NCBI RefSeq assembly: GCF_030463535.1
Contig: NC_132879.1
Span: 39,462,597-39,526,596, forward strand
Origin: Salminus brasiliensis
Lineage: Eukaryota; Chordata; Actinopteri; Characiformes; Bryconidae
Reading direction: 5' to 3'
Length of the DNA: 64,000 nt
Shown: piece after piece, positions 1 to 64,000 of the stretch
Position numbering within the stretch: position 1 is the first letter of the stretch
Layout: each line of letters starts with the position of its first letter
The notes under the pieces: generated by a model
What the model was told of the DNA's origin: nothing
What the model saw: the letters and a program-made list of their open reading frames with translations, nothing else
The model's database searches: none
Position numbers and translations under genes: made by a program

Positions 1-263
1 TTTTTTACCACTTTTGGTAGTTACGGACTACTGCATACCGGGAACACCCCACAAGATGCCACACAATTTGTTCCTTGTGAAAGTCAGTCAGATCCTTATG
101 CTTGCCCTTTTTTACTGCATCTAACACATCAACAACTGACCATTTACTTGTTAACTAATATATACACCACCTTGGCAGGTGCCACTGTGAGGTGTAATGA
201 GATGATCTATGTTATTTACTTACTCACATTCATAGTTTTCAAATTATGGCTGATCAGTGTATA
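1..263 (-). mobile_element. 5'-end fragment of a fish Tc1-like transposon, cut by the window edge
   Basis: Read on the minus strand, this begins with the terminal repeat (complement of ttatggctgatcagtgtata at 244-263). It continues into the untranslated leader and the first codons of a Tc1 transposase family that is very common in fish. The same leader and N-terminal region recurs on the plus strand at 4712-5136, so the two copies support each other. The reading frame is decayed and leaves the window at position 1. Family recognition is from memory of the transposase; the terminal repeat and the match to the second copy are seen directly. Confidence 0.7.
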
Positions 264-2255
264 AGTATGAATGCTAACATCATGCTAAACTGGAATCATT
301 TCCATTCCTGAGCAAGATACAAGAACGGAAAGACTAACTGGCGCTAACTCATGCATTTGTCATGCTAAATGAATATTCTATGAATCTGGCAACCAGCAAC
401 CAGTCTTCCAGCTGCAGTGCTTCTTTAGACTTACACACCTGCTGCCAACAATGGTTAAAATACATAGTTCATAGTTCAAATGAACTCCTTTCAAATTATC
501 TTCAAATCTTCCAAGGAGGATGAGTGAGCCTTGGGCACTCATGACCTCGTTGCCCGTACTGGTTGTCCTTTCTTGGACCAAATCCTCTGAGGAGGATTTG
601 ACAGTAATCCAACCATACTTCCTATTCCTTATATATCAAAACACACAATTCATCTTCCTATTCATTAAGATCAAAATCTTTTTCATGCCACTCTCCTTCA
701 CAAAGGTGATAAATCTAATGGCTTGAACATTTACGGTTCCCATTCTGCATAAATATTACAATCTCATCATTTGGTGGGGTGGGGGAAACATTGAAAGCAT
801 AGTTCATGTGGGTGTGAAGAGGAACACACTCTCTCTTTACAGTAATGACTCTATCAAATCTATACATTATTGATGTTGATACATTCCAAATTGTCCTTTT
901 TTCAGCAATAACTTGTGATTCCTCCTTGAGATGTAACCAATCAGCATTAATCTACCGAACTGTCAATCAAACACTCACTCAGTGTGCTTGGAAAAGAGTG
1001 CTAATTGTAAGATGTGAACTGTAACAGGATCCCATCGCTAACTTTCTAAGTACATCTTCTGACATAAGTCTGACATGTTTTTTTCAGCCTTTAAAACTAT
1101 TGTTTTCACAGTTATCTACTGCCTTTTTTTTTAGTATTATTCTTGTGGTGGTTCATACTGGGAAAAAAATTGTAATTGGAGAACTCAGCAACTGAATACA
1201 CTTAAACAGGATTATAGAGATTAACTGGTATATTTTACTAATTTCACCGTAATGTGTTATACATAAGCTGCCGAACAAAAGCTAGTTCTTACCACATATT
1301 TAGAAAACAATAAGCTTCAGTTCTGTTGCTGAACTTGGGGAAAAAGCATTAGTACAATTACTATGGCTTTATAATGATCAGTAAGAATACAAGCGCTACA
1401 ATATTTGCTTAATCTTTTTATAACACATCGTTTTCTCTAACATTACTCGTTGTACCCAGATTTAACAATAGAGTGCAGCTTATCATTTTTAAATCCATTC
1501 CTCATACACTTCTGCCCTGTATATTTTATATCTCTGCCCTGCTTCAGGTATCACTGCAGTCAGATAACATACTCAGGTTAAGAGCCACTTGGGCTGAGTA
1601 GGAGCTTTGAACTGTCGCTCTAGCTTTTCCTCTCGCTCCCTTTCTCTCAGATGAGAATTAGGGCCTGGATAACACTTAACTGCAATACTTAGATAGAAAT
1701 CATCTCTGTACTTTTATAGATGGGAATGATGAACACATCTCTTAGAACAAAAAATGTATTTGTTAACAAAACAATGTATTGTTATGTATTATTTCTAGTA
1801 GAGATGAACGCAGTATGAGCACTACAGCAACAGCATAAATATCAACACCTACAATGCCAATTCTGCCTCACAGGTTTGCCTCACAGAATTCCTACAATCA
1901 CATTGGTTGCCATAGCAATTTATTGAGAACACTGATTAAGGCGGAGCAGCGAAGCTTAGTTAACCAGTCAAATATTTATTCTTTTAGGTGTTGATGTGGA
2001 GCATTGCTTAATGACCATAGCGAGCTAACAGCACAATCACACTGCATTAGCTAGAATTGTCATCCTAAGAACTCAAGAAGCAACAAGCGAGGGACAGAGT
2101 GCTTTCAAACATTTTGATCGCTAAGTCACATTTTAATGAGACGAGAGACGACAATGATTCATGCAAGACTTATTATGCAACATGTAATCTGTATTGTGTT
2201 GTTTCCTCTCACTGTCAGCAACGTTTGTTTATTGTTTTGCTTTTTTTATTTTCAG

Positions 2256-2324
2256 CCTCCAATGGATAATGCTTCAAACCCATCCTGTCATGCCTGCCGC
2301 TGCTCTGTATGTACGGAAGTATAA
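2256..2324 (+). CDS. Possible terminal coding exon of an unrecognised gene
   Basis: A pyrimidine-rich tract ending in tttttttattttcag is followed by a 69-base open stretch. It encodes a cysteine-rich tail whose last residues are SCHACRCSVCTEV, then TAA, and a perfect AATAAA polyadenylation signal two bases later (2327-2332). This is the layout of a last exon, but no upstream exon or family match was found. A chance combination is quite possible. Confidence 0.18.
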   Translation, partial: PPMDNASNPSCHACRCSVCTEV

Positions 2325-4080
2325 AAAATAAAATTGTTCATTGTTGTTATAACTGACATGACTTAATTTGTAAACAGCCAAAAATGCTTGTTTGAATACT
2401 CTGCTCTCTTCAGCGGGTTAGGATTGTACTATGGGCTTATTTAATAAATAACAATAAAATAGAAGGCTATGTCAGCAGGCATAATATGAAGGCTTAATAG
2501 GCAAAAAACAATCTGCACAACTGCAAAAAAAATACTTTTCCACCAAGAAATTTAATTTGTTTAAGGCATGCTACTGTTGCCAAGACCTTAAATAAGAACA
2601 AAGACTGTAGAATACTGCAATAAAATGTAAAACTTATATTTTGAAATAAAATAAAGAGCATAAGCCATGTTAAATAAACAACCCTTTGCCTTAATTTTAG
2701 CACTTTTTAAACAACTTAATAAGTGTAAAAGGTTGATAGAATGAGTCAGTCCACCTGATGGTTCGTATAAGCAGCATAAACATCTATTACCAGCACAACT
2801 GATAATCATGTGACACATTAATCCAGAATTTAGCTGTTGTGAGGGAGTCATAGGTGAACATCGAACACCACCCAGCTAGGGTAGATTTTAGAACTGGATC
2901 AGATTTCTAAAGCGTACAATACCACAAGTCCAGGGTCCCTGACTTACTTCTGAGAAATTGCTGCATTGTACGTTTTGACGTAACGCCACCTTCTAGCACA
3001 CTGTTTTTTATTGATTTAAAAAGAGTTAAAAGGGTTGTAGAAAGCAAATGTTTTAAATGGCTTTCATTGGTGGGTGTCCACTCCATTAATGCCGCAACTG
3101 AACTAAATTAAATAGTGTTTACATCATAGTTCGGGCAAAGCTACACAGATGAAAATGATTCTTATGACGCAGAGAAACCTGCTGCCTCGGATGAAAGAAG
3201 AAAGACCTGAGGTGTTAAAAAGAGCTTCACAATAATAAGAGCTTCTGTAATCCTCCCTCTCTGCTGGATTAGGAAACACTGACACGCTGTAATTAGAGTT
3301 TCCTGTCCTAAACCGTGTGGTGATTTCCAGGCACTGACAGTCATATCGTGCTCTTGCTGAGGCTGCCATCCAACTCTCAACTCTAGCCAAAGTGAGAGCA
3401 GCATGGTGTACCATTTAAACCATCATTCTTTTTATCTTGGGTATACTGTATAAGTGTAATCACCTGTAATCGCCTATCATTGTACTTTTATAGTACATGC
3501 CAGTATTTTTCTGCATATGAAGACTAGGCTAAGAACAGTGTGCAGGCCTACATTTTTAACTGCATGGATATTATAAAAATGATCAGTTACATGATCCAAA
3601 AATAATTAATAATAAATCTAATAATTTAAAAACAACAATTGTTTATTGTTACATTGTTCAAAACATATCCTGGGCACATTGAATTGGGGCTTATCCAGAT
3701 GCTGCTAATGTACTGAATTATTGTGTTCACTCACAAAAATGGATCTGGAAATGTAACATGGATTTTTTTGGCCTCGTTTAATCTCTTTGGCATCATCTGC
3801 AATCTATGACTTGTGTCTTGGAAAGTCACCAAGTACACAGTCCTGTGTGTATATGTGTCACTCGGCCACAGACTGAAGGGGTGAAAGGATGGGTCAGTAG
3901 AAGACTGCTTATCTGCATCACCTCATCAGAGGCATTTGACAACTCCTTTCTGTATACAGGTGTTAACATGTCACAATTTGTAAATCGTAAAATGAAATAA
4001 ATAAATAAATGCCACAGTTTCATTGTTAATCAGAGAATCAAACATTACAGGACCAGGAACGTCAGGCTATCCTTAGAGTA

Positions 4081-4082
<2 letters not shown>

Positions 4083-4119
<37 letters not shown>
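4083..4119. repeat. (TA)n microsatellite
   Basis: Uninterrupted TA dinucleotides, about 18 units. Confidence 0.95.
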
Positions 4120-4122
<3 letters not shown>

Positions 4123-4711
4123 GTGTTGCTTTATGCCATGAATGCATAAAAACACCTGGTCTATTCTGAGGATATATACGAGGATATATGTTTAGCAATT
4201 TCGTACAGTTTGCTACATTTTCATTCATTTTTCATTTTACTCAGTCATAAACAGGGGAGAGTGAAACTTTCAAGTAGTTAAACAGGTCCTGGGTTTGTGG
4301 TCACCTAATATTCTCAATGTAATGTTTTCTGTAAATTCATCCTACCAGTGTCTCTGATTACTGATCCTGAAAAATCTGAACCTGTATTATTTTAGTCCCT
4401 CTTTTGGTGGCTGCAATACGGCATAATTTCTAAGCATGTACATACGTAACTCACAGTGAGATGCAGCCAAGCTCCCCTCTATACAGCAGGGTTCATTTTA
4501 ACACTGTTACAACTAAGTCTCTCTATAGAAACAAATCAAATTTGTACTATGGCTGTCATAAAAAGCTGCCTGTCTCATTGTGCTGATCTTGCTGTTCTAC
4601 CTTGTTTAAATGTCTAAGTAGGTTAGTTCTCCAAACTACATTGATGGAGTATTTCCGTGGTGCAGTTGCTGCTGTGTTTTAAAGAGATCCACTCACACAT
4701 CTACTTGCACC

Positions 4712-5136
4712 AATTAGCAATGACAGTAAAACCTCTGACAGGTGAAGTGAATAACAGTGATTATCTTGTTACAATGGCACCTGTCAGGGGGGAGGGGGTA
4801 TTTTAAACAAAAAGTGAACAGTCAGTTCTTGAAGGTAGTGTGTTGGAGGTAGGAAAAATGAGCAAGCATAAGGATCTGAGCCACTTTAACAAGAGATAAT
4901 TTGTGATCAGATGATTTGGTCAGTGCATCTCCAAAAAATGTGGCAGGTCTTGTGGGGTGTTCCAGATATGCAGTGGTCAGTACTTACCAAAAGTGCTCTA
5001 AGGAAAAACAAATGGTGAAGCGGCAACAAGGTCATGGGCTCCCCAGGCTTACTGATGTGATCAGTGGAGGCCCTAACTTGTAACTTAACAGAATTGTAAT
5101 GTTAAGGATTTAATGTTGTGGCTGATTTGTGTATGT
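4712..5136 (+). mobile_element. Internally deleted Tc1-like element
   Basis: Starts with the subterminal leader of the same Tc1 family as 1-263 (gtgaacagtcagttcttgaa at about 4816). It runs through a degraded transposase N-terminus that includes the stretch for a CSRYAVV-type helix-turn-helix, then jumps to the 3' terminal repeat (gtggctgatttgtgtatgta). The catalytic DDE core is absent, so the copy is a non-autonomous remnant. Boundaries are approximate. Confidence 0.65.
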
Positions 5137-5377
5137 ATATACCTCATAAATTGTTATTGCACATATTTTATCTCTCAATATTACTACTAAGTCTTGTGTG
5201 CTGACATGTTTTGCATGCTGTATGTTGCACCCTGGCCTAGAGCTTTCACTGTCAAAAGGGACCAAATAGGTTCTTAGAAGCGAAGCCATCAAATAACCAC
5301 TGTTGGTTTCACAAGTAGTCTTTTAATAGATAGTTCTTCCTTAAGCCGCTGATGTCCATGTTTTCCATATTGTTCTT

Positions 5378-5539
5378 CTTCACAGCAAAACGCAATTCAC
5401 AGCAAGTTTATAGACCCAATGATTAAAGGTCAGTACCTTTAAGTTTATAGTTAGCAAGTTTATAGACCCAATGATTAAAGGTCAGTACCTTTAATCATTG
5501 GGTCTATAAACTTGCTGTGAATTGCATTTTGCTGTGAAG
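5378..5539. repeat. Long near-perfect inverted repeat (hairpin) with an internal tandem arm
   Basis: Arm 5378-5430 is complementary to 5487-5539 over 53 bases with one mismatch. Inside it, 5453-5482 pairs perfectly with 5487-5516 (30 bases) around a four-base loop, cagt. The left arm's core is therefore present twice (at about 5402-5430 and 5453-5482), each copy able to pair with the single right arm. There are no coding features and no obvious transposon ends. Confidence 0.9.
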
Positions 5540-6179
5540 ATCTGAGGTTTAACGGAAAACAAAAGTCCCTATTCTGAATATACTCACAGCTTTCACATTG
5601 ATTGTACACCACATGATGGACTGCAGGACTTACTGCCACACCAATCAGAAATGTAGTCCTTCAGACACTAATGTGTGCATCACCAACTGATTAAACAACC
5701 AGGTGAATTCCAGGTTTTTTTTAGCATTTCAGTGCTTTACAAATGTTTTTACAGTCACGTGACACAATTATACTATAGCTAAAGTAGTCCTGTCTGTGAC
5801 ACACCGTGGTTATTTTTGTTAGGCGTGTCTAGTTGTTTAAACTAAGTAACAAGCAATACGCTATAAGGAAACCAAAGTGGCTCTTCTATGGCTTTACTCC
5901 AAAGAAACCTCTTTGGCACCCTTATTATGCGTGCGCCTGTCAGTAACTTTCCCTGGGAGCCCCTGTCTGATTTTTCATACTGCTGGTGTTGGAATAGCCC
6001 TGCCCTACCCAACCCAACCCAGTGCTTCTCATTCTGCAAATACACTTGATTTAGCTCATCAGCTCATAGAGCTGGGTGTGTTGGTAGGGGGGAAACTAGA
6101 ATATGCACCCTTAGCGAGCTAAAATCCCACTAGCTTAAAAAAAACAAAAACACAGCACTGCTAGAAGTTAGACGCGTTA

Positions 6180-6610
6180 GGAACTTTTTTCCTCCGCGTT
6201 TCCTTAGTTCAGATGAAGCTGGAACCGTACCTGTGCGCTCCCGGTGCCTAGTCCATTGGATCCACCAAAGCCTGGCCAGTCTTCTGCGGCGATGTTCTAC
6301 TCAGCATAGTCCGTCTGGGTCAGGGGCGCATCGCCGCGGCTCACATCGCCCTCTCAATCCGGACATGCGTTTATCCAGCAGAGGTGCTCGCAGCACGAAC
6401 CAGCAGTGTTTTCCCTCAACGGCGTGTGTGTGTGTGTGTGTGTGCAGTGTATGTCGCCTGTTAAAAAAAACAGCAGTTACGAGCGCAATCGAGAGCAGCC
6501 CAGCAGAGCGCTCAGGAGGCAAGACAGCTCTGAATAAGGGTCACGCTGTTGTTGGGGGTAACAGATCCGCAAGCAGTGATAGGCTAGACTCGGTTAGACT
6601 CTAGCCCCTG
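6180..6610 (-). promoter_or_regulatory. CpG-rich block, possible promoter with a noncoding first exon
   Basis: This is the most CpG-dense stretch of the left third of the window, in an otherwise CpG-poor surrounding. On the minus strand a good donor (gcgcacag followed by gtacgg) lies near 6229, which would fit a 5' untranslated exon of a gene transcribed to the left. It contains a short GT run at about 6425-6444. Short ORFs cross it on both strands without domain content. No following exon was identified, so direction and function are inferred. Confidence 0.3.
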
Positions 6611-6631
6611 CCTGCCCACCACTGACAACCT

Positions 6632-6655
6632 CCACACACACACACACACACACAC
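6632..6655. repeat. (CA)n microsatellite
   Basis: About 11 CA units. Confidence 0.9.
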
Positions 6656-6807
6656 TCAGAACTTCTGTCTGCGCTAGGCACATTACATTGCACTGCACTC
6701 CCTCATCTTAGAGGTTAAGAGGTCCACATCACCATTAATAATAACAATAAGAATAATATTATTTAATAATAAAATTATTTTAAAAATATCTTAAGCTTAC
6801 CAGACAC

Positions 6808-6905
6808 TTCATTAGGAACATTCCGGATAGGGCTTCTGTTTGCTCTCAAAAAAGCTTCAATTATCTGTGGATTCCACAAGATGTTGGAAACATTTTTCAG
6901 GTTTT
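6808..6905 (-). mobile_element. 3'-end fragment of a Tc1-like element
   Basis: The complement reads like the transposase C-terminus and 3' flank of the common fish Tc1 family: the region before an 'ESMP'-type tail, then a 'CCTAATgaAGTGtCtgg' end. It is the same superfamily as 1-263, 4712-5136 and 20196-20350. No open frame remains. Confidence 0.5.
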
Positions 6906-7620
6906 TATTCTTAATAATTTCAAAGCAGATATTTAGTTTTATATTTATGTGTACTTTTACATTCAAAACTCTAGAATTAGTCATTCTCAATCCAAGTCTA
7001 TGTAAACTTGTTTTATTAAATCAAACATATTGTGTAGTCTTTTTTGTGTTGAAAGATTTGGCATGTTGCACCTCTGATAGTACCCGATTAATGATGTCAA
7101 AAAAACAGATTTTTCCTGAATTGCTTCCATCAAACACCTGCAAAAAAGTGACAGCATTAAAGGTTATGCAAATCATTGGGGTACCTGTAGAGTTTGTTTG
7201 TGCAATAACATTTCTATATAAAACTTACATGTTTCCAATTGGCTCTTGGCATCATCTATTTGCATACTGGGCGTGCCCTACAGTCATCTACACTTACATC
7301 AATATGTTGTAAGCTGTAAGAGCAAGTTACAGTTTTCTGTGTTACAAAGTGTGACTCTGTGCTGGCTGTGCACTGTAGTGTTCACTCTTGTGCTGTCACA
7401 GGACAGATAAGTTTGGCTGCAGAACTTTGTGTTATTATTCTATTTAATGTGATTGATAATAGTAGAAAATAGAAATAGAAAATCTGCAAAATAATGGTCT
7501 CTAAAGAATATTTAATGAAAAGTTCTGTGAATGTTGTGCAATTTTCTACTAAATATGAATTACAATACATTAGAATTCCTGAGGTTTTGTTTGGCAGTCA
7601 TTGTTACCAGACATTTGATC

Positions 7621-7910
7621 GACATTTCAGCGGTTAGAGCGCCGGGATATCGATAACAGGGTTGTGGGTTCGATTCCCGGGCTCGGCAAGCTGCCACTGT
7701 TGGGCCCTTGAGCAAGGCCCTTTACCCTCTCTGCTCCCCGGGCGCTGGAGTTGGCTGCCCACCGCTCTGGGTGTGTGTGTGTACTCACTGCCCCTAACAC
7801 GTGTGAGTGTGTGTGAGTGTGTGTTCACTACCAGATGGGTTAAATGCGGAGGACACATTTCGCTGTACAGTGTACACTGTACAGTGACAAATACATGCAC
7901 CTTTACCTTT
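7621..7910 (+). mobile_element. tRNA-derived SINE
   Basis: The head resembles a tRNA gene: a box-A-like gcggttagagc and a box-B-like gggttcgattcccgg. A body follows (cttgagcaaggccctttacc), then a GT-rich internal stretch and a tail. A second copy of the same element lies in opposite orientation at 41950-42232 and aligns along its whole length; that copy preserves the complete box A (tggctcagcggttagagc). The head of this copy is truncated by a few bases. It contains a short internal duplication of tacagtgtacactgtacagt. Confidence 0.85.
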
Positions 7911-8134
7911 ACTTTATCTTTATCAGTGTGGTCTTTTTGTCAGCTCCAGCCACTCTGGCCATTCTTTATCGACCTCTTTCATTAAAAAGGCATTTCCCTC
8001 TGCAGAACTGCTGCGTACTGAGATCATCCTGATAGTTGGTGTGAAGGTTACCTGGAACTGCAGGATTGTTTCTGCGTGATTTTTTCTGCTGCCAAATCTA
8101 TTTATGCAGTATCATTTTATTTCATGTCAGTAAA

Positions 8135-8181
8135 GAACTATTCCTGGAACGTGTTAAAGACATTGCTGAGCGTTCTTATAA
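8135..8181 (+). repeat. Left arm of an inverted pair flanking the first exon of NLR gene 1
   Basis: About 46 bases here (containing cattgctgagcgttcttata) are the reverse complement of 9860-9905, with three or four differences. The pair encloses 1.68 kb that includes the putative promoter and noncoding first exon of NLR gene 1. Confidence 0.8.
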
Positions 8182-8498
8182 ATTCCTAAATATGCTACAG
8201 TGCTACAGTAACTATGTAATATAATCTGTCATAAATCACAGTCACATAGCGGCGATCATCTTGTCCTGGAACAGGCTATAGATTATTTATGTTCCGGTGG
8301 CGCCATCGTGTGGTCATAGTTTTTACTCATTTTTATGGTCATGTTTTATTACTCACTGAAGGTTGCACTACTTATCCCTAAACAAATACTTTTTATGCCG
8401 TTTTAAAATAAGTCCACGCCTTAAGTATTTCCACCTTTAGACAGTTTAGACAGATTTAGTTAGTTAGAATAGTTTTAATAATAATAGCAATACTACTG

Positions 8499-8534
<36 letters not shown>

Positions 8535-8559
8535 GGAAGAAGAAGAAGAAGAAGAAGAA
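8499..8559. repeat. Compound (AAT)n-(AAG)n microsatellite
   Basis: About eleven AAT/TAA units followed directly by about eight AAG units. Confidence 0.95.
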
Positions 8560-8769
8560 TTGAAAGTATTTTTTAAATTATTATTTAATTATTGAAACTT
8601 CCTATCAAACGTTACTTGATTTTACCTGATCTGTAGCTCACGGTCAGCTAAATGTACCGGCAGAGATTGCTTGCATGTAAATCCATAAGGCTAACAATCA
8701 GACAAAATCACAGGAGGTAGGAAATAAGGAAGTTTAACATCTCCTATTTAGGCGTAGCTCTAGTGACAC

Positions 8770-8829
8770 ACACTTACCACACAACCCAACGTTACATCTT
8801 TATTCTAGGGCTAAAAGACGATTTCTGAG
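8770..8829 (+). other. Noncoding first exon of NLR gene 1 (proposed)
   Basis: The sequence ending aaaagacgatttctgag, followed by the donor gtaggc, is shared with 27690-27779 upstream of NLR gene 2. The surrounding 300 bases are similar too (for example cgtcaacaaaacca about 90 bases downstream). Conservation at the same place in both paralogues, ending at a GT donor, supports a 5' untranslated exon. The transcription start is not visible; the 5' boundary given is only where similarity becomes clear. Confidence 0.5.
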
Positions 8830-9859
8830 GTAGGCAACATTTGCAGTTGTTTTCGGGTTAAACGATGTGTTCTAGTTTAGCGCTACATCCGTTTTAATGC
8901 CGTTGTCTGTAGTTCGCCGTCAACAAAACCACCCATGAAATAACTCGTTAAATTGTATGTAGCTCTGCCACCTGCAGACATTATCGCTTTATCCTTCCAA
9001 TGTTTCTGCCTGTGTCCTGAAAACGTTGTGGGGTGCTTATGTCTGACTATTGAATAACTCGTTCATTTGAATCGACTCTTTTCCTGTCGTGTGCGAACGT
9101 GTGCGTTGTGTGTAACCGTGTGATTTCGACTCGTTTCTGAAGCGAGGACGAAATTGCGTGCTGATTGTCTTTCTGTGTGCCTTTTCTCGTTTTTGCCTGA
9201 TGCGTAGCTCGTTTCATTAAATACACAGGTAAAGAGAAAGGGTGTCCATGCTACAACATAAAAAAACAAACTCAACGAAGGCAGTAGATGCAGCGTAGGT
9301 GTTTGACTTAAACCTGTAGCTGTGTGCCTAGTATATTATCGATCTCCAATCTAGATCTACAAACATCTACATCTACAAACGGCAAAAATGTGCTACGTTT
9401 TGTGTGTGTGTGTGTGTGTGGAGTTTCGCGAACAGTGACTCGAAGCCTTCCTGACACTGCTGTGTCGAATCAGTTGTCTGAAGAACTCCCTGCTCTGTAG
9501 CAGTCATTATAGTGTCCAGGGAATCGACCATTTTCCAGTCCATACATGGTCAAAATCTAAATTCAAACTGCGCCAGCCCTCAATCATACATCTATGTTGT
9601 AAAGAAGACGTTATTGTAACAGCTCAGCATCGGCAATCTTTGCCAGAGATGGCCCAACGTTTACATTTCGGATGTGTGTGCCACTTTGCCACGGTCAGTA
9701 GTCATAAAACCAATCAATCAGACGCAACTTTGTCTGGATTAGTGCCAGAGTCTGGACTTTAGGAGCCACTCTTGTTTGTATGTGGTCGAAGGGAGTACTA
9801 GGAGAAGATAAAGCAAATCCTAAAAACGTTCATATAAATATACGACCGTTTCCTGAACG

Positions 9860-9905
9860 TTATAAGAACGCTCAGTAATGTCTTTAAAACGTTCCAGGAT
9901 AGTTC
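9860..9905 (-). repeat. Right arm of the inverted pair flanking NLR gene 1 exon 1
   Basis: Reverse complement of 8135-8181, containing tataagaacgctcagtaatg. The two arms could be two insertions of a short repeat or the ends of one element; no target duplication is clear. Confidence 0.8.
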
Positions 9906-10432
9906 GCATGTAACGTTGGAGAAAAAACGTAAAAAATGTGAAAACACGTGACGTGATAGTGATTTACCTCACAAAGTTATTAGTTAGACAAACACAAACA
10001 TCGGAAACGTTTCCTATATAAAAAAAAAACATCAGTTTTTTATACAATACAATCACACTGATATCATACTGATACATAATATATAGTAAATGTCATTTAC
10101 TAGAAAATATTATTTTCAGAATTTACACAGATAATAAAACAGCTCAAATGAAGAACTTATATCACTTTTTAAAACATAACTACCAAATACAAACATTCTA
10201 GTGAACACTTGACAGATTGTCAATTGTGTTTATCCAGCATTAAGCCTAACATAAAATAAAATAATAATAAATAAAAATCAAGTGAACAATTATCCTAGTG
10301 GTGATGTAAGACAACACTTGCACTGCATGTAGACACCTTAAGAATGAGAAATAGCTCCTTAATTCTTTCTTTTTCTTGTGATGAAGGAATAGTCAAGGCC
10401 ACAGTGTTTGATTCTTCTTCTGGTGTGAACAG

Positions 10433-10530
10433 GTGCAGTATGGGCCCAACCATACATCTTTAATGATAAAGCAGCAAGCACCAACAATGGCAGGAGGTCA
10501 ATCTGATGAGCCTCTATGTGTCCATATAAG
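10433..10530 (+). other. NLR gene 1 exon 2: end of 5' UTR and start codon
   Basis: The acceptor gtgtgaacag precedes it and the donor gtaagactgc follows; both are shared with gene 2 exon 2 (30128-30206). It contains an upstream ATG at 10439 opening a seven-codon uORF that ends in overlapping stops, then ATG 10463 (in frame with the main start) and ATG 10487 in a good context (A at -3, G at +4). It leaves two bases (AG) to be completed by the NACHT exon. Confidence 0.7.
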
Positions 10531-13500
10531 GTAAGACTGCATCACATACCTCAGAGAAGACTTTAGAACTATGACCTGCAATAGGTTAAAACATTTATGA
10601 GCACAGCTGGTGGTGTGGACACAATCTGTTAAAACCTACCAGGATACTTTCTTAGCTGGACTGTGTTCAGAAAGGATGAGTATAATGAACAGTTTCCAAC
10701 ATATTAATCTTAATGTTTTCCTTGCCTGCTAGTGAGGACTGCCTTGGTGAACGGACCCACGTACTCCGATCTTTGTTGAGAGACAGACTGAAGAAGAAGT
10801 ACCAAAACACAGATGACTATGTTCCAATGAAACTTTATTTATCCCAGGGAAAGAATAAAAGAATCCAGACTGAACAAGTGCCTGAAGGCCTGAAAGTCAC
10901 TGTAAAGGATTTTCTTAAAGATGAGAATGTAATTGAGTATGATGACCTCTTCAAACCATGCCCCGTCACAAATGAAGATGTCAGGACTGTTTTGATGAAA
11001 GGGATACATAGGGTAGGTAAAACAACTGCTTTGAAGATGTTTATGTTAGACTGGGCGGAAGGCAGAACACATCAGGACATCACTTTCGTTCTACCCCTCA
11101 GTCTCACAGAGCTGAGCTCGCTGAGGACAAAGAAATGCAGCTTCATGGAACTTTTAGGGTTGATCTTTCCAGAGCTGATGGACAGCGATATTCTGAAACA
11201 TGCCAGAGTCCTCTTTGTGCTGGATGACCTGAAGAGCTGCAGGGTCAAACTGAACTTCTGGCACACAAAATCTTGTGGTGATCCAGCCAAGAAGCTGACG
11301 CTGAGCGCACTGCTCGTAAACCTTATGAGAGGGGACTTCTTCCCGAAAGCCCAGATCTGGGTAGCGTCAAGTTCAGAGGGATCTGATTTCATCCCGTCTA
11401 AATATGTGCAGCGAGTTGTTGAGATTCAAGGCTTGGATGATGTTCAGTGGGAAGAATATGTTAGAAGAGCTGTGCGTGACAGTAACGTAGCTGCAACAGC
11501 AATCGTCCATGTCAAGTCATCAAATAATCTCTACTTCATGCGTTCTCAGCCAGGCTTTTGTCAGATTGCTGCCACTGTGGTAGAAGAAGTTATCACAAAG
11601 ATGTCGAACACGGAGCTACCACTGACTTTAACAGAGATGTACACACATTTCCTACTTATTCAGATGAGAAGAAAGGCTTCAAATGGAAACGCTGAGGCAA
11701 ACCACATGAAGACTGATGCTGAGGAGATCCTAAAGTTAGGCAAACTAGCATGGCACACACTTGAGAATGACTATTTGACTGTGTTTAAAGAGGATCTGAG
11801 AAATAATGATATGGCTCCATCATTTGCAGCTGAACTCTCACAGAAATGGCCTGCATTTCTTAAAGAGGAAGAACTAACTCAAGAGAAGGCATATCACTTC
11901 ACCCATCAAAGCACTCAGGCGTACCTTTCTGCATTGTATGTGGCTGTGAATTATGAACCCAGCCAAGGTAATGTGCTCCACTATACACTGACAGAGAGAG
12001 CAAAACATCTGTTAAAATCAAGTGATGCTCCCCGTGATATGCACAAAAGAGCCGTGGATAAAGCTTTGCAGAGCAAAGAAGGCACATTTGATTCCTTCCT
12101 CATCTTCCTCCTTGGAATATCTGCAGGTCCAAGCTTCAGGGATTTGTCATGTTTTCTTCCTGATTCTTTTAAAAGAGGGAGCTCAGAGACGATTGTCCCT
12201 TACATACTAAGGAAAATTAAGAAGAGCTCATCGCTTGATGTATCTAATACTCTCATCCGCTGTCTTGATGAACTGAATGTGTCTTACACTGTGGGTAAAA
12301 GTAAAAGCCAGAGAAAAGTCCAAGACAACTTAACACCCTCAGAGTGGTCTGCATTGTCAAAGACCTTGCTAAACTCTGAGGATCAGCAGCGAATATTTAA
12401 TCTTAAAGAATATCTTAACCCAGAAATGGCTTTTGTGAGAATGTTGCCGGTTATCAAGGCCTCGAGAATTCTAAGGTAGGCAGAATTCTTTGAAAGACTG
12501 CTTTGAAAGTCCAGCAAACATTGTGAATGTTTTCCAGCAACCATGCAAAACTGTAAAAACTGAGCTTTGAATAGTTTTTAGTTGCAAAATGTCAACTATC
12601 ATCTGTGCATATGATTCAAATGCAAATGATTTGAAAGAAACAATATATAGATAGTGGGTTTTATGTGGTTGCATAGTCCTAGATAGTCAAACTGTATATG
12701 TTGATTTACACAATTCACTTATTTCTGTTGGTTAGCATGGCTAGTAGGTGCTAGAATTCTCCATTCTAACATTTGTTTAAAACTTTTGATAAATCATGTC
12801 TCAACAATGTTTCTCTGGTTTAGACTCTGTGAATGCACAGATCTGTGCTGGATGTTACTAGCCTCTGCTCTGAGATCACCATCCAACAGCGTAAGAGAAA
12901 TTGACATACAGGATACCATCTGTGAAAAAGGAAATATTTGGTTATCTGAAGCACTGAAAAGTCCCAACTGCAAAGTAGAGATCCTAAGGTGAGGTTATGA
13001 ATATATATATATATTTAATATCACAATTTCAAAGGATGTTTACAGGGGCAATTCTGAAAATAATATTTATATTAATACATAATAATACATAATAATAAAG
13101 TACCATAGCACCTTTGCTTAACATAATGAAATGAAGTCTACACACCTAAAATAGTAGTTGTACTGTTGTTGTAGTTGTAATGTAGTTTGTAGTAGTACTA
13201 AAAATCGTGCCCAAAATTTTGTGCCAATTAACTGGTTATTTATACATGCAAAAACAATATATCATAGATGTATATACAGTGGGGAAAAAGTATTTAGTCA
13301 GTCACCAATTGTGCAAGTTCTCCCACTTAAAAAAAATTAAAAAAATTTGTCTGATTTTTAAAGAATTTATTTGCAAATAATGCTGGAAAATAAGTATTTG
13401 GTCACCTACAAACAAGCAAGATTTCTGGCTGTCACAGACCTGTAACTTCTTAAGAGGCTTCTCTGTCCTCCACCTATTACCTGTATTAATGGCACCTGTT

Positions 13501-16500
13501 TGAACTCATTAACAGTATAAAAGACACCTGCCCACAACCTCAAACAGTCACACTCCAAACTCCACTATGGTGAAGACCAAAGAGCTGTCGAAGGACACCA
13601 GAAACAAAATTGTAGACCTGCACCAGGCTGGGAAGACTGAATCTGCAATAGGCAAGCAGCTTGGTGTGAAGAAATCTACTGTGGGAGCAATAATCAGAAA
13701 ATGGGAGACCTACAAGACCACTGCTAATCTCCCTCGATCAGGGGCTCCACGCAAGATCTCAGCCCGTAAGGGTCAAAATGATCACAAGAACGGTGAGCAA
13801 AAATCCCAGAACCACACGGGGGGATCTAGTGAATGACCTGCAGGAAGCTGGGACCAACGGTACAAAGGCTACTGTTAGTAACACACTACGCTGCCAGGGA
13901 CTCAGATCTTGCAGTGCCAGACGTGTTCCCCTGCTTAAGCTAGTACATATCCGGGCACGTCTGAAGTTTGCTAGAGAGCATTTGGATGTTCCGGAAGAAT
14001 ATTGGGAGAATGTCTTCTGGTGAGGTGAAACCAAAGTAGAACTGTTTGGTACAAACACAACTCGTTGGGTTTGGAGGAGAGTGAATGCTGAGTTGCATCC
14101 AAAGAACACCATACCAACTGTGAAGCATGGGGGTGGCAACATCATGCTTTGGGGGTGTTTCTCTGCAAAGGGACTAGGACGACTGGTCCGTGTACGTGAA
14201 GGAATGAATGGGGCCATGTATTGTAAGATTTTGAGTGCAAACCTCCTTCCATCAGCAAGGGCATTTAAGGTGAAACATGGCTGGGTCTTTCAGCATGACA
14301 ATGCTCTCAAGCAGACTGCCAGGGCTACAAAGGAGTGGAGTTTTGTTATTGACCAAATACTTAATTTCCACCATTATTTGCAAATAAATTCTTTAAAAAT
14401 CAGACAATGTGATTTTCAGAATATTTTTTCTCATTTTGTCTCTCGTAGTTGAGGTCTACCTATGATGTCAATTACAGGCGTCTCTCATCTTTTTAAGTGG
14501 GAGAACTTGCACAATTGGTGACTGACTAAATACTTTTTTTTTTCCCCACTGTAACTTTTACCTTTAATTGTCTTTCACTATTAGGCGGATTGCTAATTTT
14601 GAGATACACTCATTATTTTGAGATGCTAAGTAATTTCTTTTGAGATACTAAGTTATACTTTTCTAACTGGTATGGGCTTTCATACGTTTGGTATAATTGT
14701 CCTGCTGGTATAATTGTTACTGTATGTCCTTCATAGCAATTGTTGGCCTATCTGCAGCTTTCCTCACAAGTCTACCTTAGCTGAGATGATGAGTTTTGAA
14801 GGGTGGCCTTTATAGACAGATATCTAGGTGGGGTATTTCAATCCTTTTAAGAGGTTCAAGGTATTGTGCAAATGTTTCCTGCAATTGAATGACTCAATGA
14901 ATGAATCAAATGATAGTATAGCACTTAGTAATAAAGGCTATAGGGAACTGTGTTTATTCTACATTTGACTAAACATAATACAGGTGAGTTGCTATTAAAA
15001 AAAATGAATTAATTTGTTAATTTTTGATGCTAAAACACAATCATTTATGTGTTACTTTTAGAACACCACACTGTCCTAAACATGATGATTCAGAGACGTA
15101 CCCTCCGATTTTGGCTCTTTTATCTAACCCATCACATCTAAGAGAGCTGGACTTGAACTTCAATATGATTGTTAATGACAAGACACAGGAAGACCTGGCA
15201 ACATTATTAGTGGTGCCTGGAGCTCATCTGGAGAAACTTGTGTAAGTAAAGTTAAAGGCAGTGTACACTATTCTGAACTTGACAGCAAAACAAAAACACC
15301 CCCCTCCCCTTCAGTACTGCTTCAGAAGCTCCATCTTAAATTCATGAACATGCATTGCCAAGGTAACAAATGTATAATAAAAAAAATTGGGTAAAAAAAA
15401 AAGTAGGTTTAAATGATAAAGAGTCTGTAATATTTTAAAAAGGTCCTCATAAGGTACTGTGAGATGTTAAGAGTAGGTTTTTCCAGTGTGTAATATTAAT
15501 GGAATTCCTGGTCTTCCAGTGATTAAGGATACTTTTCTTGGCCATGGCAAGTGCATTCAGTATGGGGGTGGTGCATTTGGTCGCTATTGTTTGTCATTAG
15601 GAAATTATGAATTTGAATATTAGGAGTGCCAGATGACTGATTTGACACATAGATGCCCTCTTACATATAATGTAAGATATAATTCAATACAAACTTATTT
15701 TACTTTGCATGTAAATCTAAATGGCTTGTTTATGTTGCTATGTTCTCCTCAGGGTTCATTACAGCAAGCTTTCAGCAAACTTCTTCAAGAACTTGGCCAC
15801 AGCTCTCCGTAGCGATACATGCTGTCTGAATGAACTAGATTTGAGGCTCCACTACGGCTTTGTTGGTGATGAGCGTGTAATTCCACTACTGTCGGAAGGA
15901 TTGGGAGACAGCTGCTGCCAACTTAGGGTTCTGAGGTAAAGTAAAAAAACAAGTAGGAAAGGTCATGTGCTTTCCATATTTTAAACACATGTTTTCAGAT
16001 ATTTGTTGTCACTACAACATGGTGAAACCTAGTGGCTCCAGAGAACCATCACACTGGGTCTGCAGAAGTGGGTGTTCTTATTAACCTACACACAGCTTCA
16101 GTGCGCAGGCACAGTCATCATCTGTGGTGTAGATGTAAGAAGTGTCTGAAGTCTGAAATATACTCATATGCATTTGTTTGCTTGTTTAAAAAAAATCACA
16201 TCTCCTAACTTGCTTTACAGGCATTCATATCTAGTAATTTGTTTCACACAGACAAATCAATACAGTTTAAAGACAGTGGGACCATTATGAATAACTAGAA
16301 GCACTTTTATCCCAGTAAGTGTTATCACTCTAAATAATGCTAGAATGTTGTAATTTAGTTCCAACTTAAATGTTTAAGTAAGGTCTATCCATGTTTTTTT
16401 TTTTATTTGTTCATATAATTAATGCCATCATTAGTTGCCAATGATGCCAATGCCATGACCTCTTAAATGCCATCATTAGTTCCCGGCTTTTTCCCTCCCT

Positions 16501-17132
16501 GGTATAACTTAAGAACAACTCAGCTAGTTTGCACTGCTTCCCATGTAGTTACTGATAGTAGTCCTTAGGGTGTAATATGGAGATGAGACTGGTGACAATG
16601 TTACGTGCAGATAGCTGTCACAATTTGTCACGAGACAGAGGCGGACATACTTGCAGGATAATTGTTTTAATACAAGACAAGAAAACAGAAACCAAACAAG
16701 CACAAAGTTTAGCAAAATAAAGAACACAAGACTAACAGAAACACATGCACAACCGACCACATGCACAACCGAACACATGCGCAAGACCAGACAAGGAATG
16801 ACTGAAACAAAGGGGTACCTTGGGAGCACATGGCAAAACCAAACAAAGGCAGACATGACAACTGGGGCAGGCATGGCAATAGCAAACATGCCTTGACTGA
16901 TTAACTGCATCTGGTGTTAGTAATAAGTCTAATAGTAAGTAATAGTTAATTTGCCTTTGTTGGCTGGAACTGTACCTTTAAAATATGTTCATGACCATAG
17001 ATATATATCACTGCTGTCCAAATAATAACATGAATCTCCAAAATGTAACCTTTACAGAAGAATGCTAAAACATTCTTAACTTTTAAGAATGTAAAGTGTC
17101 TTTATTCCAGTAATTTTAGATCATGTCTCATT

Positions 17133-17186
<54 letters not shown>

Positions 17187-20100
17187 TGAAAAAATGGAAG
17201 TGCTTATTTTTTGTGAACAGCAATGATCTGAACGTTTGACTTGGCTGGATCATATTATTTTTCACTTTAAAAATATTTCACATTTACAGCATTTAGCAGA
17301 CACGCTTATCCAGAGCAAAGATTTGTCCTTTCATTCATTTGCCTTTTTTGTCTTCACGGTCTCTCCAGACTGGCAGATGGGTCTATAAGACAAACAGGAT
17401 TTACTGCACTGGTCTCTGCTTTTTCCTCAAACCCTTCACACCTAAAGGAGCTGGACCTGAGTTATAGCACACCTGGACTTGAGGCTTTTCTTCAGCTTTG
17501 CTCTTTGCTGGGGGACTCGCGATTCAAACTGGAGACGCTGATACTGATTAACTTGGAATGGTGGGACCATACAAACCCAACTTTTACCTTCAGGTTAGTT
17601 TGCACACATTAATCTGTAATTTCATAGCACATTTCACCACTTAGTATTACTGCACTCTACCATTAGACCATCTTCATCAGCTGTTGACAGTAGCTGTTTA
17701 ATCATATAAGTTATTTGTCTTCAAAGACAGAACATTTTTATGCTAACTGAAATATAAGTTTGGGATGGTTGTAATATGATGTAAAAAGGAACTCTACAAT
17801 GAATGGATCCTTACCATGGTGTTTCACCTTTCCCGTTTCATCCAGGAAACCAGTGAGCACTCCCCATTTTGGAGGATTGCAGAGGTAAATGATCAACTTC
17901 CCATAGTATTTAACAAAGCCTAAGACTAAGACAATAAGACTGGCTTTACACAGTGCAATTTTGCAATTACACTCTTACACAAAAGTTGTGAGCTCCTGAA
18001 CTTCATAAAATATATGTTTCATGAAACAATCAAAATGTGGTAATGCATCATGTGATCAAGTCAAACATTATTGTGTGAAACATTATTGCATAACATGGAA
18101 AAAGACAAAGGTTTTTAAAGATCCGGAAGCGGAGTTCACAAGTTCAAAGTTAAAGGAACACTGGCTACACTACCTGGACGTGACAGAAAGAGGAAGCTAT
18201 CACAGGCTGCCTCCAGATTCCTGAGGAGGCAGGTGGTCAAAAACCCTTGAGTGACTACAAAAGACCTGCAGATTAGGTTGCAGTGAGCACTAAGGTTTCA
18301 GTTTGCACATTCAGTTCAGTTCCATATGTGTCGGAGGAAACAGGTTCTAGTCTTGGGGCTTTGCTAGTAATTGGCCTTCCTAATTTGGTAGAAAATGGAG
18401 ATTGCATCTGTGTATATGTAAAATAGAATTTCAATCCTAAAATGCTTCTTTAATTACAGTGCTTGTAACACAAAGCATGCATTGTTATCCACTGGCTTCT
18501 TCTCCTTTTTATTTTTTCAGGATCAATAAGTCAGTGACTTACTGTATTTTCTATGTTTAATGCTTTTTAACAATATTAAAGACATGTTTCCTTTTCTCTT
18601 TAATATAACTGTAATGCTAGGGTCTCCAGAACCTCGTTCTGTGTGTCTGTGTATCTATTCCTCTCCAGCTCTTTGTCTGGCTGTCTATCCCTCTACAGCT
18701 CTATGTCTATCTCTCTATCTTTCTCTCTGCAACTCTATCTGCCTGTCTACACCCTACAACCAGTATTTCCTTCAGGAAATGAATATCTAGTTTGTATTTG
18801 TGGAAAGTAGCAGGTGCTAGCAATATAGAAATCACACTTTCGACCAGCTTAATTAAATAAACGTTTACACAGTCTTTGTGTCTGTGTAGCACACTGAGCA
18901 TGGAGAATAAAGCAGAGCAAAACTTGTCTGAGGATGTGAGAACCAAAATTGTAATACAGTATGGATAATCCCAAGATTTTAAGTTTATTTCCAGAGAACT
19001 GAATGTTCTAGTGTCCACTATTCACAACATCAATAAAAAGTTTACAACCCATGGCACTTACCTAGCTAAACTCACCTGGATGTGGACAGAATTGATGATT
19101 GCAATCAAGCAGACCTGCACACAAGGTACAACAGTGTCAGCTCACATTATTGGTTGCCCTTTTAAATGAAATATGATGCTATGGTATGAGACTGTTGACA
19201 CTGGCTGGAGTTTGCAGAATCTACCAGAAGAAGCCACAGTCCTTCTGGAAGAATTCCTTGACAAAAATAGCTTATTGGTAAAGCACATCATTGTACCATT
19301 TACAAGGTAAAACAAGGCCAGTCCATACAGTTAAACATGGTGGATATTCAAAGATGTTTTGGGGATGTTTTTAGTTTGTTCGATCAATCAGCATGCAAAA
19401 AGTAAAATATTTTAAACAGGCCAGCATTATGATATAATACAATAAAACATGACATCCTGTAACACAGTACAGTAATATGCACTGTGTTGTTGCAGCCAAA
19501 CTAGTGTACTGTTTTTTTTTTTTTTTAAATGGGTTTGAGTAAATGGCAGGTTAAAATTATGTGGCATGCAACAACTGCTTGCATGAATGTGTGTGTATAC
19601 CCATACATTTCTATAGAAATTGAATGAATGTGTAGAGGATATAATGTAATCCTTTTAAAATTATTGTGCACAATTATACTATTGCCACTATATGCATGCT
19701 TGATGACACCCTGAACACCACTAGCAGCAGCGAACAAAATCCTGGAAAGTATTTTTATGAACTACCACCTGAAAGACTGGTTTTTAGGATTATCTGTTCT
19801 TTAACCCATATACACTCTGTCGTTGTGCTGAATAAATTAAATGGTGATCCAATTAAGTAAACATTTTGTAAACATTGGTATTTGAAAATGTATGTATTAT
19901 GTGTTTTACAAAATTCAAGAGAGACATTTTTTTTTAGAACAACTTTGATATTTATGCATTCTTTTGTGTTTTTGTGCTGCTGTTAGACAAAGCACTGTTG
20001 TCCTGATGAGTGAAGCATATAAAGCCCTGGCCTTAGCCCTTTGCTCATCAAACCTCAGAGTTCTGGACCTCAGTAATAACTGCTTTGAAAATTCCATAGT

Positions 20101-22802
20101 GGAGCTGCTTTCAGCAGGACTGGCCAATCCTGCATGTAAACTGGAGGTTCTCAGGTGAGTTTGAATGAAATGCAAAAAATAATTTGTGTCTTGAGGCAGA
20201 TGGGCTACAACAGCAGAAGACAGTGACAGGTTCCACTTCTATCAGCCAAGATCTGAAAACTAAGGCTGTGGAATGCACAGGCTAACCAAAACTGGACAGT
20301 TGAAGGCTAGAGAAATGTATGGGTCAAATAGGGTCAAACCTGCCTTGTGTCAAAAGTCCATTTGCTTGCCATTTTTTTTCCCCAAGTGTTTTTTTGTCGG
20401 GAACACCCTGGGAATTTTTTTTTTGGTTTACTTGCTTTTCTTTTGCCAACAGAAAGCAAGTTACTGCAAACAAAAACAAAGAGTATTAACACATAGGTAA
20501 TCAATATTTTCATCCAGAAAGAAGTATCAGTACCATACATCAGGGTTGTTTGTGGACTGATTGCTTTTTTCACTCAAATACCTACATGCGCTGTTGTGCT
20601 CTTTCTGCCTTTTTTGTATTTTTTCTGACAAGGGCCCCATTATGCTTTTCAAAGTAGCAGTTTTGTGATCATGGTTTGTGGATGGCTTGCTGCCACTGAA
20701 GGAACTTTGAATTCACTGTGAATTAAATGCACCGTATCAGAATTCCTCAAAAGAATGTCAGGTCACCTCTCCTTGATCTGAAATTTAGCCTCATATGTCA
20801 CTATGCTGAGGCAGTTTTGTCAGAAGGAGTAGGTCAAAACAGAGTTGTCACATTGTTTTGTGTTTAGTTATATTACTTTCATTTCTCAATAATGTTAAAA
20901 TGAAGTTCAAATGTTTATATGTTTAACACAAAGGTGTTCTCAGGGTGTGCAGGTTTTTTTTACATGACTGTATATGAACACAGTCGCTACTGGGTTCGGT
21001 TAATACAGTATTTAGCAGTAAACACTTCTAAATTGACATGAAAATAACTCGTTACTTAAAAAGTAACTTAAGTTCTAATTTGTCACTGATTGTAGTTGTG
21101 TGTCTTTTTAAGAATGGCACGATGCAACGTCTCAGGGGTGGGAGCTGCTACACTGGCAAATGCTTTGCTTTTGAATCCATCCCACCTGCGAGAATTAAAC
21201 CTGAGCTACAATCCAGTAGAAGGAACTGGCTTTGAGCAGCTCAACTCTCTTGGAAATGACCCAGCAATCAAACTGGAGAAAATAATGTGAGTATGAGGAA
21301 GATTGTCAATTGTGTAGCTTGGAGGCAAAATAAATAACATTTATTAGCAGAAAAAAAAAAAAAAAAAACAGGAGGCAAAAACAAAGACCAGCAAAACTAC
21401 AAAACTAAAACAAGAAACAGACTGAATACAAAGAAACCAAGCCGCCATGATGAACTATCATGACACATGCACACAGAGAGACTGACAAGGTACACATGGG
21501 GATGGGACCTGAGACACAATGATAAACTGAATAGAAGACTGGACCAGGGACACAACAGGAGCTGATTCAGGAGCCTTGAAAGGGGGCCTGACGAGGTTAT
21601 ACAGGAGGTTGGGCAGGGGGTCGAAAAGGTGACTGGACCAAACCAGACAGGGGAACAGGGACAGAGACAAAACCAGAAACGGGCACAGGAACACACACTG
21701 AGATGGGAACCAGCACAGGAACAGGTACAGAAACAAACATAGACAAGAGCCCAGGACTGGCAGTAGTCTGAGGTAAAGCCTGAGAGATGGGACGACCTAG
21801 GAGTCAGCACAGGAGCGGATGACCTGGCTGGGTCGTGGGTCTTTGCTACAGAGGCCCTGCTGGTTTAAGAAACCAAAGTCAGGATCTGCTTTGATCTGGA
21901 ATTTCACTTCCTGTTTCTTTATATAAAGTTTCATTGTAAACTATAAGTCATTGTAGTGTTTGTTGTAATAAAACAGTGTAATTAACCAACAAGGCAATTT
22001 TGGGATAGCTTACTAAAGTGTTCTTGTCTGTCTCCTACAGTGTAGAGGGGTTTGGAGAACGTCGCAGCATAGAAGAGCTTTGCCGATGTAGGTGTGCATT
22101 TATATGGATTGTAGTTGTGATCTAAGCCATTTAAAACACATTGTCTCCTTCCTCTGCTTAGATGATTGCTCACTGACTCTGGATCAGAACACAGCCTCAC
22201 AGAATGTGCAGGTGTCCAATGGGGACAAAGAAGCGTGGCACTACCAGCCCTACCATTTCTTATATGACCTCCATCCCTTTGACCTGCCTCTCCCAGAAAG
22301 CCCAGAGACGTTTAATGTGTTGTCCCAAGTGATGTGCAGAGAAGGGCTTGCTGGTCGCCACTTCTGTCAAGTGGAGTGGTTTGGAAGGTTTGCCACTATT
22401 GGGATGGCCTACAGTGACATGAGTAGGAAGGGATGTTTGTCAGCCTGCACACCAGGATACAACAAGAAGTCCTGGGCAATTTCAGTCAGCACACCCTATC
22501 CGTTATTGCAGGCACTTCATGATGGTGTGAAAACTCGAATTCCCGATCGCTCACCCTGGAGAGTCGGGTTGTACCTCGATTGGTCTGCAGGCATTCTGTC
22601 CTTCTATGACATCACACGAGACGAGGCTGAACTCATCCACACATTTTATGCCAAGTTTACCAGGCCACTCTACTTGGTGTTCCACATTTCTGCTGGGATA
22701 CGCCTGCTGCCGCCAAACCCTGGCCCCGTCTGCATCCATGATCACGATCCCTGGGGTATGTTACGAGAGTGCAAGGGCTGCAATGGATCAAAGGCAGGAT
22801 AA
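10487..22802 (+). CDS. NLR gene 1: FISNA-NACHT-LRR-B30.2 innate immune receptor (fish NLRC3/NLRP12-like)
   Basis: Predicted cytosolic pattern-recognition receptor of the large fish-specific NLR expansion. Proposed coding exons are 10487-10530, 10733-12475, 12824-12988, 15062-15241, 15753-15935, 17369-17593, 17846-17884, 19987-20154, 21113-21286, 22041-22087 and 22162-22802. Every junction has AG/GT borders with matching phase; the sum is 3609 bases, 1202 codons plus TAA. Residues 1-14 are a short leader, 15-595 FISNA-NACHT and winged-helix, 596-846 and 860-973 LRRs, 990-1202 PRY-SPRY. No PYD or CARD is encoded in the window. An in-frame ATG eight codons upstream (10463) is an alternative start; 10487 was chosen because the ATGGCA start aligns with gene 2. 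Oddity: the Walker A loop carries histidine and arginine where proline and glycine are usual. Exon calls rest on splice sites, frame closure and the parallel structure of gene 2. Confidence 0.88.
10733..12475 (+). CDS. NLR gene 1 FISNA-NACHT exon
   Basis: One large exon of 581 codons, preceded by ttttccttgcctgctag. The first part ([18 protein letters not shown]) and the following stretch match the FISNA region that precedes NACHT in fish NLRs. The ATP-binding loop reads GIHRVGKTT (11001-11027), then FMLDWAEG, which is typical of fish NACHT domains. The Walker B strand is [10 protein letters not shown] (11211-11240), lacking the usual DGLDE acidic pair. [15 protein letters not shown] (from 11898) is the winged-helix motif before the LRRs. 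The exon ends in phase 2 at CTAAG followed by gtaggc. The ATG at 10713 is in the intron, so the true exon starts at the splice acceptor. Confidence 0.95.
12824..12988 (+). CDS. NLR gene 1 LRR exon 1
   Basis: Phase 2/2 exon of 55 codons between ctctggtttag and gtgagg. It begins [17 protein letters not shown] and ends [10 protein letters not shown], the alternating module shape of ribonuclease-inhibitor-type LRRs. The first 65 bases are identical to gene 2 LRR exon 1. The middle ([10 protein letters not shown]) has diverged and is one codon shorter. Confidence 0.9.
13277..14551 (+). mobile_element. Complete but dead Tc1/mariner element in an intron of NLR gene 1
   Basis: Terminal inverted repeats start cagtggggaaaaagtatttag and end with its complement (ctaaatac...ccccactg). 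TA is present at both borders (13275-13276 and 14552-14553), the diagnostic target duplication. The element is 1275 bp. The inner repeat includes ttatttgcaaataa at both ends. It is absent from the equivalent intron of gene 2, so it arrived after the duplication. Confidence 0.92.
13567..14340 (+). pseudogene. Tc1-like transposase pseudogene
   Basis: The ORF starts [20 protein letters not shown], the paired-like helix-turn-helix of Tc1 transposases (13567 to about 13770). The frame then shifts to 13778-14023 and again to 14081-14340. The first catalytic aspartate position is lost: the codon series after VFW reads stop-Gly-Glu-Thr instead of Ser-Asp-Glu-Thr. The second aspartate survives in [11 protein letters not shown]. 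The sequence then jumps to the 3' terminal repeat, deleting the third acidic residue. It cannot make active enzyme. Confidence 0.9.
15062..15241 (+). CDS. NLR gene 1 LRR exon 2
   Basis: 60 codons between gttacttttag and gtaagt, phase 2/2. It contains [20 protein letters not shown] and ends GAHLEKLV. The LxxLxL core and the flanks match gene 2 LRR exon 2, while the residues after the ELDL strand differ almost completely. Confidence 0.9.
15753..15935 (+). CDS. NLR gene 1 LRR exon 3
   Basis: 61 codons between gttctcctcag and gtaaag, phase 2/2. Core [19 protein letters not shown], tail CCQLRVLR. Its partner in gene 2 is one codon longer. Confidence 0.88.
16421..16915. repeat. Intronic repeats: short direct repeat and A/C-rich non-autonomous repeat
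   Basis: The 16-mer aatgccatcattagtt occurs at 16421-16436 and 16466-16481. From about 16610 an A- and C-rich stretch with ladder-like copies of acatgcacaaccgacc runs to 16910. It resembles in texture, though not in exact sequence, the stretches at 21340-21830 and 23105-23380. Antisense and sense ORFs through it show only low-complexity composition. Confidence 0.5.
17128..17183. repeat. (TA)n microsatellite
   Basis: About 25 TA units in the intron before LRR exon 4. Confidence 0.95.
17369..17593 (+). CDS. NLR gene 1 LRR exon 4 (long)
   Basis: 75 codons between gtctctccag and gttagt, phase 2/2. Core [20 protein letters not shown] followed by [15 protein letters not shown], then a non-LRR tail ([11 protein letters not shown]). 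It is longer than the usual 57-60 codon module. It lies in the same place and has the same length as gene 2 37404-37628. Confidence 0.88.
17846..17884 (+). CDS. NLR gene 1 39-bp microexon (proposed)
   Basis: The acceptor cgtttcatccag and donor gtaaat enclose 13 codons ([13 protein letters not shown]) in the right phase. The equivalent place in gene 2 (about 38067-38113) is recognisable but has lost the acceptor, frame and donor. The exon can be skipped without shifting the frame. Whether it is really spliced in is not proven by sequence. Confidence 0.5.
18637..18745. repeat. Degenerate pyrimidine-rich minisatellite
   Basis: Repeated tctatctctctatct / ctctgtctgtct units in the intron between LRR exons 4 and 5. 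The ORF across it is low complexity only. Confidence 0.7.
18860..19420 (+). mobile_element. Strongly decayed Tc1-like element
   Basis: Fragments such as [10 protein letters not shown] and [16 protein letters not shown] give a helix-turn-helix start, followed by a segment with the SMTVKHGG-like order (acatggtggatattcaaag). There are many stops. It resembles another decayed Tc1 at 44760-45350, but they may be different subfamilies. Confidence 0.5.
19987..20154 (+). CDS. NLR gene 1 LRR exon 5
   Basis: 56 codons between gctgctgttag and gtgagt, phase 2/2. It has the textbook module [20 protein letters not shown] then [17 protein letters not shown]. The acceptor AG is intact here and mutated to GG in gene 2. 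Confidence 0.93.
20196..20350 (+). mobile_element. Tc1-like transposase fragment
   Basis: gggctacaacagcagaagac and aatgcacaggctaaccaaaa correspond to the central transposase region just before the first catalytic aspartate in the common fish Tc1 family. It is cut on both sides and carries stops. Confidence 0.6.
21113..21286 (+). CDS. NLR gene 1 LRR exon 6
   Basis: 58 codons (174 bp, the usual LRR exon size in this family) between tctttttaag and gtgagt. Core [20 protein letters not shown]. It ends AIKLEKIM in phase 2. Confidence 0.93.
21340..21830. repeat. A-tract and degenerate acagg-type minisatellite in an intron
   Basis: Poly-A at 21349-21370 is followed by irregular repeats built from gggacaga / ggaacaggtacagaaac. 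The long minus-strand ORFs across it are low-complexity artefacts. There is no counterpart in gene 2. Confidence 0.6.
22041..22087 (+). CDS. NLR gene 1 linker exon before B30.2
   Basis: 47 bases between tctcctacag and gtaggt encode [15 protein letters not shown] plus split codons, the short linker seen before PRY in fish NLRs. The donor at 22088 rather than 22092 is required to keep the B30.2 exon in frame. Gene 2 has an identical arrangement. Confidence 0.85.
22162..22802 (+). CDS. NLR gene 1 PRY-SPRY (B30.2) exon
   Basis: The last exon, 213 codons. PRY begins [21 protein letters not shown] signatures are [45 protein letters not shown] and [17 protein letters not shown]. In this family B30.2 is a protein-interaction surface at the receptor C-terminus. 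A segment after DKEAWHYQ is about ten residues longer than in gene 2. The tail ([10 protein letters not shown]) is unusual but shared by both genes. Confidence 0.95.
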
Positions 22803-23075
22803 CTATCACCAATAATGGAGTCCTACTCCTACTATTGTTCTTTACTCTTCTTCTGTTGTACAATATGTAGTAGGGATGGTGATAAATACTTCTGAAGAAC
22901 AGATTTAAAATATTTGATACCATAACATTACTATGTCAGAAACATAAGGTGTGAAGTCCTATGTCCTATGCACTTATTCAGTAATCTTAACTGATCACAC
23001 ATAGGAGCACACACCTGGTATTAGAATAGTTACAGTACAACTAAAATGTACTGTACTAGCTATTTTGACAAAATT

Positions 23076-23081
23076 AATAAA
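23076..23081 (+). terminator. Candidate polyadenylation signal of NLR gene 1
   Basis: Canonical AATAAA 274 bases after the stop codon and before the repeat that starts near 23105. Similarity to gene 2 ends about 16 bases after the stop, so the signal is private to gene 1. Confidence 0.5.
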
Positions 23082-23505
23082 TGCCTTAAGTTCATTAGTT
23101 ATTGTCATGATCCACTTGGTCTGACAGTGACCAGAGAACACTCGCAGGGGATGGACCAAAGCGAGGAGTTTGATAGCAATAAGCCATAAACAAAACAAAT
23201 ACAGCAACAATTACCAGGGATAAGGAATAACTTAACAAAATCGTGACAAACAATACTGGGCAAAACAAAAGAGCACACCTGGGGCTGGCGAGGCACTAGG
23301 GCTGTGCTAGCTGCCGGGGCTGAGCCAATACCGCTACTCCGAAACATAACCTTCCAAGCCGAGCCTGGGGAAACTATGAACTAGGCCTGTCACGATAACA
23401 ATTTTCTGGACGATTAATCATCTCCTAAATTATCGCAATAAACAATAATATTGTAATATGCAGAGTAAAATGCGATGTCTTTTATCTCCTTCAGAATGCC
23501 GTCTT

Positions 23506-23942
23506 TCACTTCATTATATAAAGCTGGAATGGCAGAGAGATGCATGTTTTCTTTGGTAATTCGTACTGCCTGTCAAACGTTTTCAGCACGTTTTTGAATG
23601 CTGGTTTTTCCACCGTATTTAACGGCAGCATCTCTTTGGCTATATAGTCAGTTACACCATTTGTAAACGTGCGCCATTTTACGCCATCACGTTTATATTT
23701 ACACTGTCGAGCAAAGGCATCCGTGATAGTCATCTGCTTGGACGCCCCCTCTCCAACCGGGTTCTTTGTTTCCAGCTCGGAAAATTGAACTGGATGGTTG
23801 TGCTTTAAATGTGCTCTTAGGTTAGTTGTATTACCACCTTTTGTTGCCACTGTTTTTAGACAAAGACGACATACCGCCTCGTTAAAGCTGATGGGCTCTC
23901 CGCGCTCATTTGTCTTAAAGCCAAAGTCAAGTGGGTTTATTG
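23506..23942 (-). pseudogene. hAT transposase N-terminus (BED zinc finger), truncated
   Basis: Reads FGFKTNERGEPISFNEAVCR, then CRLCLKTVATKGGNTTNLRA and HLKHNHP: the C-x2-C ... H-x-H pattern of a BED finger. It continues through a dimer-forming region (DAFARQCKYKRDGVKWRTF) and stops at IMK. The catalytic core and hATC dimerisation domain are missing. The start is cut by a nested insertion at about 23940. Close to ZBED-type sequences, but transposon-embedded rather than a host ZBED gene. Confidence 0.85.
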
Positions 23943-24415
23943 TCATTTCAACTACATACAGAGTACACAGTGAAACGAAACAACGTTCCTCCAGGACCAT
24001 GGTGCAACATAGACCGTGCATACAAGACACAAGTGCAACACAAACAAACAAGTGCGGACAGACAACACAGTACAGACAGAGGATAATAAATAATGACGGT
24101 AGTGTGCAAGTTGTGCAATGTGCAATAAATAGAGTCCAGTGAGGTAGTAACGTTATTAGTGCAAATGCTTGTGCAAAAAATGCTTCCCATGTTATCTGGG
24201 ATAAATGGTTGGAAAGAGAGAGAGAGGGGGAGAGAGAGAGAGAGGGAGAGTGTAAGATATCAGTTCAGAAGTTGAGTTGTGTTGAGGAGTCTGATGGCTT
24301 GGGGGAAGAAGCTATTGCAGAGTCTGGTCGTGTTGGACCGGATGCTGCGGTACCTTCTTCCTGATGGCAGGAGGGAGAAAAGTGTTCCCACACTGGAGCA
24401 GTGCAATGTGGCTTT
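23940..24415 (-). mobile_element. Repeat nested inside the hAT element
   Basis: Interrupts the BED frame. It contains tgatggcttgggggaagaag and ggatgctgcggtaccttctt, a sequence I recognise as recurrent in fish genomes without being able to name its class, plus a GA-rich run at 24217-24250. Confidence 0.5.
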
Positions 24416-25447
24416 ATAACCAAGTCCATCTTGAATTACTTCTCCAAACTTTCTTTCTGGATCTGTGTAACTTTTTTGCAAATTCCTATTAGCCTCGAAT
24501 ATGTTCGCCAGCCAACACGCCTCCTCCTGCGTCTGCCTCCTCTGTGTGCAACGCACGCGTTTCCTAACCGATAGATGTCGCTGTCTGGCCCAGACACGTC
24601 TTCGCCTTAGATAGGGAGCCGGCGAGAGAGCAGCACTGTGCGCCTTGCAGAAATCTTGCTGCGTTTTATTTCTAATGTAAACAAACTCGCGCGAAAACCA
24701 ATTGGCTATTATCGGCATCTGCTAAACTTATCGTGGACACGTCCATTTATCGTACGAGAAGTCGATAATGTAATTATCGCGGCAGGCCTACTATGAACTA
24801 AGACATAAAGATTAGCGCTAGTCAGGCGCGTTGAACTTACAAGACTTGAAGGCGTGAGGAATCAGCCGCCAAACCTAGACGACTGATCCGGTCCGACGGT
24901 GAGGAGAGCTAACTGCTGAAACGAGCTGGAGTGTCGCTCACTCCCGGAGCTCCTGGACCCAAGCTCGCTGAACCTATAAAGCCTGGCGAGAGATCGCCGC
25001 AGACCTGCAGTAGTTCCCTAATGGACCCTGAGACGAGAACTGCCTAGCTAGTTAGCTTTCCCTGCTAAGCTAGCTAGGTTGAAAGAGTCCTCTGTACGAA
25101 TATGGACTCTACAGACTAGACCGGTGAATCCTGAGTCGTTTACTGAATAACCAGGGTGCATGTGGTGCACTAAGAGTAATCCTCGGAAACCAGCAGCTGC
25201 CACTAGCCCTACTTAAATACACCAGCCCACAGGTGTAACACATTAACCAAACAATGAACAGTCACATGACAAACATATCCAGAAACCAAAATGGCGACGA
25301 GGGGCGTCAACCCAAAAGTCCCTTTCAACATAAAAGTCCTTCCTTAGACTAAACATGACATGGTTCATTAACATAGAGTTCATTTTCGCCTGTGAGCCGC
25401 GGCCCGGGACCGCCTTTGGGGCGGGCGCGGCGGCGCGGGCGTGACAG

Positions 25448-27660
25448 TTAGCTATATTCCATAAGGAAATAAATTAATGAATTTATTACTTGTGTCTTGT
25501 AAAGAGTAAGACACACAAATGACTGGGCCAGTATGGCCAAAATATTACTCATTTTTGGTGGTATACGATCTAATGTTAAGCAAGCAAGTTAAGAATGGAA
25601 GAATATGAACAGTTCATTTTCACTTTATAAAAAAATGATACTGATTCTATGTTGCTCTTTTTGAGAGTTGTCACATTTCACTGTTATTCTTTTTCACCTA
25701 GATAAAAAGTTCCAGTTCAAGAAAAAATGATTTGTCATGTTCTGGTGTAAGACAATAATATCAGGAAAGGTATAGGATCTAGCAAAAAAAGGAAAAAGTG
25801 CAGTTAAAAAAAGTGAACTTACTGTTAAACATACAGATGTAATTTGCACACAGTTTATATCTGTTTAAATGTTCATTTTATATTCTTTTTTGTGTATTTT
25901 ATCTCTCTCTCAGTATGTGTATTCATATCAAACCTTCACAGTACAATGTGCTTGCCACCCCGAGACCTTAAGCCGTAAACAATTGAATTTGCATAGTATT
26001 ATGAAAACTGTAGTAGATGTAGGAGTAGTACTTCATGCTCCAATGCGTAGACAGAGAATCCATGTTCTCAACAGCAACTGGTTAATTGAGTTCAGATTAA
26101 TTGAAATACACTACTCCTAAACCGCACTGACACTGACCTACTGGCATAAACAGGGAGACAAACTCAGCATAACAATTTAGAATCTTAGCTGTGGGTTGGA
26201 CAAAGTCAAATTCAGCAGCATAACCAATCGTAATCGTTTCAGCTGTTGGCGGGACAGCAGAGAGTGAAACTCAAAATCAATCAGAATTTCCATTTTTGAA
26301 AGGGGTGGAACTTCTCAAAGTTCAGAGTGGCCTTTATTATCATTTACCCCATTCCGGTGCCATAAGCCCCGTGGTCCTGCTCCAAGTGCGCACTCGTGAC
26401 ATTACCAACACTCTTTGAGAGCGCCAGTTTTAAAAGCATTCAAGTAGAGCTGACTAGACACTCATACAGCTTTTTTATATGTATAACATACAACAACCAA
26501 CAGCCAAGTGGTACCTACACATTAAACTAATCAAAATGTCAAAGTCCTTTTTGCCTTCTGGTTTTATATATTTCTTGAATATGAAATGTGCTATATTTCT
26601 TAATCCTCAAAATTAGTAAAATTTGGCCTATATTTGTCTTGTATGTAAATTACATTTACTCATAATAATTAAGAAAGGAAATACTTTAACATCTAATGTG
26701 TCCAAAGATCCAAACCCGTTAGTATAAGTACACTAAAGTACACAATTAGACTTCTAGAAGCAATTCTTGCCTGGAAGCAAAATTAATTTCATTAACAAGC
26801 CACAAAATACGCCGGAAGTCCATAACCATGTAACCAATAAAGCTACTCTCCTTCACACTATGGCATTTGGCATGTCCAAATGCAAGTACTTCTTTTGCCA
26901 ATCATCTGCTTTGCGACCTGCATTCCAGCTGCACACACGCAGGTATTAACAGCTTAATCATTCTCATGCAACTCCATGAGGCCTGAAGGTACACACAAGG
27001 TGTCCACTTTCTGTGAATCCTATAAACTTCATTTCACTTCTTAAATATCACTGTGTTCGTCTGCTATATGATATATTTAACTGAAACTGCTGATCTGAAC
27101 TGCCAATGATTTATGAAGGAAAATCATCAAAATTATCAGGGATGCCCAAACCTTTTCATACCACTGTAAACACACACACACACACAAACATCATTGTATT
27201 ATAATAAATACTACATAGGTACCATGTCTTCTGTAGCTTAGAAATGTAGTGTTTCATGCTAAATGTAAGTATAAAATGTAGTATTTTCTCAATATGTCTA
27301 TGATGAAAAGGAAAGACAAAATGTGCACTGGATAAAAAAGCTTGTCTTTGTAAGAGACCTTTTATTAATGATAATATATTATTATTATTATTATTATTCA
27401 ATTGCGTCAGAGTGATCAGCACTTTCTGGGAGTTTGCCTCCCAGTTGATTGTATAACAGTGCTCTCTACTGGTCATGTTTTGTCATCGTAATAAAATGTT
27501 TGTAGAGTTCAGTGGAAACACTGGATTTGTTGCGCGTGCACGCGAAGGGGAGTCGGATTCGGCAGAACACCGGAAGGATCGTTACACGGTGCCTCTAGTT
27601 TTCTGATGCTACGGAACAAGCCAGTTATAGCTTCGTGCACGCTCTTGTCTTGGTTGTCAC
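25448..27660. other. Intergenic region before NLR gene 2
   Basis: AT-rich, with no domain-bearing ORF, a short CA run at 27172-27185 and an ATT run at 27377-27398. Nothing else supportable. Confidence 0.6.
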
Positions 27661-27689
27661 TGAAGTTCAACATTCACATACAAGGGCGG

Positions 27690-27779
27690 AACTCTGCTCA
27701 CACACTCTCAGCACACAGCCCACCGTCATCACGTCTCTTCTCTGGGGCTAGAAGACGATTTCTGAGGAGGTATGCTGAC
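27690..27779 (+). other. Noncoding first exon of NLR gene 2 (proposed)
   Basis: Shares ctctggggctagaagacgat and the following ttctgag with 8770-8829. The donor here is gtatgc, three bases further downstream. The downstream sequence again matches gene 1 around gtcaacaaaac. The same block recurs as a decayed copy at about 43960-44110. Confidence 0.5.
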
Positions 27780-28391
27780 TTTAAGCCGCACTTTTCACGG
27801 TTTTCAGAATAGTCGGGGATGTATTTCGGTTAACAGCTGTTCTTATGTTGTCACTGTCAACAAAACAGACTCTTGTGAAATACTTGCGTAGCGACTGTCT
27901 GCGGACACTAGCTAGCCCACTTTACCCCGACTAATGAACGAGCTGTTATTTTGAATGGAGGTTATTAAGCTAGCTAATAATAAGCTAGCTAGCTTATTAT
28001 TTGCTTGAGTGTTACAAAAGTTTAGATTGGGAATAATATTCAATTAAAAAAACGTTTTCTTATCACTTCAAGCTGACCTTATCATTATCCTCTGATACAG
28101 AAATTTTACCTAGCTAGCTAATGGTTTATTTAGGCAGCTGTACTGATAAAGAAACACTATGTTAGCATGCTTTGGCTCTTCCCAGTGAATCCAACTGAAC
28201 AAATGACTGTAATATCATATTTATATTAACATATTCATATTAAATCATATTAATATAATCATAGGTATTGTAAATTCCAAAGACAGATGGAGTATTTGTT
28301 TTAATGGATGAATACAGTTCTCAGGAAATTGAAAAATATGTCAGAATTCAGCTGACAGGGCTCCACACTGCGACTAAAATTGTGAGCCAAA

Positions 28392-28740
28392 ATATTTACA
28401 TTGCTAACATTTAAGGCATTTAGCAGACGCTTTTAAACAGAGCGACTTACAAAAGTGCTTTGCTATTTACCCAAGAATAACCTCAGCTAGTTTGAATAGG
28501 CAAAAAATTCAAAGATACCTCTAAGTTTAGATACTACTAAAGACAAGTCAATAAGGTGACCATAGTACTCTACTATTCGCCTATGTGTTCTCGGAAGTGG
28601 TGGGTCTTCAGTCAGCGTTTGAAGACAGCGAGCGACTCTGCCGTTCCGACACCCAGGGGAAGTTTGTTCCACCACTTTGGTGCCAGGACAGAAAAAAGCC
28701 TGGATGCTTGTCTTCCGTGGATGGGGATCAGGGATGGCGG
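28392..28740 (+). repeat. Fish repeat with the conserved 'catttagcagacgctttt' motif
   Basis: Starts with aaggcatttagcagacgctt (28416 onward), a motif frequent in fish SINE cores; a fragment of the same motif is at 17286-17330. It continues into ggtgccaggacagaaaaaag, also recurrent in fish genomes. The short ORFs on either strand are by-products. Confidence 0.55.
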
Positions 28741-28780
28741 GTCAAGCTGGGCCGTACTTGAAGCAAAAACAAAAATGTAG

Positions 28781-30127
28781 CAGCAAAGTAGAGAAAGATG
28801 AAGAAGTAAGAGAAGGAACTTTGATTCAGCTTTTTGAACACAGCCAGTGTTTGAGTGATCGTGTGACGAAACGTGACGAAACAATTAAAATGCCACATTT
28901 TAACACGCACACACGTTTTTCCAATGAGGTGATGACGCAGCTGTAACTGGTCCCACTCGTAAACGCAAACATGATTGGTTAATTTCTCTGTCAGTTTCTG
29001 TTTATGGATAATACAATGCATTAGGACTTAACCCTCATTTGTGAACAAATTGTCACAAATGGAAACCAAAGGGAGAGCTCAATTCACAGTATTCGCCTAG
29101 ATGCCCCTGAAGAAAAAAATCTGTTTCGACTGTTTTGACTTTTTATCCATAGAGATATCTAAATGGCTTTGGATATTTGGCTACATAGACAAGCACAAGG
29201 GACATGTGATAAAAATGTATTATCACCCAGTAATATAACAACATAGCTTCTTTCGCCCACTTACAGCACCAACCATCATCAAGCAAGAAAGCCTGTCATT
29301 ATCTCTGTTCCCATCTCCCTCTTCTCCTCTTCCGTCAGTATTTCCTTTCCTGCAGTACAGGTGCAGGTGTGGCGCAGCAGGAGGCGGGTTTTCCTCCATA
29401 GCTGACGGCAGACTAGCGTCCCGCTGTGACTCCATGTTTATTTGGAAACACTTGCTTTTCTCCATCCAAACAAATCAGTCAGTGACATGTCATGTTAAGG
29501 AAGGAAAATGTGTTCTGTTTGTGTTTCACTTTAACTTTAGATTTAAGCATGATGTGAAGACCATGTTTTTTCCCCACAGTCAGGAGCAAGTCAGGTGTTT
29601 ACAGGGGTTTGGTTGGTGATGGTAAACGTCATATAATGGGACAGTCTCATTGTATAAACATTATATAATGGGAGTCCCAGTGTCCTTGATTTGTTAGGGC
29701 TGTATCCACATACCACTGACAAAACATCTATTTAAAGCTAATGCACTGTGGTAGACTGAAGTCTATGTTTACTTTTGTATTAATATATTTTATTAATGTA
29801 TTATTATTTTATATAAGGGTTTAAATTCTTCAAATCATTTTGTTAGTGTGTTTATGTTAATACTGTGACACACTGGTATATAAAGCTACATTCTGTCCTT
29901 ATTTTTAGGCAACATGGTATTGCATACAATCAGTTTTTCCTCAATCTTGACTTGATTGCCTGATTGATCTTATGCACATTGCCATTGGCTGGTGTACTTC
30001 TATGGCATAAATTGTTGAATAGCTTGCTGCATACTTGTTCTCTGTTGGTTTAGATTTGGATTCTTGACTAGTTTCAGAATAGTCAAGACCACAATGTGTG
30101 ATTTGTCTTTCTGACTGATATGAACAG
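28781..30127. other. Intron 1 of NLR gene 2, mostly featureless
   Basis: No exon-like structure seen. About 29725-29765 is an inverted match (aatgcactgtggtagactga) to 33247-33290 inside the hAT-like element downstream, so a fragment of that family is present. Confidence 0.5.
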
Positions 30128-30206
30128 GTACATTAGGATACCAGACACCACTCTTCATTAATGATTAAACAAGAATGGCAAGTGGCCAGTCAGATGTCCC
30201 TAAGAG
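30128..30206 (+). other. NLR gene 2 exon 2: end of 5' UTR and start codon
   Basis: Acceptor gatatgaacag, donor gtaagactcc. ATG 30175 opens MASGQSDVPK, parallel to [10 protein letters not shown] of gene 1. An upstream ATG at 30161 is out of frame and would overlap the true start and end early in the NACHT exon, unlike gene 1 where the matching upstream ATG is in frame. Confidence 0.7.
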
Positions 30207-33200
30207 GTAAGACTCCATCACATACCTCAGAGTTTAGAAGTATGACCTCAAATAAAAGCAGTTGTACTTGTAAAAGGTGTGACAGTATGACCTGCATTTC
30301 TCAATTTAACAGTATTCAGGAATGAATATAATGGACATAGCTGTGGCTGTAATGCAAAAACAGTTTTTTGAAAGCATCTTGGCACAACCAACAATTCTTA
30401 AATGGTCAAGCAGGCATTACCCTAAAGACTCCCTCAACCATTTAAAATGATTGTGAGTCTAAGATACGGTCCGGAATGTTAATCTTGATTAACACTGCGG
30501 TTATTTTTATTTATGAATTCTTTTTTTTTCCTTGCTAGTGAGGACTGCCTTGTTGAACACACCCACTTACTCAGATCTTTGTTGAGAGACAGACTAAAAA
30601 AGAAGTATCAAAGTCTTGACATCACTGACTATGTTCCAGTGAAACTCCATTTATCCAAAACAAAAGAAATCCAGAATCCAGTGCTTGAAGGCCTGAAAGT
30701 CACTGTAAAGGATTTTCTTAAAGATGAGAATGTAATCGAGTATGATGACCTCTTCAAACCATGTCCTGTCACAAATGAAGATGTCAGGACTGTTTTGATG
30801 AAAGGGATACCTGGGGTGGGTAAAACAACTGCTTTGAAGAGGTTTATGTTAGACTGGGCGGAAGGCAGAACACATCAGGACATCACTTTCGTTCTACCCC
30901 TCAGTCTCACAGAGCTGAGCTCGCTGAGGACAAAGAAATGCAGCTTCATGGAACTTTTAGGGTTGATCTTTCCAGAGCTGATGGACACCGATATTCTGAA
31001 ACATGCCAGAGTCCTCTTTGTGCTGGATGACCTGAAGAGCTGCAGGGTCAAACTGAACTTCTGGCACACAAAATCTTGTGGTGATCCAGCCAGAAGGCTG
31101 ACGCTGAGCGCACTGCTCGTAAACCTTATGAGAGGGAACTTCTTCCCGAAAGCCCAGATCTGGATAGCGTCAAGTTCAGAGGGATCTGATTTCATCCCGT
31201 CTAAATATGTGCAGCGAGTTGTTGAGATTCAAGGCTTGGATGATGTTCAGTGGGAAGAATATGTTAGAAGAGCTGTGCGTGACAGTAATGTAGCTGCAAC
31301 AGCAATCGTCCATGTCAAGTCATCAAATAATCTCTACTTCATGCGTTCTCAGCCAGGCTTTTGTCAGATTGCTGCCACTGTGGTAGAAGAAGTTATCACA
31401 AAGATGTCGAACACGGAGCTACCACTGACTTTAACAGAGATGTACACACATTTCCTACTTATTCAGATGAGAAGAAAAGCTTTAAATGGAAACGCTGAGG
31501 CAAACCACATGAAGACTGATGCTGAGGAGATCCTAAAGTTAGGCAAACTAGCATGGCACACACTTGAGAATGACTATTTGACTGTGTTTAAAGAGGATCT
31601 GAGAAATAATGATATGGCTCCATCATTTGCAGCTGAACTCTCACAGAAATGGCCTGCATTTCTTAAAGAGGAAGAACTAACTCAAGAGAAGGCATATCAC
31701 TTCACCCATCAAAGCACTCAGGCGTACCTTTCTGCATTGTATGTGGCTGTGAATTATGAACCCAGCCAAGGTAATGTGCTCCACTATACACTGGCAGAGA
31801 GAGCAAAACATCTGTTAAAATCAAGTGATGCTCCCCGTGATATGCACAAAAGAGCCGTGGATAAAGCTTTGCAGAGCAAAAAGGGCACATTTGATTCCTT
31901 CCTCATCTTCCTCCTTGGAATATCTGCAGGCCCAAGCTTCAGGGATTTGTCATGTTTTCTTTCTGATTCTTTTAAAAGAGGGAGCTCAGAGACGATTGTC
32001 CCTTACATACTGAAGTTGATTAAGAACAGCTCATCGCTAAACATATCGATTTCTCTTGTCCGGTGTCTTGATGAATTGAATGTGTCTTACACTGTGGGTG
32101 AAAGTAAAAGCCAGACAGACTGTCAGAGAAAAGTACAACAGGACTTCACACCCTCAGAGTGGTCTGCTTTGGCAAAGAACTTGCTAAATTCTGAGGATCA
32201 GCAAAGAATGTTCGATCTCAGGGAGTTTCGTAACCCTGAAATGGCTTTTGTGAGACTGCTCCCAGCTATCAAGAACTCAAGAGTTCTCAAGTAAGTAATA
32301 TTCTTTGAAAGGGATTAGAGGTTCTTTTTGCCTGTCCCATTAGCATATGAGCAGTTGTCTTTGTCTTCTGGAACATTTCTTGACTTCCACTGTTTCTTAA
32401 TGTAGTTTTCTTAATGACTGGAAGCACTTAAATTAACATGTAAAACCTTTGAAAACAAGTTGATAACATTAAAGCTGCATAAACTAATGACAACCAAGTG
32501 ATTGAACTTCTTCAAGCTAATGAGTGATTCTGTCATGTGTTGTATTGTTAGAAAACACAATGTACAAACCATGTATTTTCGTTGGGGACAAAACTAATCT
32601 AAACTACAGCTTTTCTGGATTCTGTTTGAGAAAGTGTGCATTTTGATTAGTTTAGTTAAGTATAGTTGTTTGTATGTTGCAGACAATGGAAAGCTAGAAA
32701 TGTATAATACAACATGTGCATCAGAATCAAATAAATTTAATGTGAAAGAAATCTAAATAAATAGTGTGTTGCATGCTGTCTTATAGTCATATGCATGTCT
32801 TATTAGTCAAAGTGTAAATATGTATTTTCAGTGTTGACTTGCATTGCTAGTGTGTGCCACAAGTTTTTAGATGTTGCTAGTTGCAAAGTCAAGGGGTGCA
32901 AATTTCTGTCTGGCGATTCGATTTAGATTTTTGGGTCACAATCCGATTTAGAAATGTGAAAGGAATGATTTTTCTATTCAAATGGTCCATACATTGTGGT
33001 TTAATTATGTGATTGACAAGATGAAACAACAATGTAAACAATTTTTAGTATAATTTAAAACAATACTTTTAGGTTCCATACTGTCAAATATTTTAGCATC
33101 ATTTTAAATGTATACCAAAAATAGGATTTTGCATAACATTCTGTAACTTAAATTACTAGTATTAGGTTAGCTTTGCTGCCTGTCTTTTTCTTCCCAAAAA

Positions 33201-36200
33201 AAAAAAGAAAAAATCCATCAATGAACAAATAGTTTAAAATATATTAATACAAAAGAAAACAGACTTCAGTCTACCATAGTGCATTAACCTTTAACTGAAA
33301 ATAAAATTCAAGACTTTAAAGTCATAGTTTATCTCTGCCTTTAAGTTTTAAAACGTAGCGCTAGCCTTAAAAATAAAATACATATTTCACAGACTTTTAA
33401 ACCATATTGCATATTTATACGACATACTTTGTGTCCAGCCTATTAACCATACAATTAAACCCCTCGCCTTCAACTGAATAATCCTTTGTGATATAGCTAG
33501 CAGGCGATGGAGTGGGAAATCTTCACAGCCCATTGGGAATTGGCTGGAGATTTGTTGCATTGCTCCAGAGGTCGCTGGTCTGCTGCTTTTGGCCGGTTTT
33601 AAAAACTTCTTTTAGTTTAGGATGATGTGGAGCCAAATGGGCCTGCGCATTTGTCGTATTTCCGAAGTGCATCAACTTAATTTTACACTCCTTGCGAACA
33701 ATTAGGCTCATATCAAGCTCTCTCTTCCCCGGGACGTTGTAGAATCCGAATTGTGCCCAAGCACTGGCTTTTAGCGACGACGGGGCAGGTTGAAGCACGC
33801 TTGCTGTACGGTGGCATAGACGGCCACCTTCTGCGGTGGCCAAATGGACACGTAATGCGGTATGCAATGCGCTTGGGAGTAGGGGGGGAAATAGCGGCAA
33901 AAAATAAAACTTAAACGCATTTGAAATCAATTTTTACAACACCCCTACAAAAGTCACAGTTTGGTTTAGGCTGGTACAACGGGAAAGCAAACTCCACTAA
34001 ATGCACAAACCCATTTGCATTATGGTTTTCTTTCTTTTCGAGTTTGTTCCAGCCTAATGTGGTTTTGTTCCCCCTGAGGTAGTTAGTACAACCTGTATTG
34101 TGTTAACTATTAGAGACAACAAAACTACCATAGCATTACCATAGCATTACTGGTAAAACCTCTGCACTTTCCACAATACTATGAAACATAATGTTTACTT
34201 GCTAATGGCTTAGAGCGGAAAATTTGTGGGATTTTTTTGGTACAAATTGGTTTACACATTACATTAATCAGTTGTAAACGTACTTGTATTTTTCATGCAA
34301 CTGTGTGCTCAGCACAGTAACATCTGTACCATGACGGCACAAATACACGGATCGTTACACCCCTATTGTTAACCCCTGTCTCAAGGATGATGTTGTTTCT
34401 CTGGTTTAGACTCTGTGAATGCACAGATCTGTGCTGGATGTTACTAGCCTCTGCTCTGAGATCACCATCCAACAGCATCAGAGAAATTGACATAGAGCAT
34501 CACTTTATATATAAAAAAGCAATTGATTTGTTATCTGAAGGACTGAAAAGTCCCAACTGCAAAGTGGAGATCCTCAGGTGAGATTTTCTACTAGATTAAA
34601 GTTACTTTTTGTTTTTCTGTGCAAAGTTTGAAGTTAATGAAGTTAGTGCTGTTTTGATTTCATAAACCTTCTAGTAGTTACTGTAGCTTTCAGTTGCCTC
34701 AGTTCTCTGATGCAATATATACCAGCCTGTACACTATTTTGGCTCTGTAGAGGTGCGTTTCTCTACTTAAAAAAGGAAGGTAAAAAAAAGTTAATTTTTG
34801 ATACATACTTCCACTAAATGTATTACCTATATACATATGTTTTTAGAACACCACATTGCCGCTTTTGTGGCAATTCAGAGCCTGACTCTCTGATTTTGGC
34901 TCTTTCATCTAACCCATCACACCTAAGAGAACTGGACTTAAGTAATGCTCACAGCGTTCCTGACAAGGCACAGGAAGATCTGGGGAAATTATTGGTGGAT
35001 CCTGGAGCTCATCTGGAGAAGCTTGTGTAAGTAAAGACATAAAGCATTATACCATATAAGTTTATGTTCTAAACTACCAAGAAGGACACCCGGGTTGTGT
35101 AAGTTCAGTAGTTTTATATCTCTCACTTCTAATTCAGTGTGAAATAATGTATATGGGTGTGCCAATATGGGAATAAGCTAATATTCTGTACTATACTGTG
35201 CATAGCTACCATCAATGCCAGTACATAAACATGTTTTAGAACTTTGGATGAAATCCACCTGGATTAGTAGTACAGAGAAATCTACCATTTACAAATGCAG
35301 TTAAATGAATAAAACACAGGTACAATGGCACAGTAGCCCAGCATCTACTAAACATTCTGCTTTTCTGGTGTACACCACATGCATCATCAGGATAATAAAA
35401 TGAAATATTGGCCAAACTGAATCATTTGTCCAGTGATTTTTTTTAAAGCAATTATCTGATACTGATATGATTACAATATTATGCTACATTCCTATGACAT
35501 ATGTGTAATAAAAAGGATGATGGCCATTCCTAATACTAGGAAATTGTCTAGAAAAAATATTTGGAACAAAGAACTTTCAGAAAGAAACACATGACTGATT
35601 TGACACACATTATGTTCTCTAATTTAATTTTGCAAAGATGGAAAGATTGACATGATCCGTCTGAATGTCTTTTTTCTGTTGATATGTTTGGTCTTCCTCA
35701 GGCTACGCACCCATGGAAGACTCGAAGTAAGCTTCAGCAAGATCTTGGCCACAGCTCTCCATAGCAGCACTTGCAATCTGAAAGAACTAGACTTGAACCA
35801 CGCATACAGCAATTGTGATGACGAGAGTGCAATTTCACTGCTGTCGGCGGGACTGGGAGACCAATGCTGCCAAATTAGGGTCCTGAGGTACATAAATTAG
35901 GATTCTGGGGTAGATACTTCTTATAATTTCCACAGATATTCCAAAAGAACCATAACAGTGTGTGTGGATGTCAAATTGAATGTATAAATGTGAATTGATC
36001 TTCAAAGTGCAGGGCACTCTGATGGTGTAGATGACTGCATTTATATTTTAAGTCATATGTCTGTTTTGCAATAAATGATTTAAACAGAAGCAGTAATAAT
36101 AAAGGATTTTAAAGTGATAACAGTGATAATAAAGGACTAATAAATGATTATCTTATAAAACTGCCAGAAATGCAGATTCTGACTTTTAGTATAGATGTTT

Positions 36201-39200
36201 TAAATATATTCAATCAGAATAATGGTTGGGTGACTTGCTTTGGGTGTAGGTGATTTACTTGCTGAAATGAATAGTTCTGCATTAAAAAAAATGAGCTATT
36301 TTAGTTTAAAGTGGGCTATTCTTTGCTAACATTGCTAACAAATACTGGAGTGTAATCTTTGTAAATACAAGCTTAAAAATGGCTCAACACAGATCCAGAT
36401 CTTCATTTATTGCATGCAAATCAATGTGGTTTAGACTTACTGTAGTTGATCAAAACAAAAAGTTCTCAGCAGAGTTGAATGGGGGTGCAACCAGTTTAAG
36501 TAACCAGAACCAGTTCTACCTCAGCACAATATGTGGTATCATTCTGCAAATCACGGCTCAGTATAAAAGCTGAATTGGACTACTAAATAGCACATTATGT
36601 GGAAGATTTTGTAGATTTAAACATTTAGACTGAAGTCTGTTTGTTTATATGTCTATATGTTTGTTTATGTTTTGTCTGTATAGGTTTTAGCGTTTTGATA
36701 AATCAGCATTTGGGATAAAATGATGTCATTGTTTATCAGCATTTGCCTAGCACCTTTTATTGAAAACTACACTCAAAATGACTGCATTTGTGGTAAATGA
36801 TATGCTATATGTCTGTCCATATTTGTGGACACCTCTTCTAACTTTAAGTTGCTCCCACAGATGTGCAAATGCGCACACACACAGTTTGTCTAGTCCCTGT
36901 AGAGTACTGTCATTAGAATAGGAATCTCTGGAGCAGATAAACATGAACCTAATGCCGGGCGTAAGCTAGGGAGGTCTAAAACCTCCCAAGAGCTATGGAG
37001 CTGTGCTCTCTGGAACGATGGTGCTCCATTGAATATTTTTGATGAGTTGGGCAGTTGAGGATAAGGTGGGGTAGTGATCATCCAACATCCTGACTTCGCT
37101 AATGCTCTTGTTGCTGAATGCAATCAAATCCTTACCCAATATTTCAAACTCACAACAAAATCAGGATAAACTTTAATGACCTTGATTTCAGATGAAACAA
37201 TGAATAAGCAGGTGTCCCAATACTTTTGAACACCCTTTACTACTTTCCAAAACAGTTATTTTTTGCAATTAAAAAAATATAAATGAGAAGTTTAAAATAA
37301 GTTAAAAATAATAATAAGTTAATTAAAAAGAGGGTTGCAGTCTCAGTCCTGTGACATTTAATGACTTTTATCCATCTTCCTTATTTTTTCACTGTCTCTC
37401 CAGACTGGCAGATTGTTCTGTAAGACAAACAGGATTTACTGCACTGGTCTCTGCTTTTTCTTCGAACCCTTCACACCTGAAGGAGCTCGACCTGAGTTAC
37501 AGCACACCTGGACTAGAGGCTTTTCGTCAGCTTTGCTCTTTGCTGGAGGACTCTCATTTCAAACTGGAGACGCTAATACTAAATAAACTGGATTGGTGGG
37601 ACTTCAGAACCCCCATGTTGGCCGTTAGGTTGGTGTGCACACATTCACCAATGCCATTTTAGAGCATATCTCACCACTTAGTGTTACTTCACCATATTTA
37701 TCAGCTGTGAGGGAAGTCAATAAACAATAGGTCTGCCTATAACTGTAACCACCAGTGTGAAAATTATATTAGAGCAGGTCTTAAACACATAAAACACATT
37801 CCTTGCCACTGTCGCTTGCTCAAAAGAGGCTTGGACCCGGATCTCTGTAAAGCTGCTTTGTGACATTTGTTGTTGCTTCTAGTTCCCGATCTAGTCTAGT
37901 ATCTACTGACAGACTTTAATTACAGAATATCTTTTTTCTGCAAACTATTATAACTATAATTTAAATAACTATAAACTAAGTATTAGTTTTTAGGTTTTGT
38001 TGAAATATGGTGTCATACCCCTGAATAAGGAACTTTTTCCCCCACTTCTCCTGTTTTATCAATGAGAAAACCAGGAATCAAATGAGAGCACCCCTTTCTG
38101 GAAGTTTATAGACATAAGTGGGTTCTTATAGTATTCTTTAGTTTTTTAACACAACTTTCAACTTGAAATGTACACAAAACTACATTTCTATTGAGCTGTG
38201 TAGTGTTCCCAGCTCACTCTGCTGCAACATTCGCAAGCCCCTCTGCTTTATTATGTCAAACACCTTATTTCAAATGACTGAATAAAACTAAAGATGTCGT
38301 ATTGGACGAGATCCTCTTGATCCACATAATTCATGGTTAACAGTCATAGCTGCTTGTGCCAACATCTTTATTTGTTATTATGATCTACATAGCTAAATTA
38401 ATTTTTTCCTCTGTTAATGTCCAAGGACAACAACTATTTTGATCTGGTTCTTTGTGTATACCTGGCACAGGATGATTGAGGCATCAAGTTCAACAGTTAG
38501 TAACATTGCGCCTCATTCATAAAACGCAAGCAAAACTAATTTACACGTAAACCGTGCATAAAATCTTTTTAGCGAAAGACCAAATCCATTTAAGCATTCG
38601 TAGTCTTCAGAAGTGAAGACTACAACCAAAATTTACACACAAAGTGTCATTTGATGTGATTCAAGCACTTTAATTTAAGTACGTACGATTTGAGTATCAA
38701 TAATTAATAATAATTGTTCTGTTGGTTGGTCTGCACAAGCAGGCATGTCTGTGATCCATGCAATAACTAGTGGGATAAAATTAAAATAAAACCCTTTAAA
38801 TCTAACCTCTGGATCCTTAAACCTGGCCCTTTAAATAACATTGTCTTCAGGATTAAAACGTTAAAGCTTTGAATGGTGCCTGGGTTTGAAACACTGTAGA
38901 GATTGGTTTTGGGACAGACAGAACAGAAGCAGAAGCGTCAGACAGAAGCTAAAGCAGAAAAGTGTTGGTAGGTCAGACGCTGTATCATTGGTGGGGCAAG
39001 CAGGCAGTGTTGATACTACATATAGCGGGCCGTGACCGTACCCAACTGCATTTGGTTTACTTGCAGTTTGCTCATGTTTCGAGGGGTTTATGAATGAAGG
39101 ACAGATTAGAAAAGCCTAATATATCGTAAAGCGTCATATATATACACAAATTCACATAAGTTGTAACTAAATTATCTTCTGAGTTAATATAGTGTCTCAA

Positions 39201-41508
39201 TTTTAAAACAGTAAAAATAAGGAGTAACTGAAAATATACCTTTCAAAAATATACCTTTTGAAACAAAAAACTAGCATTCTAACCATGTGCTAATATATTA
39301 GCACCAGGCTTACACACTAACCACAAGCTAACATGCTAGTCACCATACCATGATACATACAGTTATGCAAGACATGCTGTCACACAGTCCTGTACATTGG
39401 ATTTAAGAGAATGTCAAGGCTACAGCTTTGATATCCATGTAACATTTTTTGTGTTTATTTTTTAAATGCTGCTGTTGGACAAAGCATTGCTGATCTGGTG
39501 AGTGAAGCTTACAAAGCACTGGCTTCAGCCCTCTGCTCGTCAAACCTCAGAGTGCTGGACCTCAGTATTAACCGCTTGAGAGATTGCTCAGTGGAGTTGC
39601 TGTCAGTTGGACTGGGCCATCCTGCATGCAAACTGGAGGTTCTCAGGTGAGTTCAAAAAGTTACATGGGATCAGCACAGAACTAATAGCTCTGTGTTGAC
39701 CCTTATCAAAGTTATTTAAAGTTATTTAGTTGTCACTATTTGTGATGAGTGTTCTTGAATTGACAAGGAATTCACTTCTCTGTTTAAAATGCAATTTGTC
39801 ACTGATTTTCTTTTTTAAGAATGTCGCAGTGCAAAATCACAGAGGTGGGAGCCGCTACACTTGCAAATGCTCTGTGTCTAAATCCGTCCCACCTGCAAGA
39901 ATTAGACTTGAGCTACAATCCAGTAGAAGGTACTGGCTTTGACCAGCTCAACTCTCTTGTAAAGGATCCAGCATTCAAAATGGAGAAAGTAATGTGAGTA
40001 TGGGGAAGATGTTCTGAAGCTGATAATAAGCAACTGTAGCCTTGAATATTTTAAAGACACTGGCTTATTGTTCTGCTAGGTTTCTGCAAAAAAGTACTGA
40101 TCCTCATTTAAGGTTTTATAATAGATACCTACCCAGTAATTATATCAATTTTTAAATTCATTTGAAATGATCCAATAATAAACATTAAGCAAATTCTTTG
40201 AACCAAAAGTTCTCTTTGCGCTCCTCTGATCTTGGTTTTGTCATTGCCTGGTGGTGGACTCATGAACACTGTGCAACACATTAGCCAGTTTTTTGTGATC
40301 TCCAAGAATATTGTTCAGTTTGCTCTTTGAGTGCTTTTCGCTGGATGACTACTTCTGGCAAAGGTAACAGTACTTCTACACCCAACAGTGGTTTGGTTCA
40401 GCCAACTATTTAGAAATGGCTTTGTAATGTCTTGTAACTTTGTAAATACCAGCAGCTGAGCTGTGCTCTGAAATCTTAGACAGACCAGAGTTTTGATAGT
40501 GAAGGTGTTTTTGAAATAGGACAGGGCCATCCAAACTCACCCCCCAAATGTTTTGAAAGCAAACATGATCTGATCACACATTAGGTCAGATTTAGGCAGA
40601 TATTATTTGGCATTATTGTGCCATACAGAAATGTGATAGATATAAAGTTTCATTGTAGACTGTAAGTCATGGTAGTGTTTGTTGTAATAAAACATTAGTG
40701 AAATTAACAAACAAGGCAATTTTGGAATTGTTTACTAAAAAGTTCTTGTGTATCTCCTACAGTGTAGAGGGGTTTGGAGAACGTCGCAGCATAGAAGAGC
40801 TTCGCCTATGTAGGTGTGCATTTATATGGTTTGTAGTTGTGATCTGAGCCATTAAACATTAACATTATTGTCTCATTTTTCTGCTTAGATGATTGCTCAC
40901 TGACTCTGGACCAGAACACAGCCTCACTGAATGTGCAGGTGTCCAGTGGGGACAAAGAAGCGTGGTACTGCCGTGAACAAAAGCAGCCTCTCCGAGAAAA
41001 CTCTGAGAGGTTTAAAGTGTCCCAAGTGATGTGCCGAGAAGGGCTTGCTGGTCGTCACTTCTGTCAAGTGGAGTGGTTTGGAAGGTTTGCCACTATTGGG
41101 ATGGCCTACAGTGACATGAGTAGGAAGGGATGTTTGTCAGCCTGCACACCAGGATACAACAAGAAGTCCTGGGCAATTTCAGTCAGCACACCCTATCCGT
41201 TAATGCAGGCACTTCATGATGGTGTGAAAACTCGAATTCCCGATCGCTCACCCTGGAGAGTCGGGTTGTATCTCGATTGGTCTGCAGGCATTCTGTCCTT
41301 CTATGACATCACACAAGACGAGGCTGAACTCATCCACACATTTTATGCCAAGTTTACCAGGCCACTCTACCTGGTGTTTCACATTTCTTCTGGGATACGC
41401 CTGCTGCCGCCAAACCCTGGCCCCGTCTGCTGCCATGATCACGATCCCTGGGGTATGTTACGAGGTTTTAAAGAGTGTAAGGGCTGCAATGGATCAAAAG
41501 CAGGATAA
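30175..41508 (+). CDS. NLR gene 2: FISNA-NACHT-LRR-B30.2 receptor, tandem paralogue of gene 1
   Basis: Proposed exons are 30175-30206, 30539-32290, 34410-34577, 34847-35026, 35702-35887, 37404-37628, 39479-39646, 39820-39993, 40763-40809 and 40889-41508: 3552 bases, 1183 codons plus TAA, all phases closed. The order and lengths match gene 1 except that the microexon is lost. The ATP loop is canonical (GIPGVGKTT, residues 100-108), while Walker B again reads [13 protein letters not shown] exon 5 lacks the acceptor AG, so real transcripts may skip it (1127 codons) or use an AG six bases inside it. The NACHT core is nearly identical to gene 1 despite diverged introns. Function inferred from family: cytosolic innate immune sensor or regulator. 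Functional status of this copy is less certain than that of gene 1 because of the splice site. Confidence 0.82.
30539..32290 (+). CDS. NLR gene 2 FISNA-NACHT exon
   Basis: 584 codons. Walker A GIPGVGKTT at 30804-30830; FMLDWAEG follows. Winged-helix motif [15 protein letters not shown]. From about 30688 to 32012 it differs from gene 1 at only a dozen or so positions in the last 1.15 kb of that span, whereas the first 150 and last 270 bases are clearly diverged, including small indels (for example the extra TDCQ). The donor is gtaagt after CTCAA. Confidence 0.95.
32890..33947 (-). mobile_element. Decayed hAT-like element in an intron of NLR gene 2
   Basis: The ends aaggggtgcaaatt and the complement of caacacccct share the aggggtg start typical of many hAT relics. 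A BED-finger remnant lies on the minus strand inside. No clear 8-bp target duplication. The gene 1 intron lacks it. Confidence 0.55.
33613..33765 (-). pseudogene. BED zinc-finger remnant of a hAT transposase
   Basis: Reads SAWAQFGFYNVPGKRE ... KECKIKLMHFGNTTNAQAHL ... HHP. The GNTTN-x-x-AHL-x-x-HHP pattern identifies a BED finger. The first cysteine of the C-x2-C pair is degraded (RKEC). Upstream and downstream codons are unrelated, so no functional protein is expected. Confidence 0.7.
34410..34577 (+). CDS. NLR gene 2 LRR exon 1
   Basis: 56 codons, acceptor ctctggtttag, donor gtgaga. Identical to gene 1 for [20 protein letters not shown], then a divergent centre (EHHFIYKKAIDL) and a shared [10 protein letters not shown] end. 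Confidence 0.92.
34847..35026 (+). CDS. NLR gene 2 LRR exon 2
   Basis: 60 codons, acceptor atgtttttag, donor gtaagt. Core [18 protein letters not shown], tail GAHLEKLV. Confidence 0.92.
35702..35887 (+). CDS. NLR gene 2 LRR exon 3
   Basis: 62 codons, acceptor ggtcttcctcag, donor gtacat (weaker than gtaaag in gene 1). Core CNLKELDLNHAYSN then LLSAGLGDQCCQIRVLR. Confidence 0.9.
36805..37240. mobile_element. MITE, mariner-like non-autonomous repeat
   Basis: Starts near tatttgtggacacctcttct and ends near gtgtcccaatacttttgaac. Related copies lie at 45380-45850 and 61870-62080 (shared gtattgg, gctccacagctcaatgctgg and ggcattatgccaat blocks in either orientation). No coding content. Confidence 0.65.
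37404..37628 (+). CDS. NLR gene 2 LRR exon 4 (long)
   Basis: 75 codons, acceptor ctgtctctccag, donor gttggt (a weakened version of gttagt in gene 1). [20 protein letters not shown] and [13 protein letters not shown] are shared with gene 1; the tail reads WWDFRTPMLAV. Confidence 0.88.
37785..37875 (+). mobile_element. L2-type LINE 3' tail fragment
   Basis: ccttgccactgtcgcttgct and gtaaagctgctttgtgacat are the conserved 3' end of fish L2-like LINEs. A longer copy is at 55905-56130. Confidence 0.55.
38067..38113 (+). pseudogene. Decayed counterpart of the gene 1 microexon
   Basis: gaaaaccag and gagcacccc align with the gene 1 microexon at 17846-17884. The acceptor, spacing (extra bases) and donor (acataa in place of gtaaat) are lost. 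Confidence 0.5.
38505..39105. mobile_element. Probable MITE in an intron of NLR gene 2
   Basis: cctcattcataaaacg near 38513 and tttatgaatgaagg near 39088 are inverted ends (ccttcattcataaa on the complement). The interior is noncoding. It has no counterpart in gene 1. Confidence 0.5.
39479..39646 (+). CDS. NLR gene 2 LRR exon 5 with mutated splice acceptor
   Basis: 56 open codons aligned to gene 1 19987-20154 ([20 protein letters not shown], then [11 protein letters not shown]). The base before the exon is G instead of A: ctgctgttgg here versus gctgctgttag in gene 1. The nearest in-frame AG is six bases inside (ggacaaag at 39483-39484). The donor gtgagt is intact. The exon has a symmetric phase and length divisible by three, so skipping leaves the frame intact. 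Confidence 0.75.
39820..39993 (+). CDS. NLR gene 2 LRR exon 6
   Basis: 58 codons, acceptor tcttttttaag, donor gtgagt. Core [20 protein letters not shown], end AFKMEKVM. Confidence 0.92.
40763..40809 (+). CDS. NLR gene 2 linker exon
   Basis: 47 bases, acceptor tatctcctacag, donor gtaggt; differs from gene 1 by a few bases (EELRLY versus EELCRY). Confidence 0.85.
40889..41508 (+). CDS. NLR gene 2 PRY-SPRY (B30.2) exon
   Basis: 206 codons. The PRY segment differs from gene 1 (AWYCREQKQPLRENSERF instead of the longer HYQPYHF... version). From [19 protein letters not shown] onward the exon is about 98% identical to gene 1 by eye. Similarity to gene 1 ends about 16 bases after the TAA. Confidence 0.95.
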
Positions 41509-41811
41509 ATATCACCAATAATGGCCACATGCTTGTCAGAGACATATGCAGTGTCTATAAAGTTATTCACCCCACCATTCACCCACCATATATTGGATGG
41601 TTTCCCTCTTTGTTGCTTTAAAACAGTGTGTGCAGAATTATTAGGCAAGTTGTATTTGAGAGGAATCTTTTTTTTCAACCCAAAAGACAGATAAATATCA
41701 AGGCTTAATATTTTTGGAAGTTGGAGTGTTTTTTTTTTTTAGATTTGGTTATCTTAGGAGGATATCTGTTTGTGCAGGTAACTATTACTGTGCAGAATTA
41801 TTAGACAACTT

Positions 41812-41817
41812 AATAAA
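41812..41817 (+). terminator. AATAAA available to NLR gene 2, inside the Tc1 element
   Basis: The first canonical plus-strand polyadenylation hexamer after the gene 2 stop that I see, 304 bases downstream and within transposon sequence. The gene 1 signal is not conserved here. Use is inferred. Confidence 0.35.
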
Positions 41818-41949
41818 AACAAATATATACCCATCTCACTTGTTTATTTTCACCAATATAATTTCAACCAATATAACACAATTTAGAAATAAACATTTCT
41901 GACATTCAAAAACAAAACCAAAAACAAATCAGTGACCAATATAGCCACC

Positions 41950-42232
41950 TTTCTTTAAAGGTGCACGTATTTGTCACTGTACAGTGAAATGTGTCCTCCG
42001 CATTTAACCCATCTGGTAGTGAACACACACTCACATGTGTTAGGGGCAGTGAGTACACACACACACACACACACCCAGAGCTGTGGGCAGCCAACTCCAG
42101 CGCCCGGGGAGCAGAGAGGGTAAAGGGCCTTGCTCAAGGACCCAACAGTGGCAGCTTGCCGAGTCCGGGAATCGAACCCACAACCCTGTTATCGATATCC
42201 CGGTGCTCTAACCGCTGAGCCACCACTGCCCC
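41950..42232 (-). mobile_element. tRNA-derived SINE nested in the Tc1 element
   Basis: Minus-strand head has a complete box A (tggctcagcggttagagc) and box B (gggttcgattccc), then the same body as 7621-7910, with a CA/GT run inside. It is the better-preserved copy of the two. Confidence 0.88.
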
Positions 42233-43202
42233 ACTACGATGACACTCAAAAGCCTTCCATCCATAGATTCTGTCAGCTGCTTGATCTGTTTACGATCAAC
42301 ATTGCGTGCAGCAGACACCACAGCCTCCCAGACACTGTTCAGAGAGGTGTACTGTTTTCCCTCCCTGTAGATCTCACATCTGGGGTTCAGATCAGGTGAA
42401 CAAGGGGGCCATGTCATCATTTTTTCTTCTTTTAGACCCTTACTGGCCAGCCACGCTGTGGAGTATTTGGATGCATGTGATGGAGCATTGTCCTGCATGA
42501 AAATCATGTTTTTCTTGAACGATACCGACTTCTTTCTGTACCACTGCTTGAAGAAGGTGTCTTCCAGAAACTGGCAGTAGGTCTGGGAGTTGAGCTTCAC
42601 TCCATCCTCAACTCGAAAAGGTCCCACAAATTCATCTTTGATGATACCAGCCCACACCAGTACCCCACCTCCACCTTGCTGGCATCTGAGTCGGAGTGGA
42701 GCTCTCTGCCCTTTACTGATCCAGCCTCGGGCCCATCCATCTGGCCCATCAAGAATCACTCGCATTTCATCAGTCCATAAAACCTTAGAAAAATCAGTCT
42801 TAAGATATTTCTTGGCCCAGTCTTGACGTTTTATCTTATGTTTCTTGTTCAAAGGTGGTCGTTTTTCAGCCTTCCTTACCTTGGCCATGTCCCTGAGTAT
42901 CGCACACCTTGTGCTTTTTGATACTCCAGTAACATTGCAGCTCTGAAATATGGCAAAACTGGTGGCAAATGGCATCTTGGCAGCTTCATGCTTGATTTTC
43001 CTCAATTCATGGGCACTTATTTTGCGCCTTTTTTTTTTCCAACACGTTTCTTGCGACCCTGTTGGCTATTTGCCATGAAACGCTTGATTGTTCGGTGATC
43101 ACGCTTCAAAAGTTTGGCAATTTCAAGACTGCTGCATCCCTTTGCAAGACATCTCACAATTTTTGACTTTTCAGAGTCCGTCAAATCTCTCTTCTGACCC
43201 AT
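42208..43202 (-). pseudogene. Tc1-like transposase pseudogene
   Basis: The N-terminal part MGQKRDLTDSEKSKIVRCLA (43017-43202) ends in a lysine run coded by a poly-A tract where the frame shifts. The rest (42238-43005) holds the helix-turn-helix linker, VLWTDEMRVILDG with the first catalytic aspartate, and FMQDNAPSHASKY with the second. SPDLNP is followed directly by RCEIYREGKQ: the usual I-E-N/H-L/Y-W segment with the catalytic glutamate is deleted. The last ORF codons run into the nested SINE. One frameshift and one catalytic deletion make it inactive. Confidence 0.9.
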
Positions 43203-43959
43203 TTTGCCAAAGGAAAAGAAGTTGCCTAATAATTAAGCACACCTTATATAGGGTGTTGATGTCATTAGACCACACCCCTCCTCATTACAGAGATGCACAT
43301 CACCTGATTTACTTGATTGATAGTTGGCTTTAGAGTAGCCTATAGAGCTTGGAGTAGGACAACATGCATAAAAAGAATGATGTGATCAAAATACTCATTT
43401 GCCTAATAATTCTGCCCACAGTGTATATGGAATCATGGTCAGTATAATTTTCTTTGTATACATGATTTTTTTAAAATGTATCTTTAATGTCACAGTGGAA
43501 ACTTCTACAATTTCTACAAAGTAATGCCAATTAAATTAAAATCTATAATGTAAAATAGATTTTAATATTCACCCTGACCTAATTTAACAGAGGTCCAGGC
43601 AGTTGGTAACTGGTCTTACAGTTAGCGAAATGGAGATCACCTGACCTCCAGTCACTGGTTAATCCTGGCTACAAATACTGTCAACATTTAATTGTGGACA
43701 ATTACGACAAAAAACATTTAATGTATTTTAATAATAATCCTGACCACCTTACACCAAATGGGACTGTTGGGTATACTGTCTGTGACAGTAAAATTGCTTG
43801 AAAAGTAATTTGATGTTTTTATTGACTGAACTAAATTAACAATGCTTCGGTTCAGACTACTTTACACTCTTGTATTCTCTTAATCATGTTTCTTTTGTAT
43901 GGGCATAAATATTTCAAAGTTTTAAAAGCTGTGTCTGGTTGAGTGATACTTTATATTTA

Positions 43960-44110
43960 TTTAAGCGTTCCTTGATGTGACCTGATCTGTAGCTCATGGT
44001 CAAGTGAGGTTGAAGCTAAGGAAGTTTAACATTAACCAATCCTCATCTCACACACACACTAGAAGACATTTGTCATTGCAAAACTCATGAAATAACACGT
44101 GTGTAGCGAG
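43960..44110 (+). pseudogene. Relic of a third NLR promoter / first-exon region
   Basis: acctgatctgtagctca, aaggaagtttaacat, the acacacac stretch, agaagac and catgaaataac follow in the same order as in the 8625-8945 region of NLR gene 1, with internal deletions. No NACHT, LRR or B30.2 exon follows before ETV6. Confidence 0.6.
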
Positions 44111-44759
44111 TAAATCAGTCAAACTTGTAAAGGGGTCCTTCTGCCAACAGAGCATGCACCATTAAACAGCCTGATTAACTGCAACGGTTTGCTCTGCGCC
44201 AAGTCTTGAGTTTTATTCTATGCGAATCAGATAGCACTGGTAAATGGTATTGGTCCCATCCTAAATACTTTTTGTGTAGCAAGTTTGTGTTCCGATGACA
44301 TTTACTGTGCTGCCCTTGAAAATTGCGACCCAACCAGAGAGCGCTGCATCTATTGTCACCACCTTTCATGAAAGCACCACACCGAGAGGAATGGCGATTT
44401 CAAGAACTAATGGATTTCTCCACCGTCTCAAGGTCACTAAGCACTCTGCTCATACTGAAACAATGGCGCAAATGGTGGGGTAGGAATAAGTGTAGATCTT
44501 GAACCCAGCCCTAAAAATCGAAGGGAATCAATGACAGAGTGAATGCCATCAGGACCAATAGACAGAGACTCTGATCACTGTGAAGGAGGGATGTGTAGAA
44601 TGATAGAGTATGGTACACTTCTGGTACTTTGGCATAATTTGCATTAAATCCCAAGTTGAAAGGTAGGACACCTCCTGTGCCTGAGAGCCCTCTGCGAACT
44701 TACAGGACTTCTTAAAAGATCTGCTGCTATCGTTAGTCCTAATGCCAAATACCACAGGA

Positions 44760-45350
44760 CACCTTCAAAGGTCTTGTGGAGTCCATGCCTCAGTGGACCC
44801 AAGATTCTTTGATCTTTTTGGCCACCAGACTAGACATTATGTTCACAAGCACACCATATCTACGGTGAAGCATGGTGGTGGCATTATCATGATGTGGGGA
44901 GGGTTATAAGATAAATGGTAAAATGGATGCATGGAAATATAACAAAAATCCTAGGGGACAATCTGCTTCAATGTGCAAGAGAACTGAGACTTGGGGAGAG
45001 ATTTATTTTCTAACAAGACAATGCCCTAAAGCACCCAGCGATAGCTATACAGAAATAGTTTAAAAACAAGTTGAATGTTCTGGAGTGGCCAAATCAGCTT
45101 CTGACTTCAGTCTAATAGAGAATTTGTGGCTGGGCTTTAAAAATACTGTTCATGCAGAAGAGGATGGAGTAAAATTGCAGTGTCCAGATGTGCAAGCCTG
45201 GTTAAGACCTACCCACACAGACTTAGTGCTGTGATTGTGGCCAAAGGTAAATTTACTAAATAATAAGATGAAGGGGGTGATTATTTATGCAAACATTATA
45301 TTTTGGATTGGTTTTATACTACTTTGTAGAAGTCTGCTTTCACTTTGGCC
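44760..45350 (+). mobile_element. Decayed Tc1-like element
   Basis: atctacggtgaagcatggtg (TVKHGGG), acaagacaatgccctaaagc (QDNALKH) and ttgaatgttctggagtggcc (LNVLEWP) occur in Tc1 transposase order with many stops. Boundaries uncertain. Confidence 0.65.
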
Positions 45351-45379
45351 TTAAATAGTTTTTTATATTCCATTTTTTA

Positions 45380-45850
45380 GGCAATGTATGGGCAAAAGTA
45401 TTGGGACACATGCTCATTCATTGTTTATTTAAAAATCAAGGGTACTAAAATAGGGGGTTACCTTTTGTTGGAGTTACTGTATCCATTGTTCAAAGAAGGC
45501 TTTCTACTAGATTTTGGAGCATTGCTGTGAGGATGTGATTGCATTCAGTGACAAGAACGTTGGTGAGGTCAGGATGTTTAAAAATCATGACACCACCTTA
45601 TCCCTAACTCCCCAACTCATCCCAAAAGTATTGGATGGATCACCATCATTCCACAGTTCCACTGCTCCACAGCTCAATGCTGGCTGGCTTACCCCTCTAG
45701 CCATCTCTTGGCATTAGGCATTATGCCAATAGGTTCACATAGAGTCCCATTCAATTGGGAATACTCTCTACAGGGACTATACTAGCTGTGTGTGTGTGTG
45801 CGCATTTGTGCATCTGTGTCAGCAGTTGATACAATTTCATGTAGCTAAAT
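45380..45850. mobile_element. MITE related to 36805-37240
   Basis: Begins near caaaagtattgggacacatg and ends past a GT run with gcgcatttgtgcatctgtg. It is in inverted orientation relative to the copy in the gene 2 intron. Confidence 0.65.
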
Positions 45851-45987
45851 ACATTCATTAGAAGGTTACCACTAACACATAGTGTAATACAAACGTTAAA
45901 CTCCTAGGAACAAAAGAGATAATCATCACTATTTCTGTTGTTAGGTAATGACCTCTTGGTGTTTACAATCATCAGTGTAAAAGTGTC

Positions 45988-46030
45988 AATATTGTTATTA
46001 TTATTATTATTGTTGTTGTTGTTGTTGTTA
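45988..46030. repeat. (ATT)n-(GTT)n microsatellite
   Basis: About five ATT units followed by about six GTT units. Confidence 0.9.
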
Positions 46031-46299
46031 TAACATCATAAACAATAGAACAGTAATAATACTATGTAATATATTCATTAATAGTAAAGATTTGCTAATA
46101 TACCCTACATACTTGGTGTCTGTCTGAGGACCATCACTGTGTATTTAGTGCCCATGTGAGAGCTTTAAATGTAGTGTGCAGTCCGGTTGGGGAAATTAAA
46201 CAATGTCAACAATGTCTGTTACATCGAGGACCGCAGTGCTACTTTGTCATGCCAAACTATACGAATATCTGAAATAAATTACTGTCGCAGTCATTAAAA

Positions 46300-46305
46300 T
46301 TTATT
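46300..46305 (-). terminator. Candidate polyadenylation signal of ETV6
   Basis: TTTATT on the plus strand (AATAAA on the minus), about 400 bases beyond the ETV6 stop. Other hexamers exist; the choice is tentative. Confidence 0.3.
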
Positions 46306-46702
46306 CTTGAATTAATCTCTTGGATGACTTTACACAAATTGCAAAATGTGTGTGCACAATACACACTTAACAAAAAAACAAGAAAACAAAAATCTTACAG
46401 AAAAGCTCAAAATCATTCATTGTGCCAGAAAGTTTAGGAGACAATTTAAAAAGGAATATTTATCAATAAAATGATTGTCATATTGAAGTTTGCTTTTTTA
46501 AGCATAGACCATCAGATAAAAGAAAGAAACTGAATTAGATTATCAAGAATCAGCATAGAAAACAGTGCAGTAAATATTCATGTCTCTTGCTCCCCAGTTA
46601 ATCTATGCAAAATGTCTAGGCCTGCTTGGTTGATGCTGAAGTCAGCGAAACATTGGCGAGGCATCTACGGCTTTAAAAGTTCATCTCAATGTGCAGCATG
46701 AC

Positions 46703-46805
46703 TCAGCACTCCTCTTTTACATATATCTGTTCATCTGTGTCCGACTCGAGATGTTCCAAACGGTCTGTCTGTCCACTCATGATCTCATCTGGGGTTTTCA
46801 TGAAC
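46703..46805 (-). CDS. etv6: etv6 last coding exon
   Basis: Begins [20 protein letters not shown] and ends EQIYVKEEC followed by TGA, the characteristic ETV6 C-terminus. Too short to stand out as an ORF. The acceptor on the minus strand is accacag. The end of the ETS domain and the C-terminal inhibitory helix region are encoded here. Confidence 0.93.
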
Positions 46806-49800
46806 CTGTGGTAAATTTATACACACAAACAGACAAAGCGGATGAGTAATATAAAACATTCAGTATTTTAACACCATAGCCCCAAATATTCTATGCAACA
46901 AAATAATCCATCAGATTGAAACTAGACATGCTGAAAGTAGTACTTGCCTGTCTTAAGCAATAAGACTGATTCAAGATGAAAGTTTCTGCTGTGCACATGA
47001 CTATAAACTCTAGCAGTTACACTGTACAATGAAATTCTTAGTTTGCAGTTCCTCCATTTACCGACATATTCTGTTTCTCTCTTTTTAGATTGATATTTAT
47101 AAGAATATGTATAATACATTGTGTATAATACAAATATGTATACATACACACACACTTAAGTATGATAAAGTAAAGCCAAGTAAAAGAAAAACACAAAGTA
47201 AAGAAAGTTAAGAGTACAGTACAGTACAGTATGGATGCATATTCTGAACATCATTTATCACTAACCCCAGACGCAGTCAAGACATGTTTCAGCATATGTG
47301 AAATGCTTTTTTAGATCTTCATCCAGAGCTTTATTTTACATATCAATTTGGTTTAGAACAGTACCAACCAAACAAAAGTAAACTCCACAGAACCAAATAA
47401 TGGGGCAGCCATATTGAGTAACCGGAGCCACTTTTACCTCAGCTTACTGTGATATTATTCCACACAAGATGACCAAAGACCTCATGTTTGGGAGTTTTTT
47501 CATTATTTAAGATGCAAATTCCAGCTAACTGTTTTACAGTCATGAAGGTTTAGCTATGCTTGCAAACAAGTGAAATAATACTACAAAGCAGGAAGGGTCC
47601 AGTCCATATTTGTTTGTCCATATGTATGCAATCTCCATAGAGAAATACTGCCCGTGTTACACTGAAAACCCCTGAGCTCACTTAAACCTTCTAGTTACTA
47701 GTATTTGAAGAGTGAAATCACTAGAGTGGTAGAAATTCCCTGAGTCTTGTCTTGTCAACAACTCTGAGAAACTCTGAGAACATATGGTCCAACATAAGTG
47801 CCCTACTCAAGTTCTTGTGGCTGAATAGAATCCCCACAGTGATGTTTCAACATCTATTATTGACCGTTACAGCAGCAGACTCATTATTAATGCCCATGAT
47901 CATAATTTTCTGAATTCCTTGTTATTTGTATTTGTTCTTCTTTTATTATTAAAAATAAAAAAAGGCACACTTAAGTTGTATGGTTTCCAGAACTTCCAAC
48001 CAAAATGGTGACTGTAGCCTGAGCTTGAGCCTTAGTGGAAGAGAAAGAGTCAGAACAAATCTGATCCTTTTGTACCTAATATGGTCAATGTCCCAATTCT
48101 TATTCCATTATTAATAATTCATTATTATTATTTGTGTGAAAGTCTTCACAGATGCACAGTCAAACGCCTAATATACTCAAATATGGTCAAAAACAACCAA
48201 ATGCTGTATTAATGCATCAACACTCAAATCCATCCATCTTCTTATATGCTTCTTGCGAGTCAGGGTCACGGAAAGTCGGGAGCCTACCTGGAATCATTGG
48301 GCGTAAGGCAGAAATACTCTCTGGACCATCCACACCCACACTTACACCCAGGGATTTATCTACCATGTTTTTTATTGGGAGGCGGAAAAAAAACGTGGTG
48401 TACCCAGTGAAAACCCACACGAGAACACACCAAATTCCAGACCTAATTCCACACAGACCGTGACCAGAGCAAATACAAAACCACAACCCCAGGGCCCTGG
48501 AGCTGTGCCGCCATGGAGCATTATGCTGCTTTGCCACTAAAGCCTCCTTTTGCGTAATTATTATAATCAATAATTATACTACTTAGTGAACACTTGTGTA
48601 TTTTTTCAACATTGCATCAGTACTAGTAAAACCTCTTAAATGCTGTGAATTATTTTCTAACAATAAATTTAAAACAAAATTTTAACTAATTCTATGAATT
48701 TAACATGTTTTTCATCTGTACAAAGACAGGGAAGTGTTGGGACAAGAAGAAGAAGTGAAATACAGCGCTCATCTTATTTCTCCTCACCTGAACAGCAGTC
48801 TCTGGCCTGGTTCTTTCCTGATGATGTTCAGTTTGTAGTAGTGTCTTAGTGCTCTTGACATTTTCTCATACGTCATGTTGGTCCTGTTCTGTAAGCACAG
48901 CACAGAGGATATTTCATGACACAGCCATATTCTGCTGAAGATCTCAATATCAAGGACAAATACATACAAATATAGGCAATGACTTATATAGTGCGATACC
49001 TTATGGTTCCCCCATAATCGAGCCAGGCCATTGGGATCAAGGATTCTGAAAACTTTGGTTTCACGGTCCTCCCAGCGGATATAGTTCTCATAGCGGCTGT
49101 CGGAGAGTAGCTGATACACATAGTCCCACAGCAGTCTGCAATCTAAAATGAAGGGGTCATTATTCTCACCTGAAAGTATCAGAAAGCATGTCTCTGTCTC
49201 ATGAGAATTGCAAAGAGCGCATTGTGAGTCCTATGTGAAAGTCTGCTTCCATATATTACAGACACCATATATGTTGATATGGTGCTTCTGTGCATGTTTC
49301 AAAGTTAAACAGAAGCTGTTGTAAACTGTGAGGCAGAGGCTTTGTCTGATGCGTCAAGTTGTGCACAGCCTCCTGCATTCAGGATGAGGCAGTCCTAGGA
49401 AAGTCTAGTTTAAAGAAAGCCTCAGCTACCTTTTATTTTGTGAATATTTCAAAACAAGAGCCGATTTAGTTTTTTTTTCTAAAAACATTTTGTTAACAGA
49501 TATTACCCTGAGGTTTTGTAAGGTTTTCTTAATACAACACAAAATAATTAATTACAATACAAAAACTCTCGCCAAAGCTTATTTAAGCAAAGGATGGTGG
49601 CATGAAGTAACCTCAGACAGGCCCAGAAAGTAGAAGTACTTTATCTGGGGTTCACCAACATTTTGCAGGGACCCCTTCCTGTGTGCAAACAATTCCAGTG
49701 TCTCATAGATTCCACAGATTCACAACATAAGTCAACTGTTTAAACTGTACTTTAGGCAAGTCATTGGAGCATGTTCTCCTCACCACTGACATGTGGCTTT

Positions 49801-52800
49801 TGACTTTTAGCAATTTTCTGATTCTTCTGACCTAACTTGTAGGAACCATCTATTAGCAGCTGCTATATCATTTGCTATTTCATAGAAAACTATTCCTTTA
49901 AATGTAGTGGCTAACCCTCATCTCACAAACAGGGATGATTTCCAGTGCAGCCAAGCATAGCTCTGGTATACTAAAAACAGTAATTGGGCAGATATGAGTG
50001 TCGGCTTAATTATTTAAACTGTTTACAAAAAGCATTTTTAAATCTTTACACTAACTTTCTATAACATTGTTAATCATTTAAATTAATGAATCATTTTTAG
50101 GAGTAGATCAGAGAATAGAGTGAGCTTTTTTGTTTCATTCTAAAAAAACTATATTAATGGTATTGGCCACAAAATTGTAATTACTGGTTTTTGCATCAGC
50201 AGAATTTTCTTTTGTGCACCCCTACCAGAACGTTTTAGTACCATTCACTGAGTGTGGTCTTACCAGCGATGCGTCCAATAGGCATGCCTTGCTCCTCTGG
50301 TGGAGAGACGGGCATGATGATCTGGTTGCGATAGCGGGTATCTTCCTGCTGGTGGAGCTGATGGGGCTGCTGGTGACTCGCCAAGCTCAGTGGGTGGTGA
50401 GAAGAATGATGGTGCGCATGGTGGTGATTGTGGTGGTGATGGCCTTTACCCTCACGGCCATTTTCCTGGGGCGCCACTCTGCCGTGCCTGTAGTCCCCTG
50501 GCACACCTCCTCTTCCGGGGCTGAGAAGCAGCGGGTGCATGATGGCACTGGGCATCAGCTGGATGACCCGTGGTGGTGCCGACTCTTCCTGGCAGGGGCT
50601 GCCTGGTCGCGGGCCCTCACGAGGAGCAGGACAATGACCATTTGGGGCATTGGGAGACACAGAAAGTGAGTACAGGTCCTCAGTGAGGTGATTGTTGCTG
50701 TCGGGCAGTTGGGAGGACGCTTGCTGAAGGTCCTCCCCTGAAGTGAGGGGATGGGGTTGTGTTGGATCTGCGGGCGAGCGTCTTGGTGCAGAGTGGTGGG
50801 GTGAGCGTGAGCGGTGCCGGAGCTCAATAGTTGGGGGGTGGAGGGGCAGGGCATCTGTTCCACGTGGGGTCCGTAGTACCGTTTCTAATGGACAGAAAGA
50901 GAAGGACTGCAATTATGCATAGGTGGTTACTTATGTACATACAGTCTTATTAAACAGCTTGGTCACCTTGGCCAAATCACACTTAAGCATACAAAACAAT
51001 ATTTTTAAACAAATATTATTGCACAGTTACTCTGTCTTTCATTACATAAAAACCTTAAAACGTGAACAAATCAATTGAACTGGTTTGAAAATGTTTTTTT
51101 TTTATTTATATAAATCACTACAATAACTGTGCAGTTCATGTGTATTCATCCTGGGTTTCCATAACCAGGGCTGCTGGTTAACACGTGCATTCAAATATCC
51201 ACCAGAGGGCCCCATAAGCACTTATCAGTTTTTACCCAGTTCATACAAAAGTAAAGATGTTTCCTTAATAAAGTTAATTACTTATTTTACTTAATTACTT
51301 ATTATATATACCATGTTTCACTAACAGGTCATTAAAGGTTGGGTCATTAGGATGACAGCAGAGTGTAAGCGAATGTATACGAACTCTAATGGCCTTCACT
51401 TGCCAATTCCTCCACATTTTACCATGCAATATTTCTACATGGGGTAATGTCAGTTTGTGTGAGAGGTCATAGTTTTAACACTGAATAAATGAAATGCTAT
51501 ATTTGGTACAGCTCTTAACTGACTTGTTTTGCCGTATTCATTAATTTGCATCAAATCCTATTTCATGCACTCTTTAACTTGGCAATAACCAGACGTGGTA
51601 GCTTTTCACCTACCTTCTGAGTAAAACATGAAAGACTACAACCTTGTGACATTCTATTTAAATATAGGTGCATTTCCTTGTGTAACAGGTTTTCCTGTCA
51701 ACATTCCAAACCGCCACTTCCTCCCAGTACACCTGTTGATTCAAGCTACGCCCAGGGTTATATGCGGTGTCTCCAAAGCCCTCAATGATAGAGAGTTCAA
51801 AGTCAATTTGCTACACAGGGAAATGGGCAAATTCCGTATTTATAGTCCCTGGACAGCAAGAGATTAGGTTGGCTGCTAACTACTCGTGTTTACTACAATT
51901 GCGCCTAGTGTACAACATATTGAAGCACAGACTGTGAACAACAGAATATGATACATTAAATTTTATTTAGCTTATTAAACACCATGGTAATTCTGATACT
52001 AGTATAGGACCCAACACAAAACACCCATCACATCTGTTCTGCATTTTAATGAGACACTATAGATGTAGATATGTGACATTAATAAACACACTCACCCTCA
52101 AGTTTGTGTTGTTGAAGTGCTGCTTCAGGCAGTGAGTGGAAGGGGTTTCCGGGGTAATATGTGGAAGGGAAGGATGAGTGAGTCTTTCTCTGCTTCAGAA
52201 TGTGTTGCAAGAGTTCATACAGGACATCTCCTGTGAAAGACCAGTAAAAAGCAAGACACAAAAACAGACATTTAGTACCAAGTGCCCATAAAGTATTAGG
52301 CAAACCTAGTGCTTCCCATAAAAAAGGTCAAATGCACCAAAACAAAGCCACTTTATCTGTGCATGGCTGCTTATTCTCTGACATTAGGCCTAAACCAGAA
52401 AAAGAAATAAAATAAAGCACAATAAGGACATCAGGACAATGACAGATTTAAATGTCTATGACCTCTACTTGTCATTTTAAGGACAGTATAAAGGACAAAC
52501 TGATACAGTTTAAGGAACTTCCTCCCACATGATATCTTACGAAAATCTGTATTTTGAGCCACTTCCAGCAAGAATTTCAAGGAAATGACTCTCGTAAAGG
52601 AAGTCAGGCACACACAAACACACATAAACAAAGCAAGATACCTTTCAGTTCTCAGTTTCTGGTCAGCTTGATGCTGGGAGGGAAATTCCTAGTTCTACCA
52701 GGTGACAGTTGTGGCTAGCTTAACACTTCCTTATCAAACGTTCACCTAATTTTTTTTTACTTCCTCCCATGTACTATGCAGACAGAAAAAAGCCCCTGCT

Positions 52801-53682
52801 TCAATTCTATTGTAACCTTCTATTGTGTCTTCAATCCTGCACTTAGTTAATAATTTCACAAACACATACTTTAACAACTTGTGTACAAGTGTTCCCTACA
52901 GAAATTGTTGAACTTTAAATGTTCTAAAGTATCTACAATCAACAAGTGTAAAAGACCAGTAATTGCGGCCAGTAATTGCGAGTTTTGTACAATGTCAGAC
53001 CAAAAATGTCTCAAATGTGTAGGAAACTATAAAAAACAGGGAAAATCTACATGATCAACTGACTAAGTGGTTGTTGTTTTTTTACACTTGTGATTCTACA
53101 ATGATTCTTTTTTGGTTACTAAGATTCAGGATTGGGTTACTAGGCTTAGAAGTAGTTTTAGGCTTATAAAAGTATTGTTACATGAAGTGCCTAAAATGTA
53201 TTAGTAAATATAGGCACCTGTAAAGCTATTAAATCATTATTCATTTTTCAATAACAACTCCAACATTAGTAAGAATGAAAATAAACAAATAAATAGTAAT
53301 GTCATTTGAAACTCCATTATTGCATTTCTATTTCCATACCATTTCCAACTCTCTCTTTAAGGAAGGCCAGTATTTCAGTCTATTCTAATGTTAAAAAGTG
53401 GCAAAAACACACTCACTGCTGAGACGAAAAAATATTTGAACAATTGTTGTAACTGTGGAGTATTGCAGAGTACTGTAAAACAACATACAGTATATGGATG
53501 GCATAAGTATAGGTCACCTGAATGGGGTGAGCGGTAGCGGAAGTCTTCCTTAGTGAGCAGCAGGAGAGCTTTGCCATTCATCTGGAAGCTTCCACTCGAG
53601 ATGGGCCGCAGTGCAAACTCTCTCTCTGCCCATCGGAGCCATTGCCCAACATCCTCTCTGCTCCAGAACACAGGCTGCAGGC
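46703..53682 (-). CDS. etv6: ETV6 (TEL) ETS-family repressor, exons 3 to 8 (5' end outside the recognised region)
   Basis: Nuclear sequence-specific transcriptional repressor that polymerises through its pointed (SAM/PNT) domain and binds GGAA sites through a C-terminal ETS domain; needed in blood and vascular development in vertebrates. Exons on the minus strand are 53518-53682, 52096-52230, 50264-50884, 49000-49142, 48788-48888 and 46703-46805: 1268 bases, 421 codons plus stop after a split first codon. All borders are AG/GT in matching phase. Exon lengths 165, 135, 143 and 101 equal those I know for human exons 3, 4, 6 and 7; the central exon is longer (621). The amino-terminal exons 1-2 were not found and probably lie beyond the window. 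It is more likely ETV6 than ETV7 because of the long central region with [13 protein letters not shown] and SVSPPEE motifs. Confidence 0.95.
48225..48520. mobile_element. Dispersed fish repeat in etv6 intron 7
   Basis: Contains gagtcagggtcacggaaagt and cacacccacacttacaccca, a text recurrent in fish genomes (the 'gtcagggtcacgggg' family). The ORFs on both strands are by-products. Class not named with confidence. Confidence 0.55.
48788..48888 (-). CDS. etv6: etv6 exon 7: ETS recognition helix
   Basis: 101 bases coding [20 protein letters not shown] and [14 protein letters not shown]. It contains the two invariant arginines (SRALRHYY) that read the GGAA core. Acceptor cttacag, donor gtgagg. Confidence 0.97.
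49000..49142 (-). CDS. etv6: etv6 exon 6: ETS domain, first half
   Basis: 143 bases coding [20 protein letters not shown], then [20 protein letters not shown] and LWGNHK. It joins in frame to exon 7 (NHK/NRT). Confidence 0.97.
50264..50884 (-). CDS. etv6: etv6 exon 5: central repression region with a His-rich insert
   Basis: 207 codons. [52 protein letters not shown] and [16 protein letters not shown] match the conserved islands of ETV6. Between them, at 50394-50442, a run of mostly histidine ([16 protein letters not shown]) followed by a glutamine/histidine stretch accounts for much of the extra length relative to the mammalian exon (about 546 bases). The large plus-strand ORF over the same place is an antisense artefact. 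Confidence 0.95.
52096..52230 (-). CDS. etv6: etv6 exon 4: end of the pointed domain
   Basis: 135 bases. [15 protein letters not shown] completes the PNT/SAM domain, including the valine of the polymer interface (G-D-V). The linker that follows has [16 protein letters not shown]. Acceptor ttcacag, donor gtgagt. Confidence 0.96.
53518..53682 (-). CDS. etv6: etv6 exon 3: pointed (PNT/SAM) domain
   Basis: 165 bases. [40 protein letters not shown] and [13 protein letters not shown] are near-identical to vertebrate ETV6. The acceptor on the minus strand is caatacctgcag; a second AG eight bases further in would break the frame. Confidence 0.96.
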
Positions 53683-55904
53683 CTGCAGGTATTGGCAGAG
53701 GCAGGGGAGAGAAAACGTTAATTACAAGGCACAACAGTGGGCCCAAATACTGAGTGAAGCAACAGTAAAATCAAATGGTGAGTGATAGTAGTGAAGCATG
53801 TGGAATGAAAAAGAAACGAAACAACATTTAAGTATTTTTATGTACCATACTCTTTAAAAACAGTAAGAATAATAATGAGTCAGGGGGTTCTCAATCATAC
53901 CAACAGTACTGTGCAAATGTTGCAGGCACATAAGGTCATTATTGAACAGTTTAACATTTCGGTGTTCGGTGCAATTTTGTGTGCATTTTTCCTGGTAAAA
54001 GCTACATATATGGTTAGAATAGCCAAACATACACTCATTGTAATAGCTTGTTAGTCAGTTAGTCAGCTAAACAAAAGTTTGATTCCTCCTGAACATCCCC
54101 AGCCTTTGCACTGAATTTGTTAAATTTTGTCACCAGCAGCAGAACACCTAATTTAACAAGCTAAAGCATCAATTAGCCAAACCAAGTACGGTATGATAAT
54201 TAAAATACATACTGGGCTTTCTTAAAAAGAGGTTTGGAAATGGGTAAACTTACTCACAAAACCACAACCACTTGTTCTAAACTCTTTTACTGATCAGCCC
54301 TTAAGGAGTTTTTCAATTCCTAGGTTCCTACATTTATTTATGTTGTCAAAATCTATTGCAGTATGTTTTCAGTGTTTTCAGTGGGCAACACCCCAAACAC
54401 TGGTGTAATCACTTCGACTTGCAACATCCACCAGAAACAAAAGACCAAAACTGTGCAAATGAATCAGAGGTCCTGACCATAAATGCAAAAGATACATGTA
54501 AGTCGCTCAACGTACACTGACTGCACACCCACTGCACGGTCATATTCTCAATCGCCAGAGCACTTGGTTGCCTGTGTGTAAGCCTAGCTTCCTCTCCCAA
54601 AACTGAACTGCTGAACTTGCTCCATAGCATACATTAAAATTGTGTAGTGTATACAGGAACAGTTAGAACTGGGCAAAATTACCACTACTATGAGACACTT
54701 ACAAGAATAGATCACACATGCCTATTATCCTGTTAGCTATTTATCTACAGAGAACAGAAAAGGCTGCGTTTAGCCGTGGCTTGGCTAAACTAGTCTTGCC
54801 TAGTCTTGTTCTGGAGGTTTTGTAAAATAATCACAGCTCAGAGTGACACAAACGCTTCCAGTAATTCCAGTAATTCTGCTTTTATGATGAGTATGGTATA
54901 TGACACAGGATATGGCTAAGAATGGAAAATATATTTCACAACATGATGGTGTTATACGTGTATTTGTTTCTAGGGAAATCACAGAAGGGTGTACTGTATT
55001 TTAATGTAATCTTTTTTGTCTTATTGGCAGCATGCAACTCAGATCTCAATAATCACTGTTACAATTTATTTGGGGAGTAGATAATAGTAGGGCCAATATG
55101 GTAAGTAATCAAATAGGTGCAAGTATACCCGCAAGCAAGTGTTGCCAAACCCAACTCCTGGAGATTTACATTTATGCAGACTTCAGCTCCAACCCTAATT
55201 CAGGGCCCACCTTAACTGTTAAACTAATGCATTCAGAAGGGGGTTGGAGTAAACACTGCGGGAATGATAGATTTTCAGGAGGATTCAGCATTACTAATAC
55301 TACTAAGAATATCAATGATTATATCAGTACATCTGTGCAAAACAACAGACCTATGCAGTGTGGTGATGCAACAATCCGACTTTATCTGTTTCTATATCAA
55401 TACATAAATGCAGCCAAAACTCTATACAGATCCGATCCCATAGCTAAATTAATAAACCATATATCTCACCATGTGGAAGAGGCTTAAGGCATTGAATGAT
55501 CAGGATTGACTTAAACATCACTTTACTAACTTTGTTAAACAAAAACAAAACAAATGAAAGAAATTAACAGAATTTCTATTAATTAATCACAAAAATAAAT
55601 ACTTTCTTGACCTTGACACAGTGTTGTCTGGGCTCAGGACTTTTACTCTGCAATTCAAATGTCCAAAGAAGCTAGCAGCTCCTCTGTTTTCAGTTATCCT
55701 TATATGGAAGATCAGCTGTGGCAGTGACATCATTATGCAAGTCTCAGATTGAACAGTTCAGCTCTAATTTCTCTCTTTCGCTAAAAAAACGTGAGAAACA
55801 GCATAGCTGTGGCTTTTAAAAACAGCAACAATTTCAATCTGACTAGACTGATACATCACTAATGTTGCCTTAGGGTGACTTTATACTTACATTATTATTA
55901 TTTT

Positions 55905-56130
55905 GTGGTTTTGACCAGTTGAGAATGGGTCCCCCTTTGTGAGTCTTGTTTTCTCCCAAGGGTTCTTCCTTCAGCTTTGAGAGAGTTTTTCCTTGCCATG
56001 GTCACCTTTGGCTTGCTCACTTGGGATTACATGCTTTGTTGTTTCGTTTATTTTGTCTTATTTCTGTTTTTCTGTAAAGCTGTCTTGTGACACCAGGTTG
56101 TAAAAGTGCTATGCAAATAAATCTGACTTG
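55905..56130 (+). mobile_element. L2-type LINE 3' tail
   Basis: ttttccttgccatggtcacc, gtaaagctgtcttgtgacac and atgcaaataaatctgacttg are the conserved 3' end of fish L2-like LINEs, truncated at its 5' side. Confidence 0.7.
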
Positions 56131-58322
56131 TTATGAAGTAAGAAACCATTAATGCATCTCAAGTTTTAATAATTTATTTCTAATCTAGCTCTGATACAAC
56201 AGCTACTAGGTGCCTGTGCTGACTAAAATTTTAACTGGAAGTGATGTGGGGAGGAAGTGCTATCAACCCCCTCTAAAAGAGCAAGGCCAATTGTGCTCTC
56301 TTGGACACTCTCTGGCTGCTGATGATCGAACCAGCGATCCTCAGTTCCTCAGATCATAGTGGTAGTGCCTTAATCCACTGGACCACTTGGAGCCCATGTT
56401 TTAAAGGTTTTTAATAGAGCATCCTCTCTTTCATCTGTAACGTGAAACATAGGACTGATTGGAAAAAAAACTTGCTGTTAGAAGGGAGTCCCACTCTCAA
56501 AAGACTGATCATTTTTTTGCAGAAAAAATCAGAACAAAGCAATCCTTAAATACTACCAAAATATAAAAACACTGCACATTAAACTTTACTTGCCAAGTGA
56601 CATGACTCTATGACCGCTATTTTATTTGTGTTGTTTTTTTAGGTCTCTCTGGAATGCTTGTTTTTTTAAGTGTTTACTCCCCCCCCCCCGCATCTACATT
56701 TCAGTCAGTGTGGGAACATGACAGACAAAACATCTGCACTGGGGCATCGCCCAGAATTTTCAAGCACAATGACTTTCAAAACTCTGCATCCATGCAAATG
56801 AGAAACTCAGTCATAAACACTGCAGCATGCTTCGTAAAGCATAGCGTTCTACGGCATAAAAATATATTTTATTCATGTAAAATACAGGCTACACATGTAC
56901 CGAAGCGTTCCCTGTTATGATGTATACATAACTATCTGAATTCCAAATGTTTACTCGATCTAATTTTGGTCGATGCAGCTGCTGTCCGAGTGGAACTGTG
57001 AGTGTGTGGACTGTCTTGGCATGCGGCTCGCTTATCGGTGGCAGCACTCCCACACTTCCTCCCTTGGTCCGACAGCTGGTATCTTTGACCCACAGCATGC
57101 ATGTACTGTTATCATCATTAAAGGAATCAGAACCTCCCCACCCCCTTAAAAAAAAACCTTATGTTGGAACCATAACCCTTACCTACTATTGCCCCCATAC
57201 CCCCTTCAAACTAGCAGTACTGTTCATGCACTTCATATTAATGAGACTTCATTTAGATAATGCAAGACGCACTGCAATCTTTAGTTAAAAAATAAAGGTT
57301 AATAAACATTGCCCCCATATATCTACATTGGAATAGGACAAAAAAATTAAAAATAAAAATAAAATGATGACTGATGCAGCATTTTACAATGTGATTAACA
57401 ATCCAATGCTGCACTGTATTCTGCCTATAAACAGCTAAAATAAAAAAAAAAAACATGATCATTTGACTTGCAGCTATTATTGTATGAAAACATAGTCCAA
57501 AGAAACAATATATGCTCATATATGCTTCCATCAGTTCAAATAAGGAACAGCACATTTAGCACAGTTGTCAAGGTTGCATATCCTCTTTTTTCAGTATTAA
57601 TTAAACGTGACTTATAACTTATAACTTATAACATCCTTCATTTTTATGTTACTATGTCCAACTTCTTCATCTTTCACAATTAAACTGTCTTTGTTGCTGT
57701 GTCTTAAAACTAGGATATGTTAATAAGCTTTGCTGCAATTGGTTACTTCTTGTGCCTTACTCTAAAAGTAGTCCGGGCTGAAACACTTGAGGGCGGGCCT
57801 AAGCTGCTGTTTTAATAGTTTCTGAGACCGTGAACTCAAAATGCTTTACAGTTTAGTTAACATATATGGACTATATGGAACACACAGTGAATTGTGTTGA
57901 GGAACGTTTGAAGGTTTTTCAATTTTCAAACTGTGAGGAAACCTCTTAAGAAAAGGTTTTTAGAAGAAACAGGTTCCTCAACAGAAACATCCTCCACAGT
58001 TTCCAGTTTAAGAACTTCCAAAAATTCCTTAATGACTTTTAACAGTGTACTTTTTGGAATAATGTTAACATACTACATTAAACTGCTTAATTAAAAAAAA
58101 AAAGTGAAGAAAGCTGAAGAAAGTATGATGAATGTCAGCCTGTAATTGCTCATTTCACTGTTCATTTTGTCTTAACAGTAATGAATGGGGCCAGGTTGAA
58201 CCAATAAGTAATTATTCTACTGATAAGATACTACATTTAAACAGAGAGGTGTCAACACAGAGTTATTTGGCCTTCCAAAACTTCATAAACGTCATTTCAA
58301 TTCCATATCTAGTGTATACAGC

Positions 58323-58324
<2 letters not shown>

Positions 58325-58392
<68 letters not shown>
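58325..58392. repeat. (GT)n-(GA)n microsatellite
   Basis: About 27 GT units followed by six GA units. With the CA run at 58641-58682 it makes a GT/CA inverted pair 250 bases apart. Confidence 0.97.
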
Positions 58393-58639
58393 TGTACAGT
58401 CAATGCAGAAAGCAATTCACAGTCCTGTTAAAGTCATAGGTCATGTGGTTAGCAGACCTATGAGATCCTGTCCCCGGGACTGGATCCAGCTCACAGCAGC
58501 GACCATCTGCACAGAGCCTTCAGAGAGACAGTTAGCCACAGGAGGAAGGAGAGGAAGACAGCCCAAACTTAACTTCCCACAACACACTCGAACAGGAAGC
58601 CACCCCCCTTCTTCCCCTGCCCCTGCACAAGCACACACA

Positions 58640-58640
<1 letters not shown>

Positions 58641-58682
<42 letters not shown>
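58641..58682. repeat. (CA)n microsatellite
   Basis: About 21 CA units, complementary to the nearby GT run. Confidence 0.97.
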
Positions 58683-58685
<3 letters not shown>

Positions 58686-59895
58686 CTCAGTTTCAGAACA
58701 GGAAGTCTCCTGCGGTAATGCTGGGGTGATGCAGAGGGTTTTATCAACAGTCAGCAATGAGGGAGCAAGCAGACAAGAAAGGAGGAAGGAACGGGGAGGT
58801 GGAGATGGAGAGTCAGCTTGAGAAGGCCACATCAGCCGAGACAGACTCAAGTTCAGATAGAAAAGAAAACATTTCAGCTTTGTACTTTGTAGGACACAAC
58901 CAATACCAATATAGATTTAAGGAGCCAGAACTCAAGATTACCAATAAGATCAGTGAATATAATTTGTCAAAAATTAAGCATCCCCTAATAGTTTACAGAT
59001 GAAGCATGCTTTACTTACATGATTGTGTATTGTCAGATATGATTACCAATTCTTAATGGTCATATTTCTTAAACTAAATAACCAAAAACTGTTACATAAA
59101 GATAGAGTAACATCTACATGACTGAACAGCTAAATGCACCTGCAGGAGAACACAAACTGGCAGTTCTAATGCATCAGCAGCATCAGCAACATACGCCCAG
59201 CATAGACTAACATTCTGTTTGGAGGTGGGGGGGCAGGGGGTGCTTGTGTTACACATCATTTTTGCCTCTTTTTCTTTCTGTCATGTTCTAGCGTATTATT
59301 TTATGATTACATTCCTCCTCCTACCTGCAAACTTGAAAAAGTGAGGTCAGTTGTGCTGTCTGGAACTCCCAGCCACGAATGGCTGTAACATCACTGGGGT
59401 TTAAACTTGATTGTCAAATCTTAAATTTTCAAATTTCTCAAACTAAGCAACACAAACTTTTAAATAAGGCAGAGCTTCCCAGCATTCTTAGCAGTTTTGT
59501 TAGTGTTTATTAATTAGCTCCTATGGTCAGTTCTTTTTATTTGCATTTTTATTTTTAAATGTTTTAACTAATGCTGTCAAAGTTAACACATAATAAAGCA
59601 ATAAATTATTAATGGCACTAATGCTTTAAGTTGTTAATGCATTTTCTTTTTTTAACCCTGCAAACAATTTGCAGTCGCACAGGCTGAAGCCCAGTTCTGT
59701 TACTTCAGCAAACAGACATCCAGCACAGAATAACATTATGATAAGTGGTAGGGGGAGAGGAAGTGCTATCCCTGCCCTGCCTGGATTGCGTCCTTGTCCT
59801 CATGTTTTCTAAATGTCGTATGCACCACTGCACATGGCCGGTCGGTCGCATTGCTGTTTGTGTTTATATTTGTATTAGTGCTGCTGTAGTGCTGT

Positions 59896-59943
59896 AATAA
59901 ATTATTATATATATATATATTATAATATATATAATATTATTAT
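59896..59943. repeat. AT-rich palindromic run
   Basis: tatatatatatattataata and surroundings can fold back on themselves; simple repeat. Confidence 0.7.
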
Positions 59944-60158
59944 ACTAAAAATCAAGCATCTTCTAAACACCAAATGGCATTTCAATACAGGCAAAACCAT
60001 AAAATACAACTGGTTGAGCCAGAGTATGCTTTTCTGCTCTATATTCATTTTTGCAGAAACAACAAAGCAAGATGGAAGATACATCTCTCAGAACCTGCAC
60101 CCCCTACCCCCCTCACCTACGTAGGTATCTAATCTGGTCTGATGGCATAATTCTCGCC

Positions 60159-60230
60159 CCACGGAATCATGGGAGCTCCAAACACAGAGCGCTCTTGACT
60201 CAAGGAGGTGCATGGTGTTGCCCAGGCAAC
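60159..60230. promoter_or_regulatory. X-box (RFX) palindrome with adjacent ZNF143-like motif
   Basis: GTTGCCCAGGCAAC at 60217-60230 is a perfect inverted repeat of the RFX half-site around a two-base spacer. About 50 bases upstream, the complement of ggaatcatgggagctcc reads close to the ZNF143/'CTCCCATGATTCC' promoter motif. The surrounding 200 bases are less AT-rich than the flanks. A regulatory role in etv6 is inferred from position only. Confidence 0.45.
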
Positions 60231-61869
60231 CCCCAGGCTCTAAGGATGAATGGAGGAGAGTGGAGATGAGATCACTGCTATCTAGTTTCATTGTTGCTCT
60301 TGCAACTCCCCCTCCAAGAGTCTATTCACAGAGCACACTATGTGTTACACACATATATACACACACTATTTGACAGTGGATTGCCTATGCATGCATCATG
60401 TGTGTATGTGGGTAGCGGTATATGCTTTTTTTGGGCTACACTGCAACAGCATTGACTTAATATTTATTAAGATATTTTAAATAAGTTTTTATAAGTTATA
60501 TATATAGTTATTAAGAATAACTTGATGTACATCAGACCTTACATACATCCAATCTCTTCCAAACACCTACTACACTGCAGAACTGCAGGCAATTCTACTC
60601 AAGAAACAAGACAAAGACTTTTTTACACAGTGCCACAGGACTGACTGTATGAATGAGTTTGTAAGTCGAGTGCAGGACCAGACATGTTGAATGGGAAAAA
60701 AAAAAAAAAATGGGACAGGCACAGTCAAATACATTCAGAAAAAAAAACTGGTTTTTGTAATAAATCAAAACTGCCTATGTTCAGAACCTAAATTACATCA
60801 CAAAACTTTCATTACATGTAGCTGACACATTGTAACTATTTGGCCAAAGTCTACATAGCAAGGTTAATAAATAATAGTCTCTCTTCATTAAACTTCCTGT
60901 CATTACTATCATCTGACCTGACCAATGAAAATATTCTAACGTCAAATGCTCGTGAGATAGTGATTCAAATTCTGAAAGCTCACTGCACACAGACTGGGCG
61001 TTTAAGTGGATAAGGGGTTAACAACTATGAATCACGATCCCTCCTCTTCTGGTAAAAAACATTTCAGAACATATGCATGCACCATATGATCTGCCTGTTT
61101 CTACATTGCAGACAATGCACTTCCAGCTGGTAAAATGTTTTTTGCAGATGAATCTCACAAGATTCTATCAAATGAATGACCTTATAATCAATGCAAGTCA
61201 AGGACATTATAAAGTGTGGAACAAATTGGGTTGGAAATTACTTCAAATTACTGTTAGCCTTAGCCAAGGCTCTACACTCATGAAGATACATGTAAAGTTT
61301 AAATATCTGAAAAAGAATCATTACTTTCATGTTATATTCATGTTATATTCATGCATAAGCAGTCCTGTCTTACAAACAGTTAGGAGCATATTTTTTTATT
61401 ATGAATATCCATTATTTAAAGCTTACATGTACATTACTTCTCAAAAGTCTGGTGCGACAGAAAATGATATTGTTTATTTGTGGTTTCATTGTTGATAATT
61501 CATTGTTAGATAGTTTCATTAATGCTATTATAGTATGCTTTTTCCTTTGTCTCTTAATTGTTTTACTTGTTATGACCATTTCACTACTAACTATGCAACA
61601 AATCCTGAATAAGAAGTAAGTATTTTCAGTTACAAAGCAGTCCTGCTTTACAGTAAGAAACTGTGTGTTGCGAAAGCACACTGTGCAGGAAGGAAGTGGA
61701 CACCTGCCACTTAAGCTAAACGACTACACCTGCAACATTCTGCAACTGCTTTTCCTTCAGCATGAACAAATACTTGTTTAATAATAGTTCCATAACTATG
61801 ACTATCAAACACAACTACTTGATGTACAGTAATACTGCTGGAAGAGCTCAGCTACTCATGTTGGATGTT

Positions 61870-62080
61870 TGGTCATTTACTTCATCCTAAAGGTATTGGA
61901 TAGAGCTTCATCACAAAGAAAGTTCCATTGCTCAACACTGCGAGGGCTTACTACCCTTCTGGCTGCCACTTGCCATTGGTCACAGTGACCTTAGGCTCAT
62001 TTGTGTGTAAAGTGCATTTCATTCTATTGGCAATGTTCTTCCATGGACAATATGCAGGCTGCATGTGTGTGCAACTGAAA
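61870..62080. mobile_element. MITE fragment related to 45380-45850
   Basis: aaaggtattggatagagctt, gttccattgctcaacactgc and tgccacttgccattggtcac align with the middle of the 45.4-kb copy. Truncated. Confidence 0.55.
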
Positions 62081-63099
62081 ACCTGTGTTTTATGAATGTG
62101 GCTTCCCATGTACTTTTGGACATTTTCTATCCATGTGTTTAGAATGTTAGATATGTAATCAGGATCATAGCTCTCCTGTCATGATACTCTCAGTTCTTCT
62201 CAGTTCAATTGTGGCACATAGAACAATCAAGAGCCCTTAAACAACCTTATAATATTCTCTCTCTTTCTTGCTCTCCCCCTCTTCCTCCCTAATGACATGT
62301 GGAGCCGGTTTGGAGCAGGAAGAGAAAAGGCTGCGCTCATTTTCTGGCCGTTGGCATGTGAGAACAGTTTCCCTTTCAGAGCAAGGGGGAGGGAAAGAAA
62401 AAAAAAAAATACACACAGCACTCAGGCAGGAAGCACAGTCTGCCCACTCAGGAAATTCCTGAGGATGAGAGTGGCTTCCAGGCGCAGGAAATTTCCCCTC
62501 TGAAAAGAGTGTGCTCATATAAACACACACACACATGCGTGAGCACACAAAGACAGAGAATGAGACATAGGCAGGCAGATACATTCATACTCATGCCCTA
62601 TTCAAAATACCCTTCAATATCTAGAATTAGATAGAATCTTTCATACATTAAAACATCTCAATTACAATCTTAATTGTAACAGTGACTGGAATCAAACTAA
62701 CTCCACTTATAATACTGAGTACTGTATGGGAGTGTACTGTGTTCTGTGCAGAGCACACAGACAACATCTTACATTTCTCATCACTGCTGTAACAAAATCT
62801 GGAATTCTGGAAACTCTGAAAATCTGGAAACAGAAACTTCACAGGAACAAGAAAACATCAACAAGTCCTGGCTAGCTGTACAACAAGATCTCAAAAGTTG
62901 CACATATACGATTAAAGTGTATTCCAATAATTGTTACATTTGCACAAAAGATATTCCATACATATTTTACAACTCATCCACCAACTCCCATTCACTAATT
63001 TAGCCAAATACACACATTCTATCTGAAAACATTGTCGCTACAGGTATATTCATGCTACTTTTCTGCAGAAAACTGTAAGAACTTTACATTCTACAATGG

Positions 63100-63255
63100 T
63101 TCAGTTAGGCTTAGGGCGAATGTCCAGTTATGTTTAGGTTAGGTTAAGGTAGGTTAAGTTTAGGTTTAGGCTGAGGTAATACTATTACACAGGCTAGGGT
63201 AAGGTTTAGAATAGGTTTGGGCTAGGTTAAGGGAGGTTAAGGTTTAGGCTGTAAA
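63100..63255. repeat. Degenerate TTAGG-like repeat
   Basis: More than a dozen ttagg / gttagg / ttaagg words occur within 155 bases (for example gtttaggttaggttaaggta). Not a clean TTAGGG array. Confidence 0.7.
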
Positions 63256-64000
63256 GACAGAGCTGCTGTACATTCCGGGAACTGCAGGACTTCACAAAAA
63301 AATCTTACCATTTACAGTATTTACATTTACATTAATGAAATGAGCTTCACTTTTACTGGTCCATTCATCATTAAATGTCCACACAACAAGTAAATAAAGA
63401 ATTGCATAAATAATTGCAATTAAAAATGCTTGCAAAGGTGCTGACCAAGCCTACTGTCCGAACACTGGCCTCTTACAGTACTGCATTTGGGCCCTAGAAA
63501 TTGTGTTATTTTAGTCCATGCTGATGACTTTAGCTGTCTTTTATGGCTCTTAAATTTTTTCCCCCCGTTTAGTCATTTTCCTTTTTAGCATTAGCATTTA
63601 GCTTTTAGCATTAGCATTTTATATGGATTCAAAGACAAAGACACCACAATTACCATTTCTGTAAATAAGTACAAATTAGCAGTGCATTGCAGATGGCATT
63701 TTAGGCTAAAACAGCTTGCCATATATAGGAAGTGTTGTTCTGTTAGCACTAGACTACTCTAATTTTTAAGGATGTCACATTACTAACTTTATAAAGCTGA
63801 AACAAAAGTTATTTGTCCACTGTAGCTGTGTATGTGTGTGTCTCAGCGTACAGAGGGTGCTGTAGTGTGGTTGTGGAGGGGTTAAGAGTGAGTGGCATTC
63901 TTTTAGAGTGAGGAACAAACTGCTGCTCTCCTCTCATCTAATCCACTTCCTCTCCAGGAAGCCAAGCAGGCCCACTTCTGCCCACTCTGCAATTTCCTTT

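Follow-up and report, generated by a model that had tools for sequence, protein, structure and literature searches.

The window, a 64-kb stretch on a 60.5-Mb contig of the 1.07-Gb Salminus brasiliensis genome, contains two NLR genes, gene 1 and gene 2, arranged in tandem on the same strand with a spacing of ~19.8 kb. Each comprises one large NACHT exon (encoding NACHT and NLRC4_HD2), six LRR exons and a PRY/SPRY exon, and the annotated proteins P0001 and P0122 cover both genes of the pair. A large NACHT exon followed by LRR exons and then a B30.2 exon is the plan of NLR-B30.2 (NLR-C) genes. A search for the FISNA domain (PF14484) in front of NACHT gave no match in either exon at a maximum E value of 10, with HMMER filters discarding most matches above about 0.1; the FISNA signal of gene 1, 13.3 bits against a cut-off of 28.1, lies at residues 290-327, behind the NACHT match. 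Because the FISNA profile is unmatched, we do not file the pair as FISNA-bearing; on its predicted domains, it consists of NLRs with B30.2 and the NLR-B30.2 exon plan. In precomputed domain assignments, the profile is likewise not recognizable in the Astyanax, Pygocentrus and closest carp relatives. NCBIfam yielded one match per full protein, far below cut-off.

Searches of the whole assembly at the DNA level found these two loci only with the NACHT exon and two copies only with the SPRY region, both counts being lower bounds. In a protein search of the genome, none of the remaining paralogues listed exceeded 39% identity to the pair, and no third copy or donor emerged from either kind of search. 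With two copies found and no close paralogue listed, the exchange partners discussed below are gene 1 and gene 2, unless a donor was lost or missed. The exons at 10731-12476 and 30540-32291 are far from the genome's other listed NLRs. NACHT matches of near-equal score occur on a small contig (G000:C70:13094-14680) and a large one (G000:C15:33879329-33880915), perhaps as an unmerged haplotype copy.

The surroundings of the pair hold several other features. A Tc1/Tc3-like transposase frame with DDE_3 and HTH_Tnp_Tc3_2 domains, the latter below cut-off, lies at 42211-43065 on the minus strand and has an inverted relative at 7627-7876. Frames at 13759-14452 look transposon-like, and a frame with a BED zinc finger, located between the NACHT exons of the two genes (23509-24264, minus strand), is possibly transposon-derived. 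Downstream of the pair, exons with ETS and PNT domains (48787-53770, minus strand) likely belong to one ETS-family transcription factor gene. Within the pair, the acceptor AG expected at LRR exon 5, which is kept in gene 1, reads GG in gene 2 (39474-39484), and the annotated gene 2 protein, P0122, is consistent with use of an AG six bases further on. P0001, the annotated isoform of gene 1, ends before SPRY; its end (22081-22097) matches a splice donor that lies four bases beyond the one needed to read SPRY in frame.

The NACHT exons of both genes, all on the plus strand, are divided as follows.

10733 to 10882, plus strand: NACHT exon of gene 1, diverged 5′ part (dS 0.448, indels)
10883 to 12208, plus strand: homogenized core of the gene 1 NACHT exon, from the P-loop NACHT to most of HD2 (change-point, dS)
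12209 to 12475, plus strand: NACHT exon of gene 1, diverged 3′ part (dS 0.487, indel)
30539 to 30685, plus strand: NACHT exon of gene 2, diverged 5′ part (alignment, dS)
30686 to 32011, plus strand: homogenized core of the gene 2 NACHT exon, the partner tract (alignment with gene 1, change-point)
32012 to 32290, plus strand: NACHT exon of gene 2, diverged 3′ part (alignment, dS)

A sequence-only reading of the window had proposed that 10885-12212 and 30688-32015 are nearly identical, silent sites included, between diverged exon ends and introns. Base-by-base alignment bore this out, with 23 of 1328 positions different and no indel. Twenty of the 23 differences are transitions, the longest exact run covers 310 bases from 11681, and 16 differences fall within the last 1150 bases, slightly more than the "about a dozen" counted by eye. 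Change-point segmentation of the exon alignment gave three pieces under the best BIC: 10716-10882 with 30 of 161 positions different (18.6%), 10883-12208 with 21 of 1326 (1.6%), and 12209-12496 with 55 of 289 (19.0%). The change points at 10883 and 12208 thus lie within 4 bases of the proposed limits. Indels lie towards both exon ends, as had also been noted, and the noncoding parts of the two genes are mostly unalignable apart from a few stretches of 64-74% identity.

Silent divergence (Nei-Gojobori dS) is 0.448 at the 5′ end, 0.035 in the core and 0.487 at the 3′ end. It is therefore far from uniform across the exon, the possibility against which the proposal was to be checked, with a step of about 13-fold between core and ends. 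The first ~155 bases of the core are intermediate (7 differences, dS 0.127), and BIC did not favor a fourth segment for them. When silent differences were permuted along the exon, none of 20,000 permutations had as few in a 442-codon window; the longest codon run devoid of silent change is weaker evidence, being reached in 5 of 20,000. We also considered GC-biased conversion and found no signal of it: third-position GC of the core is 0.457 in both genes, whereas the exon ends span 0.42-0.48 and the core of the other paralogues is higher, at 0.54.

The core includes the P-loop, which in gene 1 (11005-11039) reads GIHRVGKT...M. The H-R of this motif is A-G in the 31 other paralogues compared, and the position of the M is K, R or C in them; gene 2 reads P-G there, and the seven relatives for which the site is available show either P-G or S-G. 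The ATPase site of gene 1 may thus be altered.

Outside the NACHT exons, homogenized patches and diverged parts alternate as listed here.

12808 to 12890, plus strand: short identical patch of 16 intron bases and the first part of LRR exon 1 (0 of 83 mismatches)
12824 to 12988, plus strand: gene 1 LRR exon 1 (splice sites, P0001)
15061 to 21287, plus strand: span of gene 1 LRR exons 2-6 (dS 0.33-0.52)
34846 to 39994, plus strand: span of gene 2 LRR exons 2-6 (dS 0.33-0.52)
21921 to 22818, plus strand: second homogenized patch of gene 1, intron to SPRY exon (alignment, change-point; two copies found in the genome)
22239 to 22322, plus strand: diverged PRY island, enclosed by the second patch (18 mismatches and 30 gap columns)
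40640 to 41524, plus strand: gene 2 counterpart of the second patch (alignment, DNA search)

The short patch at LRR exon 1 ends sharply, the 98 bases that follow it carrying 18 mismatches, and dS over the whole exon is 0.16. At the dS values listed, LRR exons 2-6 have not been recently homogenized. The second patch contains intron, a small exon (22041-22087), the SPRY exon (22162-22802) and 16 bases past the stop codon, where it ends abruptly. Homogenization thus includes noncoding bases at two places, the 16 before LRR exon 1, which are identical, and the 16 after the SPRY stop, which carry 1 mismatch. The dS of the SPRY exon is 0.078. The introns inside the patch are 10-13% different, which is more than expected of one recent tract, and the SPRY patch therefore probably either predates the NACHT event or is composite. 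The PRY island within it has a 27-base indel, and 12 of its 18 aligned residues differ; dN (0.52) exceeds dS (0.20) there, over only 11 silent sites. Gene 1 is longer in the island by 9-10 residues than gene 2 and the Astyanax (AstB, see below), Hoplias and Colossoma proteins.

Silent sites could in principle be kept identical by purifying selection acting on the core at the nucleotide level, through codon usage, RNA structure or a regulatory element, as the core encodes conserved domains, the NACHT ATPase and most of HD2. We probed this with the other NACHT exons of the genome: 38 NACHT reading frames, less 5 duplicates, gave 33 distinct exons and 528 pairs, for all of which silent divergence of flank and core was measured in the same alignment columns. 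The flank/core ratio is 10.2 in the gene 1/gene 2 pair and at most 1.39 in the other 527 pairs; among 130 close pairs it does not exceed 1.28, with a median of 0.84. As no other pair is comparable, a general constraint on third positions is excluded for the exons compared, in which core silent sites change as freely as those of the exon ends. The core protein, moreover, is only 72-76% identical to the Astyanax copies. We thus reject silent-site constraint for the exons compared, whose other 527 pairs lack a like pattern, and consider such selection an exceedingly improbable cause of the identity.

The proteins of related species were then compared, with two different genes of Astyanax mexicanus, P0078 (AstA, partial) and P0123 (AstB), and public proteins of Pygocentrus, Colossoma, Acnodon, Hoplias, Prochilodus and carp. 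The AstA model, partial and 534 amino acids long, spans only the last 133 residues of the core. In the tree of this core end (133 columns), gene 1 groups with gene 2 (support 100/99), and constrained pairings of gene 1 with AstA (p = 3.8e-5) and of gene 2 with AstB (p = 5.2e-5) are rejected. In the tree of LRR1b-LRR3 (156 columns), by contrast, gene 1 groups with AstA (100/98), and pairings of gene 1 with gene 2 (p = 0.0047) and of AstA with AstB (p = 0.00064) are rejected; gene 2 with AstB is weakly supported there (64/42). Two regions for which AstA has no data also join the Salminus genes, with gene 2 plus AstB rejected for the first 308 core columns (p = 4.6e-5) and for the SPRY core (p = 0.009). 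For the 3′ end of the NACHT exon, the best tree joins AstA and AstB (84/81), and the three other pairings tested are not rejected (p = 0.07-0.16). LRR4-5 likewise join AstA and AstB (83/88), with gene 1 plus gene 2 weak (53/35). The orthologue pairing thus rests on the 156 columns of LRR1b-LRR3.

Since the trees conflict, the duplication would be older than the split between Bryconidae and Acestrorhamphidae and the core would have been overwritten later. Discordance of this kind is what interlocus gene conversion classically leaves when it follows an old duplication. The distances from each Salminus core to AstA and to AstB are about equal. In the core end, AstA and AstB are 83% identical to each other and each 72-74% identical to the Salminus copies, and they form a group that is not fully supported (91/90), which suggests that the Astyanax pair was homogenized separately, and earlier, in this region. 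AstA and AstB are 88% identical in LRR5 and 50-52% identical in LRR1b, LRR2 and LRR3, a pattern that suggests a further conversion in LRR5. A search for gene-1-type proteins with residues 215-400 of P0078 found one more Astyanax record, P0238 (99%), and the other 118 of the best 120 of 737 matches were all at most 51% identical (Acnodon); a length limit kept long proteins such as P0001 out of this search, so that absence elsewhere is not implied.

NACHT cores less than 2% apart within exons that otherwise differ by ~19% are, in our view, very probably the product of recent non-reciprocal gene conversion between the tandem copies. The locus displays raised identity with limits on both sides (10883-12208), silent identity beyond that of other paralogues (0 of 527 pairs comparable) and a gene-tree conflict between the tract and the rest of the gene (core end versus LRR1b-LRR3). 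The sequence-only reading had named recent gene conversion or unequal exchange; its general proposal holds, with "recent" in a relative sense only, as the shared third-position pattern that would have spoken against it is absent from the other 527 pairs of the 33 NACHT exons and as the trees of related proteins conflict between core end and LRRs 1b-3. It did not cover the start of LRR exon 1, the SPRY patch or the likely parallel case in Astyanax. Of the two processes, we prefer gene conversion, since a single exon contains both the rise and the fall of identity and no more than two copies were found. Unequal crossing-over would have a suitable substrate in tandem copies that share a strand at a distance of 19.8 kb, and a whole exon might also have been replaced. 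A single crossover, however, leaves one junction and an altered copy number, and here both sides return to 19% divergence inside one exon with only two copies found, which makes these routes very unlikely.

Assemblies are known to be error-prone at long exons that are almost identical, and one copy could have been corrected with reads of the other during assembly or polishing. Against this, 23 scattered differences persist in the core, gene 2 but not gene 1 has the paralogues' common residue at the amino acid differences at 11010, 11334 and 11361, and a second, partial homogenization is likely in Astyanax; we regard an artefact as no more probable than unequal exchange. A third copy, since lost, might instead have been the donor to both genes. 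The about equal distances of the two cores from both Astyanax copies favor neither gene as donor, and in zebrafish the number of NLR copies differs strongly from fish to fish (PMC11192531). However, the DNA searches of the assembly, whose counts are lower bounds, revealed no third copy, and this scenario needs more steps; it appears improbable, if slightly less so than the two just discussed.

Under gene conversion, a tandem duplication before the split of the Salminus and Astyanax lineages would have given the two copies. Break repair within the long uninterrupted NACHT exon would have used one copy as the template for the other and, by proceeding without crossover, would have left background divergence on both sides and no extra copy. 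A like event would have affected the SPRY exon, and another would have occurred independently in Astyanax. Introns, the ends of exons and the short LRR exons would have been spared for lack of length or because they had already diverged too far to pair. Conversion would have fallen on the NACHT and SPRY exons, where uninterrupted homology is longest, and the short LRR exons between diverged introns would mostly have escaped. Such a neutral account based on pairing length is enough for the NACHT core. The PRY island and the LRRs could also have been kept apart by selection for different recognition, as has been argued for zebrafish B30.2 domains (PMC4852459). A broader proposal, which we regard as tentative and rather doubtful as a whole, is that conversion maintains a shared switch with private sensors: in characiform fishes the NACHT core of this NLR pair, joined in Salminus by the SPRY frame, would be copied over again and again while the LRRs and one PRY loop are kept apart, because the two receptors would need compatible NACHT oligomerization surfaces yet different targets.

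The pair offers a clean case of conversion, resolved to the base, in an isolated two-gene NLR lineage, with both a silent control within the genome and a tree conflict across species. With two copies only, it offers a simpler setting than zebrafish in which to ask whether NLR switches are kept alike for function, in mixed oligomers, or only through long-exon pairing. It also cautions that dating fish NLR duplications from NACHT trees can give wrong ages.

Gene conversion among zebrafish NLRs was reportedly studied by Howe and co-workers. In the parts of the zebrafish account available to us, conversion acts differently on the NACHT and B30.2 exons of NLR-B30.2 (NLR-C) genes, and the divergence of B30.2 is argued to reflect selection for different recognition (PMC4852459). 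Those genes resemble the Salminus pair in their large NACHT exon, LRR exons and B30.2 exon, in a dS that is low for B30.2 and, within groups, for NACHT, in substitutions clustered in hypervariable parts of B30.2, and in that conversion tracts shorter than the exon were considered by the authors (PMC4852459). They differ in that hundreds of genes are described there by median values, unlike the two-gene lineage of Salminus, for which we report tract limits to the base, a tree conflict between two species and an unmatched Pfam FISNA profile. In the available portion of the round goby genome paper (PMC6988351), gene conversion is mentioned only for opsin and odorant receptor genes. We found no published account of the Salminus pair among the best matches of our literature search, which had most subscription journals outside its scope. 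The mammalian TLR1 and TLR6 genes, as far as the excerpts at hand describe them, underwent independent conversions of one region in nine species (PMC2077338). They too are tandem innate receptors with one region in which paralogues are closer than orthologues, their N-terminal part being closer between orthologues (PMC2077338), but they belong to a different receptor family, and the nine species there compare with one species here plus a likely second, the latter on 133 protein residues only. Long-lasting concerted evolution of mammalian gene pairs similarly makes paralogues closer than orthologues in stretches, in what is, from its accessible text, a general survey of human gene pairs (PMC2720389). 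The Salminus pair is a well-supported new and unusually clear case of this already known process.
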